This document shows positions 1 through 64,000 of a stretch of 64,000 bases of DNA, piece after piece. A program made the translations under genes and the position numbers. Where the stretch lies: assembly GCF_000240225.1 (NCBI RefSeq), contig NZ_AGUD01000006.1, forward strand, positions 1-64,000, in the 5' to 3' direction. Origin of the DNA: Patulibacter medicamentivorans. Lineage in GTDB: Bacteria > Actinomycetota > Thermoleophilia > Solirubrobacterales > Solirubrobacteraceae. The notes beneath the pieces were generated by a model. The model was not told where the DNA came from, ran no database searches, and was given only the letters and a program-made list of their open reading frames with translations. The stretch's first letter is position 1, and the number at the start of each line of letters is the position of its first letter.

Positions 1-2
1 GG

Positions 3-596
3 CGGCTGCCGGCGATGCTGGCCGAGGCCGACGGCGGGCTCGACGCGCTCGACCGGACCGCCGTCCGGCTGACGCCGCTGGTCCGCGACCTGCGGGCGAG
101 CGCCCCGTCGCTGCGGCGGTTGACCACCGTGCTGCCACGGTTCGCGCGCACCGGCACCCCGGCGCTGGGCGACCTCCAGCGGCTGGCCCGCCGTGGCCGC
201 CCGCAGCTGGCGGCGCTGCGGCCGCTGGCTCGCGACGTCGAGCGGCTGGTCGGCCGTCTCGGAGCCCCGCTCGACCGCGCCCGGCGGCTACTGGTCGACA
301 CCCGCGACCGCGGCGGGATCGACGAGACCCTGCGGCTGCTCTACTCGCTGTCGACCGTCACCGCGCTGCGCGACGACGTCTCGCACATCGTCAGCATCTT
401 CGCCGGCGTCTACCCGCAGTGCCTGCTGAACCGCAGCGCCCCGGGGTGCAGCCACGTCTACGCGGCGCCGGGCAAGGGCCTGGTGCCGGTCAACGACCCG
501 GCGTCCGGCCCGCAGGAGGCGACCGACCGCGCCGCCGCCGACCCCGATCCGACCGTCGAGCGGCTGCGCCGGCGGCTGCGGGAGCTGCTGCGATGA
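3..596 (+). CDS. MCE-family protein, C-terminal part (cut by window edge)
   Basis: This is the end of a gene that begins before the window. The frame is open from base 3, and the visible ~197 residues are the helical tail seen downstream of the MCE domain, rich in Leu/Ala/Arg heptads. A short Cys-containing C-terminal stretch (PQCLLNRSAPGCSH) resembles the conserved tails of its neighbours. MCE proteins are envelope-anchored and carry lipids to a YrbE/Mkl-type ABC importer. That role is inferred from the following genes, since the MCE domain itself lies outside the window. The stop codon overlaps the next start (ATGA at 593), so the genes are cotranscribed and probably translationally coupled. 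Confidence 0.75.
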   Translation, partial: RLPAMLAEADGGLDALDRTAVRLTPLVRDLRASAPSLRRLTTVLPRFARTGTPALGDLQRLARRGRPQLAALRPLARDVERLVGRLGAPLDRARRLLVDTRDRGGIDETLRLLYSLSTVTALRDDVSHIVSIFAGVYPQCLLNRSAPGCSHVYAAPGKGLVPVNDPASGPQEATDRAAADPDPTVERLRRRLRELLR

Positions 597-2027
597 GCGC
601 CGCGACCCGTCGCCGCGCGGACGGCCGCGGACGGCTGCTGGCGATCGGCCTGGCCGGGATCGTGGTCGTGCTGGCGATCGTCGTCGTCGCCTACCGGGCC
701 AACAGCGGCCTGCCCTTCCAGCCCGTCTACGGGATCACCGTCGAGGTGCCGAACGCGTTGCGGCTGGTGCGCAACAACGACGTCCGGATCGCGGGCGTGC
801 GGGCGGGGCGGATCGACCGGGTCGAGGCGGTGGTCGGCGGCCGCAGCACCCACGCACGGCTGACCCTGGCCCTGCGCGAGGACGTCGGGCCGCTGCGCTC
901 CGACACCCGCACGCGGGTCCGGCCGGCGTCGATCCTGGGCACCAACTACCTCGACCTGCTGCCGGGCGAGCACGGGCGCGAGCTGCCCTCGGGGTCGGCG
1001 CTGCCGCTGGCGCGGGCCTCCTCGACCGTCGAGCTGACCGACCTGCTGGACGTCTTCGATCGCGCCAGCGGCCGTCGGCTGCAGGCGCTGCTGGGCGAGG
1101 TCGGTCCGGGCCTCGCCGGCCGCGGCCCGGGTCTGAACCAAGCGCTCGGCGATCTGCCCGGGACGCTCCGCGAGCTGGCGCTGGTCAGCCGCGCGCTGGC
1201 CCGTCCGGCGACCCGCCTGGGCCCGTTCGTGGTCGCGCTCGATCGTGCGGCGCAGGCGCTGGCGCCGGTCCGCGGGGCGCTGGCCGGGGCGATCGAGGGC
1301 GCGGCGGGCACGCTGGCCACGCTCGCCGACCACGGTCCGGCGCGGGCCGCGGCCCTCGACGGCGCGGCCGCCGGCCGAGGCGTCGACCACTCGCGCCTTC
1401 GTGAGGCTGCGGCCGGCGCTCGACGACCTGGCGCGGCTCTCGACCGCGCTCGAGCCGGCGGTCGGGCTGCTGCCGCGGGCGGTCCCGACCGTCAACCGCA
1501 CGCTGACCGCCGGCCTTCGCCCGCTGCGCGACCTGCGGCCCTTCGCCGGCGCCCTCGGCGCGAGCCTGGTCGGGCTCGGCGACCTGGCGCGCACGACCGG
1601 CGTCCGCGGTGCCGTCCAGCGCGCCGCCGACGCGATCACCGCCGCCGACGGCACCCTCCGGACGCTGCTGCCGGCCCAGCTCCAGTGCAACGTGATCGGG
1701 CTCTGGGCGACCAACTTCGCGTCGACCTTCGGCACCCTCGGCACCGGCCAGGGCCCGGCGGTGGCCAACATCGGCGTCACCCACCTGGGGGCCGAGGGCG
1801 AGCTGCTGCAGAACCCGCGGCCGTCGCGCAACGCGAACATCAACCTGCTGCCGAACGCCGACCGCCAGGAGTGCGAGTCGGGCAACGAACCGGTCGACGG
1901 CGGCCAGCAGCTCGGCAACCCGCGCGGCCGCCAGCCGGCGTCGACGCGCGAGACCCGCCAGCAGCCGGCGGTCCGGCGGCTGGCGGACCGCGCCGGCCTG
2001 CTCGACCGCGGGAGGGACGGCCGGTGA
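593..2027 (+). pseudogene. MCE-family protein with apparent frameshift
   Basis: The start ATG at 593 overlaps the preceding stop. Residues ~15-35 form a single membrane anchor, followed by an MCE/MlaD domain (ITVEVPNALRLVRNNDVRIAG, then SILGTNYLDLLPG at about 105-117). The reading frame that begins at 593 stops making MCE-like sense near 1360-1385. The recognisable tail (TRAFVRLRPALDDLARL, then LQCNVIGLWATNF) continues one frame later to the stop at 2025-2027. One extra base, or two missing, in a run of G and C near 1360-1385 would explain this. Restored, the protein would be ~478 residues, a normal MCE size. A sequencing or assembly error is as likely as a real mutation, because the rest of the gene is not degraded. 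Confidence 0.75.
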
Positions 2028-3547
2028 GCGCCGAGGTGGTCCGCCGCCGCGCTCGTCGCGCCCGCACCCGCCGGCTCGCCGCGGCGCTGATCGCGCTGGC
2101 GCTGCTGGCGGCGATTGCCTTCGTCGCCTTCTGGCGCGGCGCGCTCTCGGGCGGCTACGAGATCGAGGCGGTCGTCGGCACCGCCAACCAGCTGCGGCCG
2201 GGGGCGGCGGTCCGGGTCGCCGGCCTCGACGTCGGCCGGCTGGAGGCGATCGAGCCCGGTCCCGGGGCCAGCTCGCGGCTGCGGCTGCGGATCGACGACG
2301 ACGCGCCGCCGATCCACGACGACGCCGGGGTCCGGATCGCGCCGCGGCTGTTCTTCGAGGGCAACGCCGCGATCCGGATCGCCCCTGGCACCGCCGGTCG
2401 GCCGCCGATCCGCCCCGGGGCCACGATCCCGCGCTCGCGGACCAGCGTCGCGGTCCAGCTCGACCAGGTGCTCGACGTGCTGACGACGCCCGTCCGCGAT
2501 GGGCTGCGGCGGACCGCGGCCGAGCTGGACCGCGGCTTCGGCGGCCCGGCCGGGCGGAGCGGCGCCGACGGTCTGCGGCGGGCGACGCGCGAGCTCGACG
2601 GCGCCCTCGCTGACGTGACGACGGTCGAGCGTGCCGTCCGCGGGGTCCGGCCGGGGGACCTGGAAGGGGCGATCGCCGGCACCGCCGACAGCGCCGAGCA
2701 GCTGGTCCGCGACCCGGCGGCGCTCCAGGGCGTGGTCACCAACAGCGCCCGCCTGCTCGCCGCGCTGGCCGACCGCGAGCGGCAGCTGGGGGCGTCGGTC
2801 GACGGTCTGCTGGCGGTCCTCGGCGACGCTCCGGCGACGCTCCGGCGGCTGGACCTGGCGCTGCCGGTGGTCGACCGCTTCGCCGGCGCGCTGCGGCCGG
2901 CGCTGGCGGCGGCCCCGCGGCCGCTGCGGCGGACGGCCGAGGCGCTGGAGCAGGTGCGCGCGATCACCGCCCCCGGCGAGCTGCCGGCGACCCTCGATGC
3001 GCTGCGCCCGATCACCGCCGACCTGCCGCCGCTGGCCGAGCGGCTGACGGGGACGCTGCCGCTGCTGGCCGACGCGATGCGCTGCGTCGACCGCAACGTG
3101 CTGCCGACGCTGCGGATGCAGGTGCCCGACGGCAAGCTCTCGACCGGGCGGCCGGTCTGGCAGGACGCGCTCCACATGGGCGCGGCGCTGGCCGGCGCGT
3201 CGCCGAACTTCGACGGCAACGGCACCACGATCCGGCTCGGCGTGACCGAGGGCGAGCAGGCGCTGGAGGGCGTGCTGCCGGGGATCGGGACCGTCTCGAC
3301 GCTGGCCGCCGACGGCGTCGGATCGCTCAGCCCGGCCTGGCTCGGCTACGGGGTCTCGCCGCCGTTCCGGCCCGACGTCCGCTGCACGACGCAGACCCTG
3401 CCCGACCTCGACGCGCGGTCGAGCGCCCGGCTCCAGGGCTTCCGGCGGACGGCGGCGACGCCGGCCAAGGAGGCCCGGGCGCAGCAGCGCGTGGCCTCAC
3501 GGACACTGCTCAGCCGGCCGCCGCTCGGCGGGAGGGGCGCGCGATGA
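2024..3547 (+). CDS. MCE-family lipid-transport protein
   Basis: The gene encodes 507 residues from a GTG start at 2024 that overlaps the previous stop (GTGA). An Arg-rich N-terminus precedes one hydrophobic anchor (about residues 17-35). The MCE domain follows at about 44-125 (YEIEAVVGTANQLRPGAAV, RVAGLDVGRL, FFEGNAAIRI). A long helical region comes next, and then a tail with MRCVDRNVLPTLR and RPDVRCTTQT. MCE proteins assemble on an ABC permease to shuttle lipids or sterols across the envelope; the substrate cannot be read from sequence. The gene overlaps both neighbours, consistent with one operon. Its stop overlaps the next ATG at 3544. Confidence 0.85.
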   Translation: MSAEVVRRRARRARTRRLAAALIALALLAAIAFVAFWRGALSGGYEIEAVVGTANQLRPGAAVRVAGLDVGRLEAIEPGPGASSRLRLRIDDDAPPIHDDAGVRIAPRLFFEGNAAIRIAPGTAGRPPIRPGATIPRSRTSVAVQLDQVLDVLTTPVRDGLRRTAAELDRGFGGPAGRSGADGLRRATRELDGALADVTTVERAVRGVRPGDLEGAIAGTADSAEQLVRDPAALQGVVTNSARLLAALADRERQLGASVDGLLAVLGDAPATLRRLDLALPVVDRFAGALRPALAAAPRPLRRTAEALEQVRAITAPGELPATLDALRPITADLPPLAERLTGTLPLLADAMRCVDRNVLPTLRMQVPDGKLSTGRPVWQDALHMGAALAGASPNFDGNGTTIRLGVTEGEQALEGVLPGIGTVSTLAADGVGSLSPAWLGYGVSPPFRPDVRCTTQTLPDLDARSSARLQGFRRTAATPAKEARAQQRVASRTLLSRPPLGGRGAR

Positions 3548-4803
3548 CCCGCCGCACCCTCGGCCTCCTGGTCGTCGTCGCCGCGATCGTCGTCACCGGC
3601 GTGGCCGCGGCCGCCTACGTGCTCGTCCACCAGCGGCTGCCGGTGCCGTTCCGCGACGTCTACGAGCTGCGCGCGTCGCTGGTCGCCGCCGACGGCGTGG
3701 CGCCCGGGCTGGGCCAGCCGGTCCAGGTGGCGGGGGTCAAGGTCGGCACGATCACCGCCGCTCGGGTCGAGCGCGGGCGGGCGCTGGTGACGCTGGAGAT
3801 CGACCGCCGCGAGCTGCCGACGGTCCACGCCGACGCCAGCGTCGCGCTGCGGCCCGTGACGCCGCTCGACGACATGCGGATCGAGCTCGACCCCGGCCAC
3901 CGCGCCAGCGGGCCGCTGCCGCCCGGCGGTCGGATCGACCAGGCCCGGACCACCACCCCGGCCGCGCTCGACGAGCTGCTCGGCGCGCTCGACGCCGATA
4001 CCCGCGACTTCCTGGCCTCGCTGATCTCGTCGCTCGACGCCGGCACCGCGGGCCGCGGCGACGACCTCCGGCGGGCGCTGCGGACGCTCGGCCCGACGGT
4101 CGGCCAGGTGCGGCGGATCGCCGCCTCGTTGGCCGGCCGCCGCCGCGAGCTGTCGCGGCTGGTCGGCAACGTCGCGGTGATCACCCGCGCCGCCAGCCGC
4201 GACGACCGCCTGGCCGCGCTGGTCGCCGACGGCAACCGTACGCTGCGCGCGGTCGCCGACCAGGACGCGGCGCTGCGCCAGGCGCTGACCCGCCTGCCGC
4301 GGACGTTGACGACGACCTCGCGGGCGCTGCGCTCGGCCGGCGGCCTGGCCGCCGAGCTGCCGCCGACGCTGACCGCGCTGCAGCCGGCCGTCCGCCGGCT
4401 GCCGGCGACGCTCGCCGCGCTGGAGCCGTTCAGCGGCCGCCTGCGCGACGCGCTCCGCGACGACGTGCGGCCGCTGGCCCGCGAGCTGACCCCGCTGCTG
4501 GGCGAGCTGCGTCCGGCCGTCTCCGGCCTGCGGACGGCGGAGCCCGACCTGCGTGGGGTGCTGCAGTCGACGAACTACCTGCTCAACAGCCTGGCCTACA
4601 ACCCGCCCGGCGACGACGAGGGCTTCCTCTTTTGGGCCTCGTGGTTCGTCCACAACTGGAACTCGCTCTTCAGCACCGCCGACGCCCACGGCGGCATCGG
4701 CCGCGCGATGGTGATGGTCAACTGCGGCCAGCTGACCCAGCTCGCCGACCTCGGTCCGCTCCTCAAGCTGCTGCTCGGCAGCCCGACCCTCTGCCCCGGC
4801 TGA
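3544..4803 (+). CDS. MCE-family lipid-transport protein
   Basis: The protein has 419 residues. The ATG at 3544 overlaps the upstream stop. An N-terminal hydrophobic segment (about 6-27) serves as anchor or uncleaved signal. The MCE domain is at about 36-115 (LRASLVAADGVAPGLGQPV, QVAGVKVGTITAARV, TPLDDMRIELDPG). A long coiled-coil-prone helical part follows, and the tail reads FLFWASWFVHNWNSLFS and ends at a Cys-Pro-Gly. It is the fourth MCE gene visible in the operon. The stop TGA shares its last base with the next ATG (4803), so the order is fixed and translation is probably coupled. Role by family: periplasm-side lipid carrier subunit. Confidence 0.85.
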   Translation: MTRRTLGLLVVVAAIVVTGVAAAAYVLVHQRLPVPFRDVYELRASLVAADGVAPGLGQPVQVAGVKVGTITAARVERGRALVTLEIDRRELPTVHADASVALRPVTPLDDMRIELDPGHRASGPLPPGGRIDQARTTTPAALDELLGALDADTRDFLASLISSLDAGTAGRGDDLRRALRTLGPTVGQVRRIAASLAGRRRELSRLVGNVAVITRAASRDDRLAALVADGNRTLRAVADQDAALRQALTRLPRTLTTTSRALRSAGGLAAELPPTLTALQPAVRRLPATLAALEPFSGRLRDALRDDVRPLARELTPLLGELRPAVSGLRTAEPDLRGVLQSTNYLLNSLAYNPPGDDEGFLFWASWFVHNWNSLFSTADAHGGIGRAMVMVNCGQLTQLADLGPLLKLLLGSPTLCPG

Positions 4804-6227
4804 TGGAGACCCGCACCCCGACCCTCCGCCAGCTGCTGCTCCCGATCGGGTTCGCGCTCTTCTGCGCCGTGCTCGCGCTGGTGGTCTGGCGCAGCTTCGG
4901 CGGGACCGTGCCGCTGGAGCCGCGCGAGTACCGGATCACCGCCAGCTTCCCGCAGGCGTCGAACCTCTTCGCCCAGGCCGACGTGCGGGCGGCGGGGGTC
5001 GACATCGGCCGCGTGACGCGGGTCCACCGCCGCGGCCGGCGGGTCGACGTCGAGATGGCAATCGATCCCCGGATCGCGCCGCTGCGGCAGGGTGCGCGGG
5101 CGATCGTGCGGACCAAGACGCTGCTCGGCGAGACCTTCGTCGAGGTCGCCCCCGGCTCGCGGCGGGCGCCGCTGATCGAGGACGGCGGCCGGTTGCCGGC
5201 GGGCAGCGTGCGGGCGGCGCAGCGACTCGACGACGTGCTGGAGACCTTCGCTCCCGGCACCCGCCGCGACCTGCGCGAGCTGATCGCCGGCAGCGCGCGG
5301 GCGTTCGCCGGCCGCGCCGGCTCGCTCAACGGCGCCGCGGCCCAGCTGGCGCCGGCGGTTGGCGGCGTCGGCGCGGTCCTCCACCGGGTCCGGCGCCAGG
5401 AGGACGGCCTGCGGCGGCTGGTGGCCGGCTCCGGCGACGTGCTGGCGGCGGTCGGCGAGCGCGACGGCGAGATTCGGGCCGCGATCCGGGCGACCGACCA
5501 TGTGCTGGCCGTGACTGACCGGCGGCGGGCGGAGCTGGGGGCGACGATCGAGGCGCTGCCGCCGTTCCTGCGCCAGCTGCGGCGGACCGCCGACGACCTG
5601 GCTGGGGCCGCGCCCGACGTCCGCCGCGCGTCGGCGGCGCTGCGGCGGGCGGCCCCGGCACTGCCGGCGGCGCTGACCGCGGTGGTCCGCGACGGGCCGG
5701 CCTTCGAGCGGCTCTTCCGCGAGCTGGCGCCGGTGCTGCGGACCGGCCGCCGGAGCCTGCCGGCGCTCGACGAGACCGCCTCCGCGGCCCGCTCGGCGCT
5801 GCCGGTGGCCGACGTCGCGATCCGCCAGCTGGTGCCGGTGCTGCGGCTGCTGGAGGCCAACCGCAGCTCGGTCCACGGGGTGCTGGCGAACGTCGGCCAG
5901 ATCCAGAACGGCACGATGGCCGGCCCCGGCAACCGGGTGATCCACTACGGCAACGGCCTGCCGACGATCTGGAACGAGATCGTCGGCGGCTGGGTCAAGC
6001 GGCTGCCGACCAACCGGCTCAACCCGTACCCGAAGCCGGAGAGCCTGCGCGACATCGCCAGCGGCGGGCTCAAGGCCTACGACTGCCGCAACACCGGCAA
6101 CCCGCTCTACCTGCCGCCGATCGGCCCCGGCGCGCCGCCCTGCGTGGAGCAGGGCCCCTGGACCTTCGACGGCGTCCGCGCCTACTTCCCGCGACTGCGC
6201 GAGCAGCCGCCGACCCTCCGTCCCTGA
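4803..6227 (+). CDS. MCE-family lipid-transport protein, last of the operon
   Basis: The protein has 474 residues. I chose ATG 4803 because it overlaps the previous stop by one base and directly precedes the anchor (LLLPIGFALFCAVLALVVW, residues ~11-29). The open frame extends further upstream, but only antisense-like composition lies there. The MCE domain spans ~40-120 (YRITASFPQASNLFAQADVR, AAGVDIGRVTRV, KTLLGETFVEVAPG). The C-terminal part carries QIQNGTMAGPGNRVIHYGNG and a Cys-containing end. Five consecutive MCE genes fit the usual six-gene mce operon whose yrbE pair and first mce gene lie off the left edge. No terminator hairpin is obvious directly after the stop. Confidence 0.85.
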   Translation: METRTPTLRQLLLPIGFALFCAVLALVVWRSFGGTVPLEPREYRITASFPQASNLFAQADVRAAGVDIGRVTRVHRRGRRVDVEMAIDPRIAPLRQGARAIVRTKTLLGETFVEVAPGSRRAPLIEDGGRLPAGSVRAAQRLDDVLETFAPGTRRDLRELIAGSARAFAGRAGSLNGAAAQLAPAVGGVGAVLHRVRRQEDGLRRLVAGSGDVLAAVGERDGEIRAAIRATDHVLAVTDRRRAELGATIEALPPFLRQLRRTADDLAGAAPDVRRASAALRRAAPALPAALTAVVRDGPAFERLFRELAPVLRTGRRSLPALDETASAARSALPVADVAIRQLVPVLRLLEANRSSVHGVLANVGQIQNGTMAGPGNRVIHYGNGLPTIWNEIVGGWVKRLPTNRLNPYPKPESLRDIASGGLKAYDCRNTGNPLYLPPIGPGAPPCVEQGPWTFDGVRAYFPRLREQPPTLRP

Positions 6228-6271
6228 TGACCCTTCGACCTTCCCGACGCGGGCCGATCCAGGCGCGCATC

Positions 6272-6288
6272 TGACAAGAGAATTGTCA
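6272..6288. promoter_or_regulatory. Palindromic operator-like site TGACAA-N5-TTGTCA
   Basis: A perfect 6-bp inverted repeat with a 5-bp spacer lies in the 81-bp gap between the mce operon and the 6309 gene, 20 bp before that gene's start. A ribosome binding site (GAGGAG, ~6297-6302) follows. The size and symmetry suit a TetR- or GntR-type operator. The cognate regulator is unknown. Confidence 0.4.
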
Positions 6289-6308
6289 CTTATCCCGAGG
6301 AGCACCCG

Positions 6309-7181
6309 ATGCCCACCGCACTCCTGACCGCCACGATCGAGCTCGGCGCCCAGCGTCCGGGCGACGGCCAGATCCCGCTCGCCCCCGTCCTTCACGCCGA
6401 CCACACGGCCGCCCTCGTGATGGTGATCGCGGCCTTCGCCGGCGCCGCCGCCGCGCTGGTCTGGGCGCTGGTCAAGCTCGTCCGCGGCGGCGAGACGCTG
6501 CCGCTGGTGCTGCTCGCGGCCGGCGTCGTGGCGGCGAACATGGAACCGCTCGGCGACCACGTCGGCCTGATCGTCTACGCGCCCGACGTGCCGTGGTTCG
6601 ACTACTGGCTGATGGGCCGCCAGATGCCCTCCTTCATCGCCGTCGGCGAGGCCAGCTACATCGCCTTCGGCGGGTACTACGCCTACCGGATGCTGGCCAC
6701 GGGCCGCTCGGTCGGGCGGGTGGTGCTGATCAGCGCGGTGCTGGTCGGGATCCCCGAGATCCTGGTCGAGGTCGGCTGGCACCACTGGGGGATCATCAGC
6801 TACTACGGCGACAACCCGACCCGGATCCTCGGCGTCCCGCTCTACTCGATCGTCCAGAACTCGACCCTGCTGCCGGTCCTCGGCCTGGTCGCCTTCCTCG
6901 GCGCCGAGCACCTGCGCGGCGTCCAGCGGCTGTGGCTGGTGATCGCGGTCCCGGCGGTCACGATCGGCTACATCGTCGGCGTGAGCTGGCCGGTCTACGT
7001 GGCGATCCAGTCCTCGGCCGCGGCCCCGATCGCGTGGGCGGCGGCGCTCGTCACCTGCGCGGCCTCGATCGGCGGCGCCTGGGCGGCGATCAACTACCCG
7101 GCCGTCCGCCGGCTGCGCAAGGCCGCGGCCGGCGGCCCGGCCCCGGCCACCAGCCCCGCGACCGCGACCGCCGCGGCCTGA
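6309..7181 (+). CDS. 7-TM membrane protein, possible AveC-like family
   Basis: The protein has 290 residues and about seven hydrophobic segments (near 35-58, 64-90, 103-125, 134-155, 175-200, 208-235 and 238-262). It is a clear paralogue of the protein encoded at 11272-12081. Both carry an Asn/Glu-Pro-x-x-Asp motif after TM2 (NMEPLGDH here, NEPFID there), an acidic residue in TM4, and the signature YYGDNPTRI followed by G-x-P and a VQN triplet. The layout recalls membrane proteins annotated as the AveC (spirocyclase) family in actinobacteria. That is a recollection of the family, not a search result, and the enzymatic role is unproven. The start has an RBS (GAGGAG). The P450 gene follows after 15 bp, so the two form one operon. 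Confidence 0.6.
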   Translation: MPTALLTATIELGAQRPGDGQIPLAPVLHADHTAALVMVIAAFAGAAAALVWALVKLVRGGETLPLVLLAAGVVAANMEPLGDHVGLIVYAPDVPWFDYWLMGRQMPSFIAVGEASYIAFGGYYAYRMLATGRSVGRVVLISAVLVGIPEILVEVGWHHWGIISYYGDNPTRILGVPLYSIVQNSTLLPVLGLVAFLGAEHLRGVQRLWLVIAVPAVTIGYIVGVSWPVYVAIQSSAAAPIAWAAALVTCAASIGGAWAAINYPAVRRLRKAAAGGPAPATSPATATAAA

Positions 7182-7196
7182 GCCCGGAGCACGACG

Positions 7197-8594
7197 ATGA
7201 GCCCCACGCTTCACGCCCCGACCCCGACCCCGACCACCCTCGCCCCGTCGGCGCTGCCGCTGCCGCCGGGCCCGCGCGGCCCCGCCCGGCTGCCGGCGCT
7301 GCTGCGGCTGATCCGCGACCCGTGGTTCGGCCCGGCCGCGCTCCAGCGCCGCTACGGCGACGTGATCCGGCTGCCGGTGCCGTTCGCCGAGCTGATCCTG
7401 CTCGGCCACCCCGACCAGATCGCGCAGGTCAACGTCGCCCACCGCGAGCGCTACGGCCGCGCGGCGATGGTCACCGACACGATGCGGGTCCAGGGCTCGC
7501 CCCACCACGCCTCGTGGTTCGAGGACGACGACGGCGAGTGGGCCCGTGGCCGCAAGCTGCTGCAGCCGCACTTCACCCAGAAGGCGCTGGCCGAGCTCGG
7601 CGGCCTCTTCACCGAGGCGATCGTCGAGCAGGTCGACGGCTGGGGCGCGGCGGCCGACCGCGGCGCCCCGCTGGAACTGCACGAGCAGCTGAAGGCGCTG
7701 GCCCTGGCCGTCCTCTACAACGCGATGTTCTCGCGCCGGATCGGGCCCGACGAGATGCACCGTCTGCTGACGACGCTCGACGATCGGATGGTCGCCACCA
7801 CCGTCCGGACAGCGACGTTCCCGCTGCCGGGCTGGCTGCCCCGACCGCGCCAGGCGGCCGGCGCCCGCGGCGACGACTGGCTCGACCACCACCTGGCCGA
7901 GCTGGTCGCCGACCGCCGCGCCGCGCCGACCGACGTGACCGACGTCCTCAACGTGCTGCTCGACGCGCGCTACGGCGACGGGACCCCGCTCGAGGACCAC
8001 AAGATCCGGACCGAGATGCTGTTCCTCGTCATCGGCGGTCACGAGACGACGGCGGCCGGGATGGCCTGGACCTTCGCGCTGCTGGCCCAGCACCCCCAGA
8101 TCGCCGAGCGGGTGCGGGAGGAGGTCGACGCGCTCGGCGGCGCCGCGGTCGGCCCCGAGCACCTGGGGCGGCTGCCGTTCGCCCGCGCCTGCTTCGACGA
8201 GGCCTCGCGGCTCCAGGGCAGCCTGGTGATCAACCCGAAGCTGGCGCTCGAGGACGACGAGCTGGGCGGCTACCGGATCCCGCGCGGGGCGACGGTCCTG
8301 TGGTCGAACGTCACCCTCCACCGCGACCCGCGCTTCTGGGGCGCCGACGCCGACCGCTTCCGGCCCGACCGCTGGCTGGAGGGCAACGCGCCGGCGGCCG
8401 CGTTCCAGGCCTTCGGCCGCGGCCCGCGGATGTGCCTCGGCAAGCGGCTGGCCTACATCGAGGCGGTCTGCACGCTCGCCACCGCCTTCCAGCGCTACCG
8501 CTTCGCGCCGCCGCCGAACTGGGAGATCCGGCACCAGTACCGGATGTCGATGGGCGTCCGCGGCGGGGTGCCGCTGCGGCTCGCGCGCCGCTGA
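7197..8594 (+). CDS. Cytochrome P450
   Basis: This 465-residue haem monooxygenase shows the Pro-rich start (LPLPPGPRGPARLP), the I-helix oxygen-activation motif GGHETT (about residues 281-286), the K-helix ExxR (EASR), and the haem loop FGRGPRMCLG with Cys413 as thiolate ligand. It has no N-terminal membrane anchor, so it is a soluble bacterial P450 that needs ferredoxin/reductase partners not seen here. It is cotranscribed with the 7-TM gene just upstream and faces a second P450 (8615-10075). The two P450s share the unusual LQG right after ExxR, suggesting related substrates, possibly a lipid or terpenoid delivered by the mce system. That last point is inference. Confidence 0.93.
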   Translation: MSPTLHAPTPTPTTLAPSALPLPPGPRGPARLPALLRLIRDPWFGPAALQRRYGDVIRLPVPFAELILLGHPDQIAQVNVAHRERYGRAAMVTDTMRVQGSPHHASWFEDDDGEWARGRKLLQPHFTQKALAELGGLFTEAIVEQVDGWGAAADRGAPLELHEQLKALALAVLYNAMFSRRIGPDEMHRLLTTLDDRMVATTVRTATFPLPGWLPRPRQAAGARGDDWLDHHLAELVADRRAAPTDVTDVLNVLLDARYGDGTPLEDHKIRTEMLFLVIGGHETTAAGMAWTFALLAQHPQIAERVREEVDALGGAAVGPEHLGRLPFARACFDEASRLQGSLVINPKLALEDDELGGYRIPRGATVLWSNVTLHRDPRFWGADADRFRPDRWLEGNAPAAAFQAFGRGPRMCLGKRLAYIEAVCTLATAFQRYRFAPPPNWEIRHQYRMSMGVRGGVPLRLARR

Positions 8595-8600
8595 CCCGCG

Positions 8601-8633
8601 CGCCGCGCTCCGCCTCAGCGGGGGAGCGCGGCG
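8601..8633. terminator. Strong hairpin between convergent P450 genes
   Basis: Perfect 11-bp arms (8601-8611 and 8623-8633) surround an 11-nt loop. The hairpin starts 7 bp after the stop of the + strand P450 and runs into the last codons of the - strand P450. It could act as a bidirectional terminator. No T-tract is present, as is usual at this G+C content. Confidence 0.6.
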
Positions 8634-10075
8634 GCCCGCGGCGGGTGCAGCGTGACCGGGCAGCCGCCCTTCATCCCGGTCGAGATGTGGAACTGGTGGC
8701 GGGGGACGAATCCGGGCGCCAGCCGGAAGCGGTAGCGGCGGCGCGCGGTCACCAGCGCGAAGGCGGCCTCCATGTAGGCCAGCCGCATCCCCATGCACTT
8801 GCGCGGCCCGAGGCCGAAGGGCAGGAAGGCGCCCTTGTGGATCTCGTCGCGCGCGAAGCGGGCGGGGTCGAAGCGCTCCGGGTCGCGCCAGTGGCGCGGG
8901 TCGCGGTGGAGCGCGTAAGGCGAGATCCAGACGATCGACCCGCGCGGCACCCGGTGGCCGCCCAGCTCGGTGTCCTCGATCGGCGTGCGACTGAACATCG
9001 GCCCGCCCTGCAGCCGCTGGGCCTCGTCGAAGACCGCGTGCAGGTAGGGCAGCCGGTCGAGGTCGGCGGCGGTCGGTGGCGCGTCGCCGAGGGCGGCGAT
9101 CTCGTCGTCGAGCGTCGCCGCCACGTCGGGGTGCAGGTCGAGCATCGCGACCGTCCACGAGAGCGCCGAGGCGGTCGTCTCGAAGCCGCCGAAGATCAGG
9201 CCGAACAGCTCGCTGCGCAGCTCCTCGTCGGTCATCGGCCGGCCGTCGTCGTCGACCGCGTCGAGCAGCATCTGGAGAATGTCCGAGCCGCCGTCCGGCA
9301 GCTGCGCGGCGCGGCGCTCGCGAACCATCCGGTCGAGGAAGGCGTGGATCCAGCGGATCGCCCGCTCGCCGCGGCGCTGGTAGGGCAGCGGCAGCCCGCG
9401 CGGGGCGTTGGTGGCGATCATCTTGAAGGCCGCGTAGTAGGCGAAGGTCCGGAAGGCGACCACCGCCTCGTCGATCGTGCGGTCGTCGATCCGGGTGGTG
9501 AACATCGAACGCAGCAGCACCGACATCGTCAGGTCGCTCCAGGGCCCGTCGAGGTCGACCGGGCGGCCGCTGCCGACATGCTCCTGCCAGCGGTCGATCC
9601 GCTCCTCGATCGCCTCTCGCACCAGCGGGCTGACCGCCTCCAGCTGGCGGGCGCCGAACTTCGGGCTCAGCAGCCGCCGCATCCGCTTCCACGGCTCGCC
9701 GTCGGAGACCGGCAGCGGCAGGTGGCGCTCGCTGCTGAAGAGGGCGTAGTTCATCTCGCCCTTGCCGTAGTCGCTCGCCCGCCGGTTGAAGACCTCGACC
9801 ACCAGGTCGGGATCGTTGACCAGGATCAGCTCGGCCCGCCCGGGGACCGGCACGCGCACGACGTCGCCGTAGCGGTCGCGCAGCCGCTCGGGCGCGCGGT
9901 AGATGTCGCGCAGCAGCAGCGGCAGCGCGCCGACCGCGGGCCAGCCGCGGGGCCCGGGCGGCAGGGAAGCCGGCCGCGGCGGTGGCGCGGGCCGGGCGCC
10001 GTGGTCGACCGGGCAGCGCGGGTCGGCCGGCGCGGGCGCTGCGGGGCAGGAGGAGGTCGGCTTGGGAGGCGTCAT
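8615..10075 (-). CDS. Cytochrome P450
   Basis: The protein has 486 residues. After a Pro/Ala-rich N-terminus it shows SLPPGPRGWP, the I-helix motif GGFETT, the K-helix ExxR (EAQR) and the haem loop FGLGPRKCMG with Cys427 as iron ligand. It is related to, but clearly different from, the P450 at 7197-8594 (same LQG after ExxR, same RLAYxE after the haem loop). It is the last gene of the - strand unit TetR > 7-TM protein > kinase-like protein > P450, 21 bp after the kinase-like gene. The N-terminal ~35 residues (with a CP..DHGARP stretch) have no counterpart in the + strand P450. Redox partners are not encoded nearby. Confidence 0.93.
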   Translation of the reverse strand: MTPPKPTSSCPAAPAPADPRCPVDHGARPAPPPRPASLPPGPRGWPAVGALPLLLRDIYRAPERLRDRYGDVVRVPVPGRAELILVNDPDLVVEVFNRRASDYGKGEMNYALFSSERHLPLPVSDGEPWKRMRRLLSPKFGARQLEAVSPLVREAIEERIDRWQEHVGSGRPVDLDGPWSDLTMSVLLRSMFTTRIDDRTIDEAVVAFRTFAYYAAFKMIATNAPRGLPLPYQRRGERAIRWIHAFLDRMVRERRAAQLPDGGSDILQMLLDAVDDDGRPMTDEELRSELFGLIFGGFETTASALSWTVAMLDLHPDVAATLDDEIAALGDAPPTAADLDRLPYLHAVFDEAQRLQGGPMFSRTPIEDTELGGHRVPRGSIVWISPYALHRDPRHWRDPERFDPARFARDEIHKGAFLPFGLGPRKCMGMRLAYMEAAFALVTARRRYRFRLAPGFVPRHQFHISTGMKGGCPVTLHPPRAAALPR

Positions 10076-10096
10076 CGGGAGCGGTTCGCGGGGAGG

Positions 10097-11275
10097 TCAG
10101 GCGGCGACGGCGGCGAAGGCGTCGTGGTCGAGGCAGGCGCTGCCGATCCGGCGCAGCATCTCGCCGGAGACCTCGCGCGGCTGCATGTCGCCCGGCATCA
10201 GCCGCGGCGGGCTGAAGGTCGGCGCCCAGAAGGCGAGCGCGCCCCACAGCTGGGCGCGGTAGCGGTCGCGCAGCGCCGGCGGGTCGGCGGCGGGCCCGCC
10301 GCGGCGGTGCAGCTCCTCGCCGTAGAGCGCCAGCAGGTCGTCCTCCCAGGCCCGCCGGTCGTCGACGGCGAGGACGGTCGAGAGCGCGTAGGCCAGGTCG
10401 CGGGCGCCATCGCCGAGCACTACCCCCTGCCAGTCGCATAGCCCGATCCCGCCAGCGGCCGGGCGGTACCAGTTGCCCAGGTGGACGTCGTTGTGGAGCA
10501 GCGTCGGCGGCCGGCTCTCGTGGGCGGCGATCGAGGCCAGCACCGCCCGCCAGGTGCGCGCCGGATCGGCCCGCAGCGAGCGGTCGAGCAGCTCGCCGCA
10601 CTCGCCCAGGCAGCGGCGGAAGGCCGACTCGACGTCGACCAGGGCGAAGGCGTCGCGCCACTGCCGCCCGTAGCTCTTGAAGCCCGCGGGGGGACGGCCG
10701 GCGAAGGTCGCGTGGACGGTGGCGAGGGTCCGCACCACCTGCTCGGCGTCGGCCTGGTCGACCTGGTCGCTCGGCTGCAGGAAGGTCGCGCCCTGGGTCG
10801 CCACCAGGTCCTCGAGCAGCAGCACGGTGGCCATCCGCCGCTGGTCGTAGGCGCCGTGGTGGCAGCACGGGGCGGCGACGTCGAGCTGCTCACGCAGCTG
10901 CAGGTAGAACCGCGCCTCGACGAGGCCGCTGATCGCCTGCGTGATCCGCTGCAGGACGCCGGGGCTGGACTTCGCGAAGACCGTCTCCGGCAGGCCCAGC
11001 GGAGCCGGGTCGCGGTCGTAGCGCAGCCGCAGCCGGTGTCGGCTGGTGGTGCCGTGGGAGCCGTCGATCAGGTCGACGGCGACGACCCGCGCGCGCCCGT
11101 CGGGACAGAGGGCGCGGCTCATCCAGGCCGGCGTCAAGTCGGCCACCCGCGTCGGCGCGACGGTCGGATCGTCGCTGCGGACAGGGCGCAGCCGCTCGAC
11201 CGCGACGCTGGCGGCGATCCGTCCGAGCTGGGGCACGGCACGGGCACGGCCGCCCCACCGTCGCAGCGGGCTCAC
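10097..11275 (-). CDS. Aminoglycoside/ecdysteroid-kinase-like phosphotransferase
   Basis: The protein has 392 residues. The GTG start at 11275 overlaps the stop of the upstream gene by 4 nt. The catalytic loop of the APH/choline-kinase-like fold is visible near residue 260 as LLHNDVHLGNW (HxDxxxxN), followed by LCDWQ, the metal-binding Asp. Upstream, VFAKSS (about residue 100) would supply the nucleotide-binding Lys, and LLLEDL is the usual hinge. The DWQ variant is typical of the EcKinase (DUF227)-like branch, whose members phosphorylate small hydroxylated molecules such as steroids. Sitting between a 7-TM gene and a P450 gene, it may phosphorylate a hydroxylated product. The substrate is inferred only from context. 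Confidence 0.75.
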   Translation of the reverse strand: MSPLRRWGGRARAVPQLGRIAASVAVERLRPVRSDDPTVAPTRVADLTPAWMSRALCPDGRARVVAVDLIDGSHGTTSRHRLRLRYDRDPAPLGLPETVFAKSSPGVLQRITQAISGLVEARFYLQLREQLDVAAPCCHHGAYDQRRMATVLLLEDLVATQGATFLQPSDQVDQADAEQVVRTLATVHATFAGRPPAGFKSYGRQWRDAFALVDVESAFRRCLGECGELLDRSLRADPARTWRAVLASIAAHESRPPTLLHNDVHLGNWYRPAAGGIGLCDWQGVVLGDGARDLAYALSTVLAVDDRRAWEDDLLALYGEELHRRGGPAADPPALRDRYRAQLWGALAFWAPTFSPPRLMPGDMQPREVSGEMLRRIGSACLDHDAFAAVAA

Positions 11276-12081
11276 GCGGGCTCCGCCGTCGTCGTCGGCG
11301 GCTGGGCCGGCACGGCGGTCCGCTGGCGGTCGAGCGTGAAGCGCAGCATCGCCAGCGGGATCGCGGCGTTCATCATCGCGGCCAGCGCCCCGAGCAGCAG
11401 GAACGGCACCGTGCTCGCTCCGCCGTGCAGGGCCAGGTAGGCGGGCCAGGTGCAGAGCAGCGCGACCGCGTAGTAGCAGCCGGGGATCACCGGCAGGAAC
11501 AGCAGCGCTCGCCAGCCGCGCAGGTGGGGCGCCGCCAGCGTCAGGATCGAGGCCATGAACACGTAGAGGAAGGCGTTCTGGACCATGCTCGTGATCGGCA
11601 GCCCGAAGATCCGCGTCGGGTTGTCGCCGTAGTACTCGAAGACGTTGGCCTGGATCGCCATGATCTCCAGCGGCCAGTCGATCACCCCGGCGACGACCGC
11701 GATCAGCACGATCCGCTGGAACGACGCGCCGCCGACGATCAACCGGTGCAGGAACCAGGTGAAGAGCGAGAACATCGCCCCGATCCCGAGCGCGCTGACG
11801 GGGATCACCCGACCGGCCAGCGTGTAGAGCTCGCCCGGCGCATCGGACGCGTACTGGAAGCCGAGGATCGCGTCGATGAACGGCTCGTTCGGCAGCCAGG
11901 CGGTGGCGCTCGCCAGCACCACCAACGGCAGCGCCGAGCGCAGCCGCAGCGCCTCGCGCCCGGCGACCAGGAACGACGCCGCGACCATCGCGAACGTCGC
12001 CCCGGCGAAGATCCAGAAGACCGTCGCGCTGGCCCCGGTCAGGGGGCCGGCCGGATCGAGGAAGCCGCTCTGCGCGCCCAC
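11272..12081 (-). CDS. 7-TM membrane protein, paralogue of 6309-7181, possible AveC-like family
   Basis: I chose the GTG at 12081, two bases after the TetR stop codon. The frame is open further upstream but there overlaps the TetR gene and loses hydrophobic pattern. The 269-residue product has about seven membrane segments. It shares with the 6309 protein the NEPFID motif, a TM4 acidic residue (DWPLEI), and YYGDNPTRI with a following VQN. Conserved acidic residues within membrane segments suggest an enzyme or transporter rather than a structural protein. It is translationally coupled to TetR upstream and to the kinase-like gene downstream (4-nt overlap). The AveC-family assignment is from memory of layout only. 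Confidence 0.6.
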   Translation of the reverse strand: MGAQSGFLDPAGPLTGASATVFWIFAGATFAMVAASFLVAGREALRLRSALPLVVLASATAWLPNEPFIDAILGFQYASDAPGELYTLAGRVIPVSALGIGAMFSLFTWFLHRLIVGGASFQRIVLIAVVAGVIDWPLEIMAIQANVFEYYGDNPTRIFGLPITSMVQNAFLYVFMASILTLAAPHLRGWRALLFLPVIPGCYYAVALLCTWPAYLALHGGASTVPFLLLGALAAMMNAAIPLAMLRFTLDRQRTAVPAQPPTTTAEPA

Positions 12082-12083
12082 GG

Positions 12084-12734
12084 TCAGGCGGCCTCGACCG
12101 CGGCCCGGACGACCGTGTCGGCGAGCGTCCGCAATCGCTGGCCCTCGGCGTCGAGCAGCACGCCGTCGCGGGTCAGGAAGAACGACGCGTTGAGCCGCAC
12201 CACCACCTCGGCCATCCGCCGCGCATGAACCGGATCGAGGTTGCCGGTCGGGTCGACGAAGCGGGCCAGCGCGGCGGTCGCGGCGCGCAGCCACGGTCCG
12301 CCGCGGTCGGTCAGGTGGGGGACGATCGCCCCCGGCTCCTCGGCCAGCAGGTGCGAGGCCAGCGGGTGCTCGGCCGCGGCGCGGGCGCCGACGGCGAACG
12401 CCTCGACCGCGCGGTCGACCGGGTCACGCAGGGACTCGGCGGCTGCGGTCAGTGTGACGAAGAACGCGTGGGTCTCGCGCACGAGGATCCGGCGCAGCAG
12501 CTCGTCCTTGCCGCCGAGTCGGCGGTAGGCGGTCGGGCGAGAGACGCCGGCGCGGCGGGCGATGTCGGTCAGCGAGGTGCGCGCCACGCCATAGCGGGCG
12601 AACTCGGCGGTGGCGACGTCGAGCAGCGCCTTCAGCTCGCCGTCGCCGCTCGCCTCCGGGTCGACGGCGATGTCGAGCAGGGCGGCGAACGGGGCAGCAG
12701 CGTCGGCGGGCAGGTCGGGAGAGGGCGAAGGCAT
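12084..12734 (-). CDS. TetR-family transcriptional regulator
   Basis: The 216-residue protein has an N-terminal extension of ~35 residues and then a TetR helix-turn-helix (TSLTDIARRAGVSRPTAYR, residues ~53-71). The C-terminal ligand-binding half is variable, as usual. It is the first gene of the - strand operon and overlaps an inverted repeat that also spans its -10 element (12733-12760), so autorepression is likely. By context it should control the 7-TM, kinase-like and P450 genes below it, and possibly the mirror-image + strand pair. The ligand is unknown. Confidence 0.88.
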   Translation of the reverse strand: MPSPSPDLPADAAAPFAALLDIAVDPEASGDGELKALLDVATAEFARYGVARTSLTDIARRAGVSRPTAYRRLGGKDELLRRILVRETHAFFVTLTAAAESLRDPVDRAVEAFAVGARAAAEHPLASHLLAEEPGAIVPHLTDRGGPWLRAATAALARFVDPTGNLDPVHARRMAEVVVRLNASFFLTRDGVLLDAEGQRLRTLADTVVRAAVEAA

Positions 12735-12760
12735 GAGACGGCTAGACGATAGCGTCTCAT
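12733..12760 (-). promoter_or_regulatory. TetR promoter with overlapping inverted repeats
   Basis: Two nested symmetries lie over the TetR start: 8-bp arms ATGAGACG / CGTCTCAT (12733-12740, 12753-12760), and AGACG-ATAG-CGTCT (12744-12757). On the - strand a -10-like TATCGT (12746-12751) ends 11 nt before the ATG, so the transcript has almost no leader. A repressor bound here would block its own promoter. Upstream, the rest of the gap to 13328 holds the IS3 remnant and the promoter of the ABC operon. Confidence 0.5.
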
Positions 12761-13150
12761 CGACTCTCGTGGTCGCTTTTGATCGCGCTGCACCTGCTTG
12801 CGGCGGATCGCGGCCGGCCGGCGAGCGCCATCCGGAGCGCGTCGAGGACCAGGTCGGTGCGCGGGTGCGACGCGAACTGCCAGCCGACCACTCGACGCGA
12901 GAGCATGTCGAGCACGACGCTGAAGAACGCGGGTCCCCTGCCGTCGCGCAGCAGCGCCTTCCAGGCCCGGTGAGACCCGTACGCCGCGTAGCTCGCGGCG
13001 TGCACCTGCCGGATCCGCTTCAGCAACACCCCATCCCCAATCGCCCGGCTGGACGAGGTGCGTCGTCGAGGCACGTCCGCTCCGCGAGCGTCCTCGACCA
13101 GTGCCAGATCGGCGATGTCGTCCTGAATGCGGAACCGCCCCCGTGTTTTC
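12757..13150 (-). mobile_element. Degraded IS3-family insertion sequence (transposase remnant)
   Basis: On the - strand, fragments of an IS3-type OrfB transposase can be read: RIRQVHAASYAAYGSHRAW (N-terminal part, about 12960-13025) joined directly to FFSVVLDMLSRRVVGWQF and RTDLVLDALRMAL (start of the rve integrase domain, about 12830-12930). The stretch between these blocks and everything after the second catalytic Asp region is missing, so it is an internally deleted, dead copy. At 13125-13155 the sequence GGAACCGCCCCCGTGTTTTC resembles the terminal repeat of actinobacterial IS3 elements. The remnant sits at the left edge of the catabolic island and may mark its insertion point. Confidence 0.6.
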
Positions 13151-13161
13151 CCCGAATCGGG

Positions 13162-13193
13162 CGAAGTTTCGCTGATCGGCTCCCGCCTACAGT
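13162..13193 (+). promoter_or_regulatory. Candidate promoter of the ABC-importer operon
   Basis: A -10-like TACAGT (13188-13193) lies 135 bp before the 13329 start codon. A small inverted repeat CGAA-GT-TTCG (13162-13171) stands about 16 bp upstream of it, where an activator could bind. No good -35 was seen. The ~130-nt leader after it shows no riboswitch that I recognise. Confidence 0.3.
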
Positions 13194-13328
13194 CGCGAAA
13201 CCAGCCCGTTCGATCGCTGTGGCCGCAGTCGTGGCGATGCATGCGAGCCTCACGGCATCGGACGGTCCGGGGAGAGACGGTCGGCCGGCGGGTTCGGAAC
13301 TCGTTCGCCTGAAACTGAGGAGAGAGCA

Positions 13329-14360
13329 ATGTCCCTATGTACTTCGAGGCGGGCGCAACCGTGGTCGCGCGTGCTGTGCGTCCTCGCGACGGTCGGCCTC
13401 GCGGTCGGTGCGGTCGGATGTGGCGGCGACGACAGCTCGGGCTCGCGGCCCGCGGCCGCGGCCGGATCGTCCGGCGCGCTTCAAGAGGCGCGCGTCGTCG
13501 CCTTCCCGGCGAGCCAGATGCTGACGCCGTACATCGCGCGTGACGAAGGGCGGTTCGAGGCGGTTGGGCTGCCCGTCAAGATCGAGATGTTCTCGGCCGG
13601 GTCCACCGCGAACATCCTTCCGCAGGTCCTGGCCGGCAAGCTGCAGATCGCGCAGACCGCGCTGGCCGACATCGTGCCCGCGATCGCCAGCGGCCAGCCG
13701 CTCCAGGTCCTGCCTGGATTCGGCACCCTCATCGAGGGCAGCGTCGAGACGAGCACGAACACGATCGTCACCGACGACCCGTCGATCAAGGAGTTGAAGG
13801 ACCTCGCGGGCAAGAAGGTCGGCCTCAACGCGCTCCGCACGTCCCACGAGCTCTACCTGCGCGCGCAGCTCGAGAAGGCCGGAGTCGATGCCGACTCCGT
13901 CACGTTCGTCGCCGTGCCCTTGGCCAACATGGCCGCGTCGATCAAGAAGGGCCAGATCGACGCCGGACAGGCGCTCGAGCCCTTCATCAGCCTCGCGGAG
14001 GGCGCAGGGATGCACCGCGTGGCGGCGATCGGGGCGGGCGTCGCCGACGGCCTGCCGTCGGTGGTCTTCTGGACGAGCCGCAAGTACGCCCAGGAGCACC
14101 CGGACGAGATCGCGGCCTTCGCGAAGGCGATGAAGGCGACGATCACGGAGTCGCTCGCGTCCAACCCGAAGGGCGTTGCCGACTACATGAAGAAGTACAC
14201 GGAGATCCCGCCCGAGGCGATCAGCCAGATCGCCAACTTCGGGACCTTCTCGACCGACGTGACCCCGGAGAAGATCGAGCAGGTCGCCAAGGTGCTCGAG
14301 CAGGCCGGCGGCATCAAGTCCGTTCCTCCGCCGAGCGAGTGGATCGTCGGCCAGCAGTGA
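13329..14360 (+). CDS. ABC transporter substrate-binding lipoprotein (SsuA/TauA/NMT1 type)
   Basis: The protein has 343 residues, with an RBS (GGAGAG) just before the ATG. A lipoprotein signal ends in the lipobox VGAVGC (Cys ~34), followed by a Gly/Ser/Ala linker. The mature part has the type-II periplasmic binding fold of the SsuA/TauA/NMT1-THI5 group (YIARDEGRFEAVGLPVKIEM, then SAGSTANILPQVLAGKLQIA). These proteins capture small anions such as sulfonates, aromatic acids or pyrimidine precursors outside the membrane. Two permeases and one ATPase follow, completing an importer. Since the operon leads into a catabolic island, the cargo is probably the substrate degraded there, but it cannot be named from sequence. 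Confidence 0.88.
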   Translation: MSLCTSRRAQPWSRVLCVLATVGLAVGAVGCGGDDSSGSRPAAAAGSSGALQEARVVAFPASQMLTPYIARDEGRFEAVGLPVKIEMFSAGSTANILPQVLAGKLQIAQTALADIVPAIASGQPLQVLPGFGTLIEGSVETSTNTIVTDDPSIKELKDLAGKKVGLNALRTSHELYLRAQLEKAGVDADSVTFVAVPLANMAASIKKGQIDAGQALEPFISLAEGAGMHRVAAIGAGVADGLPSVVFWTSRKYAQEHPDEIAAFAKAMKATITESLASNPKGVADYMKKYTEIPPEAISQIANFGTFSTDVTPEKIEQVAKVLEQAGGIKSVPPPSEWIVGQQ

Positions 14361-14377
14361 CGCGCTGAGCGAGGGGC

Positions 14378-14402
14378 GCGACGCCGTTGCCGGCGGCGTC
14401 GC
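14378..14402 (+). terminator. Hairpin after the binding-protein gene
   Basis: Perfect 9-bp arms GCGACGCCG / CGGCGTCGC with a 7-nt loop start 17 bp after the stop codon. No T-tract follows. Inside an importer operon, such a hairpin commonly attenuates readthrough or protects the abundant binding-protein mRNA. Confidence 0.5.
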
Positions 14403-14499
14403 ACCCCGCGATGCGCAGTTGTCGGCGGCCTCCTGGCCCTCGACGCGCCTGTTCTCGTCCTGAACGCGGAGAGTTGGCTGATTCGTCATCAGCTCGAGA

Positions 14500-14530
14500 C
14501 GAAGTCGCGACTTCGGCCCGCTCGTAGCAT
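14500..14530 (+). promoter_or_regulatory. Internal promoter with 16-bp perfect palindrome
   Basis: CGAAGTCGCGACTTCG (14500-14515) is a perfect palindrome placed 9 bp upstream of a -10-like TAGCAT (14525-14530). The permease start (14555), with its RBS GGAGG at 14542-14546, follows. The palindrome sits in the -35/spacer region, so it is a candidate operator giving the permease/ATPase genes separate control. Confidence 0.45.
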
Positions 14531-14554
14531 CGATCTGTCGTGGAGGTCTCGTAG

Positions 14555-15427
14555 GTGCTGTCATCCTCATTCTCCGTCCGGCGGGCGGCTCGCGCCGGCG
14601 AGTCCCGGCCCGAGCGCCGCCGCGTCCGGCGGTCGTGGCGTGCCCGGATCGCTCGCTACGCCGTCGCGGCCTGGCTTCCGGTCACCCTGATCGGCCTCTG
14701 GGCGTGGACGTCGCGGGCCAGCGCTGATCCGTTCTACCCGCCGCTGGCCGACATCCTGGATCGGCTGCGCGAGCAGTGGCTCGTGGCCGAGCGGCTCACC
14801 GAGGACATCCTGCCGAGCCTGATGTCGCTGGTGGCGGGGCTCGCGCTCGCGACCGCCGTCGGCGTCGGTCTCGGGACGTCGATCGGTCTCTGCCGTCCCG
14901 TGCGCGTCGCGCTCGCGCCGTTCCTGGACCTGTTCCGTTCGCTTCCCGGGCTGGCGCTGATGCCGATCTTCGTCCTCGTCTTCGGGATCGGCAGCGGCGG
15001 TGAGATCGCGCTGATCGCGTTCGCCTGCCTGTGGCCGATCCTGCTCAACACGATCGACGGCGTGGCGGGGATCGATCCCGGGCACCGCGACGTCACGCGC
15101 TCGCTGCGTCTCGGCCGCCTCCACGGACTGCGGTACGTGATCCTCCCGGGCGCGTCCCGCTCGATCCTCGCCGGCGTGAACCTGAGCATCGCGATCGGCG
15201 TGATCTTCATGATCGCCGTCGAGATGTTCAGCTCCAGCCGCGGCGTCGGGTACCAGCTGATCCTCGCGCAGCGCAACTACGACGTGCCGGCCTCGTACGC
15301 GGGCGCGATCGTCGGCGGCCTGCTCGGCTACCTGCTGGCCGTGGGAGCGGCGCAGCTCGAGCGCCGGGTGCTCCTGCGCTGGCACTTCGAGCAGCAGGAG
15401 GCTTCGAGCGGGGGAGCGCCGCGATGA
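14555..15427 (+). CDS. ABC transporter permease (SsuC/TauC type)
   Basis: The protein has 290 residues from a GTG start with RBS GGAGG eight bases upstream. An Arg-rich N-terminus precedes about six membrane helices. The family's permease motif lies in the cytoplasmic loop (GVAGIDPGHRDVTRSLRLGR and ILPGAS, about residues 166-200), which docks to the ATPase. It forms the membrane pore, probably as a heterodimer with the second permease (16279-17139). The stop overlaps an ATG at 15424, though the ATPase more likely starts at 15466. Confidence 0.87.
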   Translation: MLSSSFSVRRAARAGESRPERRRVRRSWRARIARYAVAAWLPVTLIGLWAWTSRASADPFYPPLADILDRLREQWLVAERLTEDILPSLMSLVAGLALATAVGVGLGTSIGLCRPVRVALAPFLDLFRSLPGLALMPIFVLVFGIGSGGEIALIAFACLWPILLNTIDGVAGIDPGHRDVTRSLRLGRLHGLRYVILPGASRSILAGVNLSIAIGVIFMIAVEMFSSSRGVGYQLILAQRNYDVPASYAGAIVGGLLGYLLAVGAAQLERRVLLRWHFEQQEASSGGAPR

Positions 15428-15465
15428 CGAATGCCGCACACCACCGCAAGGAGGTCACACGACCC

Positions 15466-16275
15466 ATGCTCGAAGTCCGATCGCTGTCGATGACGTACGC
15501 CGGGCCGGAGAGCCCCCGCGCCGTGCTCGACGATCTGAACCTCGAGGTCGCGGCCTCGGAGTTCGTATGCCTGGTGGGTCCTTCCGGCGTCGGGAAGACG
15601 ACGTTGCTGCGCTGCCTGTCCGGCCTGCAACGGCCGACCCACGGCGAGGTGCGGGTCGGCGGCGGCCTGGTGGTCGAACCGCCCGCGGCGCTCTCCGTGG
15701 TGTTCCAGGACTACAGCCGGTCGCTCTTTCCGTGGATGTCGGTCGTCGACAACGTCGCGCTGCCGCTCCGCGCCCAGGGCGTGAAGCGGGCGAAGCGCCT
15801 GGCCCGGGCCGCGGAGATGCTGGACGAGGTCGGGCTCGCCGACGTGCGCAAGCAGTACCCCTGGCAGCTGTCGGGCGGCATGCAGCAACGCGTCGCGATC
15901 GCCCGTGCCCTGGTGGACGCGCCGCAGATGCTGCTGATGGACGAGCCGTTCGCGTCGGTCGATGCGCAGACCCGCTTCGACCTCGAGGACCTGGCGCTGA
16001 CGATCCGCCGCGACACCGGAGTCTCGATCCTGCTGGTCACCCATGACATCGACGAGTCGGTGTACCTCGGCGATCGCATCGTCGTCCTGTCCGGCCGGCC
16101 GGCGTCCGTCGCGACCATCCTCGACGTGCCGTTCGGTCACCGTCGCGACCAGATCCGCACGCGGGCCGACCCGCGCTTCGCCGAGATCCGCACCGAGGTC
16201 CTCGTGCGAATCCAAGGCGCGGGAGAGTCCGAGGCCGCACCCGCGTCGGCCGCGAACCTCGACCTCGTGGGCTGA
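15466..16275 (+). CDS. ABC transporter ATP-binding protein (SsuB/TauB type)
   Basis: The protein has 269 residues from ATG 15466, chosen because a strong RBS (AAGGAGGT, 15448-15455) precedes it. An in-frame ATG at 15424 overlapping the permease stop is possible and would add 14 residues. Visible motifs are Walker A GPSGVGKTT (about 38-46), signature LSGGMQQR (about 134), Walker B LLMDEPF (about 156) and the switch His in VTHD. It powers import through the two permeases. SsuB-like ATPases of this size lack an extra regulatory domain, as here. Confidence 0.92.
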   Translation: MLEVRSLSMTYAGPESPRAVLDDLNLEVAASEFVCLVGPSGVGKTTLLRCLSGLQRPTHGEVRVGGGLVVEPPAALSVVFQDYSRSLFPWMSVVDNVALPLRAQGVKRAKRLARAAEMLDEVGLADVRKQYPWQLSGGMQQRVAIARALVDAPQMLLMDEPFASVDAQTRFDLEDLALTIRRDTGVSILLVTHDIDESVYLGDRIVVLSGRPASVATILDVPFGHRRDQIRTRADPRFAEIRTEVLVRIQGAGESEAAPASAANLDLVG

Positions 16276-16278
16276 GCG

Positions 16279-17139
16279 ATGAGCACGACCGCGGAGACGA
16301 CGAGCACCCGGCCGACGCCCGGGGCCGACGAGATCGAACCCCGCTCGCGGACGTTCGCGGAGTGGGCTCAGCACGAGCCCAGCTTCCGGACCGTCCTCGG
16401 CCTGCGGGCGGTGATCCTCGCGTGCCTGCTCGTGGCGTGGCAGCTGCTGCACGCGCTCGAAGTGGGAGGGCCGGGCACGATCCCCTCGGTGCCAGGGGTG
16501 GTCCGCGAGCTCGCCGCCGTCACCACCGAGGCCGGGTTCGCCTCCGTCCTCTGGCAGACGGTGGGCCCGTGGCTGCTCGGGCTCGTGATCGTCGTGGTCG
16601 GAGGCGTGGCGATCGGGGTCGTCCTCGGGACGTTTTCCTTTGCCTATCGCAGCACGCGCGCCACGATCGACTTCGTGCGGTCGTTCCCCCCGGTCGCCGT
16701 GATTCCGCTGGCGGTCCTCACGCTCGGGGTCTCGACCAAGCTCAAGGTCGTCTTCATCGTGGCGACGTGCATCTGGCCGATGGTGCTGCAGACGATCGTC
16801 GGCGTCAGGTCCGTCGACCCGATCTCGCGCCAGGCGGCTCGGAGCATGCGCCTCTCGTGGTGGCAGGCCGTGCGCTGGGTCGTGCTGCCGGCGACGATGC
16901 CCTACGTGGCGACCGGCCTGCGGATCTCGGCCGTGATGGCGCTGCTCGTCACGATCGGCGTCGAGATCCTCGGCGGCGTTGCGGGACTGGGACAGAGCAT
17001 CGCGACCTTCGAGGCGGCGGGGGACGTCGACACCATGTGGGGGTACCTGCTGACCGCGATGCTCCTCGGGGTGATCGTCAGCCAGGGCTTCTCGCGCTTG
17101 GAGCGCTTCGCGCTGCGCTGGCACGCGTCGCAGCGGTGA
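16279..17139 (+). CDS. ABC transporter permease (SsuC/TauC type), second subunit
   Basis: The protein has 286 residues and begins 3 bp after the ATPase stop. A polar N-terminus of ~40 residues is followed by about six membrane helices. The ATPase-docking loop reads VRSVDPISRQAARSMRLSW with VVLPATMPYV after it. It differs strongly from the first permease, so the transporter is a heterodimer, as in some nitrate/taurine/aromatic-acid systems. The stop is followed by only 25 bp before the next gene, which nevertheless has its own -10 element. Confidence 0.87.
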   Translation: MSTTAETTSTRPTPGADEIEPRSRTFAEWAQHEPSFRTVLGLRAVILACLLVAWQLLHALEVGGPGTIPSVPGVVRELAAVTTEAGFASVLWQTVGPWLLGLVIVVVGGVAIGVVLGTFSFAYRSTRATIDFVRSFPPVAVIPLAVLTLGVSTKLKVVFIVATCIWPMVLQTIVGVRSVDPISRQAARSMRLSWWQAVRWVVLPATMPYVATGLRISAVMALLVTIGVEILGGVAGLGQSIATFEAAGDVDTMWGYLLTAMLLGVIVSQGFSRLERFALRWHASQR

Positions 17140-17149
17140 CCGCTGCGGC

Positions 17150-17155
17150 TAGGCT
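17150..17155 (+). promoter_or_regulatory. -10 element TAGGCT, leaderless promoter
   Basis: TAGGCT ends 9 bp before the GTG start at 17165 and supports that start: the transcript would begin at or near the first codon. No RBS is present. Confidence 0.4.
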
Positions 17156-17164
17156 GGACGGAAC

Positions 17165-17803
17165 GTGTCACCGGCTGCGTATCCGAAGCGCGGGACGCCG
17201 TCTCCCACTCGGAAGCCGGAGGGGGCACGCGGGGCGCCCCGAGACCCTGGCGACCCGCAGGGCGAGCACGGAGTTGGGGGAGCCGTATCGGCCCTGCCGT
17301 TCCGGGGCGCGATCGCGCCCCTGCGGTTCCCGCAGATCCGGCTGGTCACGTCCCGACCGGACGCGGTGGCGGCGTGGTACGAGACCGTCGTCGGGACGCG
17401 GGCGACGCTGGACGGCGAACGGCTCGGCGGCGCTGGGCCGATCGTCCTGACGGTCGGGGAGCCGAGTCCGACGCGACGCTCGATCGACTTCCGCTATGCG
17501 TCGATCGACGATCTGCTCGCGAACTACCTGCGGCTCCAGCTCTTCGAGATCAGCCCGGTGGAGGCCGCGCTGATCGGCGACCAGACCGAGATCCGCTACC
17601 GCGACCCGGACGGCAACGGCGTCGCACTCGGGTACGTGCACGACTGCTGGAGGCCGGCGGGGACATCCGCGCCCGTGGGCGAGCACGCCTTCGATCCGAG
17701 GATCGTGCTCGACGCCCGGAAGACCGGCGCCTCGGTCAGCGAGATCACGTCGATGCTGCGGCGCGCGGTTGCCGCCGAGCCGACTGGTCCGGCCGAGTCC
17801 TGA
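17165..17803 (+). CDS. VOC/glyoxalase-fold protein
   Basis: The protein has 212 residues. The GTG start is supported by the -10 element nine bases upstream. The first ~45 residues are rich in Pro, Gly and Arg and look disordered. The VOC fold follows: IRLVTSRPDAVAAWYETVVG (about 58-77) is the usual first beta-alpha unit, and the Glu in TEIRYRDPDGNGVALGYV (about 138-156) is a typical metal-ligand position. Such proteins include glyoxalases, epimerases, ring-cleavage dioxygenases and resistance proteins. With a single visible VOC module it would work as a dimer. Context suggests a catabolic or detoxifying step in the island; the reaction is unknown. Confidence 0.65.
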   Translation: MSPAAYPKRGTPSPTRKPEGARGAPRDPGDPQGEHGVGGAVSALPFRGAIAPLRFPQIRLVTSRPDAVAAWYETVVGTRATLDGERLGGAGPIVLTVGEPSPTRRSIDFRYASIDDLLANYLRLQLFEISPVEAALIGDQTEIRYRDPDGNGVALGYVHDCWRPAGTSAPVGEHAFDPRIVLDARKTGASVSEITSMLRRAVAAEPTGPAES

Positions 17804-17883
17804 TCGCCGCGGTTCGTCGCGTCCGACCGAAACCCGACCGTTTGTCCCCAGCTGAGACGAAGATCCCGCCCGTGACCCGGGGA

Positions 17884-17889
17884 TAGCGT
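17884..17889 (+). promoter_or_regulatory. -10 element TAGCGT, leaderless promoter
   Basis: TAGCGT ends 7 bp before the GTG at 17897. This is the spacing expected when transcription starts at the initiation codon. The 93-bp gap has no RBS. Confidence 0.45.
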
Positions 17890-17896
17890 CCGCTGC

Positions 17897-18784
17897 GTGT
17901 CCAGGGAGATCGTGACCATCACCGACGGTGCGGCGTACGCGCTGTGCAACTCGATCGTTCTGAGCGGCATGGAATCGTCGCACCCGGCCGAAGCCCGCGG
18001 CGTCACCAGCTCGAACTGCTACCTGCTCGTCGAGGGCGAGCACGCGCTCATGGTCGACACGGGCTTCGCCGTCCACCAGCGCGCGCTCGTCGCGCAGCTC
18101 GAGCAGCTGCTCGACGAGCGGTCGCAGCTGGCGCTGCTGCCGTTGCGCTTCGGCGAGTTCGCCGGCGTCTGCAACGTCCGGCCGATCGCGGAGCGCTTCG
18201 GCGCCACGCAGCTCTACGGGCGGTTCTTCGGAGAGCCGGACGAGTGGCTCGACTTCAGACCGGACCTCGACGCTCCGGGAGCTCCCGGCGGAGGCCTGGC
18301 GGAGCTGCGCTCCGTGCCCACCCCGGCAGACGGGCGGATCGCCGTCGACCCCGTGGGGCGAAGGGTCGTCGAGATCCTGGTCGCCCCGGTCCGGCTGCTG
18401 CCGGAACCGTGGGCGTACGACCACCGCACGCGGACGCTCTTCACCGGTGACCTGTTCGGATGGGTCGACTTGGAGTCGGAGGGCTCGGCGGCCGTCCTCC
18501 AGGAGTCCGACGAGGACGCCACGACGGTCGAAGCCGTGGGGACGTACCTCGAGCGCAACCGCTTCTGGTGGTTGGCCGGCGGCGACACCGAGAGCCTGCG
18601 CAACGGCATGTCGTCGCTCGCAGAGAGGCTCGAGATCGAGACGATCGCACCCGGCAACGGACGGGTGCTCCGCGGTCGCCCGGTGGTGGAGCGTCACCTC
18701 ACCATGTTCGACGAGGCCCTGGCCCAGGCCGAGCAGCGTCCGTCCGTCGGCGTCGCGGCCGGCACGTGGCCGTTCGGAGGTTGA
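17897..18784 (+). CDS. Metallo-beta-lactamase-fold protein lacking the metal motif
   Basis: The protein has 295 residues from a leaderless GTG start. The fold is visible from SSNCYLLVEGEHALMVDTGF (about 37-56), a later FTGDLFGWVD (about 181-190) and IAPGNGRVL near the end. The first metal motif (HxHxDH, or HxExDH in the diiron branch) is replaced by a stretch with no His (PLRFGEFAG), and the usual terminal GHG is GNG. It is therefore probably not a metal hydrolase. It is followed at once by a related protein that keeps the His/Glu ligands, so the two may act as a pair. Partner and substrate are unknown. Confidence 0.65.
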   Translation: MSREIVTITDGAAYALCNSIVLSGMESSHPAEARGVTSSNCYLLVEGEHALMVDTGFAVHQRALVAQLEQLLDERSQLALLPLRFGEFAGVCNVRPIAERFGATQLYGRFFGEPDEWLDFRPDLDAPGAPGGGLAELRSVPTPADGRIAVDPVGRRVVEILVAPVRLLPEPWAYDHRTRTLFTGDLFGWVDLESEGSAAVLQESDEDATTVEAVGTYLERNRFWWLAGGDTESLRNGMSSLAERLEIETIAPGNGRVLRGRPVVERHLTMFDEALAQAEQRPSVGVAAGTWPFGG

Positions 18785-18786
18785 TG

Positions 18787-19605
18787 ATGCGCAGCGTTTC
18801 CGACCACAATCCGCTTCCCCGTGAGCTTGCGCCGGGCGTGTACTGGCTCGGGCAGTGCTCGATGCTGGAGTTCGGTGGCCGGGTGCTCCACCAGTACGCA
18901 TCGACCTTCCTCGTGACCGGGAGCCGGACGTCGGTGCTGGTCGAAGGTGGCCTGACCCGCGACGTGCCCTGCATCCTCGAGCAGCTTGAGGGGCTGTTCG
19001 CGCAGGGCGTGCCCGAGCCCGAGTACCTGTTCCTGACGCACACCGAGATTCCGCATGCAGGTGGCATCGGGCGGTTTCTCCAGCGGTTCCCGGACGCCGT
19101 CGCCTGCGGCGAGGTGCGAGACCTCCACCTGACCTTCCCGCAGTACGCGGAGCGGTTCGTCGCGATGGATCCGGGAGACGTCATCGATCTCGGCGATTCG
19201 CAGTTCCACGTCGTCGAGGCGGTCTTCCGCGACCTCGCCTATACGCGGTGGGGCTTCGATTCGCGGCGGCGGATCCTCTTCGCGGGCGACCGATTCTCGT
19301 ACTCGCACTACCACGACGTCGGGCACTGCGGCGCGGTCGCCGAGGAGGTCGACGGACTCGAGGTCGCCGACGAGGTCGCGCTCTTCGCGATGGCGGCCTT
19401 CTTCTGGACGAAGTTCGTCGACGTCGAGCCCTACATCGCTCGCCTGAACGAGCTGATCGTCGACGAGCTCGGGGTCGAGATCATCGCGCCGACCCACGGC
19501 CTGCCGATCACCGATCCGGCCGCCACCATGCCGGCGATCGAGCGAGGTCTCCGGGCGGGCAGCGCCAGCGGCATGGTCGCGAATCCGCTGGACAACCCCG
19601 GGTGA
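18787..19605 (+). CDS. Metallo-beta-lactamase-fold protein (HxExxH type)
   Basis: Two adjacent ATGs (18784, 18787) are possible. I prefer 18787 because RBS GGAGG (18776-18780) is then six bases away. The 272-residue protein has the fold markers STFLVTGSRTSVLVEGG, a metal-binding loop LTHTEIPHAGG (about residues 83-93), FAGDRFSYSHYHDVGHC (about 165-181, giving Asp and extra His) and IAPTHG. The HxExxH variant is like the diiron, oxygen-reacting branch of the superfamily rather than the zinc hydrolases. It is coupled to the metal-site-less homologue just upstream. Confidence 0.7.
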   Translation: MRSVSDHNPLPRELAPGVYWLGQCSMLEFGGRVLHQYASTFLVTGSRTSVLVEGGLTRDVPCILEQLEGLFAQGVPEPEYLFLTHTEIPHAGGIGRFLQRFPDAVACGEVRDLHLTFPQYAERFVAMDPGDVIDLGDSQFHVVEAVFRDLAYTRWGFDSRRRILFAGDRFSYSHYHDVGHCGAVAEEVDGLEVADEVALFAMAAFFWTKFVDVEPYIARLNELIVDELGVEIIAPTHGLPITDPAATMPAIERGLRAGSASGMVANPLDNPG

Positions 19606-19623
19606 TCGCTGGATCATCGGACG

Positions 19624-21162
19624 GTGCCCGGTCCCGAGCTCGATCCGGCCTACCGCACAGCGGTTGCCGGCGCCCTACGCGAGATCCAGAGCACGGAGCA
19701 TGATCGTGCGGCGCTGCTCGACGTCGTCGCCCGTCACGCGGCGGGGCTGACCGGGGCCGACCTCGGCCTCGTCGCCCTGCGAGCGCCCTCGGGGACCGAG
19801 GAGGTGATCGCGGCCTTCCCCGTCGACGGCGGGATGGAGGGGGTGGACCCTGACGGCGCGCTCGACGCGGCCGGCCTGGCGCGCATCCGGCGCGTCGCCG
19901 TCGGGGGCGAGGGCGGCCCGGTCGGATCGGTGTGCGTCGCCTGGCGGTCGCACGCGGCGCCTCGTCCGCACGAGGCCTGGGTGCTCGAAGCGCTGGCGAA
20001 GCACGCGGCGATCGCGCTGGAGCATGGTGAGCTGCGGGATACGGTTCGGGTTCGGGTCGAGATGCTCACGCGCTACTTCACGGCCTTTCGCGAGATGACG
20101 GCCGCGACGGTCGAGGACCTGGGCGTGGTCGGGCTCGTTGGGCTCGTCGAGCGGTTCCTCGAGCGCACGGTCCGCATCGCGCCGTCGGCGGACATCGCTC
20201 CGTATCTGCCCGCGGTCGTCTGTCGCGACGCGGATCCCGGGCCGGCCGACGCGGGGACGTGGCCGATCGAGACCGACACCAAGTACCTCGGGCAGCTGGT
20301 CGCCTCCGGCGCTCGGCTCGGCGCACTCGAGGAGGGCATCCTGCGCTACGGCGCCCGCCTGATCGCGATCGAGGCCCATCGGTTGCGCAGCGCTCGCGAA
20401 GCCCAGTTCCGACTCCGCGCCGAGCTGCTCTCCGAGGTGCTGGCCGGCCGACCGATCGAAAGCGAGCCCATCCGGCACCTGGCGGCCCGTCTCGACGTCC
20501 GTCTCGACGTCCCCTACGCGGCCCTGGCGGTCTGGGTCGACGACCCTCGTCGCAGGTTGGATGCGCTCTCGGCCGTCCGCGAGCTGGAGACGAGCGGCGG
20601 CTCGATGCTGGCCGTCGAGCGCGAGCGATCCCTCGTCATCGCCGTCCCCGACGGCGCGGAGGTCGAGGAGATCGCCGCCCGGCTGCTCGCGGTGCTGGCC
20701 CGGCAGGAATGGCGGCCGAGCATCGGGGTCGGTCGGACCACGGCCGATCTCGCCGCGGCGGCGCGCGAGGCGATCGCGGCGGCGAGGCTGGCTGCCGCCG
20801 CGGACGGCGGCCTCCTGCACGCAGCGGAGCTCGGGCCGCTGGCGTTCCTCCTGGACGCTCCGGACCTGGCGAGCGCGTCCGAATCGGTGCTGCGGATCCT
20901 CGGGCCGCTGGAAGCCCACGACGCCCGGGCTCGCGTGCCGCTGACGCCGACGTTGCGCGCGATGATCGAGGGTGACGGCCACCACCCGACCGTCGCCAAG
21001 CGGTGCGGCATCCATGCCAGCACGCTGAAGTACCGGCTGGGGCGGATCGAGCATCTGCTCGGGGTGCGGCTCGCCGACCGGCGCGTCAGGATCGAGCTCG
21101 CGCTGGCGATCCGGCTACGAACGCTGCTCGAGGATCTCGGTCGCCGGCCGCTGGTCGGCTGA
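19624..21162 (+). CDS. PucR/CdaR-type regulator with GAF-like sensor
   Basis: The protein has 512 residues from GTG 19624. The N-terminal half looks like a GAF domain (about 20-140, ending in EALAKHAAIALEHGELRD). The middle resembles the GGDEF-like CdaR/PucR module, and the C-terminus has the PucR helix-turn-helix (HHPTVAKRCGIHASTLKYRL, about 448-467). Such proteins activate catabolic operons in response to a metabolite. It lies 18 bp after the MBL gene, so it is probably cotranscribed with it. Its 3' end overlaps that of the opposite-strand PucR gene by 48 bp. Confidence 0.82.
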   Translation: MPGPELDPAYRTAVAGALREIQSTEHDRAALLDVVARHAAGLTGADLGLVALRAPSGTEEVIAAFPVDGGMEGVDPDGALDAAGLARIRRVAVGGEGGPVGSVCVAWRSHAAPRPHEAWVLEALAKHAAIALEHGELRDTVRVRVEMLTRYFTAFREMTAATVEDLGVVGLVGLVERFLERTVRIAPSADIAPYLPAVVCRDADPGPADAGTWPIETDTKYLGQLVASGARLGALEEGILRYGARLIAIEAHRLRSAREAQFRLRAELLSEVLAGRPIESEPIRHLAARLDVRLDVPYAALAVWVDDPRRRLDALSAVRELETSGGSMLAVERERSLVIAVPDGAEVEEIAARLLAVLARQEWRPSIGVGRTTADLAAAAREAIAAARLAAAADGGLLHAAELGPLAFLLDAPDLASASESVLRILGPLEAHDARARVPLTPTLRAMIEGDGHHPTVAKRCGIHASTLKYRLGRIEHLLGVRLADRRVRIELALAIRLRTLLEDLGRRPLVG

Positions 21163-22749
21163 GAAGGGTGATGCTCCCCGGGCTTCCAGGATGCGCAGCG
21201 TGGTGACGGCCGTCTGGAACCGCAGCGCCGCGTCGGGGTCGGCGATCGACGGTCCGACGACCGACTCGACGATCCCGAGCCGGTACTTCAGCGTGCTCGG
21301 GTGGATATACAGGCGGTCCGCGAGGGACGAGCGGGTTCCGTCGGACTCGATGTAGGCCACGAACGTCTCGAGCAGCGGGATTCGCATCGTGCGGTCGGTC
21401 GCGACGAGCTCGCCGAGCACCTCGCTGACGAAGCTCCGCGATTGGCCCAGGTCCGGGACGGAGAGCAGCGCCGCGAGCGGTCCGAGGTCCTCCGCCCGCA
21501 GGACGCCTCCGTCGTCGCCGCGATCGCGCAGGATCTGGAGGCAGGTGATGGCCTGGAGGTGCGCGTCCGCGACGTTCGTCGTGGATCCGCTGACACCCAC
21601 CAGGACCGGCAGCCCCACATCGGCCAGATGGCTGGCCAACTGGCTCGCCAGGTTGCGCACCATCGAGTCGCCGTCGGAGCTGTGCGTGGCCAGGACGATC
21701 CGTCCTGCCCGCTCGAAGGCGAGCACCTTGCTGACCATCTGCCCGGAGAGTCGCGCCGCGCCGTCGCGGACGCGACGCAGCACGTAGGTCGGGTCGATGG
21801 CGGTGTCGACGGCCTGCAACGCGATCAGCGGCGTGACGCGGAGAAGATCGAGGCCGGCCTGCTGCAGCCTCAGCGCGATGCGGGCCCGGGCACCGGACGC
21901 ACCGTCCGGAAGGTCCACCAGCTCTTCGAGCAACGTTCCCCGGAAGGTCGATTCCGCTTCGTCGACCGCCTGCTGCCGGCGAAGCTCGATCGCGACCAGC
22001 CGGGCGGCATCCGCGACGAGGTACCGGTCGACGGTCGTCATCCTCGACGACCCGCCCTCCACGACGATGCAGCCGAGCTGGGAGCCGGCCGACATGATCG
22101 GCTCGCCGTGATCCTCGGGTGCGTCCGGCGCCGCGTCCGGCGCTACGAGCACGCGCGTCGGCGGGGAGACGAGGTCGTCCAACGCACGCTGGAGCTGCTG
22201 GAGCCCCTCGTTGCGGAAGAGCACGCCCGTGAGGCGATAGGCCCCGGCGAACGCCTCGCGAAGCGTCAGGGCCTCGGCGGCCGCGCTGGCGTGGCGCCGA
22301 CCGCTGTCCAAGCCGACGGCGGCGTGACTGGCGATCAGCTCGAGCGCCGGCAGGTCGTCAGGGCCGTGCGCCCCCGCGATGCACAGGACGCCGAGGATGC
22401 GGTCGGCAAGCGCGACCGGAGCCGCGGCCACCCGAGTCGGCTGGCCGCCCGGGCCGGGGACCACGGTCGTGATCGCCGATCCCCCGCGGCGTGCCGCGTC
22501 TTCGACGCCCTCGCGGGGAACCGCCTCGACCCAGTCCAGCGGATCGTTCCCGGCGAGATGGGTGCGGCCGTCGGCGCCGTCGTCCGAGAACCACCCGGCG
22601 GTCGCCCCGAACAGCTCGACGCTGAGCGCGACCACGGCGTCGAGCATGTTGGGCGGATCGAGCTCGTAGCGCTGGATGGCTTCCAGCGCGTCCCAGATCG
22701 TGGTCGCGGGCTCGTCGCCGGGGTGCCGGTGTCGTGGCGGGGCGAGCAC
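21115..22749 (-). CDS. PucR/CdaR-type regulator with GAF-like sensor
   Basis: The protein has 544 residues. The GTG start at 22749 lies six bases after a - strand -10 element (TAGGAT). A GAF-like N-terminal half (about 30-150) precedes a middle CdaR-like module and a C-terminal HTH (RSSLADRLYIHPSTLKYRL). It is a paralogue of the 19624-21162 product and points at it, the two genes sharing their last 48 bp. Its promoter region is shared with the divergent CoA-ligase operon (22893 onward), so it is the best candidate activator of the amidohydrolase-LeuCDB-oxidoreductase genes. The inducer is unknown. Confidence 0.82.
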   Translation of the reverse strand: MLAPPRHRHPGDEPATTIWDALEAIQRYELDPPNMLDAVVALSVELFGATAGWFSDDGADGRTHLAGNDPLDWVEAVPREGVEDAARRGGSAITTVVPGPGGQPTRVAAAPVALADRILGVLCIAGAHGPDDLPALELIASHAAVGLDSGRRHASAAAEALTLREAFAGAYRLTGVLFRNEGLQQLQRALDDLVSPPTRVLVAPDAAPDAPEDHGEPIMSAGSQLGCIVVEGGSSRMTTVDRYLVADAARLVAIELRRQQAVDEAESTFRGTLLEELVDLPDGASGARARIALRLQQAGLDLLRVTPLIALQAVDTAIDPTYVLRRVRDGAARLSGQMVSKVLAFERAGRIVLATHSSDGDSMVRNLASQLASHLADVGLPVLVGVSGSTTNVADAHLQAITCLQILRDRGDDGGVLRAEDLGPLAALLSVPDLGQSRSFVSEVLGELVATDRTMRIPLLETFVAYIESDGTRSSLADRLYIHPSTLKYRLGIVESVVGPSIADPDAALRFQTAVTTLRILEARGASPFSADQRPATEILEQRS

Positions 22750-22892
22750 GTCCCGATCCTACGTCTCGCGACCTCAGCTCGGGCGACCGGAAGTCGGCCC
22801 GAAGTTCGTCGTCCGAGGTGAAGTCGCCCGCGAGCTCGGCGGATTGAATGGCCCCAGTCGTTGTCGGACGCACCGATCTCGAGCAACCACCC
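22750..22892. promoter_or_regulatory. Divergent control region between PucR and CoA-ligase operon
   Basis: The - strand holds -10 TAGGAT (22756-22761), six bases before the PucR start. Between the genes are related elements GGAAGTCGG (22789-22797), CGAA-G-TTCG (22800-22808) and TGAAGTCGC (22819-22827). They resemble the CGAAGTCG half of the palindrome at 14500. They are candidate PucR-protein sites. No clear -10 for the + strand was found. Confidence 0.4.
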
Positions 22893-24494
22893 ATGCCTTA
22901 CGCACGTACCGCCTCTCCCGTCCCGACCCCCACCGCCGAGACCGCCCGCGCCCGCCGGCAGACGATGGGGGACTTGCTCAGGTGGTCGGCGGCGCGCCAT
23001 CCGGAGCGCCTGGCGCTGGTGTCCGCCGGTCGGCGCGTGAGCTACGGGGACCTCGACCGCGAGGTCAACCGAACGGCGAACGCGATCGTCGGCGCCGGTC
23101 TCCGCCGAGGGGATCGCCTGGCGCTCCTGGCGCGCAACTCCCACGAGTTCGTGGTGCTCTACTACGCCTGCGCCAAGGCCGGGGTGATCGTCGTCCCGAT
23201 CAACTTCATGCTCCAGGCGCACGAGGTCTCCTACATCCTCGAGGCCTCGGGAGCGGTCGCCTTCGTGGTCGACGATGCGCTCCACGTCGTGGGGGCGACT
23301 GCTCTCGGTGGCGAGCTCGGCGAGCAGGTGCGCGTCCGCGCGATGATCGGGGCGGCCAAGCCCGGGTGGCTCGACGTCGACGACTGGGCCCGGTGGGGGG
23401 ACCCGACCGAGCCGATGGTCGAGCTCGACGACGACGATCCGCTCGAGCTGCTCTTCACCAGCGGGACCGAATCGCGTCCCAAGGCCGCCGCGCTCTCGCA
23501 TCGCAGCGTGATCGCGCAGCACACCAGCTGCATCGTCGGCGGTGAGATGACCGCCGCCGACGTCGAGGTGCACGCGCTGCCGCTCTACCACTGCGCGCAG
23601 CTGCACTGCTTCCTGACCGTGGACATCCAGCTCGGGGCGACGAGCATCGTGCTCCCCGGAGCCGACGCCGGACAGATCCTGGCCACCATCGAGCGGGAGA
23701 AGGCCACCAAGCTCTTCTGTCCGCCGACGGTCTGGATCAGCCTCCTCCGTCACGAGGACTTCGAGCGGCGCGACCTGTCCAGCCTGCGCAAGGCCTACTA
23801 CGGAGCCTCGCCGATGCCGGTCGAGATCCTGCACGAGCTCCACCGCCGGCTCCCCGGTGTGCGGCTCTTCAACTTCTACGGGCAGACCGAGCTCGCGCCG
23901 ATCGCGACGATCCTGGCTCCGGAGGATCAGGTTCGGAAGGCGGGCAGCGCCGGCCGTCCGGCGGTCAACGTCGAGACCCGGGTGGTCGACGACGCCGGAG
24001 CGACGCTGCCTCCGGGCGAGGTCGGCGAGATCGTCCACCGCTCGCCCCAGGCGACGCTGGGCTACTGGGATCAGGCCGGCAAGACCGCCGAGAGCTTCGC
24101 GGGCGGGTGGTTCCACAGCGGCGATCTCGGGGTGTTCGACGAGGAGGGGTACCTCACGGTCGTCGATCGCAAGAAGGACATGATCAAGACGGGTGGGGAG
24201 AACGTGGCCAGCCGTGAGGTCGAGGAAGTGCTCTACGCACATCCGGACGTCACCGAGGCCGCCGTGTTCGCCACCGATCATCCCGTCTGGATCGAGGCGG
24301 TCACCGCAGCGGTCGTACCGCGTTCCGGCGCGGCGCTGACGACGCAGTCGGTCATCGACTTCTGCCGGGAGCGACTCGCGCCCTACAAGGCGCCGAAGTA
24401 CGTGGCGATCGTCGAGGACCTGCCGAAGAACGCCAGCGGAAAGATCCTCAAGCGCGAGCTGCGCACCCGGTTCGCGGAGATCGCCGCCGCCTAG
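22893..24494 (+). CDS. Acyl-CoA ligase (AMP-forming, fatty-acid/aryl type)
   Basis: The protein has ~533 residues from ATG 22893. An in-frame ATG at 22848 cannot be excluded, and neither has a good RBS. It belongs to the ANL superfamily. The phosphate-binding motif is LLFTSGTESRPKAA (somewhat divergent: SGTESRPK in place of SGTTGxPK), the adenine motif is FNFYGQTE, the hinge/aspartate motif is GWFHSGDLG, and the C-terminal catalytic Lys lies in KNASGKILK. It activates a carboxylic acid as acyl-adenylate and transfers it to CoA. As first gene of the 22893-32895 operon it probably activates the pathway's entry acid or an intermediate. The acid itself cannot be read from sequence. Confidence 0.88.
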   Translation: MPYARTASPVPTPTAETARARRQTMGDLLRWSAARHPERLALVSAGRRVSYGDLDREVNRTANAIVGAGLRRGDRLALLARNSHEFVVLYYACAKAGVIVVPINFMLQAHEVSYILEASGAVAFVVDDALHVVGATALGGELGEQVRVRAMIGAAKPGWLDVDDWARWGDPTEPMVELDDDDPLELLFTSGTESRPKAAALSHRSVIAQHTSCIVGGEMTAADVEVHALPLYHCAQLHCFLTVDIQLGATSIVLPGADAGQILATIEREKATKLFCPPTVWISLLRHEDFERRDLSSLRKAYYGASPMPVEILHELHRRLPGVRLFNFYGQTELAPIATILAPEDQVRKAGSAGRPAVNVETRVVDDAGATLPPGEVGEIVHRSPQATLGYWDQAGKTAESFAGGWFHSGDLGVFDEEGYLTVVDRKKDMIKTGGENVASREVEEVLYAHPDVTEAAVFATDHPVWIEAVTAAVVPRSGAALTTQSVIDFCRERLAPYKAPKYVAIVEDLPKNASGKILKRELRTRFAEIAAA

Positions 24495-24563
24495 CTGCCG
24501 CGGTCGTCGACCGCCGACGTGGCCTCGGCGCCACCGTTTTCATCAACTCAGGAGGAGCAGCAC

Positions 24564-25595
24564 ATGCACGACGGGATGTTCATCTTCGACAACGCGATCC
24601 ACGCGTACGACAACAGCAGCATCAACGTGCTCGAGAGCGACCGCGCAGCGGCCGATCACTTCACGGTGGGCCCGGGAAGCGTGGGCCAGACGCTCGCCGT
24701 CTTCCCCCAGCTCGATCGCAGCGGTCGGCTGGAGAGCGATCCCGACTTCGGCCACAAGCGGCTCGGGGTCGACGAGGCGCTGAAGCTGCTGTTCGAGGAC
24801 TCCGACACCGACATGGCGATGGCCCAGACGGTGCCGATCAAGGACTTCTGGAAGGACTTCCTCTACCCGCTCCAGCTCAACTACGAGCTCAAGCAGGCGG
24901 CGCCGGATCGGATCCTCTTCTGCGGAGCTGTGGACCCGACGACGATGACGACCAAGGAGTGCCTGGCGTCGATGGAGCACCAGGTCCGCGAGCTGGGCGC
25001 GACGAGCTTCAAGTTCTACCAGTCAGGTGCAGACGAGCAGCACTGGATGGCCGACGACCGCGAGGTGGCCTACCCGATCTTCGAGAAGGCGCTGGAGCTG
25101 GGGGTCACGTGCTTGCAGTTCCACAAGGGCTTCGCGTTCTCGCAGCAGATCATGGGTCCGTGGCTCCGCTGCGAGGACCTCCAGCGCCCGGCCCGCGACT
25201 TCCCGGAGGCGACCTTCGTCATCCACCACCTCGGCTGGCCCTACGAGGACGCGAGCATCCAGATCGCCAGCCGCTTCCCGAACATGGTCATGTCGTACGC
25301 CGGCCTGATCCAGTTCTACCCGCTGATGCCAGACCTCACGCTGCACGCCCTCGGCAAGGCGCTGCTGTTCCTCGGCCCCGACCGCGTGCTGTACGGCAGC
25401 GAGGGCTTCGTCTGGCCGAACGTCCAGTCGACCATCGAGATGTTCAACGAGATGCAGTTCTCCGACGAGATGCAGGATCGCTGGGGCTACCCGGAGATCA
25501 CCCGCGACATCCGCGAAAAGCTGTTCGGCCGGAACTTCGCGCGGATCATGGGCGTCGACATCGACGCCAAGAGCAAGCTCCTCGGGGTGTCCTGA
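24564..25595 (+). CDS. Amidohydrolase-2 family protein with altered metal ligands
   Basis: The protein has 343 residues from ATG 24564, chosen for its RBS (AGGAGGAG). It belongs to the metal-dependent TIM-barrel family of ACMSD and 2-pyrone-4,6-dicarboxylate hydrolase (PF04909). Later landmarks are QFHKGF, FVIHHLGWPY and LYGSEGF near the C-terminus. The N-terminal DxHxH is here D9-N-A-I-H13, so the first metal His is Ala11, and the final metal Asp (usually GSD) is Glu. The enzyme may bind metal differently or be metal-independent. Members of this family decarboxylate or hydrolyse aromatic-derived acids, consistent with a catabolic operon. The exact reaction is unknown. Confidence 0.72.
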   Translation: MHDGMFIFDNAIHAYDNSSINVLESDRAAADHFTVGPGSVGQTLAVFPQLDRSGRLESDPDFGHKRLGVDEALKLLFEDSDTDMAMAQTVPIKDFWKDFLYPLQLNYELKQAAPDRILFCGAVDPTTMTTKECLASMEHQVRELGATSFKFYQSGADEQHWMADDREVAYPIFEKALELGVTCLQFHKGFAFSQQIMGPWLRCEDLQRPARDFPEATFVIHHLGWPYEDASIQIASRFPNMVMSYAGLIQFYPLMPDLTLHALGKALLFLGPDRVLYGSEGFVWPNVQSTIEMFNEMQFSDEMQDRWGYPEITRDIREKLFGRNFARIMGVDIDAKSKLLGVS

Positions 25596-25598
25596 CCC

Positions 25599-25961
25599 GT
25601 GCGGTCGGACCTCCGTGCTTCCGTCATGGCGACGCACCGCCGTCCCGAGCGCCATGCCGTGCAGGCGGCCCTCGACGAGATCCGCCCGCGCATCCACGCG
25701 CACCACGGGGACGTCGAGATCCGGGATCTCGACGAGGACGGCACGCTGCGGCTGCGCTTCACCGGCAACTGCGTCGGCTGTCCCTACCAGGCCGTGACGT
25801 TCGGCGCCGCCCTGCACGACCAGCTCGCTGCCGTGGACGGCGTCTCCGACGTGCAGATCGAGGGACGTGTCGTCCCGCCGGCCGCTCTCGCGCGGATCAG
25901 GCGGTTCCACGGCCCCGCCCTTCCCATGTCCTCACCCTCGAATCAGGAGCCCAGGCAATGA
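25599..25961 (+). CDS. NifU C-terminal-domain Fe-S carrier
   Basis: The protein has 120 residues from GTG 25599, three bases after the previous stop. ATG 25626 is an alternative start. The NifU/Nfu core is clear: [18 protein letters not shown] (about 24-41), then [15 protein letters not shown] with Cys58 and Cys61, the CxxC that holds an iron-sulfur cluster between two subunits. Nfu-type proteins hand clusters to apo-enzymes. In this operon the takers would be the LeuC-type [4Fe-4S] hydratase and the indolepyruvate oxidoreductase. The ~25-residue C-terminal tail is polar and unremarkable, and its stop overlaps the next ATG. Confidence 0.82.
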
Positions 25962-26404
25962 CCCAGGACACCACCACGACCACGTTCTCGCAGACCCAGA
26001 TCAGCGAGGCCACCGCCCGCGCGCTCGTCTCCCGTGCCGTCGCGGTCGCCGAGCGCCAGGGCAGTCCGATGGCGATCGCCGTGTGCGACACCTCGGGCAC
26101 GCCGAAGGCCATCGCCCGCATGGACGGGGCGTCGTCGCTCACCTACGACATCGCGATCGACAAGGCGCTGACCGCGGCGGCGTTCGGGCTCTCGACCCAC
26201 GAGATCAAGGGCTTCCTGGACCAGGACGCGGGCGCCGCCAACCTCTCGCAGGTTCCGCGGCTGACCGCGGTTCCCGGCGGGTACCCGCTCTTCGCGGACG
26301 GGGCGTTGATCGGGGCCGTCGGCGTGTCCGGCGGTCACTACAGCGAAGATCAGGCCGTCGCCGAGGGTGCGATCGCGGAGCTGGGCCTCGGGTCGGCCGG
26401 CTAG
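25958..26404 (+). CDS. GlcG/HbpS (DUF336) family protein
   Basis: The protein has 148 residues. ATG 25958 overlaps the NifU stop and has an RBS (AGGAG). The family core is seen as [23 protein letters not shown] (positions ~32-54, shown here in part), [12 protein letters not shown] and the closing [19 protein letters not shown]. Members bind haem or cobalamin, or are fused/adjacent to catabolic enzymes such as glycolate oxidase and propanediol/PduO systems. It is commonly an accessory protein in oxidative pathways. No signal peptide is visible, so this copy is cytoplasmic. The specific role here is unknown. Confidence 0.78.
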
Positions 26405-26406
26405 TC

Positions 26407-27759
26407 GTGGGACAGACGCTCGTCGAGAAGATCTGGGCCGCGCACGAGGTCGAGCCCGGGCTGCTGTACGTCGACCTGCACCTCCTTCACGATCTCGGAG
26501 GTCCGCTGGCCTTCGAGGGCCTGAAGGCGGCAGGCCGACCCGTGCGGCGCCCGGACCTGACGCTCGCGACGGCGGACCACAACGTGCCGACGGACGGCGT
26601 GACGCGCAGCGCGCAGATCGACGACGAGCTGAGCCGGGTGCAGGTCGGTCTGCTCGAGGCCGGCTGCGCCGAGTTCGGGATCCCGCTCCACTCGATGGGT
26701 GCCCCTCAGCAGGGCATCGTGCACGTCATCGGACCGGAGCTCGGGCTGACCCAGCCCGGCATGACGATCGTCTGCGGTGACTCGCACACCTCGACGCACG
26801 GTGCGTTCGGCGCCCTGGCGTTCGGCATCGGGGTGAGCGAGGTGGAGCACGTCCTGGCAACGCAGTGCGTCGTGCAGGAACGACCCCGGACGATGCGCAT
26901 CCGGTACGTGGGCGACCTGCCCTTCGGCACCACGGCGAAGGACCTGGCGCTGCACACGATCGGACGGATCGGCACGAGCGGCGCTGCCGGCCACGTCGTC
27001 GAGTACGCGGGGCCGGCGATCGAGGCGCTGACGATGGAAGGGCGCATGACGCTGTGCAACATGACGATCGAGGCCGGTGGGCGCGCGGGCCTGATCGCGC
27101 CGGACGCCATGACGCTCGACTGGATCGACCGCCACGGCGGCACGGTGGACGATGCGCGCGGGCGTCTCGCGACGGACGGCGACGCGGAGTTCGACCGCGA
27201 GGTCGAGATCGATGCGCGCGAGGTCACGCCGCAGGTGACGTGGGGCACGACGCCGGAGATGGTCGCCGGCGTGCTCGATCGCGTGCCCGAGCCGAGGACG
27301 GAGGCCGAGCGCCGGGCCCTCGACTACATGGGCCTGGAGCCCGGGACGCGGCTCGTGGACGTCGCCATCGACCGCGTGTTCATCGGCTCGTGCACCAACG
27401 GCCGCCTGTCGGACCTGCGTCACGCTGCGGAGCTGATCGCGGGCCGTGCCGTCGCCCCGAACGTGCGCGCGATGGTCGTTCCCGGATCGATGCGCGTCCG
27501 GCGAGCTGCCGAGGCCGAAGGGCTCGACGCGATCTTCACGGAGGCCGGCTTCGAGTGGCGCGGCGCGGGGTGCTCGATGTGCCTGGGCATGAACGCCGAC
27601 ACGCTCGATCCGGGCGAGCGCTGCGCCTCGACGTCGAACCGCAACTTCGAGGGCCGACAGGGTCGCGGAGGACGCACGCACCTCGTGTCGCCGGAGATGG
27701 CGGCCGCGGCCGCCGTGACCGGGCATTTCGTCGACGTGCGCGACTGGAGGCGCTCGTGA
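26407..27759 (+). CDS. leuC: 3-isopropylmalate dehydratase large subunit homologue (LeuC-like)
   Basis: The protein has 450 residues from GTG 26407, two bases after the upstream stop. It is an aconitase-superfamily [4Fe-4S] hydro-lyase: [24 protein letters not shown], the cluster Cys in IGSCTNGR (about 327) and the pair in CSMCLG (about 388-391) are all present. With the small subunit (next gene) it isomerises a 2-alkylmalate to a 3-alkylmalate. The genes overlap by 4 nt. The neighbours (CoA ligase, amidohydrolase, 2-oxoacid oxidoreductase, PucR) and the lack of leuA argue for a degradative homologue rather than leucine synthesis. This is inference; sequence alone does not separate the two. 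Confidence 0.87.
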
Positions 27760-28322
27760 AGGCCGTGTCGCGGGTCGAAGGTCCGGTCTCGACGCTCCTG
27801 CGCGACGACATCGACACCGACGTGATCATCCCGAAGCAGTTCCTCAAGCTCGTGCAGCGCACCGGATTCGGTCCGTATGCGTTCTACGACTGGCGCGAGG
27901 ACCCCGCATGGGATCTCCCCAGCCGGCCGATCCTGGTCACGGGGGCGAACTTCGGCTGCGGCTCGAGCCGGGAGCACGCCGTGTGGGCGCTGGCCGACTA
28001 CGGCTTCGCCGCGATCGTCGCACCGAGCTTCGGCGACATCTTCCGCACCAATTGCATGAAGAACGGGCTGCTTCCGGTCCGCGTTCCGCAGGAGATCCGG
28101 GACCAGATCGCGGAGGCCGGCGAAGCAGCGGTCGACCTACGAGCCGGCACCGTGGCGTGGGCGGGCTCCAGCTATCCGCTCGACTACCCGGACGAGGCAC
28201 GGCGTCGTCTCGTCCACGGCCTCGACGACGTGGCGGTGACGCTCGAGTCCGAGGACGCGATCGCGGCGTACGAAGGCCGGCGTGACACGACGATGCCCCG
28301 AACGAAGGCAGGACGAGCATGA
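27756..28322 (+). CDS. leuD: 3-isopropylmalate dehydratase small subunit homologue (LeuD-like)
   Basis: The protein has 188 residues from GTG 27756 (GTGA overlap with LeuC; RBS TGGAGG). Typical LeuD features are [14 protein letters not shown] (about 16-29), the swivelling-domain motif [17 protein letters not shown] and [10 protein letters not shown] with the following NCMKNGLLP. It closes the active site over the LeuC cluster and sets substrate specificity. The loop after IIPKQFL reads KLVQRTGFG, longer and less isopropylmalate-like than a minimal archaeal form, but I cannot infer the substrate from it. The stop overlaps the LeuB start. Confidence 0.87.
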
Positions 28323-29347
28323 GTGGACAGACGGTCGTCGTCCTGGGGGGCGACGGGATCGGGCCCGAGGTCACCGACGCGGCTCTCGCCGTGCTCCGGC
28401 GCGTGGCCGGAGACGTCGACTTCGACGAGCGACTGGTCGGCGTCTCCGCGATCCGCGCCGACGGGACGGCGCTGAGCGCCGCGACGCTCGCAGCGTGCAA
28501 GCGCGCCGATGCAGTGCTCGTCGGTGCGCTCGGCGATCCGGGCTTTCCACCCGGAAGCGATCCCGACCCGGGCGAGGCGCTGCTGACGCTCCGCTCGGAG
28601 CTCGGCGTGACCGTGAACCTGCGGCCGATCGCCGCGCGATCGACGCTGGCGGAGCTCGGCCCGATCCGCGCGAGTCACGTTCAGGACGTGGACTTCCTGA
28701 TCGTCCGCGAGCTGAGCGGGGGCCTGTACCGCGGCGGGCGGCACGCGCGCGACGCCCGAGCGGCGCTGGACGAGTGCGTCTACACGCGCGAGCAGGTCGA
28801 GCGGGCGGCTCGGGTCGCCTTCGGCGCCGCCCGAACCCGCGTGACGAGCGTCGACAAGGCCAACGTGCTGGAGACCAGCCGCCTCTGGCGCGAGGTGGTG
28901 ACCGAGGTGGCCCGGGAGTTCCCGGAGATCGAGCTCGAGCACATGCTGGTCGACAACGCGGCGATGCAGCTGCTGCTGGACGCGCGTCGGTTCGACGTCC
29001 TGCTGACCGAGAACCTCTTCGGCGACGTGCTCAGCGACGAGGCGTCGATCTACTGTGGATCGATCGGCATGCTGCCGAGCGCATCGCTCGGCACGGACGG
29101 GTCGCCGGGGCTGTTCGAGCCCGCGCACGGCAGCGCGCCCGACATCGCCGGCCTCGGTGTGGCCAACCCGGTCGGCGCGATCCTCTCCGGGGCGATGCTG
29201 CTTCGGCACGGGTTGGACCGCACCGCCGCCGCCGATGCGGTCGAGCGCGCCGTCGCGGCGGCGATCGATGCCGGAACGCGCACCCGTGACCTGCAGGGGA
29301 CCGCGACCACGGGCGAGTTCACCGCCGCCGTCCTGGAGGCACTGTGA
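28319..29347 (+). CDS. leuB: 3-isopropylmalate dehydrogenase homologue (LeuB-like)
   Basis: The protein has 342 residues, ATG overlapping the LeuD stop. It is an NAD-dependent beta-hydroxyacid oxidative decarboxylase. Visible motifs are GGDGIGPEV at the N-terminus, VRELSGGLYRG, SVDKANVLETSRLWREV (Lys/Asp of the active site), ENLFGDVLSDEAS (metal Asp residues) and EPAHGSAPDIAG (cofactor loop). It would oxidise and decarboxylate the 3-alkylmalate made by LeuCD to a 2-oxo acid. The next gene, a 2-oxoacid:ferredoxin oxidoreductase, overlaps it by 4 nt and could take that 2-oxo acid on to an acyl-CoA. Confidence 0.87.
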   Translation: MSGQTVVVLGGDGIGPEVTDAALAVLRRVAGDVDFDERLVGVSAIRADGTALSAATLAACKRADAVLVGALGDPGFPPGSDPDPGEALLTLRSELGVTVNLRPIAARSTLAELGPIRASHVQDVDFLIVRELSGGLYRGGRHARDARAALDECVYTREQVERAARVAFGAARTRVTSVDKANVLETSRLWREVVTEVAREFPEIELEHMLVDNAAMQLLLDARRFDVLLTENLFGDVLSDEASIYCGSIGMLPSASLGTDGSPGLFEPAHGSAPDIAGLGVANPVGAILSGAMLLRHGLDRTAAADAVERAVAAAIDAGTRTRDLQGTATTGEFTAAVLEAL

Positions 29348-32300
29348 CGAGCTTGACGGTCGATCGCACGGTCGCGCTGGCGGACCGGTACGAGCTGCGC
29401 GACGGGACGGTCCTGCTGAACGGGGTGCAGGCGCTGGTGCGGTTGCCGCTCGAGCAGCGGCGGGCCGACCGCCGGCGGGGCAACCGGACCGCCGGATTGA
29501 TCTCGGGGTACGAAGGGTCTCCGCTCGGCGGGTACGACCTGGAGCTCGGGCGGAGCCGAAAGCTGCTGGACGAGCACGACATCGTCCACCAACCGGCGGT
29601 CAACGAGGAGCTCGCGGCGACGGCCCTGATGGGCAGTCAGCAGGCGCACCTGCAACCGAGTGCCCTGTTCGAGGGCGTCTTCGGGCTCTGGTACGGCAAG
29701 GCGCCAGGTCTCGACCGGGCGAGCGACGCGCTGCGTCACGCCAACCTGATGGGCGTCGACCGCCGGAGCGGCGCGCTCGTCTGCGTCGGCGACGACGCCC
29801 GGGCGAAGTCCTCCACCGTGCCGTCGTCGTCGGAGCTGGCGCTGATGGACCTGATGATTCCCGTGCTCCTGCCCGCCGATCCGCAGGAGGTGCTGGCCTT
29901 CGGCCTCCACGGGATCGCGATGTCGCGCTGCTCGGGGCTCTACAGCGGCCTGAAGATCGCGACGAACGTCGCCGACGGCACCTCTTCGGTCTCGATCTCC
30001 GAGCAGTTGGTGGTCCCGGTCGAGCCCGACACGGAGATCGACGGGCGGCCGTTCCGGCACCGGGTGTCGGCGCGCATGCTCGGCGCGCCGCTGCTCGAGC
30101 TCGAGGAATCGATGGTCGGGCCGCGGCTGGAGATCGCGCGCCGCTACATCGTCGCGAATCGGCTCAACCGGATCGCGTCGCGGGGACCTCAGGACACGGT
30201 CGGGATCGTGGCGGGAGGCAAGGCCTGGCGCGACCTGATCGAGGCGCTCTCGATCCTCGGCGTCCGCGACCGGCTCGAGTCGCTCGGGATCCGCCTGCTC
30301 AAGATCGGCGCTCCGTTCCCGCTCGACGTCGAGCAGGTCCGCGAGTTCGCCGGCGGCCTGCGAGAGGTCGTCGTCGTCGAGGAGAAGCGTGCGTTCCTCG
30401 AGCTGCTCGTCAAGGAGGCGCTCTACGGTGCGCTCGACCGTCCGATCGTCGTCGGCAAGTCCGACGATCGGGGTGCACCGCTGTTGCGGGCATCGGCCGA
30501 TCTCGATCCGGGACTGATCGCGGCGGCGCTCCGTCGCCGGCTGTCCGAGCACATGGACCTCGACCTGGAGCCGACCCCGCCGGCTTCGACGGTGAACGTC
30601 ACCCCGGCCTCCCGCGCGCTTCCGCTCGCCCCGTCGCCGGTGACCCGTACCCCCTACTTCTGCTCGGGCTGTCCGCACAACTCGTCGACCAAGGTCCCGT
30701 CGGGCACGTTGGTCGGCGGCGGCATCGGCTGTCACGGCCTGGCGCTGCTGATGCCCGAGGAACGCGTCGGCATGCTGACCGGCCTCTGCCAGATGGGCGG
30801 CGAGGGGGCCACCTGGATCGGGATGTCGCCGTTCGTCTCCGCGAACCACCTCGTCCAGAACGTCGGGGACGGGACGTTCCACCACTCGGGCTCGCTTGCC
30901 GTGCGTGCGGCGGTGGCCTCGGGCGTGAACCTGACGTTCAAGCTGCTGGTGAACTCGGCCGTCGCGATGACCGGGGGCCAGGCGATCGTCGGCGGGCGGA
31001 CGGTTCCGGAGCTCTGCCGGTTGCTCGAGAGCGAGGGCGTCGCGCGGGTGATCGTGACGACCGAGGACGTCGGTCGGTACCGGGGCGTGAAGCTGACAGG
31101 GAACGTCGAGGTCTGGGACCGGTCGCGGCTGATCGAGGCGCAGGAGGAGCTCGCGAAGGTCGCCGGCGTCACCGTGCTGCTGCACGACCAGGAGTGCGCG
31201 ACGGAGCTGCGGCGCAAACGCAAGCGGGGACGGGCCGAGACGCCGTCGCAGCGGGTCTTCATCAACGAGCGCGCGTGCGAGGGCTGCGGCGACTGCGGCG
31301 CGAAATCCAACTGCCTGTCGGTGCAGCCGGTCGAGACCTCCTTCGGTCGGAAGACCCGGATCCACCAGGCGTCATGCAACGTCGACGTCTCGTGCCTCGA
31401 GGGCGACTGCCCCTCGTTCCTCACCGTCACCCCGTCGAAGCGCGCGGCGACGCCGACCGAGGCGACGCGGACCGAAGCGGCGCGGATCGGTGACGGGATC
31501 GTGCTGCCCGATCCGGCCGTGCGCCGCCCCGGTCAGGCGGTCACGGTCAGGCTGGCGGGCGTCGGTGGCACGGGAATCGTCACGACGGCGCAGGTCCTCG
31601 CCATGGCGGCTCACGTCGACGGGCTGCACGTCGCGGGCCTCGACCAGGTCGGCCTGGCGCAGAAGGGCGGGGCAGTGATCTCCGACCTCAAGTTCGGACC
31701 GGAGCCGATCGAGGGGGCCAACAAGCTCGACGAGGGTTGCGACGCGTATCTCGTCTGCGATCTCGTGGCCGGGACCGCGGCCGAGAACCTCGCTCCGATG
31801 CGGCGGGAGTCGACGGTCGCGGTGATCTCGACGAGCGTCGCGCCGACGGCCGAGCAGGTGATCGCCGTCGACGCGGCGAGCTCGCCGGTCGACGAGCTCG
31901 CCACGCGGATCGAGCAGCGGTGCACCAGCTCCATGCGCCTGCGCGCGCAGGACATCGCGACGGCGCTGCTCGGGACCGATCAGGTGGCGAACACGCTGGT
32001 CGTCGGGGCGGCCTTCCAGCGCGGCGTCCTCCCGCTCAGCCTGGCCGCGCTGGAGGAGGCGATCGCCCTCAACGGCACCGCAGTCGATCTCAACCTGGAG
32101 GCGCTGCGCCTGGGACGGCTGGCCGTCGTCTCCCCCGAGACCGTCGATCGGGCTCTGGAGGGCTCGCGGCCCGTCCGGGAGGCGCCGCCGGTCGGCGCGT
32201 CGGTCCAGGCGATCATCGACGCGGTAGGCGCCGAGGCCGGGAGCGAGCTCGGGGAGATCGTCGTCGAGCGCGTCCCCGATCTCGTCGCCTACCAGAGCCG

Positions 32301-32895
32301 GCGCTACGCGCAGGCGTACGCCGACCTGGTCCGGGACGCCCAGCGCGTGGAGCTCGAGCGCACGGGCGTCCAGGACGGACCGCTGAGCCGTGCGGTCGCC
32401 AGGTACGCGTACAAGCTCATGGCGTACAAGGACGAGTACGAGATCGCCCGACTCAGCATCGACCCGGCGCTGACGGCAGCCGTCGAGCAGGAGTTCGGGC
32501 CGGGTGCGCGGTACGCCTACAAGCTGCACCCGCCGCTGCTCCGTGCGCTCGGGCTGAAGCGCAAGCTGACGCTCGGCCGGTGGTTCCGCCCGGCGTTCCA
32601 CGTGCTCTACCGCCTGCGCAGGCTGCGGGGGACGGCGTTCGACCCGTTCGGCCGGGCCGAGGTCCGACGCGTCGAGCGCGCGCTCGTGAGCGAGTACCGA
32701 TCGCAGATCGAACAGGTGCTGGAGGTCCTGAGCCCGGCCAACCACGAGGCGGCAACGTCGCTGGCCGAGCTGCCGGACCTGGTGCGGGGGTACGAGGAGC
32801 TGAAGCTCGCCAACGTCGCCCGCTATCGCGAGCGGATGGCGGCCGCCTGGAACCAGCTGCGCTCGGGCCCGTCACCGACCGCTCGACCCGGGTGA
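29344..32895 (+). CDS. Indolepyruvate:ferredoxin oxidoreductase, fused large form
   Basis: The protein has 1183 residues from a GTG overlapping the LeuB stop. Domains run in order: an N-terminal pyrimidine-binding half (AGLISGYEGSPLGGYD, about 57-72); a thiamin-diphosphate domain (FCSGCPHNSSTK ~437, GGGIGCHG ~458, QMGGEG); a ferredoxin-like Cys cluster (CEGCGDCG ~644 and CNVDVSCLEGDC ~678); the gamma domain (GVGGTGIVTTAQVLA ~739, GLDQVGLAQKGG); and a C-terminal helical domain (YAYKLMAYKDEYEIARL). Such fused enzymes convert aryl or branched 2-oxo acids to acyl-CoA + CO2, passing electrons to ferredoxin. No ferredoxin gene is nearby. The real substrate may be the LeuB product. Confidence 0.9.
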   Translation: MTSLTVDRTVALADRYELRDGTVLLNGVQALVRLPLEQRRADRRRGNRTAGLISGYEGSPLGGYDLELGRSRKLLDEHDIVHQPAVNEELAATALMGSQQAHLQPSALFEGVFGLWYGKAPGLDRASDALRHANLMGVDRRSGALVCVGDDARAKSSTVPSSSELALMDLMIPVLLPADPQEVLAFGLHGIAMSRCSGLYSGLKIATNVADGTSSVSISEQLVVPVEPDTEIDGRPFRHRVSARMLGAPLLELEESMVGPRLEIARRYIVANRLNRIASRGPQDTVGIVAGGKAWRDLIEALSILGVRDRLESLGIRLLKIGAPFPLDVEQVREFAGGLREVVVVEEKRAFLELLVKEALYGALDRPIVVGKSDDRGAPLLRASADLDPGLIAAALRRRLSEHMDLDLEPTPPASTVNVTPASRALPLAPSPVTRTPYFCSGCPHNSSTKVPSGTLVGGGIGCHGLALLMPEERVGMLTGLCQMGGEGATWIGMSPFVSANHLVQNVGDGTFHHSGSLAVRAAVASGVNLTFKLLVNSAVAMTGGQAIVGGRTVPELCRLLESEGVARVIVTTEDVGRYRGVKLTGNVEVWDRSRLIEAQEELAKVAGVTVLLHDQECATELRRKRKRGRAETPSQRVFINERACEGCGDCGAKSNCLSVQPVETSFGRKTRIHQASCNVDVSCLEGDCPSFLTVTPSKRAATPTEATRTEAARIGDGIVLPDPAVRRPGQAVTVRLAGVGGTGIVTTAQVLAMAAHVDGLHVAGLDQVGLAQKGGAVISDLKFGPEPIEGANKLDEGCDAYLVCDLVAGTAAENLAPMRRESTVAVISTSVAPTAEQVIAVDAASSPVDELATRIEQRCTSSMRLRAQDIATALLGTDQVANTLVVGAAFQRGVLPLSLAALEEAIALNGTAVDLNLEALRLGRLAVVSPETVDRALEGSRPVREAPPVGASVQAIIDAVGAEAGSELGEIVVERVPDLVAYQSRRYAQAYADLVRDAQRVELERTGVQDGPLSRAVARYAYKLMAYKDEYEIARLSIDPALTAAVEQEFGPGARYAYKLHPPLLRALGLKRKLTLGRWFRPAFHVLYRLRRLRGTAFDPFGRAEVRRVERALVSEYRSQIEQVLEVLSPANHEAATSLAELPDLVRGYEELKLANVARYRERMAAAWNQLRSGPSPTARPG

Positions 32896-33135
32896 CCGTC
32901 GGATCCTGGTCGTGGACCGGATTGCTCGCGTTCGTCTTGCGCTTCGATGCGCCCTTCGCCGTGGTGGGCCCCGAGCCGCTCCGCGTCGCAGCAGGGGTCC
33001 TTGCCGACCGATTGCGAGCCGCGCAAGGCCAAGCGGGCGATGCGCGCCCGAGCGGGTCGGCGCGAGTCGGCCGCTCAAGGTCCTCCTTCCGGCGGCCGAT
33101 GCGGTGTGCACCGTCGCCGTTCGACCGGACGCTCC

Positions 33136-34245
33136 GTGCCGCCCGCCTTCGCTCTCCGCCCGCTTCTACTCTCGCTGCTGCTGCTCGTCGTGGCCGTCGC
33201 GGCGCCCGCCGCCGCCCGCGCGCAGGCGCTGCCACCTGAGCAGCCGGTGACCGGGACGGTGGTGAGCGCCGTCGACGGCACACCGGTCGCGGGGGTCCAC
33301 GTCCGCTTCGCCAGCACCAGCGCCGACGTCCGCACCCGCGACCCCTCCGACGCCGAGGGCCGCTTCGGCCTGAAGATCCGGGCGGGGACCTACATGGTCG
33401 AGGCCACCAACGACGACGCCGAGCCGTTCACGGGGACCGACGACCGCTGGCTGGTCGGTCCGAGCGACGGGTCGTCGAACTACGAGACCGCGCCCCGGGT
33501 CACGGTCGCGGAGGGCCAGCCGCTGATCGGCGTCGTCGTGCGAGTGGCGCCCCGCCCGCGCTACGACGTCTGCCGCGACGGGTTGCTGCTCGAGGGCTAC
33601 GAGGGACCCGATCCCGCTGGGCCGCCCGCCGGCTGCCCCCGGGGCCGGATCCCGAGGATCACCAGCCTGCCGTGGGACTACGCCGCCGTGGTCTACGTGC
33701 TCGGCACCTTCCGTCCGACCGACGCCCAGCTCGCCGCGGCGGGCTTCACGCGCGACAGCCTGCGTGCGGCCGGCGAGTGGATCCTGGCGCACCCCGACGC
33801 CGGCTGGCCGACCGTCAACTCCGGCGTGATCGCGCTCCTCCGCCACGGGATCGCCCAGATGGAGGCCGAGGCGCAGCGGCACGGGACGCCGTCGCCGGTG
33901 ATCCCGTTGCCCTCGGTGGCGCCGGTGGTGCTCGGCCAGCCGACGCGGGTGCCCTCCAACGGCTCGTTCGGGATGCCGGTCGCCTGCGTCGGCAGCGACA
34001 CGTGCCGCGGCACGGTGACCCTGACCACCCGCGCGCCGGCCGCCGGCCGCCGCGGCAGCGCCCGCATGGTCACGATCGCCCGCCGGAGCGTCCGCTCGCG
34101 CCGGACCGGCACCGTCGCCCGCCTGCGGCTGAACGCCACCGGCCGCCGCCTGCTCCGCACCCGCAAGCGGATCGTGGTGACCGTGGCGTGGAAGGCCCCG
34201 GGCCAGCGCACGGTCAGCGAGCGGCGCACCGTCCGGCGTCGCTGA
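33136..34245 (+). CDS. Secreted protein with carboxypeptidase-regulatory-like domain
   Basis: The protein has 369 residues. I placed the start at GTG 33136 because it leads straight into a signal peptide (ALRPLLLSLLLLVVAVAAPA, cleavage near AARAQ). The open frame upstream is low-complexity. A beta-sandwich of the carboxypeptidase-regulatory (CarboxypepD_reg) type follows: VTGTVVSAVDGTPVAGVHV and RFGLKIRAGTYMVEA. Then comes a unique region with two Cys pairs, and a very basic C-terminus rich in Arg. It is extracellular or surface-bound, and its function is unknown. Base composition here returns to the extreme G+C of the mce region. The 240 bp before it (32896-33135) hold nothing that I recognise. 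Confidence 0.6.
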   Translation: MPPAFALRPLLLSLLLLVVAVAAPAAARAQALPPEQPVTGTVVSAVDGTPVAGVHVRFASTSADVRTRDPSDAEGRFGLKIRAGTYMVEATNDDAEPFTGTDDRWLVGPSDGSSNYETAPRVTVAEGQPLIGVVVRVAPRPRYDVCRDGLLLEGYEGPDPAGPPAGCPRGRIPRITSLPWDYAAVVYVLGTFRPTDAQLAAAGFTRDSLRAAGEWILAHPDAGWPTVNSGVIALLRHGIAQMEAEAQRHGTPSPVIPLPSVAPVVLGQPTRVPSNGSFGMPVACVGSDTCRGTVTLTTRAPAAGRRGSARMVTIARRSVRSRRTGTVARLRLNATGRRLLRTRKRIVVTVAWKAPGQRTVSERRTVRRR

Positions 34246-34416
34246 CGCGTGGGCCGGTCGGCGGGGTTCACCGTGGCGTAGCTGGCGGGAGCGGGCTCGG
34301 CGGGCTCCGGCCTCCGTCCGGGTGGCGCAAGCGGGACCCCGATGTCGAACCACGATCAGGTCAGCAACTGGCCTATATGTGCGGCAGGCTGCCGAGGACG
34401 GCATCCGGCCCCGCGC

Positions 34417-34444
34417 CTCCCGTCGCGCCCGAGCGCGACGGGAG
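34417..34444 (+). other. Perfect 11-bp hairpin in the leader of the AlkZ-like gene
   Basis: Arms CTCCCGTCGCG / CGCGACGGGAG enclose a 6-nt loop, ending 31 bp before the RBS of the 34486 gene. It could be a terminator for the upstream secreted-protein gene (172 bp after its stop) or an element in the 5' leader. No T-tract is present. Confidence 0.45.
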
Positions 34445-34485
34445 CGAACCGGCTGCCGCGCAACCGCGAGCAACGAAGGAGACCC

Positions 34486-35658
34486 ATGGGTTCCCCGGCC
34501 GACAGCGTGTCGTGGGACGAAGCGTCCGCTCGGCGCCTGGAGCGCAGCGCTCTTGCGACGCCCGCCGCCACGGCAGGCCCTGCCGAGCTGGTCCGCGCCC
34601 TCTGCGGTGCGCACGCCCAGGTCCTGTCCGCCGCCGAGCTGTCGGTCGGCATCAGGTCCGCGGTCGCGACCCGCAGCGACATCCGCGCCGCCCTGTGGGA
34701 GGAGCGCAGCCTGGTCAAGACGCACGGCCCCCGCGGCACCGTCCACCTGCTGCCGACGGCCGACCTGCCGATGTGGATCGGCGCCCTGTCGACCATGCCG
34801 CATCCGGCCAATCCGTTCCCGGAGCACATCCGGTTGACCGACGAGCAGACGGAGCAGGTGGTCGCCGCGATCGGACAGGTGCTGGCCGGCGCCGAGCTCA
34901 CCGTCGACGAGTTGACCGAGGCGCTCGTCGAAGCCACCGGGCCGTGGGCCGGCGATCTGGTCATGCCCGCGTTCCAGGAGATGTGGCCGCGCTGGCGGCA
35001 GGCGGTGACCCTGGCCGCGTACCGCGGGGTGCTGTGCTTCGGCCCGAGCAAGGGCCGCAAGGTCACGTACACCAACCCACGGCGCCACCTGCCGAGCTTC
35101 GAGCCCGTCGACGGGCCCCTTGCGCAGGCGCGGCTCCTGGAGCGCTACCTGCACGCCTACGGCCCCGCCACCCCGCAGAGCTACGCGAAGTGGCTGAGTG
35201 CACCGCGCAGCTGGGCCACCGAGCTGTTCGGCTCCCTCGAAGGCAGCGGACGCATCCAGCGCATCGGCCTCGACTCGACCCCCGCCTGGGTGAACGCCGG
35301 CGACACCGGGTTCTCCCAGGCGCCGCCGCGCGGGGTGCGCCTGCTGCCGTACTTCGACGCCTACGTCGTGGCCGGCCAGCCACGCGAGCGGCTCTACCCC
35401 GGCCGGGCGGCCGAGCGTGCCCTCACCCCGAGCGGGCAGGCAGGCAACTACCCGGTGCTCCTGATCGACGGCGTCGTCTCAGGCGTGTGGCACCAGCGGC
35501 GCTCCGGCAAGAGGCTCTCGATCACCGTGGAACCGCTCGGCGAGCTGTCCACGGCGCACCGCGCCGCGCTCGACGAGCAGGTCGAGCGGGTCGCGGCCGT
35601 CCTGGAGGGCAGGCCGGAGCTCGCGATCGGCACGGTGACCGCGGGGGCGCACGCCTGA
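34486..35658 (+). CDS. AlkZ/HTH_42-family winged-helix DNA-binding protein
   Basis: The protein has 390 residues from ATG 34486 with RBS AAGGAG. It resembles the winged-helix family (PF06224, formerly DUF1006) that includes DNA glycosylases AlkZ and YcaQ: LVRALCGAHAQVLSAAELSV near the N-terminus, RSLVKTHGPRGTVHLL (about 77-92), and a C-terminal domain with LLPYFDAYVVAGQPRERLY and the ending VSGVWHQRR. Members excise alkylated or cross-linked bases or are encoded next to antibiotic genes as self-protection. The true catalytic Gln motif cannot be assigned with certainty here. It is monocistronic and faces the SnoaL-like gene. Confidence 0.7.
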   Translation: MGSPADSVSWDEASARRLERSALATPAATAGPAELVRALCGAHAQVLSAAELSVGIRSAVATRSDIRAALWEERSLVKTHGPRGTVHLLPTADLPMWIGALSTMPHPANPFPEHIRLTDEQTEQVVAAIGQVLAGAELTVDELTEALVEATGPWAGDLVMPAFQEMWPRWRQAVTLAAYRGVLCFGPSKGRKVTYTNPRRHLPSFEPVDGPLAQARLLERYLHAYGPATPQSYAKWLSAPRSWATELFGSLEGSGRIQRIGLDSTPAWVNAGDTGFSQAPPRGVRLLPYFDAYVVAGQPRERLYPGRAAERALTPSGQAGNYPVLLIDGVVSGVWHQRRSGKRLSITVEPLGELSTAHRAALDEQVERVAAVLEGRPELAIGTVTAGAHA

Positions 35659-35691
35659 CGGGCGAGCGCGACGGGACCACGCAGGGCCTTG

Positions 35692-36036
35692 CTACCCCGC
35701 GTGGGGCAGGACCATCAGCGCGGCGATCTGGTCGTCACGGAGCGCGAACAGGAAGTCGAGGTCGACGACGCCGCCCGGGAAGTCTCCTTCGAGGTGCTGC
35801 ACGAGCTTGAAGCCGTCGCGCCCCGACGCGCCCCGGGCGACGACGGTCGCCGTGAACGTGACGGCATCCGCGGTCGCCTGGCGCCAGGCGCGGATCTCGT
35901 CGCGGCCGACGAAGGTCCGTCCCTCGTCCAGCACGACGCCGTGAGGCAGGAAGCAGGCGGCGAAGGCCGCCCAGTCCGCGGCCTCGGTGGCCTGCAGGAA
36001 GCGGTCGATCACGGCCGGGGTCTTGGTGGTGCTCAT
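35692..36036 (-). CDS. SnoaL/NTF2-fold small protein
   Basis: The protein has 114 residues, starting 17 bp after the SDR stop (- strand), so it is in the same operon. The start is ATG 36036. The frame stays open upstream but overlaps the SDR gene. The sequence fits the SnoaL-like cone fold: VIDRFLQATEAADWAAFAAC, FLPHGVVLDEG, FVGRDEIRAW and a GVVDLDFLFAL strand at the end. Proteins of this fold are polyketide cyclases, ketosteroid isomerases, or enzymes of unknown role. An SDR partner suggests action on a ketone or hydroxyl compound. It is a single domain, probably a dimer. Confidence 0.72.
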   Translation of the reverse strand: MSTTKTPAVIDRFLQATEAADWAAFAACFLPHGVVLDEGRTFVGRDEIRAWRQATADAVTFTATVVARGASGRDGFKLVQHLEGDFPGGVVDLDFLFALRDDQIAALMVLPHAG

Positions 36037-36053
36037 CTGCGTACCGCCGTTTC

Positions 36054-36839
36054 CTAGATGGTGGAGAGGGTGCCGCCGTCGATCACGTGCTCGCTCCCGG
36101 TGATCGCCGAGGCGCGGTCGGAGACCAGGAAGGCGATCAGCTCGGCGACCTCCTCGGGGCGAGCGAAGCGCCCGAGCGGGACGCCTCCCAGCGAATCCAG
36201 CAGGCCCTGGAGCGCCTCGGCGGTGCCGATGCCCTGGCCGTGGGCGATCCGCGCCACGAGCGCGTCCGCCGCGGCGGTCTGGATCCCGCCGGGCGCGACC
36301 GTGTTGACGCGGATGCCCTTCGGCGCGAGCTCGGTGGCCAGGCCCTTGCTGTAGACGCTCAGCGCCGCCTTGGCCGCCGCATAGGCGAGGGTGGCGTCGT
36401 GGAGCGGCATGCGTCGCTGGATCGACGAGACGTGGACGATCGCGCCGCCGCCCCGCTCGATCATCGCGGGGATCAGGCGCCGGTCCAGGCGCACGGCACC
36501 GAGCAGGTTGAGCTGCAGCTCCGCCAGCCACGTCTCGTCGGTGAGCGCGGCGAAGCCCCCCGCCGGGGCGCTCGATCCTCCGACGACGTGGACGACGACG
36601 TCGACCGCCTGGTTCCCCTGGAGCCGATCGGCGATCTCGTCCGCCCCCGCGGGCGTCGTGGCGTCCGCCGCGATGAACAGCTCCGGATGCGGGTAGCCGT
36701 GGGGCATCGAGCGGGCGGTCGCGAGCACCGTCGCTCCCGCCGCCCGCAGCCGCTCCACGGTGGCGGCGCCCGTGCCCTTCGTGCCGCCGGTCACCAGGGC
36801 GCGACGTCCCCGCAGGAACCGCTCGGAGTCGGTGGTCAT
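36054..36839 (-). CDS. Short-chain dehydrogenase/reductase
   Basis: The protein has 261 residues. It has a Rossmann NAD(P) loop TGGTKGTG (about 18-25) and the catalytic Ser138/139-Tyr153-Lys157 (YAAAK), with the usual ending GSEHVIDGG. The structural NNAG motif is replaced by HVVGG, a common variant. The position after beta-2 (TARSM) hints at NADP(H). It is divergent from a TetR gene, with a large inverted repeat between them (36877-36911), so it is probably repressed by that TetR. It is cotranscribed with the SnoaL-like gene. The substrate is unknown. Confidence 0.88.
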   Translation of the reverse strand: MTTDSERFLRGRRALVTGGTKGTGAATVERLRAAGATVLATARSMPHGYPHPELFIAADATTPAGADEIADRLQGNQAVDVVVHVVGGSSAPAGGFAALTDETWLAELQLNLLGAVRLDRRLIPAMIERGGGAIVHVSSIQRRMPLHDATLAYAAAKAALSVYSKGLATELAPKGIRVNTVAPGGIQTAAADALVARIAHGQGIGTAEALQGLLDSLGGVPLGRFARPEEVAELIAFLVSDRASAITGSEHVIDGGTLSTI

Positions 36840-36876
36840 CGTTCGTGTCCCTTCATCGATTCGATACAGAAGATCC

Positions 36877-36922
36877 TATAGCGATCGGATAGAGAATGTA
36901 GCATCGCTATACGCGCTATCGT
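36877..36922. promoter_or_regulatory. Divergent operator and promoters, SDR / TetR
   Basis: A 9-bp inverted repeat TATAGCGAT-N17-ATCGCTATA (36877-36885, 36903-36911) lies between the genes. On the + strand a -10 TATCGT (36917-36922) ends seven bases before the TetR GTG. On the - strand TAGGAT (36873-36878) could be the SDR -10. The repeat overlaps or abuts both, as expected for a repressor controlling both directions. This stretch is also the most A+T-rich seen nearby. Confidence 0.55.
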
Positions 36923-36929
36923 CGAAGCC

Positions 36930-37652
36930 GTGGCCAAGAGCGACTCCGACGGCAGCAGCACCCGGGACCGGCTGCTGCTCGCGGCCGCCGATCTGCTGGA
37001 GGCCGCGCAGGGCGGCGAGGTCTCGACCCGCGCGATCTGCGAGGCCGCCGGCGTCCAGGCGCCGACGCTGTACCACCACTTCGGCAGCAAGCAGGAGCTG
37101 CTCGACGCGGTCGTCACCCACGGGTTCAAGGCGTTCCTCGCCGAGCGGCCGTCGCCGATCCGGGACGACGGCGACCCGATCGAGGACATCCGCCGCGGTT
37201 GGGACCTGCACGTCCGCTACGGGACCGAGAACCCGGGCTTCTACTCGCGCGTCTACGGTCGAGCCATCCCCGGACGCCCGTGCGGCGTCGTCGCCGAGGT
37301 CGAGGCGATGATCCTGCACGCGCTGCAACCCGCCGCGCGGCAGGGACGGCTGCGGATCGCGCCCGAGCGGGCCGCGCGACAGATCCTGGCCGCCAGCACC
37401 GGCGTGGTCCTCACGCTGATCAGCCAGCCGGACGCCGACGCCGACCCGACCCTCTCCGAGGCCGTCCGCGACGCGGTCCTCGCGCGGATCAGCACCGACT
37501 CCGACGGCGGCGACCACCCCGCGGAGCCCGGCGCCGCGACCGCCGCGACGGCGATCGCGCTGCGCGCCGCCCTGCATGAGGACGCCGGACCGCTCGGCCC
37601 CGCCGAAGCCGCCCTGCTCGACGAGTGGCTGGACCGACTCAGCCGCGGATGA
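36930..37652 (+). CDS. TetR-family transcriptional regulator
   Basis: The protein has 240 residues from a leaderless GTG. The N-terminal HTH reads VSTRAICEAAGVQAPTLYHHF (about 31-51; LYHHFGSK is the hallmark end of the TetR DNA-binding domain). The ligand-binding part (DLHVRYGTENPGFYSRVYG and following) is variable. It most likely represses the divergent SDR-SnoaL operon and itself through the 36877-36911 repeat. The C-terminal region is acidic and Ala-rich. Confidence 0.9.
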   Translation: MAKSDSDGSSTRDRLLLAAADLLEAAQGGEVSTRAICEAAGVQAPTLYHHFGSKQELLDAVVTHGFKAFLAERPSPIRDDGDPIEDIRRGWDLHVRYGTENPGFYSRVYGRAIPGRPCGVVAEVEAMILHALQPAARQGRLRIAPERAARQILAASTGVVLTLISQPDADADPTLSEAVRDAVLARISTDSDGGDHPAEPGAATAATAIALRAALHEDAGPLGPAEAALLDEWLDRLSRG

Positions 37653-37657
37653 CGGGA

Positions 37658-37713
37658 CGTGGCGCCCGCGCTGGCGGCAGGTTCGAGCGCCACGGCTCGG
37701 GCCGTTCGCGGCC
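37658..37713. terminator. Hairpins between convergent TetR genes
   Basis: CGTGGCGC / GCGCCACG (37658-37665, 37687-37694) form one stem with a 21-nt loop. GGCCG-TTCG-CGGCC (37700-37713), with a stable TTCG tetraloop, forms another. Both lie in the 75-bp gap between convergent genes and are plausible terminators for either strand. Confidence 0.45.
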
Positions 37714-37727
37714 GGGCACCGAGGCGC

Positions 37728-38408
37728 TCACCCGCCCGCGCGGGCGTGGAGCCCGATCGCCAGCGTGGTGAGGTAGTCCGCGAGCGTGGCGGGGAACTCG
37801 ATCTGGTGGAGCGCGAGGCGCGGGTCGGCCGCGCAGGCCTCGAGCAGGGCCGCGGGCGGCCGGGCGTGCGGCCACAGCGACGAGGTCATCACCCAGATCG
37901 CGACCAGGTACTTCCAGGCGCCGTCCTCGTCGAGCTCGGGGAGGGCGTCGCGGACCAGCCCGGTGAGGGCCTCTCCGTCGGCGAGGCCGGCGAGCTTGTG
38001 GCGGGTGATCGCCTCGACGGAGACGTTGCGCTCGAGAACCGTCGACTGCGCGCTGATGAGGTCGCAGAGCGCCGGCCGCTCCGCGAGCGAGGCGGCGATC
38101 GCGCCGGCGAGCTGCTCGGCGCGGCGCGCGAACCCGGCGCGGGGCCGGACCGCGGACGGCAGCTCGGTCGCGAGCTGGGCGAGCCACTCGCGGATCGAGG
38201 CCTGGAGGAGCTCCAGCAGCACGGCCTCGCGCGAGTCGAAGTAGCGCAGGACGTTGGACTTCGCGAGGCCGACGCGGCGGCTGAGCTCGTTGAGCGAGAG
38301 CTCCGCGACGGGCATCTCCTCGAGCATCGCGGCGGCGGCGGCGAGGATCGCCTGGCTGCGGACGGCGCGCTGCTCGTCGTTGCGGGCGCGTTGGAAGGTG
38401 GCGGCCAT
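37728..38408 (-). CDS. TetR-family regulator of the MFS exporter
   Basis: The protein has 226 residues from ATG 38408. The HTH is ELSLNELSRRVGLAKSNVLR followed by YFDSREAVLLELL, and this LAKSNVLRYF form is typical of regulators next to exporters. Its own promoter carries the 11-bp palindrome GACCGGTGGTC (38425-38435). The same palindrome type recurs in the promoter of the MFS gene at 39964-40028, so it should repress both and release on binding a toxic ligand. The MFS gene lies upstream of it on the same strand, 68 bp away, but it has its own promoter. Confidence 0.88.
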   Translation of the reverse strand: MAATFQRARNDEQRAVRSQAILAAAAAMLEEMPVAELSLNELSRRVGLAKSNVLRYFDSREAVLLELLQASIREWLAQLATELPSAVRPRAGFARRAEQLAGAIAASLAERPALCDLISAQSTVLERNVSVEAITRHKLAGLADGEALTGLVRDALPELDEDGAWKYLVAIWVMTSSLWPHARPPAALLEACAADPRLALHQIEFPATLADYLTTLAIGLHARAGG

Positions 38409-38416
38409 CTGCTCAG

Positions 38417-38435
38417 ATCCTAGGGACCGGTGGTC
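38417..38435 (-). promoter_or_regulatory. TetR autoregulated promoter (TAGGAT + GACCGGTGGTC)
   Basis: The -10 TAGGAT (38417-38422, - strand) ends eight bases before the ATG, so the mRNA is nearly leaderless. The operator GACCGGTGGTC (38425-38435) lies directly upstream in the spacer. A repressor here would exclude RNA polymerase. Confidence 0.6.
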
Positions 38436-38476
38436 TGTTTCGGGGCGGGCGAGATCGCCCGCCCCGTCCGTCCCGG

Positions 38477-39940
38477 TCAATGGGCGAACACCGGCTCCCG
38501 GTCGGGAGCGGCGTCGGGCGCCGCGGCCGGCAGCAGCAGCCAGGCCGCGATCGAACCGGCGGCGAAGATCGCCGCGGCCCAGGTGAAGGCGGCCGCGTAC
38601 CCGTGCACGGCGCTCTGCGCGGCGACGTCGGCGACCGTCCGGTGCGACGACGCGTAGCTGCTCGCCGCGCTCGCCGCCAGCGTGCTCAGGAGCGCGGTGC
38701 CGATCGAGCCGCCGATCTGCTGGCCGGTGTTGACCAGTGCCGAGGCGACGCCCGCGTCGGTGCCCTCGACGCCGCGGGTCGCCGTCTCCATCGCGGTCCC
38801 GAAGATCAGGCCGAGCCCGACGCCGAGCACGAGCAGCCCGGGCAGCACCGCCGTGGCGTAGGACGAGTCGACCTCGACGCCGGTGAACAGCAGCATCGCG
38901 GCGGCGCTGAGGACCATGCCGCCGGCGACCAGCGGCCGGGGGCCGACGCGCGGCAGCAGGCGGGTCTGGCCGATCGCGCCGACCGGCATGATCACCGCCA
39001 TCATCGGCAGGAACGCCAGGCCGGAGACCAGGGGCGAGAAGCCGAGGGTCTGCTGCAGGTAGTAGGTCAGGAACAGGAAGACGCCGAACATCCCCGCGCC
39101 GACGATCGCGATCGAGAGGAACCCGCCCGCCCGCGGCCCGTCGGCGATCACGCGCAGCGGCAGCAGCGGATGCTCGACGCGCCGCTCGACGGCGACGAAC
39201 GCGCCGATCAGGGCGACGCCGGCGGCGAGGCCCGCGATCGTCAGGGCCGAGCCCCAGCCGTGGGACTCGGCGTTGGAGAACCCGTAGACCAGGGCGAACA
39301 GGCCGGACGAGGCGGTGAGCGTGCCGGGCAGGTCGATCGGTGCGCGGTCGCCGGCGGTCGCGTCGCGGCTGAGCAGCCGCAGCGCCGCGACGGCCGTCGG
39401 CACGGCGAGGGCCAGGTTGACGAACATCGTCCAGCGCCAGTCCAGCAGCTCGGTCAGCGCGCCGCCGAGGATTAGGCCCAGTGCGGCGCCGGAGGCGCCG
39501 ATCACGCCGAAGACCGAGAACGCGCGGTTGCGCTCCTCGGCGACGGTGAAGGTCGTGGTGAGCAGGCTCAGCGCCGCGGGCGCGAGCAGCGCGGCGAACG
39601 CGCCCTGGAGCGCGCGGGCGCCGACGAGGACGCCGAGGCTGTCGGCGAAGCCGCCGAGCGCGGACGCAGCGGCGAACCCGGCCAGCCCGGTGACGAACAC
39701 GCGCTTGCGGCCGAAGACGTCGCCGAGCCGGCCGCCGAGCAGCAGCAGGCTGCCGAACGACAGCGCGTAGGCGGTGATGATCCACTGGCGCGACTCGTCG
39801 GAGAAGCCGAGGTCGGCCTGGGCGGACGGCAGGGCGATGTTCACGATCGTCGCGTCGAGCACGACCATCAGTTGCGCGATCCCGATGATCGCCAGGATCC
39901 ACCAGCGACGTCCGCTGGCCTCCGTGGGTGTCGTGGGCAT
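38477..39940 (-). CDS. MFS exporter, 14-TM DHA2 (EmrB/QacA) family
   Basis: The protein has 487 residues with about 14 membrane segments. The N-terminal motif D1 (LDATIVNIALPSAQADL, about residues 28-44) with its membrane Asp, the motif-A loop (GGRLGDVFGRKRVF, about 72-85) and the motif-C-like GASGAALGLILGG (about 149-161) are all present. It would expel hydrophobic drugs, biocides or pathway intermediates in exchange for protons. RBS GAGGA precedes the ATG. The promoter has a perfect TTGACA -35 that is covered by a 31-bp operator palindrome (39998-40028). An SDR gene is divergent. Confidence 0.9.
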   Translation of the reverse strand: MPTTPTEASGRRWWILAIIGIAQLMVVLDATIVNIALPSAQADLGFSDESRQWIITAYALSFGSLLLLGGRLGDVFGRKRVFVTGLAGFAAASALGGFADSLGVLVGARALQGAFAALLAPAALSLLTTTFTVAEERNRAFSVFGVIGASGAALGLILGGALTELLDWRWTMFVNLALAVPTAVAALRLLSRDATAGDRAPIDLPGTLTASSGLFALVYGFSNAESHGWGSALTIAGLAAGVALIGAFVAVERRVEHPLLPLRVIADGPRAGGFLSIAIVGAGMFGVFLFLTYYLQQTLGFSPLVSGLAFLPMMAVIMPVGAIGQTRLLPRVGPRPLVAGGMVLSAAAMLLFTGVEVDSSYATAVLPGLLVLGVGLGLIFGTAMETATRGVEGTDAGVASALVNTGQQIGGSIGTALLSTLAASAASSYASSHRTVADVAAQSAVHGYAAAFTWAAAIFAAGSIAAWLLLPAAAPDAAPDREPVFAH

Positions 39941-39963
39941 GGGCCCGTCCTCTCGTGATTTGC

Positions 39964-39976
39964 AGACCGGCGGTCT
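39964..39976. promoter_or_regulatory. TetR operator copy AGACCGGCGGTCT
   Basis: This 13-bp palindrome matches the site at 38425-38435. It lies just downstream of the predicted MFS transcription start (near 39981), so a bound repressor would add a roadblock. Confidence 0.6.
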
Positions 39977-39987
39977 GTTGTGTCACC

Positions 39988-40028
39988 AGTACAGCGAACC
40001 ACCGGTCTCTTGTCAAGAGACCGGTGGT
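39988..40028 (-). promoter_or_regulatory. MFS promoter buried in a 31-bp palindrome
   Basis: On the - strand TTGACA (40011-40016), a 17-bp spacer and TGTACT (39988-39993) make a near-consensus sigma-70 promoter. The palindrome has perfect 14-bp arms (39998-40011, 40015-40028) with a 3-bp centre, and contains two back-to-back copies of the ACCACCGGTCT / AGACCGGTGGT operator. It covers the -35 and most of the spacer. The divergent SDR gene (40212) may be controlled from the same site. Confidence 0.65.
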
Positions 40029-40211
40029 CGATTATTTGGCGGCGCGAGCGGGCCGAGCCTCGTGGAACGTCGTCTTGCCGAAACCTGCGAACCGCGGCGA
40101 TCGGGTTCGTCGATCGCGACGACATCCGGCGGCGGGGCCGTCGTTACGTTCGCGGCGGGTGGGTCGCCGAGGGCTGCTCCACCCGCGGATCCCCTGCAAC
40201 GGAAGGAACCC

Positions 40212-40970
40212 ATGACGGAACTGCACGGCCGTCGCGCGCTGGTCACCGGCGGCGCGAGCGGCATCGGCCGGGCCATCGCCGAGTCGCTCGTCGCGGCCGG
40301 GGCCCAGGTGGTCATCAGCGACATCGACCGGGAGGCGGGCTCGGCGACGGCGAGCGAGATCGGCGACGCCGTCCGCTTCGTGGCCTGCGACGTCACCGAC
40401 GGCGAGCAGGTCGCGGCGGCGGTCTCGTTCACGACCGGCGAGCTCGGCGGCCTCGACATCCTCGTCAACAACGCGGGCGTGGAGATCCTCAAGCCGCTGC
40501 TGGAGCAGACCGACGAGGAGTTCCGGCGGCTGATGGACATCAACGTGACCGGGGTCTTCCTGGGCATGAAGCACGCGCTGCCGGCGCTGACCGAGAGCCG
40601 CGGGGTGATCGTGAACATGGCGTCGGTGGCCGGGATCAACGGCTGTCCGCTGCTCGGCTCGTACTGCGCGTCGAAGGCCGGCGTGATCCAGCTGACGCGG
40701 GTCGCCGCGCTCGAGCTGCGCGACGCCGGGATCCGGGTCAACGCGGTCTGCCCCGCCTTCGTCGACACGCCGATGGTCGACCGCGCCGGCCCGATCGTCG
40801 AGAGCGCGCTCGGGACGCCGTTCTCCGGGATCGTCGAGCAGGTCCAGGGCCGGCTCGGCACCACCGCCGAGGTCGCCGAGGTGGTCCGGTTCCTCGCCTC
40901 CGACCGGGCGTCCTGGACCACCGGCTCGCACTACGTCGTCGACGGCGGCATGACCGCCAACCTGCTCTAG
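40212..40970 (+). CDS. Short-chain dehydrogenase/reductase
   Basis: The protein has 252 residues from ATG 40212 with RBS GGAAGGA. It is a classical SDR: TGGASGIGRA cofactor loop, an Asp after beta-2 (SDIDRE) favouring NAD(H), NNAG, and catalytic Ser138-Tyr151-Lys155 (YCASK), ending in GSHYVVDGG. It is divergent from the TetR-controlled MFS gene, and its 5' region (the other half of the 271-bp gap) holds the operator palindrome. It may modify the compound that the exporter removes. A long hairpin follows its stop. Confidence 0.9.
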   Translation: MTELHGRRALVTGGASGIGRAIAESLVAAGAQVVISDIDREAGSATASEIGDAVRFVACDVTDGEQVAAAVSFTTGELGGLDILVNNAGVEILKPLLEQTDEEFRRLMDINVTGVFLGMKHALPALTESRGVIVNMASVAGINGCPLLGSYCASKAGVIQLTRVAALELRDAGIRVNAVCPAFVDTPMVDRAGPIVESALGTPFSGIVEQVQGRLGTTAEVAEVVRFLASDRASWTTGSHYVVDGGMTANLL

Positions 40971-40979
40971 GACCGCCGT

Positions 40980-41021
40980 GGGGCCGGCGGCCCGGCGCGG
41001 TCACGCCGGGTCGCCGGCCCC
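40980..41021. terminator. Long two-stem hairpin between convergent SDR and PucR genes
   Basis: Outer arms GGGGCCGGCG / CGCCGGCCCC (40980-40989, 41012-41021) enclose an inner stem CCCGGCG / CGCCGGG (40991-40997, 41004-41010). It begins 9 bp after the SDR stop and covers the last codons of the - strand PucR gene, fitting a bidirectional terminator. Confidence 0.6.
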
Positions 41022-42689
41022 GATCGCGTCCATCAGGTCGAGGATCTTGAACGCGAGCGCCAGGCGGAACGCCAGCTCGGGGTCGCTCGGATGCGCGCCC
41101 AGCACGCGCTCGACCTGCTTGAGCCGGTAGCGCATCGTGTTGACGGCGATGAAGCAGCGCTCGCTCGCCCGGGCGTAGTTGCCGCCGCACTCGACGAACG
41201 CGCGCGTCGTCTCGACCAGCGGCGTGCGACTGCGCCGGTCGTGCTCGATCAGCGGGTCCAGCGGCTCGCGCGCGACCGCCGCCGCGTGGCGGACGCTCTT
41301 GGCGTCGAGCAGGAAGCGCAGCGATCCCAGGCGGTCGTAGTGGATGACGGCCTCGGCGTCGGCCACGTTGGTCGCCAGCCGCAGGCACCCGACCGCCCCG
41401 CGGCAGCTCGCGGCGAGGTCGGCGTCGGCCGGGCCGATCCCGACGCGCAGCGGCCCGACCGGCTTGCGCGCCGACTCCTGGATCGCCTCGGCGATCTGCG
41501 ACGCGTGCCGCTCGAGCGCCGGCGGCAGCGCCAGCAGCACCTCCTGCCCGCGCTTGACGGCCAGCGCCTGGCCCCCGCTCCCCGGGGAGCGCTTGGCGAT
41601 CGCGCCGCGCGCGATGTCGAGCAGCGCCCCCGACGACGTGCCGCTTGCCTGGGCCGGCGCGATCGCGAGCATCCGGTGCGGCGCGTCGACGTCGACGTTC
41701 AGGCGGGCCGCCCGTCGCGCCAGGCTCTCGGGGATCGCCCCCGGCGTCTCGAGCAGCTCCTCGAGCAGCTCGCCGCTCATCCGCCAGCCGACCTCGATCG
41801 CGGCCTGCTGCTTGAGCAGCTCGAGGGCCAGCAGCGTCGTGCCCAGCTCCACCGCCTTCGCCTGCAGCGGGGTCAGCGCGGTCACCCCGTGGATCAGGAT
41901 CGTCCCGAGCCGCCCGCCGCCGCCGGCGATCGGGAACGTCACGCGCGGCCCGTCCGCCGACTCGCGGGGATCGGCTCCGGTGCGGTGGAGGTAGGGCTCG
42001 CAGATCTCCTGCTCGACCGTCAGCGGGCAGCCGACGAGCTCCGTCAGCAGCTCCGCCAGGCCGAGCAGGCCGGCCTCGTCCAGGCTCGCCTCCATCAGCC
42101 GGCGGTGGACGCTGAACGACTGCTCCAGCAGTTCGTTCTGGGTCGTGATGCGGCGGTAGAGCCGGCGACTCTCGATCGCCACCGACGCCTGCGTCGCGAG
42201 CGCGCCGAGCAGCCACGCGTCCTCGGTCGTGAAGCGCGCCGGCCGGCGGTCGGCGACGTAGAGGGTGCCGACGAGCTGGCCGTCGCGGAGCATCGGGGCG
42301 CAGACCATCGCCGCGGCGCCCTCCGCCAGCATCGTGTCGCGGACCTGGGCCGTGGTCTCGTGGGCGAACGACGCGTAGTCGTCGACGATCAGCGGCTGCT
42401 GGCGCGCGATCGCCGTGCCGCCGACGCCGAGCCCGATCGGCAGCTCGGCCTGCAGGAACGCCTGGCTGCGAAAGCCGCGGATCACGACCGGCCGCAGCAC
42501 GCCGCGCTCGGCGAGCACGAGCCACGCCAGGTCCGCCTCGAGCAGCGACTGGGCCTGCTCGACGATCAGGTCGAGGGCGGCGTCGACGTCGCCGGACGCG
42601 CCGTGCAGGCGGTTGCCGATCCGCACCAGCGCCGCGTAGGCGTCCGTCCGGTCGACCGGACGGACCGTGTCGTCGCGGACGGTCCCCAT
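41001..42689 (-). CDS. GAF-domain PucR/CdaR-type regulator of the ketone cluster
   Basis: The protein has ~562 residues from ATG 42689. The frame stays open to a GTG at 42779, but the 30 codons between use A/T-ending codons (AAT, AGT, CGA, TCA) unlike the rest. A GAF domain spans about 20-170 (IGNRLHGASGDVDAALDLIV, then LVGTLYVADRRPARFTTEDA), followed by a PucR middle region and a C-terminal HTH (YARASERCFIAVNTMRYRL). It is divergent from the CoA-ligase/carboxylase operon at 42824 and is the natural candidate to sense the ketone or its product. A second PucR gene closes that operon (53464). Confidence 0.83.
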   Translation of the reverse strand: MGTVRDDTVRPVDRTDAYAALVRIGNRLHGASGDVDAALDLIVEQAQSLLEADLAWLVLAERGVLRPVVIRGFRSQAFLQAELPIGLGVGGTAIARQQPLIVDDYASFAHETTAQVRDTMLAEGAAAMVCAPMLRDGQLVGTLYVADRRPARFTTEDAWLLGALATQASVAIESRRLYRRITTQNELLEQSFSVHRRLMEASLDEAGLLGLAELLTELVGCPLTVEQEICEPYLHRTGADPRESADGPRVTFPIAGGGGRLGTILIHGVTALTPLQAKAVELGTTLLALELLKQQAAIEVGWRMSGELLEELLETPGAIPESLARRAARLNVDVDAPHRMLAIAPAQASGTSSGALLDIARGAIAKRSPGSGGQALAVKRGQEVLLALPPALERHASQIAEAIQESARKPVGPLRVGIGPADADLAASCRGAVGCLRLATNVADAEAVIHYDRLGSLRFLLDAKSVRHAAAVAREPLDPLIEHDRRSRTPLVETTRAFVECGGNYARASERCFIAVNTMRYRLKQVERVLGAHPSDPELAFRLALAFKILDLMDAIGAGDPA

Positions 42690-42798
42690 CGCCCAGTCGT
42701 ACCAGCCGCGCTGCGCCGTGGCCAGCTTTCGCGCTGATCGGCGACTGCGGCGGCCGATCTTCGTCGGATTGGGCAACACCGGCCGAGAAGGCCCCGGA

Positions 42799-42804
42799 TA
42801 GCGT
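42799..42804 (+). promoter_or_regulatory. -10 element TAGCGT of the ketone-carboxylase operon
   Basis: TAGCGT (42799-42804) lies 19 bp before the ATG at 42824, giving a leader of about a dozen bases with no RBS. The same hexamer in nearly the same context (GGATAGCGTC) precedes the 17897 gene. Confidence 0.45.
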
Positions 42805-42823
42805 CGTCCCAGGTCAACCCTCC

Positions 42824-44380
42824 ATGCGAGTCATCGACTATTTCGACAAGGGCGTCGCCCTCGACCCGGACCGCGAGCTGGTGGTCAGCGATGGCGCGTC
42901 GGTGCGCTTCGGCGAGGCGCGCGACCGCTCGCTCGCCCTGGCCGCGGCGCTTCACGCGTCGGGCTTCGCGCTCGGCGATCCGGTCGCCGTCCTGGCCCCC
43001 AACGAGGCGTCCGGGTTCGTCGCGATGCTCGGCCTGTGGCGGGCGGGCGGTTCCTGGGTGCCGCTCAACCACCTCAACGCGCCGCAGGCGAACGTCGACT
43101 TCCTCAACGACGTCGGCTGCCGCTGGCTGCTGGTCCACGAGCGGTTCGCCGGGCTCGCCGCGCAGGTCCGCGCCGCGGTGCCGTCGCTCGAGCACGTCGT
43201 CAGCCTCGGCGACGCGTTCCCGGGAGCCGTCGCGTGGAGCGACTTCCTCGCCCGCGGCGCGGGCCACGAGGTCCCCGACTGGTCCGATCCGTTCGGCGCG
43301 CCGGAGGCTCGCTGCGCGCTCTGGCCGACCGGCGGCACCACCGGCCGCTCGAAGGCGGTCGTCTGGACCAACCGCGTCTGGTCGGCGCTGAACGACCTGG
43401 CGACCCGCCACTGGCCCGCGGTCGAGCGGCCGGTCAACCTGATGGTCGCGCCGATCACGCACGCGGCCGGGGTGATGGGCGTCCTGCTGGCGTCGGTCGG
43501 CGCGACGGTCGTGATCCGGCCGGGCTTCGACGCCGACGACGTGCTCGACCAGATCGAGCGCCGCCGGGTCACCCACATGTTCCTGCCGCCGACCGCGTAC
43601 TACGCGCTGCTGACGGCGCAGCAGGAGCGTCCGCGCGACGTGTCGAGCCTGGCGATGCTGCTGATCGCGGCGGCGCCGGTCTCGCCCGACAAGCTCCGGC
43701 AGGGCGTCGAGGTCTTCGGCCCCTGCGTGGCGCAGTGCTGGGGCCAGGGCGAGGCGCCGTTCCTGATGACCTACCTCTCGCCGGAGGAGCTGGCCGCGGC
43801 CGCCGCCAGCGGCGATCGCGCGCGCCTGGCCAGCTGTGGCCGGCCGACGTTCTCCTGCCAGGTCGCGACGATGGACGACGCGGGCGCGCTGCTTGCGCCC
43901 GGCGAGGTCGGCGAGCTGGTCGTCCGCGGCCAGCTGGTCACGCCCGGCTACCTCGGGCGACCCGACGCGACCGCCGAGGTCCGCGAGCGCGGCTGGCACC
44001 ACACCGGCGACGTCGGGCGGATCGACGAGCACGGCTACGTCTCGATCCTCGACCGCAAGAAGGACATGGTCATCAGCGGCGGGTTCAACGTCTACCCGGC
44101 CGAGGTCGAGGCGGCGATCCTGACCCTGCCCGGCGTCCGCGAGTGCGCGGTGATCGGCGTCCCGCACGACCACTGGGGCGAGGTCGTCACCGCGATCGTC
44201 GTCGCCGCCGACGAGGACGCGGACCGGATCGTCGCGCACGCCAAGGCGGCGCTCGGTCCCGTCAAGGCCCCGAAGCTCGTGCGGTTCGTCGACGAGCTGC
44301 CGCGGACGCCGGTGGGCAAGACCGACAAGAAGGCGCTCCGCGCCGAGTACTGGCAGGGCCTCGAGCGGGCCGTCAACTAG
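42824..44380 (+). CDS. Acyl-CoA ligase (AMP-forming), likely 3-oxoacid:CoA ligase
   Basis: The protein has 518 residues and is an ANL-superfamily ligase: LWPTGGTTGRSKAVVWT (phosphate loop, about 166-182), WGQGE (adenine region), HHTGDVGRID, and the C-terminal catalytic Lys in RTPVGKTDKKALR. It is the first gene of an operon with five carboxylase-subunit genes. In the acetophenone pathway a dedicated ligase (benzoylacetate:CoA ligase) is encoded beside the carboxylase, and this gene fits that place. The reaction would be 3-oxo acid + CoA + ATP -> 3-oxoacyl-CoA. Which 3-oxo acid (acetoacetate, benzoylacetate, other) cannot be told from sequence. Confidence 0.87.
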   Translation: MRVIDYFDKGVALDPDRELVVSDGASVRFGEARDRSLALAAALHASGFALGDPVAVLAPNEASGFVAMLGLWRAGGSWVPLNHLNAPQANVDFLNDVGCRWLLVHERFAGLAAQVRAAVPSLEHVVSLGDAFPGAVAWSDFLARGAGHEVPDWSDPFGAPEARCALWPTGGTTGRSKAVVWTNRVWSALNDLATRHWPAVERPVNLMVAPITHAAGVMGVLLASVGATVVIRPGFDADDVLDQIERRRVTHMFLPPTAYYALLTAQQERPRDVSSLAMLLIAAAPVSPDKLRQGVEVFGPCVAQCWGQGEAPFLMTYLSPEELAAAAASGDRARLASCGRPTFSCQVATMDDAGALLAPGEVGELVVRGQLVTPGYLGRPDATAEVRERGWHHTGDVGRIDEHGYVSILDRKKDMVISGGFNVYPAEVEAAILTLPGVRECAVIGVPHDHWGEVVTAIVVAADEDADRIVAHAKAALGPVKAPKLVRFVDELPRTPVGKTDKKALRAEYWQGLERAVN

Positions 44381-44392
44381 AGGAGCCACACC

Positions 44393-46273
44393 GTGGTCGC
44401 GACCGACAACCGCATCACCATCGACATCGACACGGGTGGCACGTTCACCGACGGTGTCGTCAGCACCGGAGCCGAGACCTGGCCGATCAAGGTCCTGACG
44501 ACGCCCCACGACCTGACGATCGCGCTGCGCGAGCTGATCGGCGAGGCCGCCGGCCAGGTCGGGGTCGACGAGGAGACCCTGCTCCAGCGCGTCGACTCGA
44601 TCCGCTACTCGACGACGCTCGGCACCAACACGCTGATCGAGCGGAGCGGGCCGCGGATCGGCCTGCTCGTCAACGCCGGCGGGGCCGCGGCGGTGGCCGC
44701 GGCACCGCCGGGCTCCCTGGTCGCGGACATCCTCGACCCGGTCGAGCACCACCTGCGCCGCATCGACCTGAGCGGCGACGAGACCACCGACGCCGAGCCG
44801 GTCCTGCAGGCGGTCGAGGAGCTGCTCGACGGCGGCGCCGAGCGGCTGGTGATCGTCCTCGACGACCAGGCGGCCGAGGAGCAGGTGCGCCGGATCGTCT
44901 TCGACGAGTACCCGCGCCACATCCTCGGCGCGCTGCCGGTGCTCTTCGGCGGCGAGCTGACGTCGGATCCCGACCTGGCGCGGCGGGTCGCCACCTCGCT
45001 GCTGAACGCGTACCTGCACCCGCAGCTGGAGACGTTCCTCTACGAGGCGGAGTCGGTGCTGCGAGCGCGCGGCCTGCACCGCCCGCTGTTCGTCTTCTGC
45101 AACGACGGGACGACCAACCGCGTCGCGAAGGTGACGGCGCTGAAGACCCACAACTCCGGCCCGGCCGGCGGCGTCGAGGCGGCGGCCGCCCTGGCTCGCC
45201 ACTACGGCCTCGGCCAGGTGGCGACGATCGACATCGGCGGGACCAGCACCGACGTCGCGTTCCTGACCGACGCCCGGATCGAGGAGCGCCGGCGAGGCGG
45301 GATCGAGGGCACCGAGTGCTCGATGCCGATGCGCAAGATCGACGCCCTCGGCGGCGGTGGCGGGACGATCGCCGAGGTCGGCGCGGACGGCCGCCTGCAG
45401 CTCGGCCCGCGCAGCGCCGGGGCCGCGCCCGGCCCGGCCTGCTTCGGCTTCGGCGGCACCGACGCCACGGTCACCGACGCCAACCTGACGCTCGGGGTGT
45501 TCGATCCCGAGCAGCGCTTCGCCGGCCGCGTCGCGCTCGATCCGGAGCGGGCGCGGAACGCGATCCAGGAGCACGTCGCGGGACCGCTCGGCCTGTCGGC
45601 CGAGGCGGCCGCCGACCGGGTCCGGGTCGCGCTCGAGGAGCGGATCGGCGGCTACCTCCGCGACGGCCTCGGGTCGCGCGGCGCCGGCGAGCGCGTGTTG
45701 ATCGCGTTCGGCGGCGGCGGAGCCGTGCACGCCGCGCGGATCGCCGAGCACGCCGGGATCGACCGCGTGCTCGTGCCCGGCCTGTCGTCGGTCTGCAGCG
45801 CGTTCGGGATCGGCTTCGCGGACGTCGAGCACCGCTACGAGCGCGTCGTGCCGGGCGGCGGCGAGCAGCTGGCCGCCGAGGTCGAGCGGGAGCTGACCGA
45901 GCGGGCCCGGATCGACATGCGCGGCGAGGGCTTCTCGCTCGACGACGTCGTCCTCGACGTCGCCCGGGGCGAGGACGACGAGGGCCGCCTGACCGTCGGC
46001 CTGACCGCCCGCGCCCCGCTCCCGCACCTGGCCTTCGCCGCCACCGAGCGGCCGACCGACCCGCCGACCCCGAGCGGCGAGCGCGACGTCTGGTGGGACG
46101 GGACGGCCCCGCGCCGGACGCCGATCTACGCCGACGCCGACGTCCGCGCCCGCAACGCGCGGATCGCCGGCCCGGCGATCGTCGCGGGCGACATCGTGAC
46201 GGTCTGCGTCCCGCCCGGCTGGGCGTTGGAGCGTGACGCGTTCGACCAGTCGTTCCTGACCCGAGAGGCATGA
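44393..46273 (+). CDS. Ketone carboxylase HyuA-like subunit (Apc1-like)
   Basis: The protein has 626 residues from GTG 44393 with RBS GAGGAG. It is an ASKHA-fold ATPase of the hydantoinase A/oxoprolinase/acetone-carboxylase-beta family: phosphate loop IDTGGTFTDG (about 11-20), SIRYSTTLGTNTLIERSG, a second loop DIGGTSTDVAF (about 280) and LIAFGGGGAVHA. These subunits phosphorylate a substrate (the ketone enol or bicarbonate). At ~67 kDa it is shorter than the second HyuA-like protein (46647-48836). Having two different HyuA-like subunits around a small Zn protein is the acetophenone carboxylase (Apc) arrangement. The stop overlaps the next start. Confidence 0.85.
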   Translation: MVATDNRITIDIDTGGTFTDGVVSTGAETWPIKVLTTPHDLTIALRELIGEAAGQVGVDEETLLQRVDSIRYSTTLGTNTLIERSGPRIGLLVNAGGAAAVAAAPPGSLVADILDPVEHHLRRIDLSGDETTDAEPVLQAVEELLDGGAERLVIVLDDQAAEEQVRRIVFDEYPRHILGALPVLFGGELTSDPDLARRVATSLLNAYLHPQLETFLYEAESVLRARGLHRPLFVFCNDGTTNRVAKVTALKTHNSGPAGGVEAAAALARHYGLGQVATIDIGGTSTDVAFLTDARIEERRRGGIEGTECSMPMRKIDALGGGGGTIAEVGADGRLQLGPRSAGAAPGPACFGFGGTDATVTDANLTLGVFDPEQRFAGRVALDPERARNAIQEHVAGPLGLSAEAAADRVRVALEERIGGYLRDGLGSRGAGERVLIAFGGGGAVHAARIAEHAGIDRVLVPGLSSVCSAFGIGFADVEHRYERVVPGGGEQLAAEVERELTERARIDMRGEGFSLDDVVLDVARGEDDEGRLTVGLTARAPLPHLAFAATERPTDPPTPSGERDVWWDGTAPRRTPIYADADVRARNARIAGPAIVAGDIVTVCVPPGWALERDAFDQSFLTREA

Positions 46274-46650
46274 GCATGACCACGATCGAGCGAATCACCG
46301 AGTACCTCGAGGTCGACCTCGACAGCGAGCGCTGGCGCTGCGTGCGCTGCGGCCACGTCCACGGGCCGGCTCGCGAGAGCTACAAGCGGGGCCTGCTGGT
46401 CCACCGGCGCGATCCGGCCGAGATCCACCGCCCGCTGGTCGACGCCGAGAGGTACGAGTACACGTTCGCGCCCGACGCGCAGTGGTGCCAGATCCTCGAG
46501 TACTACTGCCCCGGCTGCGCCGTCATGGTCGAGGTGGAGTACCTCCCGCCCGGCCACCCGATCACCCACGACATCGAGCTCGACCTCGAGTGGCTGAAGC
46601 GCCGCGTCGCGGAGCGAGCCGCCGGCACCGGGACGGAGGCGACGGCATGA
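46270..46650 (+). CDS. Ketone carboxylase small subunit (acetone carboxylase gamma/Apc2 family)
   Basis: The protein has 126 residues. ATG 46270 overlaps the preceding stop; a second ATG at 46276 is possible. It fits the acetone carboxylase gamma family: a Cys pair near the N-terminus (Cys24, Cys27 in WRCVRCGHVHG) and a second pair (Cys80, Cys83 in YYCPGC), together a zinc-ribbon-like site, plus the conserved LVHRRDPAEIH between them. It is required for assembly or CO2 transfer in such complexes. At ~15 kDa it matches Apc2. It is coupled to genes on both sides by ATGA overlaps, so equal stoichiometry is likely. Confidence 0.85.
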   Translation: MSMTTIERITEYLEVDLDSERWRCVRCGHVHGPARESYKRGLLVHRRDPAEIHRPLVDAERYEYTFAPDAQWCQILEYYCPGCAVMVEVEYLPPGHPITHDIELDLEWLKRRVAERAAGTGTEATA

Positions 46651-48836
46651 GGCGCATCAGCGTCGACATCGGAGGCACCTTCACCGACTGCTTCCTCGTC
46701 TGGGACGACGAGCGGATCGAGGCGAAGGCGCTCACCACCCACCACAACCTCTCCGAGGGCTTCCTCGAGGCGCTCGGCGCCGCGGCGCAGGACCTCGGCC
46801 AGGGGGTCGACGACGTCCTCAGCGGCGTCGAGTCGGTCCGCTACGCCACGACCCTCGGCACCAACGCGCTGATCCAGCGCTCCGGCCCGAAGCTCGGCCT
46901 GATCACGACGCTCGGCTACGAGGACACGATCATCCTCGGCCGCGGCCTGCAGTACGGCGACGGCCTGACCGATCTGGAGAAGTCCGACCTGCCCGGCGCC
47001 GACCGGCCGCTGCCGCTGATCGAGCCGGAGAACATCGTCGGGATCCGCGAGCGGGTCGACCACGCCGGCAACGTCGTCGTCCCGGCCGACCGCGACGACA
47101 TCCGGGCCGCGGTGCAGCGGCTCGTCGAGCAGGGCGTGCGCGGGTTCGTCGTGGTGCTGCTGCACTCGGTGATGAACCCGTCCCACGAGGACCTGGTCGA
47201 GGAGGTCGTCCTCGACGAGTACCCGGGCTCGTACCTCGGCGCGTTCCCGATCGTCTGCTCGCACGACGTCTCGCTGAAGAAGGGCGAGTACGCGCGCTCG
47301 ATGTCGACGATCCTCGACGCGTACCTGCACCGCGAGATGCAGCACGGGCTCCGCTCGCTCGAGCGAGCGCTGCGCGACCGCGGCTACCGCCGGCCGATGC
47401 AGATCGTCCACAACTCCGGCGGCATGTCGCAGCTCAACCGCACCCACGCGCTGCAGACGGTCCACGCCGGTCCGGTCGCCGGGCTGAGCGCGGCCGAGCA
47501 GGTCGCCGACGAGCTCGACGTCCCGGAGCTGATCACCGTCGACATGGGCGGGACCTCGTTCGACATCGGGATGGTGACGGGCGGCGGGATCCGCTTCTAC
47601 GAGTTCGACCCGATCGTCGACCGCTGGCGCGTGCAGATCCCGATGGTGTCGATGGTCGCGCTCGGCGCCGGCGGCGGCTCGATCGCCAGCTACGACTCGA
47701 CCCACCACGACATCCAGGTCGGGCCCGACAGCGCCGGCTCGGACCCCGGCCCAGCCTGCTTCGACATGGGCGGGCGCCACCCGACGGTGACCGACGCCGA
47801 CCTGCTGCTCGGCTACCTCGACCCCGACTACTACCACGGCGGCGAGCTGAAGCTCAGCCGTCGCCGGGCCGAGCAGGCCTACAAGCGCCTCGGCAAGCCG
47901 CTCGGCCTCGAGCCGCTCGAGGCGGCCGCCGCGGTCCGCCGGATCGTCGACAACAACATGGCCCAGGGGATCTTCAAGGAGGTCGCGCTGAAGGGCTACG
48001 ACCCGCGGCGCTTCACGATCCTCGCCTACGGCGGCAACGGCCCGACCCACGCCTGCGGGTTCGCGGAGGACCTCGGCGTGCAGCGCGTGCTCGTGCCGCG
48101 CAACTCGGCGATCTTCTCCGCGGTCGGCGCCGGCAACATGGACCAGCTGCACATCCACGAGCGGTCGGTCTACCTGTCGCTCTACGAGGCGCTGACGCAG
48201 TCGCTCTTCACCGACTACGAGGTCCTCAACGGCCACATCGACGAGCTGCGCGAGCGGGGCCGCAAGGACATCGTCCGGCAGGGCTGGGCGTCGGAGGACG
48301 TCGAGTTCCGCGTCGAGTTCGACATGCGCTACGGCGACCAGCTGCAGCTCACGTCGATGATCGTGCCCTTCGACCGCTTCACCTCGGCGCGCCAGGTGCT
48401 CGACATGATCAAGCGCTACCACGCCTCCTACGGCGAGCGGTTCGGCGAGGGCACCCAGACGCCGGAGACCGGCATCAAGGTCAACCAGATCCGGGTCGTG
48501 TCGTACGTCCCGCTGGAGAAGGTCGTCTTCCGCGACAGCGCTCCCCCGGGCGGCGTCGCGGGGACCGGCGCGATGGCCGCGGACGCCGGCGACGGCGGAT
48601 CCGGCGGGGTCGCGACGGCGCTCGCCCCGGCGAAGCTCGTGAAGGGCACGCGCGAGGCCTGGTTCGCCGGCCGGCCGACCGAGACGACCGTCTACGACTA
48701 CGCGGCGATCGGCCCGGACGACGTGATCGAGGGCCCGGCGCTCGTCGAGGCGCCGCACACGACCTTCGTCGTCGGGCCCGGCTGGCGGCTGAGCCAGCGC
48801 GACAGCTACTTCATCGAGATGCGCCACGCGGCGTAG
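46647..48836 (+). CDS. Ketone carboxylase HyuA-like subunit (Apc3/acetone carboxylase beta-like)
   Basis: The protein has 729 residues from ATG 46647 (RBS GGAGG; ATGA overlap). The ASKHA ATPase motifs are DIGGTFTDCF (residues ~6-15), SVRYATTLGTNALIQRSG, and DMGGTSFDIGM (about 299). Further on, ILAYGGNGPTHACGFAEDL closes the ATPase part and a C-terminal beta domain follows. At ~80 kDa it corresponds to acetone carboxylase AcxA or Apc3. An odd Gly/Ala-rich insertion lies near residues 635-660, absent from its shorter neighbour. With the 44393 protein it gives the complex two distinct phosphotransferase sites. Confidence 0.87.
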   Translation: MRRISVDIGGTFTDCFLVWDDERIEAKALTTHHNLSEGFLEALGAAAQDLGQGVDDVLSGVESVRYATTLGTNALIQRSGPKLGLITTLGYEDTIILGRGLQYGDGLTDLEKSDLPGADRPLPLIEPENIVGIRERVDHAGNVVVPADRDDIRAAVQRLVEQGVRGFVVVLLHSVMNPSHEDLVEEVVLDEYPGSYLGAFPIVCSHDVSLKKGEYARSMSTILDAYLHREMQHGLRSLERALRDRGYRRPMQIVHNSGGMSQLNRTHALQTVHAGPVAGLSAAEQVADELDVPELITVDMGGTSFDIGMVTGGGIRFYEFDPIVDRWRVQIPMVSMVALGAGGGSIASYDSTHHDIQVGPDSAGSDPGPACFDMGGRHPTVTDADLLLGYLDPDYYHGGELKLSRRRAEQAYKRLGKPLGLEPLEAAAAVRRIVDNNMAQGIFKEVALKGYDPRRFTILAYGGNGPTHACGFAEDLGVQRVLVPRNSAIFSAVGAGNMDQLHIHERSVYLSLYEALTQSLFTDYEVLNGHIDELRERGRKDIVRQGWASEDVEFRVEFDMRYGDQLQLTSMIVPFDRFTSARQVLDMIKRYHASYGERFGEGTQTPETGIKVNQIRVVSYVPLEKVVFRDSAPPGGVAGTGAMAADAGDGGSGGVATALAPAKLVKGTREAWFAGRPTETTVYDYAAIGPDDVIEGPALVEAPHTTFVVGPGWRLSQRDSYFIEMRHAA

Positions 48837-48847
48837 GAGGACGGCTC

Positions 48848-51064
48848 ATGGCTACCAACCCGACGACTCCCGATTCGACCGAGGACGAGGCCGCCGCCCT
48901 CGAGGCGGAGGTCCAGGAGTTCCTCCACAAGACGGTCCTGTACCGCGGTCCCGATCGCGAGATCATGCGCAACCACAAGCCGGCCCCGCGGACCGCGCTG
49001 GAGGAGCGGGCGATCGCCGCGGGCACCGACGACCTGACGAAGACGATCATCCGCAACCGGCTGCAGACCTCGGCCAACGAGGCGAAGGACATGCTGATGC
49101 ACATCGCGTCGGCGCCGTCGGCGAAGTGGGGCGACCTGATCTCGGGCATCTTCACCGCCAGCGGCGACCTCGCGGTCGCGTCCTCCAGCGGCGTGCTGAT
49201 CTTCTCGGTCCTGGCCGGACCGCCGATCAAGTACATCCTCAAGCACTGGAAGGACGAGGAGACGGTCGGCGTCCGCGACGGCGACATCTTCATGCACAAC
49301 GACGCGCGCTTCGGCAACGTGCACAACACCGACCAGAGCTGCCTGATGCCGGTCTTCCACGAGGGCGAGCTGATCGCCTGGGTGGGGACGATCATCCACG
49401 AGGGCGAGAACGGCGCCACCGAGCCGGGCGGCATGCCATCGGCGGCCGAGAGCCCCTACGACGAGGGCCTGAAGATCAGCCCGATGAAGATCGGGGAGAA
49501 CTTCCGCCTGCGCGAGGACCTGGTCACGTACTTCCAGAACTCGGTCCGCGACCCGAAGCTCCAGCTCGAGGACATGCGCTCGCGCCTGGCCGGCACGATG
49601 CGGCTGCGCCAGCGCCTGCTCGAGGCGGTCGAGGAGTACGGCCGCGACGCCGTCATCGCCGTCACGCGCGGGACGCTGGAGTTCACCGGCGCCGAGGTCC
49701 GCCGCCGGCTCGCCGCGATCCCCGACGGCAAGCGGCGCGTCGTGCGCTTCTGCGACAACACCCTCCGCGAGCCGATCCTGCTGAAGATCAACTGCACGAT
49801 CGAGATCAAGGGCGACGAGATGATCATCGACCTGCGGGGCTCGGGCCCCGAGTTGATGAACCGCGCCATCAACACGGTGCTGGCGTCGCTGAAGGGCATG
49901 ATCGCGCAGGTCTTCCTGACCTTCGTCTGGCCCGACCTGCCGCGCAACCAGGCGGCGTTCGAGCCGGTGACGGTCCTGACCGACGAGGGCTCGGCCTTCG
50001 ACTGCTCGGCCGAGGTGCCCAACGCCGTCTCGATGATGACGTTCTTCCCGAGCTTCTCGGCGGTCGAGCACTGCCTCCAGAAGTTCCTCTACAACGACAA
50101 GCACACCGGCGACGAGGCGAAGTCGACCGAGATCCACGCGTCGTGGTGGCCGATGATCAACGGCTTCCTCTTCGGCGGCTACACGCAGCACGGGTACTTC
50201 GTCGGCAACGTCATGACCGACATCAACGGGATGGGCGGCGGCGCGCGCTCCGACCGCGACGGCGAGCACGCGCTGGCGCCGATCTTCTGCTCGATGTCCG
50301 ACCTCGGCGAGAACGAGATGGTCGAGGACGAGCTGCCGGTGCTCTGCCTGGCCAACCGCCGGATCATGCGTGACAACCAGGGCTTCGGCCGGTTCCGGGG
50401 CGGCCACGGCCACCAGCAGGTGATGACCTTCAAGGACTCGCCGCTGTGGGGCTGGATGGCGATCGCGATCGGCTCGAAGTTCCCGCTCGCCCTCGGCCTC
50501 TTCGGCGGCTACGGGTCGCCCTGCCAGCCGCTGATGAAGGTCAAGGGCGTCAACCTGCTGGAGGCGATGCGCGAGGACCGCTCGCTGACGGTCGACGACC
50601 CGGTCGCGCTGATGAACGAGCGGCCGTTCGCGGACGCCGAGTACTCGACGGCGCACACCGGCATGCAGTTCGAGATGGCGGCGCCGGGCGAGGTCTACGC
50701 GATGAGCCAGGGCGGGGGCGGCGGCTACGGGGACGTGCTCGAGCGCGATCCCGAGGCGGTCGTCCGCGACCTGCGGCGCGATCTGATCTCGGCCTGGACG
50801 GCCCGCAGCATCTACTTCGTGGCCGTCGATGCCGCGACCGGGGCGCTCGACGCGGCCGAGACCGAGCGGCTGCGCGACGAGGAGCGACGGGCTCGGCTCT
50901 CCCGCGGGGTGCCGTTCGACGAGTTCGAGCAGGCGTGGACGACCGACCAGCCGCCGGCCGGCCTCCCGTACTACGGCAGCTGGGCCGACCGCACGGTGAT
51001 CCACGCCGGCGGCCCGGACGTCACGATGCCGGCCGACGCCCTGCAGCCGGTCGCGATGCTCTAG
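48848..51064 (+). CDS. Ketone carboxylase HyuB-like subunit (Apc4/acetone carboxylase alpha-like)
   Basis: The protein has 738 residues from ATG 48848 with a strong RBS (AGGAGG). It belongs to the hydantoinase B family. It has the early ITIRNRLQTSANEA-like segment (TKTIIRNRLQTSANEAKDM), the motif GDIFMHNDARFGNVHNTDQS (about 142-161) with likely metal-binding His/Asp, FRGGHGHQQVMTF near 515, and MSQGGGGGYGDVLERDPEAV close to the C-terminus. In acetone carboxylase this subunit holds the carboxylation site where enolphosphate meets carbonic phosphate or CO2. Its place after the second HyuA gene matches apc4. Confidence 0.88.
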   Translation: MATNPTTPDSTEDEAAALEAEVQEFLHKTVLYRGPDREIMRNHKPAPRTALEERAIAAGTDDLTKTIIRNRLQTSANEAKDMLMHIASAPSAKWGDLISGIFTASGDLAVASSSGVLIFSVLAGPPIKYILKHWKDEETVGVRDGDIFMHNDARFGNVHNTDQSCLMPVFHEGELIAWVGTIIHEGENGATEPGGMPSAAESPYDEGLKISPMKIGENFRLREDLVTYFQNSVRDPKLQLEDMRSRLAGTMRLRQRLLEAVEEYGRDAVIAVTRGTLEFTGAEVRRRLAAIPDGKRRVVRFCDNTLREPILLKINCTIEIKGDEMIIDLRGSGPELMNRAINTVLASLKGMIAQVFLTFVWPDLPRNQAAFEPVTVLTDEGSAFDCSAEVPNAVSMMTFFPSFSAVEHCLQKFLYNDKHTGDEAKSTEIHASWWPMINGFLFGGYTQHGYFVGNVMTDINGMGGGARSDRDGEHALAPIFCSMSDLGENEMVEDELPVLCLANRRIMRDNQGFGRFRGGHGHQQVMTFKDSPLWGWMAIAIGSKFPLALGLFGGYGSPCQPLMKVKGVNLLEAMREDRSLTVDDPVALMNERPFADAEYSTAHTGMQFEMAAPGEVYAMSQGGGGGYGDVLERDPEAVVRDLRRDLISAWTARSIYFVAVDAATGALDAAETERLRDEERRARLSRGVPFDEFEQAWTTDQPPAGLPYYGSWADRTVIHAGGPDVTMPADALQPVAML

Positions 51065-51073
51065 GACGACGCC

Positions 51074-51901
51074 ATGACCCTGCCCTACACCCCGGCCGGC
51101 GGCGGGCCGGCGTTCGTCCCCCGGACCTGCGACTTCGGCGCGCGCCTGCTCGGGATCGAGCCGGCCGCCGCCCGCACCCGGGCCGCCGACGCGATCGTCG
51201 CGGCCCGCCAGGAGCGCGACCTGCTGCGGCCCGACCTGCTCCTGCTCGGGGCGGACGGCACGCTGCTGCCGGACGCGCTCGGGTGCCCGCTGGCCCTGAC
51301 GGCCAGCGGCGGCTGGACGGTCGACGGCGACGCCGGGCTGTCGCCGGAGGAGTGGGAGGAGGTCGAGCTGGGGGGCGCCGACGCGCTGCCGGCGCTCGGG
51401 ACCGCGCTCGAGACGGTGCGGGCGCTGGCGGCCGAGCAGCCGACCGGCGTCCTGCTGTCGGGGCCGGTGACCCTCGCCGCGCACGTCGCCGGCCGCCGGC
51501 TGACGCTCGGCGACGACGGCGCCGAGGAGCTGGTCGACGCCTGCGGGCTCGTCGCCTGCGACGCGGCCAAGGCGGTGCTCGACGCGGGCGGCCATGTGGT
51601 GATCGAGGAGCGCTGGGCGCCGACGGACGACGAGCTGGAGCTGTGCTCGCCGCTGCTGAACCTGCTCGCGCACCGCGGCCGCCCGGCGTTGGCGCTGGTC
51701 CACGGCGACGAGCCGGGCGCCCTGGCGGCGGGCGAGGCGCTCGGCGGGGTCGCGTTCGGCCCGGCGCTGCCGGCGTGGGGCGACGGCTGGCACCCGGACG
51801 CGACGCAGGTCGCCTTCGCGCCGTCGGTCGCGCCCGCGGCCTCGCCCGAGCGGGTCCAGGAGCTGGTCCGCGGGATCCGTCCGGGAGCGCCGGCGCGGTG
51901 A
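51074..51901 (+). CDS. Operon protein of unknown fold class, positional Apc5 counterpart
   Basis: The protein has 275 residues (~28 kDa). I do not recognise it with certainty. It contains no Cys cluster, signal peptide or membrane segment. The stretch VLLSGPVTLAAHVAG (about 135-149), followed much later by LALVHGDEPGALAAGEALGG, faintly recalls TIM-barrel proteins of the uroporphyrinogen decarboxylase/MetE type. It follows the HyuB gene by 9 bp and overlaps the DUF35 gene by 4 nt. In the acetophenone carboxylase operon the fifth gene likewise encodes a ~34 kDa protein unrelated to acetone carboxylase subunits. Order and size agree; homology is untested. Confidence 0.55.
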   Translation: MTLPYTPAGGGPAFVPRTCDFGARLLGIEPAAARTRAADAIVAARQERDLLRPDLLLLGADGTLLPDALGCPLALTASGGWTVDGDAGLSPEEWEEVELGGADALPALGTALETVRALAAEQPTGVLLSGPVTLAAHVAGRRLTLGDDGAEELVDACGLVACDAAKAVLDAGGHVVIEERWAPTDDELELCSPLLNLLAHRGRPALALVHGDEPGALAAGEALGGVAFGPALPAWGDGWHPDATQVAFAPSVAPAASPERVQELVRGIRPGAPAR

Positions 51902-52260
51902 GGCGGTCGAGCGCTCATCCGCACGCCACCTGGGTGCGCTGCCGCGCCTGCGGCGCCGGCTTCTATCCCGCCCAGCGACGCTGCACCGCCTGCGGCGCGT
52001 GGGACCAGCTGGACGACGAGCCGCTGCCGCGGGCCGGGTCGCTGTTCGCGTGGACGGTCGTCCACGTCGCGGCGGCCGATCCGCCGCTGCCGGTGCCCTA
52101 TGCGGTCGGCTACGTCGACCTCGACGACGGCCCGCGGGTCCTCGGCCCGATCGCGGTCGACGGCGACCCGGAGACCGCGCTGCGCTCGGGCCAGCGGCTG
52201 ACGCTGGTGCCGCACGATCCGGCCGACGACGTCCCCTTCCACCTGGAGGTCGCGGCATGA
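51898..52260 (+). CDS. DUF35 protein: zinc ribbon plus OB-fold
   Basis: The protein has 120 residues from GTG 51898 (GTGA overlap). Four Cys (15, 18, 29, 32 in CRACG and CTACG) form the rubredoxin-like zinc ribbon. An OB-fold follows (FAWTVVHVAAADPPLPVPYA, then YVDLDDGPRVLGPI). DUF35 proteins partner thiolase-like enzymes and bind or channel acyl-CoA. Examples are the archaeal ACAT-HMGCS-DUF35 complex and the DUF35 domain that serves the steroid aldolase Ltp2. The thiolase gene follows with an ATGA overlap, so a stable complex between the two products is very likely. Confidence 0.85.
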   Translation: MRRSSAHPHATWVRCRACGAGFYPAQRRCTACGAWDQLDDEPLPRAGSLFAWTVVHVAAADPPLPVPYAVGYVDLDDGPRVLGPIAVDGDPETALRSGQRLTLVPHDPADDVPFHLEVAA

Positions 52261-53432
52261 GCGCGACGAGCGAGCGGACCGTCGCCATCCGCGGCGTCGG
52301 AACGACGACCTTCGGGCGTCAGCCGGGCGAGACCGACCGATCGCTGGCGGAGCGCGCCGTCCAGCTGGCGCTCGCCGACGCCGACCTCGACCCGGCGGCG
52401 ATCGACGCGGCGTGGATCGGCAACGTCACCGGTGGCCAGCTCGGCGGGCAGATGTCCGCGCTCGGGCAGCTGGCGCTGCGGCCGTTCGGCGTCGGCGGGC
52501 TGCCGGTCACGCGGCTGGAGAACGGCTGCGCCAGCGGATCGGTCGCGGTCCGCTCGGCCTACCTGGCGGTCGCAACGGGCCAGGCCGACGTCGCGCTCGC
52601 CTTCGGCGCCGAGCACATGACGGCCGCCCCGACGCCGCTCGCGATCGAGGTGCTCGCCGGGGCCAGCGACCTCGAGGCCGAGGCGCGCTTCGGGATCACG
52701 TTTCCCGGGGTCTTCGGCATGATCGCCCGGCGCCACATGGAGGTCCACGGCACGACCCCCGAGCAGCTCGCGGCCGTGACGGTGAAGAACCGCGCCAACG
52801 GCGCCCGCAACCCGATCGCGCAGTTCGATCAGGCGGTGACCGTCGACGACGTGCTCGGCGCGCGGCGGATCGCGTCGCCGCTCGGCCTCCTGGACTGCTG
52901 CGCGATCTCCGACGGCGCCGCGGCGGTGATCGTCGTCGCCGAGCACCTGGCCCGGCCGGGCGACCCGCGGATCGCCGCCTCGGCGCAGACGTCGAGCGAC
53001 TTCGAGCCGTTCGGCGAGATGACCGGCTTCGCGCTCACGCGCCGGGCCGCCGAGGAGGCGTACGCCCAGGCCGGGATCAGCGCCGACGACGTCGACCTGG
53101 CCGAGGTCCACGACTGCTTCACGATCGCCGAGATCCTCCACACCGAGGACCTCGGGTTCTGCGAGAAGGGCGCCGGAGGCCCGTTCGTCGAGGAGGGCCA
53201 GACCGCGCGCGACGGGCTGGTCGCCGTCAACCCGTCCGGGGGCCTGGGAGCCCGGGGCCATCCGGTCGGCGCGACCGGGTGCGCCCAGGTCGCCGAGGCC
53301 GTGCTCCAGCTCCGCGGGGATGCCGGGGAGCGCCAGGTCGACGGCGCGCGCGTGGCGCTGACCCACACGCTCGGCGCGTTCGTCCACGGGGCCGCGGCGA
53401 ACTGCGCGCTCCACGTCCTGGTCGCCGCGTAG
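52257..53432 (+). CDS. Thiolase, SCP2-type (3-oxoacyl-CoA thiolase or acyl-CoA aldolase)
   Basis: The protein has 391 residues from ATG 52257, overlapping the DUF35 stop. It has the thiolase fold with nucleophile Cys91 in LENGCASGS, AEVHDCFTIAE (about 282-292) and the C-terminal His loop NPSGGLGARGHPVGATG. The canonical second Cys (CxG near the C-terminus) is not evident, as in SCP2/Ltp-type members (HTLGAFVHG there). In the ketone pathway it would split 3-oxoacyl-CoA with CoA into acyl-CoA and acetyl-CoA. A retro-aldol role, as for Ltp2 with its DUF35 partner, is the alternative. Confidence 0.87.
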   Translation: MSATSERTVAIRGVGTTTFGRQPGETDRSLAERAVQLALADADLDPAAIDAAWIGNVTGGQLGGQMSALGQLALRPFGVGGLPVTRLENGCASGSVAVRSAYLAVATGQADVALAFGAEHMTAAPTPLAIEVLAGASDLEAEARFGITFPGVFGMIARRHMEVHGTTPEQLAAVTVKNRANGARNPIAQFDQAVTVDDVLGARRIASPLGLLDCCAISDGAAAVIVVAEHLARPGDPRIAASAQTSSDFEPFGEMTGFALTRRAAEEAYAQAGISADDVDLAEVHDCFTIAEILHTEDLGFCEKGAGGPFVEEGQTARDGLVAVNPSGGLGARGHPVGATGCAQVAEAVLQLRGDAGERQVDGARVALTHTLGAFVHGAAANCALHVLVAA

Positions 53433-53463
53433 CGCGGCCGCCCGCTCCGGGAGGAGGGAATCC

Positions 53464-54741
53464 GTGCCGACCCACGAGGTACTGCCCACCGCTCCGGCGA
53501 CCGTCCCGAGCCCCGGGCGCGATCTGGTCGCCGCCCTGCTCGACGCCCGCGCCGACCTCGCGTCGCAGATGGCGGAGGACGCGCACGCGCGGGTCCCGGA
53601 GCTGGGCGAGGTCGTCGACCAGCGAGCGGCGCTGGCCGAGACCGAGGGCGCCTGCCGGGCGAGCGTCGAGCAGATCGCGGAGCTGCTGCGCGACGGCCGG
53701 CCGGCGACGGCGCTGATCGTCCCCGAGGCGGCCCGCGAGCACGCCGTCGGGCTGGTGCACCGCCGGATCACGCTGGCCGCGCTGCTGCGGACCTACCGGG
53801 TCGCGCAGAACGTCCTCTGGTCGGCGGCGTCGCGCCACCTGCGCGAGACGGCCGACGACGACGTGGTGGCCCCGACGCTCGAGGCGCTGGCCGGGTTCCT
53901 GTTCGAGTACGTCGACCTGCTCTGCGACGACCTGGTCGACGCCTACCGCGACGAGCAGGATCGGTGGGTTCGCAGCGCCGCCGCGGTGCGCGCCGACACG
54001 ACCCGCGAGCTGCTCGGCGGGCAGGCGCTGGACGACCAGGTCGCCTCGAGTCGGCTGCGGTACGAGCTGTGCGGTCACCACGTCGGGCTCGTCCTCGCGA
54101 CCGATCGAGGGCTCGGAGGCGGCCGCGTCCTCGAGCGCGAGGCCGCCGCGGCCGCGCGCACGCTCGGGTGCGGCGAGCCGCTGCTGGTGCCCGACGGCGC
54201 GTCGGTGCTGTGGGCGTGGTGCGGCGCCGCTCGAGCGCCGAGTGCCGAGGCGTTCGCGCGGCTCGAGCGCTACGAGCCGCGGGACGGCGTGCGGCTGGCG
54301 ATCGGCCGCCCGGCGCGCGGGATCGCGGGGTTCCGCGTGACCCACGACGAGGCCCGGCACGCCGCCGGCCTGAGCCGCCGCTCGCCCGCCGCGGTCGGCC
54401 CTACGGTGTCCTACCGCAGCGTCGAGCTGGTCTCGCTCCTGGCCACCGACGTCGACCGGGCGCGGCGCTTCGTGACGAGCGAGCTGGGAGGGCTCGCCGC
54501 GCGCGAGGCCCACGTCGGCCGCCTGCGCGAGACCCTGCTGTCGTTCCTCGCCCACGGGGGCAGTCACCTGCTGGCCGCCGAGGCGCTCCACCTCCACAAG
54601 AACACGGTCTACACCCGGGTCCGGCGCGCGGGCCAGCTGCTCGGGGCGCCGATCACGCACCGCCGCGTCGAGTTGCAGACCGCCCTGATGCTCGCCGTGA
54701 CGTTGGGCGACGAGGTCCTCGGCCCTCGCGGCGACCGGTGA
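53464..54741 (+). CDS. PucR/CdaR-type regulator closing the ketone operon
   Basis: The protein has 425 residues from GTG 53464, with a strong RBS (GGAGGAGG) and only 31 bp after the thiolase stop, so it is cotranscribed. The N-terminal part (about 20-165) is a helical RsbRD/'DUF' type sensor rather than GAF (RRITLAALLRTYRVAQNVLW). The C-terminal HTH reads GSHLLAAEALHLHKNTVYTRV. Feedback or feed-forward control of the carboxylase operon is likely, possibly together with the divergent PucR at 41001. The inducer is unknown. Confidence 0.82.
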   Translation: MPTHEVLPTAPATVPSPGRDLVAALLDARADLASQMAEDAHARVPELGEVVDQRAALAETEGACRASVEQIAELLRDGRPATALIVPEAAREHAVGLVHRRITLAALLRTYRVAQNVLWSAASRHLRETADDDVVAPTLEALAGFLFEYVDLLCDDLVDAYRDEQDRWVRSAAAVRADTTRELLGGQALDDQVASSRLRYELCGHHVGLVLATDRGLGGGRVLEREAAAAARTLGCGEPLLVPDGASVLWAWCGAARAPSAEAFARLERYEPRDGVRLAIGRPARGIAGFRVTHDEARHAAGLSRRSPAAVGPTVSYRSVELVSLLATDVDRARRFVTSELGGLAAREAHVGRLRETLLSFLAHGGSHLLAAEALHLHKNTVYTRVRRAGQLLGAPITHRRVELQTALMLAVTLGDEVLGPRGDR

Positions 54742-54775
54742 CGGGGCAGGAACGAGGCGCGGTCGCCGAGCCCCG
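54742..54775. terminator. Hairpin between convergent PucR and reductase genes
   Basis: CGGGGC (54742-54747) pairs with GCCCCG (54770-54775), and an inner stem GGCG / CGCC with a CGGT loop lies at 54756-54767. It starts at the PucR stop and lies in the 46-bp convergent gap, so it may terminate both operons. Confidence 0.45.
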
Positions 54776-54787
54776 GACGATCGAGGC

Positions 54788-55807
54788 TCAGCCGGGATCG
54801 TCGGCGACGCGGACGAGCCGTTTCCCGACGTTCTCGCCGGCCAGCATCCCGATCAGCGCCTCGGGGGCGCGATCGAGGCCGACGAGCACGTCCTCGAGCA
54901 CGCGCAGGGCCCCGGACTCGACGTGCCGGACGAGGTTCGCCGTGGCGTCGGCCCACCGGTCCACGAGGTCGAGGACGATGAACCCCTCGATCCGCAGGCG
55001 GTGCGTCACGACGCGACCGGGGACCTGCCGCAGGCCGCTCCAGGCCGACGCGTCGTCGTACGCGGAGACCGCGCCGCAGCAGACCACGCGGGCGTTGCGG
55101 CTGGTGCACCGCAGGACGACGTCCAGGAGCGGCCCGCCGACGTTGTCGAAGTACAGGTCGACGCCGTCGGGACACGCCGCGCGGAGCGCCCCGAGCACGT
55201 CGGGATCGCGGTGGCAGACCGTCGCGTCGAAGCCCAGGTCGCGCTCGAGCATCGCGTTCTTCTCGGGCGACCCGGTGATCCCCACGACCCGGGCGCCCGC
55301 GATCCGCGCCAGCTGTCCCGCGACGTTGCCGGTGGCGCCGGCCGCGGCCGACACGACGACGGTGTCGCCGGCCCGGACGCGCCCGACGTCGTGCAGGCCG
55401 AGATGGGCGGTCAGGCCCGAGACGCCGAGGACGCTGACGTGATGGGTCAGCGCGGCGACGCGCCGCACCGGCGTCGCATCGGTCGCCGGGACCGTCGCCC
55501 ACTCCTGCCAGCCGGTGTCGGCGAGGACCAGGTCGTCGGCGGCGAACGCGGCGTCGCCGGCATCGACGACCTCCGCCAGTGCGTACCCGGCCATGACGTC
55601 TCCCGGCACGAGTTGCGGGCGGTACGTCGGCCCGTTCATCCACGCGCGGCTGGCGGAGTCGATCGACAGCACGATCGGTCGCACGAGCAGCTCTCGTGGA
55701 CCGGGGACCGGCCGCGCTCCGTCGCGGGCGACGAAGTGCTCGAGCCGCAGCGGGCCGGATCCGGGCAGCTGGGCCAGGACGATCTGGCGGTTGCGCGACT
55801 CGCTCAC
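54788..55807 (-). CDS. NADPH-dependent enone reductase (zinc-free MDR, LTB4-dehydrogenase type)
   Basis: The protein has 339 residues from GTG 55807. The frame is open further upstream but there runs into the aldehyde dehydrogenase gene. It is a medium-chain dehydrogenase/reductase without structural or catalytic zinc Cys. The N-terminal IVLSIDSASRAWMNGPTYRP is typical of leukotriene-B4 12-hydroxydehydrogenase/curcumin reductase-like members. The NADPH loop is SAAAGATGNVAGQLA (about 157-171), with VDLYFDNVGG after it. These enzymes reduce alpha,beta-unsaturated ketones or aldehydes. It is the last gene of the P450-aldehyde dehydrogenase operon. Confidence 0.87.
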   Translation of the reverse strand: MSESRNRQIVLAQLPGSGPLRLEHFVARDGARPVPGPRELLVRPIVLSIDSASRAWMNGPTYRPQLVPGDVMAGYALAEVVDAGDAAFAADDLVLADTGWQEWATVPATDATPVRRVAALTHHVSVLGVSGLTAHLGLHDVGRVRAGDTVVVSAAAGATGNVAGQLARIAGARVVGITGSPEKNAMLERDLGFDATVCHRDPDVLGALRAACPDGVDLYFDNVGGPLLDVVLRCTSRNARVVCCGAVSAYDDASAWSGLRQVPGRVVTHRLRIEGFIVLDLVDRWADATANLVRHVESGALRVLEDVLVGLDRAPEALIGMLAGENVGKRLVRVADDPG

Positions 55808-55847
55808 GGTCGACCGGCCCGGCCGCGGCGCACGGCCACGGCGACGC

Positions 55848-57314
55848 TCATCCGCCGTACGCCGCGTCGAGGATCGCCCGCGCCTTCTCGTCGTAGGGCG
55901 GATACAGCGCATCGATGCTGTCGCCGCTGCCACGGACGACGACGCCGCGGGCGGTGCTGAACTCGCGGAAGCCCTCGATGCCGTGGTGGCGACCCATGCC
56001 GCTGGTCCCGCTGCCCCCGAACCCGAGCGTCGGCAGGGCCCCCTGCAGCGCGCACGTGTTGATGCAGGCCCCGCCCGACCGTGCCCGGCTGACGACCTGC
56101 TCGCACTCCTCGACGTCGGCGCCGAAGACGTAGAGGGCCAGCGGTCGGTCGTCGGCGTCGATCGCGGCGACGGCGTCGTCGAGGTCCTCGTAGGGCAGCA
56201 ACGGCAGGATCGGCCCGAAGATCTCCTCGCGGCAGAGGCGCAGGTGCGGCGGCGGATCGACCACGAGCGTGAGCGGCATCCGTCGCGTCGAGGGGTCCGC
56301 GCGCACCCCGGGCTCGAGCTCCACGATCCGCGCGCCGGCCGCCCGCGCCTCGTCGAGGAGCTGCTCGATCCGGGCCAGGTGGCGGTCGCTGACGATGCCG
56401 GTGCAGTCCGCCGTCCGCGAGTGCTCGGGCACCGTGTCCCGTGCGTGTGCACGCACGAGCTCGACGAAGTCGTCCACGCGGTCGACCGGCAGGCGGACGT
56501 GGTCGACCGAGATGCACATCTGGCCGTTCTTGACGAGCTTCGTCCCGACGATCGACTCCGCCGCCTGCGCGGTCACGCCGCTGGCGGTCAGGACCGCGGG
56601 GCACTTGCCGCCGAGCTCCAGGGTCACTGGGACGAGGTTCTCGGCCGCGGTGCGCATGATCTCGCGCCCAACGGCCGGGCTGCCCGTGTAGAGGAGGTGG
56701 TCCCACGCCAGGCTCGAGAACTCGCGGGCCAGCTCGAGTCCCCCGACGGCCACGGTGACGTGCTCGCGGTCGAACGTCGACGCGACGAGCTCCTGGAGCA
56801 GCGCGCCGCAGGCCGGCGTCAGGTCGGAGGGCTTGACGATGACGCGGTTGCCGGCCGCCAGCATCTCGACCAGCGGACCGCAGCCGATCTCGAACGGGAA
56901 GTTCCACGGGGCGATGTTGCCGATCACGCCCTTCGGCTCGTAGCGCATCGTGGCACGCGCCGTGCCGTAGACGTCCGGGTTGGCGGCCCGCTCCGACGGG
57001 GCCATCCAGTCGGCGAGGTGCTCGATCGCGGTGGCCGCGCGGCCGGCGGGCCCGAGGATCTCCAGCAGATCGGTGAACACGGCCGGGTGGCTGCCGAAGT
57101 CCTCCGCGATCGCGTCCGCGATCCGCTCCCGATTGGCCATGAGCATCGCGGCCAGGGCACCGAGGTGTTCGATCCGCTGGGAGATGTCGGGGTGCGGATC
57201 GCGACGGAACGCCGCCTGCTGGAGCGCGAAGCTCTCGTGCAGGGTGGCGATCGCGGACGCGTCGGTCGGTCCGTCGACCGGGCGGTCGACGAGGGGCGAG
57301 GTCTGGAGCGACAT
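55848..57314 (-). CDS. Aldehyde dehydrogenase (coniferyl-aldehyde type)
   Basis: The protein has 488 residues from ATG 57314. It is an NAD(P)-dependent aldehyde dehydrogenase: IGNIAPWNFPFEIGCGPL, general-base Glu in VTLELGGKCP, nucleophile Cys267 in KNGQMC, and EEIFGPILPLLPY. The short form with KNGQMCIS and a Pro-rich C-terminal tail (YPPYDEKAR) fits the coniferyl aldehyde/long-chain subgroup that lacks the usual extended oligomerisation tail. It lies 26 bp after the P450 stop. The likely sequence of steps is P450 oxidation to an alcohol or aldehyde, then oxidation to an acid here. Confidence 0.9.
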   Translation of the reverse strand: MSLQTSPLVDRPVDGPTDASAIATLHESFALQQAAFRRDPHPDISQRIEHLGALAAMLMANRERIADAIAEDFGSHPAVFTDLLEILGPAGRAATAIEHLADWMAPSERAANPDVYGTARATMRYEPKGVIGNIAPWNFPFEIGCGPLVEMLAAGNRVIVKPSDLTPACGALLQELVASTFDREHVTVAVGGLELAREFSSLAWDHLLYTGSPAVGREIMRTAAENLVPVTLELGGKCPAVLTASGVTAQAAESIVGTKLVKNGQMCISVDHVRLPVDRVDDFVELVRAHARDTVPEHSRTADCTGIVSDRHLARIEQLLDEARAAGARIVELEPGVRADPSTRRMPLTLVVDPPPHLRLCREEIFGPILPLLPYEDLDDAVAAIDADDRPLALYVFGADVEECEQVVSRARSGGACINTCALQGALPTLGFGGSGTSGMGRHHGIEGFREFSTARGVVVRGSGDSIDALYPPYDEKARAILDAAYGG

Positions 57315-57340
57315 GGTGGTGCTTCCGTTCGGGATCGTGG

Positions 57341-58603
57341 TCAGGCCGCCACGTGCGGGTGCCGCACGGGCGTGAAGGTCAGCGGGACGTGCTTGAAGCC
57401 GTCGACGAACCCGGAGCGGATCCGCTCCGGGGTGCCGGCCAGGCGGAGGTCGTCGACGCGCGCGAGCAGCTCCTCGAAGAACACGGTCAGCTCCAGCCGC
57501 GCCAGGCCGGCGCCGAGGCAGAAGTGCCGGCCCCCACCGCCGAACGCATGGTGCGGGCACCGCTTCCGGCCGCGGGTCACGTCGAAGCGGTCGGGGTCGT
57601 CGATCGCCCGGGGGTCGCGGCTGGAGGACTGGAGCCAGACGACCACGGAGTCGCCGGCCCGGATCGCCTGGCCGCCGAGCTCGACGTCCCGCGTCGCGGT
57701 CCGGCGCTGGTGGGTGAAGGCCGGCGTCCAGCGCAGGATCTCCTCGACCGCTCCCGGGATCAGGCTGGCGTCCTCGCGCAGGAGGGCCAGCTGCTCGGGG
57801 TGCTCGAGCAGGGTCAGGACGCCGTTGCAGATCGTGCCCTTGGTCGAGTCGATCCCGGCCGCGAAGAGCTGCGAGAAGACGCCGACTTGCTCGTCGGCCG
57901 GCATCGGCCGGCCCTCGTACGTCGCGACCCCGAGGGCCGTGATGAGGTCGTCTGCCGGCTGGTCCCGGCGCTGCTGCATCAGGCCCGCGAGGTACTGCGC
58001 CGAGGCCAGCATCGCCTCGTCGCCGCTCATCCCGCCCGCGACTTCGTCGTCGGACGACAGGAAGGCGTCGGTCCAGCGGTTCAGCTGCTCACGGTCCTCC
58101 TCGGGGACTCCCAGGAGGCCGCAGACCGTGGCGTTGGCGAGGGGACCGGCGAGGTCCGCCGCCAGGTCGCAACGCCCCGCCCCGGCGACGGCCTCGATCA
58201 GCTCGGCGACCCGCGCGCGAAGCTCGTCCTCCAGGTCGCGGACCCGCCATGGGGTGAAGGCCTTGTTGACGGTGCCGCGCATGCGGGAGTGCTCGGCGCC
58301 GTCCTTGCCGATCATGACGCTGCGCTGGACCTCGATCGACCCGACCTCGCCGGCTCGCATCGTGAACCCGCCCAGCGCCGACGAGAACGTCTCCGGGTCC
58401 TTGCTCACGCGCTCGACGTCCTCGGCGCGCGTCACGTTCCAGAAGCCGGGCTGGTCCTCCTCCGGCCACCACGCGGGCGCGGTGGTCCACATCACCGGCG
58501 CGTCCTCGCGCATGCGGGCGAAGAGCGCGTGCGGCGGACCGTCGGCGAACGTCTCGGGATCACCCAGGTGCGTTTCGAAGGGCTCGTATCGCGTCTCGAC
58601 CAT
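57341..58603 (-). CDS. Cytochrome P450 (CYP125/CYP142-like group)
   Basis: The protein has 420 residues, with I-helix AAGIDSTKGT (Asp-Ser-Thr instead of the common Asp/Glu-Thr-Thr), ExxR in EEILRW, and haem loop FGGGGRHFCLG with Cys362. The FGGGGxHFCLG loop and the early GFWNVTRAEDVERVSKDPE recall actinobacterial P450s that hydroxylate steroid, terpenoid or alkyl chains. This is a family impression, not a search. It is different from the two P450s at 7197 and 8615. The leaderless promoter (TAGCGT, 6 bp before ATG) fires away from the divergent PucR gene (58711), the probable regulator. Confidence 0.9.
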   Translation of the reverse strand: MVETRYEPFETHLGDPETFADGPPHALFARMREDAPVMWTTAPAWWPEEDQPGFWNVTRAEDVERVSKDPETFSSALGGFTMRAGEVGSIEVQRSVMIGKDGAEHSRMRGTVNKAFTPWRVRDLEDELRARVAELIEAVAGAGRCDLAADLAGPLANATVCGLLGVPEEDREQLNRWTDAFLSSDDEVAGGMSGDEAMLASAQYLAGLMQQRRDQPADDLITALGVATYEGRPMPADEQVGVFSQLFAAGIDSTKGTICNGVLTLLEHPEQLALLREDASLIPGAVEEILRWTPAFTHQRRTATRDVELGGQAIRAGDSVVVWLQSSSRDPRAIDDPDRFDVTRGRKRCPHHAFGGGGRHFCLGAGLARLELTVFFEELLARVDDLRLAGTPERIRSGFVDGFKHVPLTFTPVRHPHVAA

Positions 58604-58609
58604 GACGCG

Positions 58610-58615
58610 ACGCTA
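58610..58615 (-). promoter_or_regulatory. -10 element TAGCGT, leaderless P450 promoter
   Basis: On the - strand TAGCGT ends six bases before the P450 ATG. No RBS is present. The 107-bp gap to the divergent PucR gene must also hold that gene's promoter, which I could not assign. Confidence 0.45.
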
Positions 58616-58710
58616 GCCCCGGCCCACCGACCGCAGCTTGTGCGGCTCTGCCTGATTCGAGCGGGCGCCCTTGGGCACATGGCGCACCCGTGGCGTGCGA
58701 TGCTCGTCGC

Positions 58711-59958
58711 ATGGGCAGCGGCCGCTCGCGGAATCCCCAGGCGGAGGCCGAGGCCCTGATCCGCCGTGCCGCCGAGGCCCACGCCGCATCGATCCCGGAG
58801 CTCGCCGAGGCGATCGTCGCCCGTCTTCGCGCGACGGTGCCCGAGTTCTTCGCGGACGACGACGTCGCCTACGACATGGCGGCCGCGATCGACGCGAACG
58901 TCGCGCGCGTGCAGGCCCTCCTCGCCGCGGCCCCGGCCGGCGCCCGGGCGGAGGCGCTGCCGCTCGAGGCCAGCGACCTGCTGCAGAGCACCATCCAGCA
59001 CGGGATCCCGCTGATCTCCCTGCTGGAGGCCTATCGGAGCGCGCAGGGACTGGCCGTCGAATGGTGGCAGGGACACCTGGATCGCACGGCGGGTCCGCGG
59101 CTCCTGGGCCTGGCGGCGACGACGCTGAACCGGCTCATCGTCGCCTACATCGACGCGGCCGCGACGCAGATCCGTGCCTCGTACGAGGCCGAGCGGCAGG
59201 CGCACGAGAGCAGCGCCGAGGGCCGCCGGGCGCACCTGATCCGCAAGCTCCTCGCCGGAGAGGCGATCGATCCCGTCGCGGCCGCTCGCACGCTCAACCA
59301 TCCGCTCGACGTCCGGCACGTCGCCGTCGTCCTCTGGCGGACCGACGCGGACGGGCCGGACGATCTCCTGCACCGGGTCCTCGACGACCTCGCGGCCGCC
59401 GTCGGCCCGGGCGTGCGGACGCTCACCACGGCCGCTCGCCACCGCGTCTACGCATGGCTCAGCGCGAGCCGGCCGCTCGACATCCGGCGGTTGGAGCGCA
59501 CCGCGGTCCCGTCCGGCGTCCGCGTCGCCGCGTCGGGCGCGCACGGCGGGGTCGACGGCTTCGTCCGCGCCCACGCCGACGCCCTCCACGTGGCCGCGAT
59601 CGCCCGCGAGCACCGCACCGTCGACCGTGCGATCGCGGTCTACGACGACATCGAGCTGGTGTCCCTGCTCTCTCGCGACCCGGACGCCCGGGACCGCTTC
59701 GTGCGGCGCGTCCTGGGGGCGCTCGCCGAGGATGCGCCGGGCGCGGAGCGCACGCGCGAGACGCTCGGCGCCTACCTGGCCGCGGGATCGAGTCCCTCCC
59801 GTGCCGCCCGCCGCCTGGGGGTGCACCGGAACACCGTGACGTACCGGCTCGCCGGCCTGCCGATCGCCACCGACGCCACCGACGACGTCCGCCGGCTCGA
59901 GACCGAGCTCGCACTGCGCATCGTCGCGCAGCTCGGTGCGCCCGCGCCGCTGCACTAG
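58711..59958 (+). CDS. PucR/CdaR-type regulator of the P450 operon
   Basis: The protein has 415 residues from ATG 58711; GTG 58690 in frame is an alternative. The N-terminal ~165 residues are all-helical (EAEALIRRAAEAHAASIPEL, then QHGIPLISLLEAYRSAQGLA), like the other sensor-type PucR proteins here but without GAF. The C-terminal HTH is SRAARRLGVHRNTVTYRL (about 372-389). It is divergent from the P450-ALDH-reductase operon and very probably controls it. It is convergent with the TetR gene at 59989. Confidence 0.8.
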   Translation: MGSGRSRNPQAEAEALIRRAAEAHAASIPELAEAIVARLRATVPEFFADDDVAYDMAAAIDANVARVQALLAAAPAGARAEALPLEASDLLQSTIQHGIPLISLLEAYRSAQGLAVEWWQGHLDRTAGPRLLGLAATTLNRLIVAYIDAAATQIRASYEAERQAHESSAEGRRAHLIRKLLAGEAIDPVAAARTLNHPLDVRHVAVVLWRTDADGPDDLLHRVLDDLAAAVGPGVRTLTTAARHRVYAWLSASRPLDIRRLERTAVPSGVRVAASGAHGGVDGFVRAHADALHVAAIAREHRTVDRAIAVYDDIELVSLLSRDPDARDRFVRRVLGALAEDAPGAERTRETLGAYLAAGSSPSRAARRLGVHRNTVTYRLAGLPIATDATDDVRRLETELALRIVAQLGAPAPLH

Positions 59959-59988
59959 CGTCGCCGGCAGCGGCCGGTCCGCCTCGCA

Positions 59989-60555
59989 TCAACCGTCGAG
60001 GACCACGTCGCGCAGGTCCCTGCGCGCCGCGTGCATCAGCGAGCGCAGGGTCTGCCGCGCCCCCGGCGTCGCCCACCGCCCGAAGGCCACCTGGAAGATC
60101 GCGACGCCGGCGCGCGCGGTCAGCAGCGCGCGGGCCTCGGCGACTCCGCGCTCGCGCAGGGCGGCCGTGATCGCGGTCGTCAGCCGCTCCAGCTTGATCA
60201 GCTCGCGCTCCTGCAGCTCGGGGTGCGCGGTGATGACCGCCTGGCGCGCGGTCGCGAAGGCCCGGCGCTCGTCGAACATCGCCGCCGTCGCGTCCAGGCC
60301 GGCCATGACCGCGTCCAGCGGCGCGGCGTCAGGGGGCGCGGCGGCGAGCCCGGTCACGATCAGCCGCTCCAGCTCCTCGGAGCCCGAGAACAGCACCTCG
60401 CGCTTGTCGGCGAAGTGGCGGAAGAACGTGCGCTTGGTCAGGCCGGCGCGCTCGGCGATCTCGGCGACCGTCGTGCGGTCGTAGCCGTGCTCGCCGTAGA
60501 GGTCGAGCGCGGCCTTCGCCAGGCGGCTGCGCGCGTCGGGTTGCCATCGGGCCAT
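59989..60555 (-). CDS. TetR-family regulator of the divergent epimerase gene
   Basis: The protein has 188 residues from ATG 60555. An in-frame GTG at 60582 lies inside the operator and upstream of the -10, so it is unlikely. The HTH is TTVAEIAERAGLTKRTFFRHF with FADKREVLF after it. The short all-helical C-terminal half is typical. Two near-identical palindromes lie in the intergenic region (60574-60594 and 60605-60627), one over its own promoter and one over the epimerase start region. This makes it the repressor of both. Confidence 0.9.
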   Translation of the reverse strand: MARWQPDARSRLAKAALDLYGEHGYDRTTVAEIAERAGLTKRTFFRHFADKREVLFSGSEELERLIVTGLAAAPPDAAPLDAVMAGLDATAAMFDERRAFATARQAVITAHPELQERELIKLERLTTAITAALRERGVAEARALLTARAGVAIFQVAFGRWATPGARQTLRSLMHAARRDLRDVVLDG

Positions 60556-60573
60556 CGCGCCCTGAAGGCTAGT

Positions 60574-60594
60574 CGATGACACCCGGTGTCATCG
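60574..60594. promoter_or_regulatory. TetR operator 1, CGATGACACC-C-GGTGTCATCG
   Basis: This 21-bp perfect palindrome lies two bases upstream of the - strand -10 TAGCCT (60566-60571) that drives the TetR gene. Its centre (60584) is 32 bp from that of operator 2, about three helical turns, so both sites face the same side of the DNA. Confidence 0.7.
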
Positions 60595-60600
60595 CCGTGC

Positions 60601-60627
60601 TAGGGTGATGACACCAGGTGCCATCAC
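60601..60627 (+). promoter_or_regulatory. Epimerase promoter (-10 TAGGGT) with TetR operator 2
   Basis: The -10 TAGGGT (60601-60606) is followed directly by GTGATGACACC-A-GGTGCCATCAC (60605-60627), the same palindrome as operator 1 with one mismatch between arms. Repressor there would cover the transcription start. RBS GGAGG and ATG 60645 follow. Confidence 0.65.
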
Positions 60628-60644
60628 TTCTCGCGGAGGTTCTC

Positions 60645-61544
60645 ATGCGCGTCTTCATCACCGGAGCGTCGGGCCACGTCGGCTCGGCGCTCGTCCCCGA
60701 GCTGCTCCAGAACGGCCACGCGGTCGTCGGCCTCGCCCGCTCCGAGGCCTCCGCCGCCGCGCTCGAGCGGGCTGGGGCCGAGGTCCGCCGCGGCGACCTC
60801 GACGACCTCGACGGCCTGCGCGCTGCGGCCGCCGACGCCGACGGCGTCGTCCACCTGGCCTTCAAGCACGACCTGATGTTCTCGGGCGGCGCCGAGGAGG
60901 CCGTCGCCGCCGACCTCCGCGCGATCGAGGCGCTCGGCGACGGGCTGGCGGGCTCCGGCAAGCCGTTCGTCGGGACCTCGGGCACGCTGATGCTGGCGGT
61001 CGGCGGCGTCGAGGGTCGCGCGGGCACCGAGGACGACGCCTTCGCGGGCGGTGGGCGTATCGATGCCGAGAACGCCGTCGTCGCGCTGGCCGACCGCGAC
61101 ATCCGCTCGTCGGTCCTCCGCCTCCCGCCGACCGTCCACAGCGACCTCGACCTCCACGGCTTCATCCCGTCGCTGATCGGGATCGCGCGCGACACGGGCG
61201 TCGCCGGCTACGTCGGCGACGGCGCCAACCGCTGGCCCGCCGGTCACACCCGCGACGCCGCGCGCCTCTACCGCCTGGCGCTGGAGTCCGCGCCCGGCGG
61301 CTCGCGCCTGCACGCGGTCGGCGACGAGGGCATCCCGTTCCGCGACATCGCGGCGGCGATCGGCGAGCAGCTCGGCCTGCCGGCGCAGGCGCGCGACCCC
61401 GAGCACTTCGGCTGGCTGGCGGGTCTCGTGGTCCTCGACAACCCGACCTCGGCCGCCAGGACGCGCGCGCTGCTGGGCTGGGAGCCGACGCATCCGGGCC
61501 TGCTCGAGGACCTGCGCGCCGGGTTCTACTTCGCCGCCCGCTAG
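60645..61544 (+). CDS. NAD(P)-dependent epimerase/dehydratase-family (atypical SDR)
   Basis: The protein has 299 residues from ATG 60645 with RBS GGAGG. It has the extended/atypical SDR Rossmann loop ITGASGHVGSALVPEL (about 5-20) and the Asp-rich GDLDDLDGL after beta-3. The catalytic Tyr-x-x-x-Lys is not evident (the region near 145 reads RIDAENAVVAL), so it may be a reductase or binding protein of the NmrA/epimerase-like type. It is controlled by the divergent TetR through twin operators, a pattern typical of stress- or xenobiotic-inducible reductases. Confidence 0.82.
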   Translation: MRVFITGASGHVGSALVPELLQNGHAVVGLARSEASAAALERAGAEVRRGDLDDLDGLRAAAADADGVVHLAFKHDLMFSGGAEEAVAADLRAIEALGDGLAGSGKPFVGTSGTLMLAVGGVEGRAGTEDDAFAGGGRIDAENAVVALADRDIRSSVLRLPPTVHSDLDLHGFIPSLIGIARDTGVAGYVGDGANRWPAGHTRDAARLYRLALESAPGGSRLHAVGDEGIPFRDIAAAIGEQLGLPAQARDPEHFGWLAGLVVLDNPTSAARTRALLGWEPTHPGLLEDLRAGFYFAAR

Positions 61545-61545
61545 C

Positions 61546-61570
61546 GCGTCGGCGGCGCCCGCCGCGACGC
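61546..61570. terminator. Hairpin between convergent epimerase and PucR genes
   Basis: GCGTCGGCGGC and GCCGCGACGC pair with one bulged G around a 4-nt loop. The hairpin begins one base after the epimerase stop, within the 30-bp convergent gap. Confidence 0.4.
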
Positions 61571-61574
61571 CGGG

Positions 61575-62813
61575 TCAGGCGCCGAGCGACTGCGCGAGCA
61601 GCGGCAGCCGCGAGAGCCGCAGCGCGACGTGCAGCTCGGTGCGACGCTCGTGCAGCGGGTGGTCGAGCGTGGTCTCGAGGCGGCGCAGGCGCTGGCGGAT
61701 CGTCTGCTCGTGGACCCCGAGCAGCGCCGCGGCCCCGACGTAGGAGCCGGTCGTCAGCCACGCGTCGAGGGTCGCGTGCATGCGCGCGGTCAGCAGGCCC
61801 TCGTCGATCGCCGGTCCGAGCTCGCGCCGGATCAGCGCGTGGGCCCCGCGGGCGTCGCCGAGAGCGAGGATCTCGATCCGCACGTCGTCGGCCCAGATCA
61901 CCCGCGGCGCGTTGTCGCCCAGCATCGCCTGGACCTTGGCGGCGTTGCGGGCGGACTCCATCGTCCGGCGGAACCCGGCCAGCTCGCGGTCGACGTCCCC
62001 GAAGGCCAGGCGGGCGCCGGCATCGGCCGCGGCGGCGTGCAGCGCCTGGCGGGTGGCCGCGGTCATCGGCCCCCGCAGCCCGAGCCAGAGCTCGCCGATG
62101 CCGTCCGCGCGGCTGAACAGCAGCGAGTCGCGCTCGTGGCAGGCCTCCTTGAGCGCGGCGACGACCCGTCGGCGGTCGGCCTCGCCGCCGTCGATCACGC
62201 CGGCCAGGTGATGGCCGTCGAGGGCGTAGTTGAGGAATCGCTCGGTGCCGACGCCCGGGTCGGTGAGCGTGCCGTCGAGCAGCTGCTCGACCAGGCGCAG
62301 ACGCCGGTGCTCGAGGGACTGGCGGCGCTCGGCGACCGCGCCGTGGTACGCCGCGAGCGAGCCGAACAGGAGCCGGTCGACGAAGCCGAAGAGCAGCGGG
62401 ATGCTGGCGCGGGCGACGTCGATGACGGGGGCGCCGGTGGCGTGCCCATGCCGCTGCACGACGTCCATCCACCAGTCCCAGAGCGCCTCCTGCCCGACGC
62501 GGTAGGACCGCTCGAAGACCTGCTCGGAGACGCCCTGGCGACCGACCTCGGCCGCGAACAGCAGCGACGAGGGCGCGTCGACGTCCTCGAGCGCGACGTC
62601 GCCGGCGATCAGCCCGACCAGGCATGCCGCCTTCTCGCGCGTCGCGCGCTGCAGCGGCGCGCGCAGGACGTCGGGGTCGATGACCTGGCCGTAGACCTCG
62701 TCGAGCATCACCTCGGTCAGGTGCGCGCTGAGCGCGTCGACGTCGATCGTGGCCGCGAGCGGGCGAAGGTCGACGGTGTCCCGGCGCTGCTCGGCGCTGT
62801 GCTCGACGGACAA
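61575..62813 (-). CDS. PucR/CdaR-type regulator (TTG start)
   Basis: The protein has 412 residues. The start is TTG 62813, supported by RBS GGAGG (62820-62824) at six bases. No ATG or GTG is better placed. The N-terminal sensor is helical (VFERSYRVGQEALWDWWMDV, like the other non-GAF PucR proteins here), and the C-terminal HTH is VGAAALLGVHEQTIRQRL (about 364-381). A - strand -10 candidate TAGACT lies at 62883-62888, giving a ~60-nt leader. It is divergent from the DJ-1-like gene and may control it. The 233-bp gap 62814-63046 otherwise holds only that gene's promoter. Confidence 0.78.
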   Translation of the reverse strand: MSVEHSAEQRRDTVDLRPLAATIDVDALSAHLTEVMLDEVYGQVIDPDVLRAPLQRATREKAACLVGLIAGDVALEDVDAPSSLLFAAEVGRQGVSEQVFERSYRVGQEALWDWWMDVVQRHGHATGAPVIDVARASIPLLFGFVDRLLFGSLAAYHGAVAERRQSLEHRRLRLVEQLLDGTLTDPGVGTERFLNYALDGHHLAGVIDGGEADRRRVVAALKEACHERDSLLFSRADGIGELWLGLRGPMTAATRQALHAAAADAGARLAFGDVDRELAGFRRTMESARNAAKVQAMLGDNAPRVIWADDVRIEILALGDARGAHALIRRELGPAIDEGLLTARMHATLDAWLTTGSYVGAAALLGVHEQTIRQRLRRLETTLDHPLHERRTELHVALRLSRLPLLAQSLGA

Positions 62814-62980
62814 GGTGGGCCTCCGCGGGGAATCGACCCGCGACCGGCCGGCGTGGCCGCTCGACGGATCCGTGCGTGCCGGAGTCTACGCCGGCGTCGC
62901 GACCCTCCGACCCACGAGATCCGTGTCTCGGCATGGCGAACTCCACGGAAGTCGCAGGTCCCGGCGGAGCGGGCGCGGCC

Positions 62981-62986
62981 TAGCGT
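62981..62986 (+). promoter_or_regulatory. -10 element TAGCGT of the DJ-1-like gene
   Basis: TAGCGT lies 60 bp before ATG 63047. An element GGAAGTCGC (62948-62956), like those near other PucR-linked promoters here, stands 24 bp upstream of it. Confidence 0.4.
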
Positions 62987-63046
62987 TGAGGGCGGTTCGG
63001 ATCGACGACCGCCTGCCCTGGGGGCCGGCTCCGAGAGGGAGAGACG

Positions 63047-63781
63047 ATGACCAACGTGCTGATGGTGGTGTCCGGCGCTCACGCCTGGACGCTCGCCGAC
63101 GGATCCGCCCACCCGACCGGCTTCTGGGCCGAGGAGCTGGTGGCCGCCGACCGCGCCTTCCGCGACGCCGGCTGGACGGTCGAGATCGCGACGCCGGGCG
63201 GTCGCGCGCCGCAGGTCGACCCCAACAGCCTCTCGCCGCAGTACACCGGGGCCGACGAGGCGGCGCTCGCGGACCTGCGCGCCCACCTGGACGCGCTGGG
63301 CGACGAGCTGACCCGGCCGACCGCGCTCGAGGAGGTCGACGTGCTGTCCTTCGACGCGCTGTTCCTGCCCGGCGGGCACGGGCCGATGGAGGACCTCGCG
63401 GTCCTTCCCCTGATGGGCGAGACGATCGTCGCGATGCTGGACGCCGGTCGTCCGGTCGCCGCCGTCTGCCACGCCTCGGCGGCGCTGCTCTCGGCCGACC
63501 GGCCCGACGGCTCCTGGGCGTTCGACGGCTGGCGCCTGACCGGCTTCACGAACGCGGAGGAGGAGGCCGTCGGGCTGGCGCCGCTCGCCGCCTGGCTGCT
63601 CGAGGACCGGCTGCGCGAGCGCGGCGCCCAGTTCGCGTCCGGCGAGCTGTGGGCGCCGTTCCTCGTCGCCGACCGCAACCTCTACACGGGGCAGAACCCG
63701 GCCTCCTCCGGGCCGCTGGCCGAGCACGTCGTCGGCGTCGTCGGCGCGGCCGCCGCGCCGTCGGCGACGTCGACCCGCTGA
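63047..63781 (+). CDS. DJ-1/PfpI (class I glutamine amidotransferase-like) protein
   Basis: The protein has 244 residues from ATG 63047 (RBS GGGAGAG). It has the flavodoxin-like fold with nucleophile Cys141 in the elbow AVCHASAAL, preceded by FDALFLPGGHGPMEDL (about 102-117). The GFWAEELVAADRAFRDAGW near the N-terminus is characteristic of the Hsp31/YhbO-like branch. Members are glyoxalase III, deglycases, peptidases or isocyanide hydratases. Glu in the EE of GFWAEEL would be the acidic triad helper. It is followed after 35 bp by a GFA-family gene, which suggests an aldehyde- or thiol-stress pair. Confidence 0.83.
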   Translation: MTNVLMVVSGAHAWTLADGSAHPTGFWAEELVAADRAFRDAGWTVEIATPGGRAPQVDPNSLSPQYTGADEAALADLRAHLDALGDELTRPTALEEVDVLSFDALFLPGGHGPMEDLAVLPLMGETIVAMLDAGRPVAAVCHASAALLSADRPDGSWAFDGWRLTGFTNAEEEAVGLAPLAAWLLEDRLRERGAQFASGELWAPFLVADRNLYTGQNPASSGPLAEHVVGVVGAAAAPSATSTR

Positions 63782-63816
63782 CCCCTGACCCCCGACGAAC
63801 CCGAGGAGCACGACCG

Positions 63817-64000
63817 ATGCCGAAGATGAGCGGACACTGCCTGTGCGGCAACGTGTCCTACACCGTGAGCGCCGACCCGGTGATCACCGCGATCTGCCAT
63901 TGCGACACCTGCCAGCGCCAGACCGGATCGGCCTACTCGCTGGTCGTCGGCGTCCCGCGTGAGAGCCTCGCGGTCTCCGGCAGCACGCTGGCGTCGTTCC
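63817..64000 (+). CDS. GFA/CENP-V-family zinc protein (start only, cut by window edge)
   Basis: Only 61 residues are in the window, from ATG 63817 with RBS GAGGAG. The zinc-binding pattern is clear: Cys8 and Cys10 (CLCG) and then CHCDTC (Cys27, 29, 32) with the family's RQTGSAYS. This is the glutathione-dependent formaldehyde-activating enzyme (GFA) fold. Most actinobacterial members bind zinc without a shown GFA activity. It is probably cotranscribed with the DJ-1-like gene. Confidence 0.85.
   Translation, partial: MPKMSGHCLCGNVSYTVSADPVITAICHCDTCQRQTGSAYSLVVGVPRESLAVSGSTLASF

Follow-up and report, generated by a model that had tools for sequence, protein, structure and literature searches.

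Gene content of the convergent operons

The window analysed here, a 64,000-nucleotide stretch of Patulibacter medicamentivorans contig NZ_AGUD01000006.1, harbors an mce operon followed by two convergent operons, the six genes of which were all found to be present with intact frames. Base 1 of the window is also base 1 of the contig, and the mce operon (1..6227, plus strand) is hence incomplete. Assigned from PF02470 matches on contig C348 and with our own Mce profile, it encodes a truncated Mce piece (3-305) and four MlaD domains (PF02470; 728-967, 2153-2389, 3661-3897 and 4926-5156) that adjoin the 7TM/P450 genes; no YrbE gene lies in the part of the operon left by the contig start. The first of the convergent operons, on the plus strand, consists of the gene for a 290-residue membrane protein, 7TM_A (6309..7181), a putative remote relative of the AveC_like family as judged by family search, hhalign and structure model, and, after a gap of 15 bp, that for a 465-residue cytochrome P450, P450_A (7197..8594). 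The second, on the minus strand, is headed by a TetR-family regulator gene (12084..12734; TetR_N, PF00440, E 1.2e-12), the same ORF cluster being recovered at two related loci, L061 and L063. It continues with 7TM_B (11272..12081; ~269 residues), a gene for a 392-residue small-molecule kinase of the APH/EcKL type (10097..11275) that overlaps 7TM_B by 4 bp, and P450_B (8615..10075; 486 residues), which ends 20 bp from P450_A. Translation of 7TM_B probably starts at the GTG at 12081, a position chosen over the ORF start listed at 12294, which overlaps the TetR gene.

Both P450s matched PF00067 (E 8.2e-61 for P450_A and 1.3e-77 for P450_B) and carry ExxR and FxxGxxxCxG, which we take to be P450 motifs. 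In line with the earlier note, which had assigned them to one subtype, both are of the ExxR-LQG type and are 40% identical to each other. The kinase, classified by sequence and tree, and the TetR gene lie in one operon, as had been noted. The kinase exceeded the Pfam cut-offs for both APH (PF01636; 54.1 bits, cut-off 23.2) and EcKL (PF02958; 34.9 bits, cut-off 22), and its HNDVHLGN sequence fits HxDxxxxN, presumably the catalytic-loop motif of such kinases. It differs from known EcKL/APH small-molecule kinases in that phmmer found no solved relative at E<=0.01.

The convergence of the two operons was confirmed; the hairpin on which they had been said to converge did not hold up. A possible hairpin (8575..8640, no strand assigned) can be drawn across the gap between the P450 genes at -44.7 kcal/mol, with a z-score of -1.28, 18 of 200 shuffles folding equally well or better and a terminator scan revealing no terminator-like site at the gap. 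Thus, unlike the gene pairing, the hairpin does not stand out beyond chance and was rejected as a special signal.

Relationship of the 7TM proteins to the AveC_like family

Family search and alignment placed 7TM_A and 7TM_B in one family (31% identity, E 7.9e-25), as proposed earlier, and they form sister clades in the 7TM tree (100/96), for which the tree tool issued a long-branch warning that extends to the base of the A/B group and weighs against the interpretation proposed below. Neither protein matched a Pfam family at E<=1, AveC_like (PF17198) and INSIG (PF07281) included, or an NCBIfam model over its cut-off; a PF17198 search of their own genome retrieved other genes only, and a search of a plasmid collection yielded no match. 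A match to a well-known, unrelated transporter family, the outcome that would have undone the earlier proposal, was not seen at the sequence level either.

The suggestion that the 7TM proteins are AveC-like thus failed in the direct Pfam comparison; it held when profiles were compared with each other and in co-occurrence with true AveC_like genes (see below). An alignment of 76 7TM sequences (86 clustered 7TM ORFs minus 10 outside 235-320 aa) was compared by hhalign with 35 AveC rows, in which the AveC gene of genome G078 is doubled (from L065 and L121). Of 26 AveC loci considered, two were dropped (one fragment, one below cut-off) and 22 of the remaining 24 passed the model search. The two profiles aligned over 158 columns with a probability of 96.0% (E 3.9e-9, for a single comparison), compared to 0.98% for reversed AveC, 1.28% for reversed 7TM, 0.05% for MlaE and 4.6% for COX3. 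With fewer AveC rows (12-13), in contrast, the probability was only 63-65%, which counts against our interpretation, and a model built from 13 AveC rows matched no 7TM row. The profile-profile homology above controls supports the view that the 7TM proteins are probably remote members of the AveC_like superfamily.

In this alignment, acidic motifs fall at equivalent places of the two families, the 7TM motif EPxxD, with its E/D-P before the third helix, lying opposite DPxxN, and E154 in the fourth 7TM helix opposite AveC E239. Conservation was similar at both positions within each family: E79 and E154 are each kept in 59 of the 76 7TM sequences, and D147 and E239 in 32 and 31, respectively, of the 35 AveC rows. 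The 7TM_A structure model reached pLDDT 87 and pTM 0.82, the structure alignment excluding the overlong L083:7097-8374; a low-quality AveC model (pLDDT 70) weakens the fold comparison, and the helix order is compatible between the two as far as helix lists tell. AveC itself, the avermectin spirocyclase/dehydratase and a characterised AveC_like member, is described in excerpts of PMC6490886 and PMC4581413 as an enzyme acting in biosynthesis. It resembles the 7TM proteins in the aligned region, in the acidic motifs and in occurring in the same genomes, and differs in that the extra helix of the 7TM proteins appears to be C-terminal, not N-terminal (from helix lists and the poor AveC model), in that its Pfam model does not recognise the window's proteins, and in that the window holds two 7TM paralogues in its cluster, each with its own P450. 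The phrase 'spirocyclase AveC' also occurs in the literature as an indel marker.

Pairing with P450s and linkage to mce genes in related genomes

The paralogy of the 7TM proteins is paralleled by that of the P450s, P450_A and P450_B also being sister clades in their tree (100/99). LQG occurred in all ten members of the P450_A/B clade and was absent from the 23 P450s outside it (15 in the tree and 8 further sequences read). When the best 16 or fewer candidates per genome were scored, P450s of this clade (E<1e-80; next match 1.4e-50) were confined to four of 101 genomes (G000, G015, G035 and G049; 7 copies), and in all of these they reside in 7TM/mce clusters. The parallel paralogy and the restricted co-occurrence support the earlier idea that membrane protein and P450 act as a set, and suggest that the pair was duplicated jointly.

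Among the 101 relatives, the 7TM family was found in eight and AveC_like in seven, all of them among those eight (hypergeometric 4.7e-10, a statistic that ignores the relatedness of the genomes). DUF7064 was considered and discarded as a module marker, since 30 of the 101 relatives have it, seven of these being among the eight with 7TM genes.

The neighbourhood of 7TM, P450, APH-like and mce genes, a survey of which the earlier note had called for, proved to be conserved in relatives. At 23 of 42 7TM loci (L079 and L082 being excluded from the counts as G049 contig duplicates), an APH/EcKL kinase gene was accompanied by a gene for either a P450 or a CrtO/amine oxidase, and a related module at other loci combines a CrtO-like oxidase, 7TM, DUF7064, APH and mce. 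The 7TM/P450 pairing that had been noted was kept in the related loci mapped, Nocardia and Mycobacteroides included; its mirror-image layout was not. Similarly, the link to mce stood for modules of the A/B type, which lie beside mce genes in the window, G015, G035, G049 and Nocardia, and failed as a universal rule, mce or YrbE genes being present in 15 of the 42 7TM loci within the stretch read and the two 7TM_A-P450_A loci of Mycobacteroides showing none.

In G035, an mce operon in a cluster of two YrbE and six Mce genes bears EcKL-7TM_B and 7TM_A-P450_A at its near end and, at its far end, a P450_B orthologue adjoining a true AveC_like gene (PF17198, E 4.8e-32), a further likeness to AveC. 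None of the five 7TM/AveC genes in G015 is farther than 17 kb from a listed mce domain, and four of the five on contig C1 of G035 have one within 15 kb. These distances rest on the listed MlaD matches (53 of 91 in G015, and 16 on contig C1 of G035), and the background fractions within 20 kb of mce, at least 14.5% and at least 7.8%, are lower bounds because only those matches were used. In G035, one 7TM copy whose closest listed mce domain is 75 kb away and another on contig C4 count against our interpretation. Remote homology, parallel paralogy, co-occurrence and a conserved neighbourhood are thus observed features of these gene sets.

Proposed function of the module

We propose, as an explanation that may well be right and may equally well be wrong, that the locus encodes a module of divergent 7TM proteins of the AveC_like superfamily, each served by a P450 of a narrow clade, by which a lipid would be imported, oxidised, cyclised or dehydrated in the membrane, and phosphorylated. 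The chemistry, order of steps, substrate class and cargo that we infer are as follows. The Mce system would import a hydrophobic isoprenoid- or polyketide-like molecule, which the P450s would hydroxylate or ketonise at two positions; the 7TM proteins would cyclise or dehydrate the hydroxy-ketone within the membrane by acid-base chemistry, candidate residues being E79 and D83, which precede the third helix, and E154 within the fourth; and the kinase would phosphorylate one remaining hydroxyl, thereby trapping or activating the product. The TetR regulator and the mce lipid importer would complete the module. The 7TM proteins may then be enzymes; E79 and E154 are each missing in 17 of the 76 family members, and one mechanism therefore cannot serve them all.

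Rather less probable, in our estimation, is that the 7TM proteins are non-enzymatic, Insig-like membrane partners that bind the lipid after import or tether the P450 to the membrane, giving it access to its substrate, a scaffold role that would also fit the pairing with P450s. VIA-align matched the predicted 7TM_A structure best to MvINS, the mycobacterial Insig homologue (PDB 4xu4/4xu6), over 137 aligned residues (Z 8.5, rmsd 3.2 A, 18% identity), ahead of the next row at Z 6.6 and rmsd 6.0; the Z-score lies below the value of ~13 under which, the tool warns, helical bundles may merely share a common arrangement. A title cited in PMC7815742 presents MvINS as a homologue of a sensor rather than as an enzyme, and this lipid-sensor match thus counts against the enzymatic explanation. 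Foldseek, however, returned nothing better than E 0.33 for 7TM_A (E 0.27 across the 7TM_A and AveC models), the VIA-align list for the AveC model was noise-like (best Z 5.7, rmsd 6.6) and was set aside, and PDB searches with phmmer and with profiles found no relative, MvINS included, besides two chance matches (E 1.4 and 1.8). PF07281, which the 7TM proteins do not match, was rejected as a route to Insig by sequence: it was found in none of 296 genomes of the phylum at E<=0.001, controls likewise giving nothing, and in none of 396 Mycobacterium genomes over its cut-off (best 6.3e-4), nine of the loci there, inspected by eye, resembling one transporter family (five), antisense frames (three) and another membrane protein (one). 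Kinship to AveC_like, AveC being an enzyme in the excerpts cited above, and the conserved acidic residues favour catalysis instead. It is very doubtful, though conceivable, that a single ancient superfamily of lipid-handling membrane proteins unites AveC, the 7TM family and bacterial Insig, the bacterial members being mce-fed, P450- or CrtO-coupled in-membrane cyclases/dehydratases and the animal sterol sensor Insig a non-enzymatic descendant.

It is also unlikely that the cluster synthesises a lipid or terpenoid instead of importing and converting one, with the mce operon as a mere neighbour or an exporter. A CrtO-like ketolase/desaturase (ORF cluster 1; best NCBIfam model CrtO, below cut-off) is common in related 7TM loci, 25 of them, and AveC works in biosynthesis. 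Against this, the 24 Pfam-scanned ORF clusters (of 52 found in at least three loci) included no terpene synthase and, in a further difference from AveC, no polyketide synthase; the AMP-binding ligases, acyl-CoA dehydrogenases and CoA transferases among them look more like breakdown; and an mce operon is described in an excerpt of PMC4263727 as required for cholesterol uptake and use. A chance gathering of abundant mce, P450 and TetR genes by drift is highly improbable: the window's genome does hold 88 MlaD domains and 24 P450 matches, but the clade-specific P450s occur among the 101 genomes only where 7TM_A/7TM_B clades do, the pairing persists in Nocardia and Mycobacteroides, and among the further mce stretches read in the window's genome, C163 alone carries a 7TM gene.

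To our knowledge, the cargo of most of the numerous Mce importers is not known. In the present case, an oxidase, an AveC-superfamily membrane protein and a kinase accompany an importer across several actinobacterial genera; with such a definite enzyme set, the cargo question is therefore open to test by metabolite comparison of gene deletions.

Among the matches listed in literature searches on AveC, mce, P450/terpene/carotenoid, MvINS and bacterial EcKL, which are no proof of absence, only the paper on MmGI-1 of Mycobacterium massiliense JCM 15300 (PMC4263727) touches the module. The order given in its excerpt (beta-carotene ketolase, 291-aa hypothetical, TetR, 354-aa hypothetical, phosphotransferase, YrbE, Mce) equals that of L098/L093, a CrtO-like oxidase and APH taking the place of the window's LQG P450s and EcKL. 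By position and size, the 291-aa protein would be a 7TM protein, an identity drawn from layout rather than alignment. The AveC superfamily, known for avermectin building, would thereby extend to a large family, likely members of which are labelled hypothetical in that excerpt.

Paired 7TM and P450 genes

On contig C348 (100,107 bp, bases 1-64000 of which form the window; the genome comprises 5.09 Mb over 353 contigs), the end of an mce operon, leftmost in the window and with MlaD domains at 728, 2153, 3661 and 4926, is followed by 7TM_A (6309-7181, plus strand) and P450_A (7197-8594, plus strand). On the opposite strand lie P450_B (8615-10075), a kinase gene of the APH/EcKL type (10097-11275), 7TM_B (11272-12081), the start of which should be placed at GTG 12081, and TetR (12084-12734), and the cluster edge is marked by an IS3-family transposase remnant (12757-13329; neither NF033516 nor rve reached its cut-off). 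The P450 genes are convergent and 20 bp apart. The hairpin which the earlier note had placed between them showed no clear advantage over shuffled sequence; the hairpin aside, its account of the genes is correct. Past the IS remnant, a sulfonate-type ABC importer (NMT1-like binding protein, permease and ATPase; 13329-17139) looks unrelated.

In a tree of the 7TM family (76 rows; long branches flagged by the tool), the 7TM_A clade (window, relatives' genomes G049, G015 and G035, and two Mycobacteroides) was sister to the 7TM_B clade (window, G035, G015, G049 and Nocardia africana), with a support of 100/96. The P450_A clade (window, G015, G035 and two Mycobacteroides) was likewise sister to the P450_B clade (window, G049, G015, G035 and Nocardia), with a joint support of 100/99. 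The ExxR-LQG motif was found in 10/10 members of these two P450 clades and was absent from the 15 other P450s in the tree and from eight further P450s. P450_A adjoined 7TM_A in all five loci holding P450_A; the 7TM_A gene of G049 lies at a contig end. P450_B adjoined 7TM_B in G015 and Nocardia, was separated from it by the kinase gene in the window, sat beside an AveC_like (PF17198) gene in G035, and was on a different contig from 7TM_B in G049. An independent P450_A search of the 101 relatives, with up to 16 candidates scored per genome, returned at least seven clade copies, all in the four genomes with A/B clades, and among the candidates scored a gap from 1e-90 to 1e-50 set the clade apart from the next match. 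The simplest account of the two trees is that a 7TM/P450 pair was duplicated together and retained as a set, and the proposal that the two proteins act as such is well supported.

Remote kinship of the 7TM family with AveC

Neither 7TM_A nor 7TM_B matched any Pfam family at E<=1, and no NCBIfam model reached its cut-off with either. Contig C163 of the same genome carries a third, more distantly related copy, in a region that also has a further mce operon. The family is present in 8 of the 101 relatives, often as neighbouring copies, and a genome-contig scan returned 24 loci (including two G049 contigs already counted among the relatives) from Mycobacterium, Mycolicibacterium, Mycobacteroides, Nocardia, Nocardioides, Antrihabitans and Solirubrobacterales. 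Altogether, 82 copies were distributed across 42 loci, 24 of which held at least two. Residues kept among 76 members were E79 (59), P80 (67), D83 (60), E154 (59), Y165 (65), P170 (68), N184 (64) and G204 (75).

Comparison of the 76-member profile with an AveC_like profile (35 rows from 34 genes) gave a probability of 96.0% over 158 columns (E 3.9e-9, single comparison), against 0.05-4.6% for the controls, which were the AveC and 7TM profiles in reverse and the membrane families MlaE and COX3. The earlier guess that the 7TM proteins are AveC-like was thus borne out, as remote kinship. The link depends on profile depth, since it reached only 63-65% when the AveC profile had 12-13 sequences; with the deeper AveC profile, single-profile searches gave weak reciprocal matches (best 1.5e-7, small set), and with the shallow one they did not cross to the 7TM family. 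The alignment pairs E79-P80 of the 7TM family with D147-P of AveC, and E154 with E239. AveC is described, in the accessible text of two reports, as essential for spiroketal formation and also as an independent dehydratase (PMC6490886, PMC4581413).

AveC_like genes occurred in 7/101 relatives, all seven falling within the eight 7TM-bearing genomes, which cover three families and six genera; the probability of this overlap would be 4.7e-10 if genomes were independent, which they are not. Six of the eight genomes of the window's own genus had neither family.

The structure model of 7TM_A was good (pLDDT 87, pTM 0.82). Foldseek found no confident relative for it, and a second-look aligner placed MvINS, a mycobacterial Insig homologue, at the top (Z 8.5, within the range where caution is advised for helical bundles; rmsd 3.2, 137 residues), followed by a GPCR row (Z 6.6, rmsd 6.0). 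Sequence searches lent no support to this possible fold match with MvINS.

Two cluster types and a proposed pathway

The kinase is orthologous among the window, G035, G015 and G049; it adjoins 7TM_B in all of these except G015, where it comes after P450_A. One G035 cluster (loci L063 and L157) runs, in order, EcKL, 7TM_B, TetR genes, 7TM_A, P450_A, TetR, two YrbE, six Mce, AveC_like, P450_B and a flavin monooxygenase. A second cluster type, mostly mycobacterial, runs, with some variation, 7TM, TetR, DUF7064, APH, AveC_like, a CrtO-like oxidase and 7TM, sometimes with YrbE/Mce. It also occurs on C163 (L015:1431-17991) as a DUF7064-like gene, TetR, the third 7TM, APH, a DUF7064/7065 protein, a CrtO-like oxidase, two YrbE and six Mce, in an order resembling that of the mycobacterial loci and without an AveC_like gene. 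This second type matches, in gene order and sizes, the published genomic island MmGI-1 of Mycobacterium massiliense JCM 15300, the MmGI-1 genes at the 7TM places being hypothetical in the portion of the source available (PMC4263727). Across the 42 loci, which were picked for 7TM presence alone and some of which are cut by contig ends, neighbours included CrtO/amine-oxidase-like (26), kinase (25), DUF7064 (20), mce/YrbE (15), P450 of any type (15) and AveC_like (12) genes. An oxidase, an AveC-superfamily membrane protein and a kinase recur in both types; the oxidase and kinase families differ.

We infer that the module probably proceeds from import through oxidation and cyclisation or dehydration to phosphorylation. 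Mce would import a substrate, which the P450s would oxidise; the 7TM proteins may then cyclise or dehydrate it within the membrane before phosphorylation by the kinase, with TetR as the putative regulator of the module. In the main rival explanation, which the 7TM/P450 pairing also fits, the 7TM proteins would bind lipid as partners of the P450s.

The window's genome has 88 MlaD/Mce domains in its 5.09 Mb (91 in G015) and two true AveC_like genes (L018:214-1197 and L016:18266-19189), each on a contig also bearing an mce operon. A cytochrome oxidase subunit III-like protein directly adjoins a 7TM copy in 7/42 loci (e.g., L084:19456-20055, L085:2303-2905, L097:9086-9673 and L073:12446-13009); the scanned neighbour clusters included no other oxidase subunit. 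In 6/42 loci (L069, L076, L087, L093, L094 and L098), 7TM genes have nearby proteins that carry a PEP-utiliser mobile domain and are related, below cut-off, to PEP synthase and rifamycin phosphotransferase; these may be a third type of phosphotransferase in 7TM clusters.
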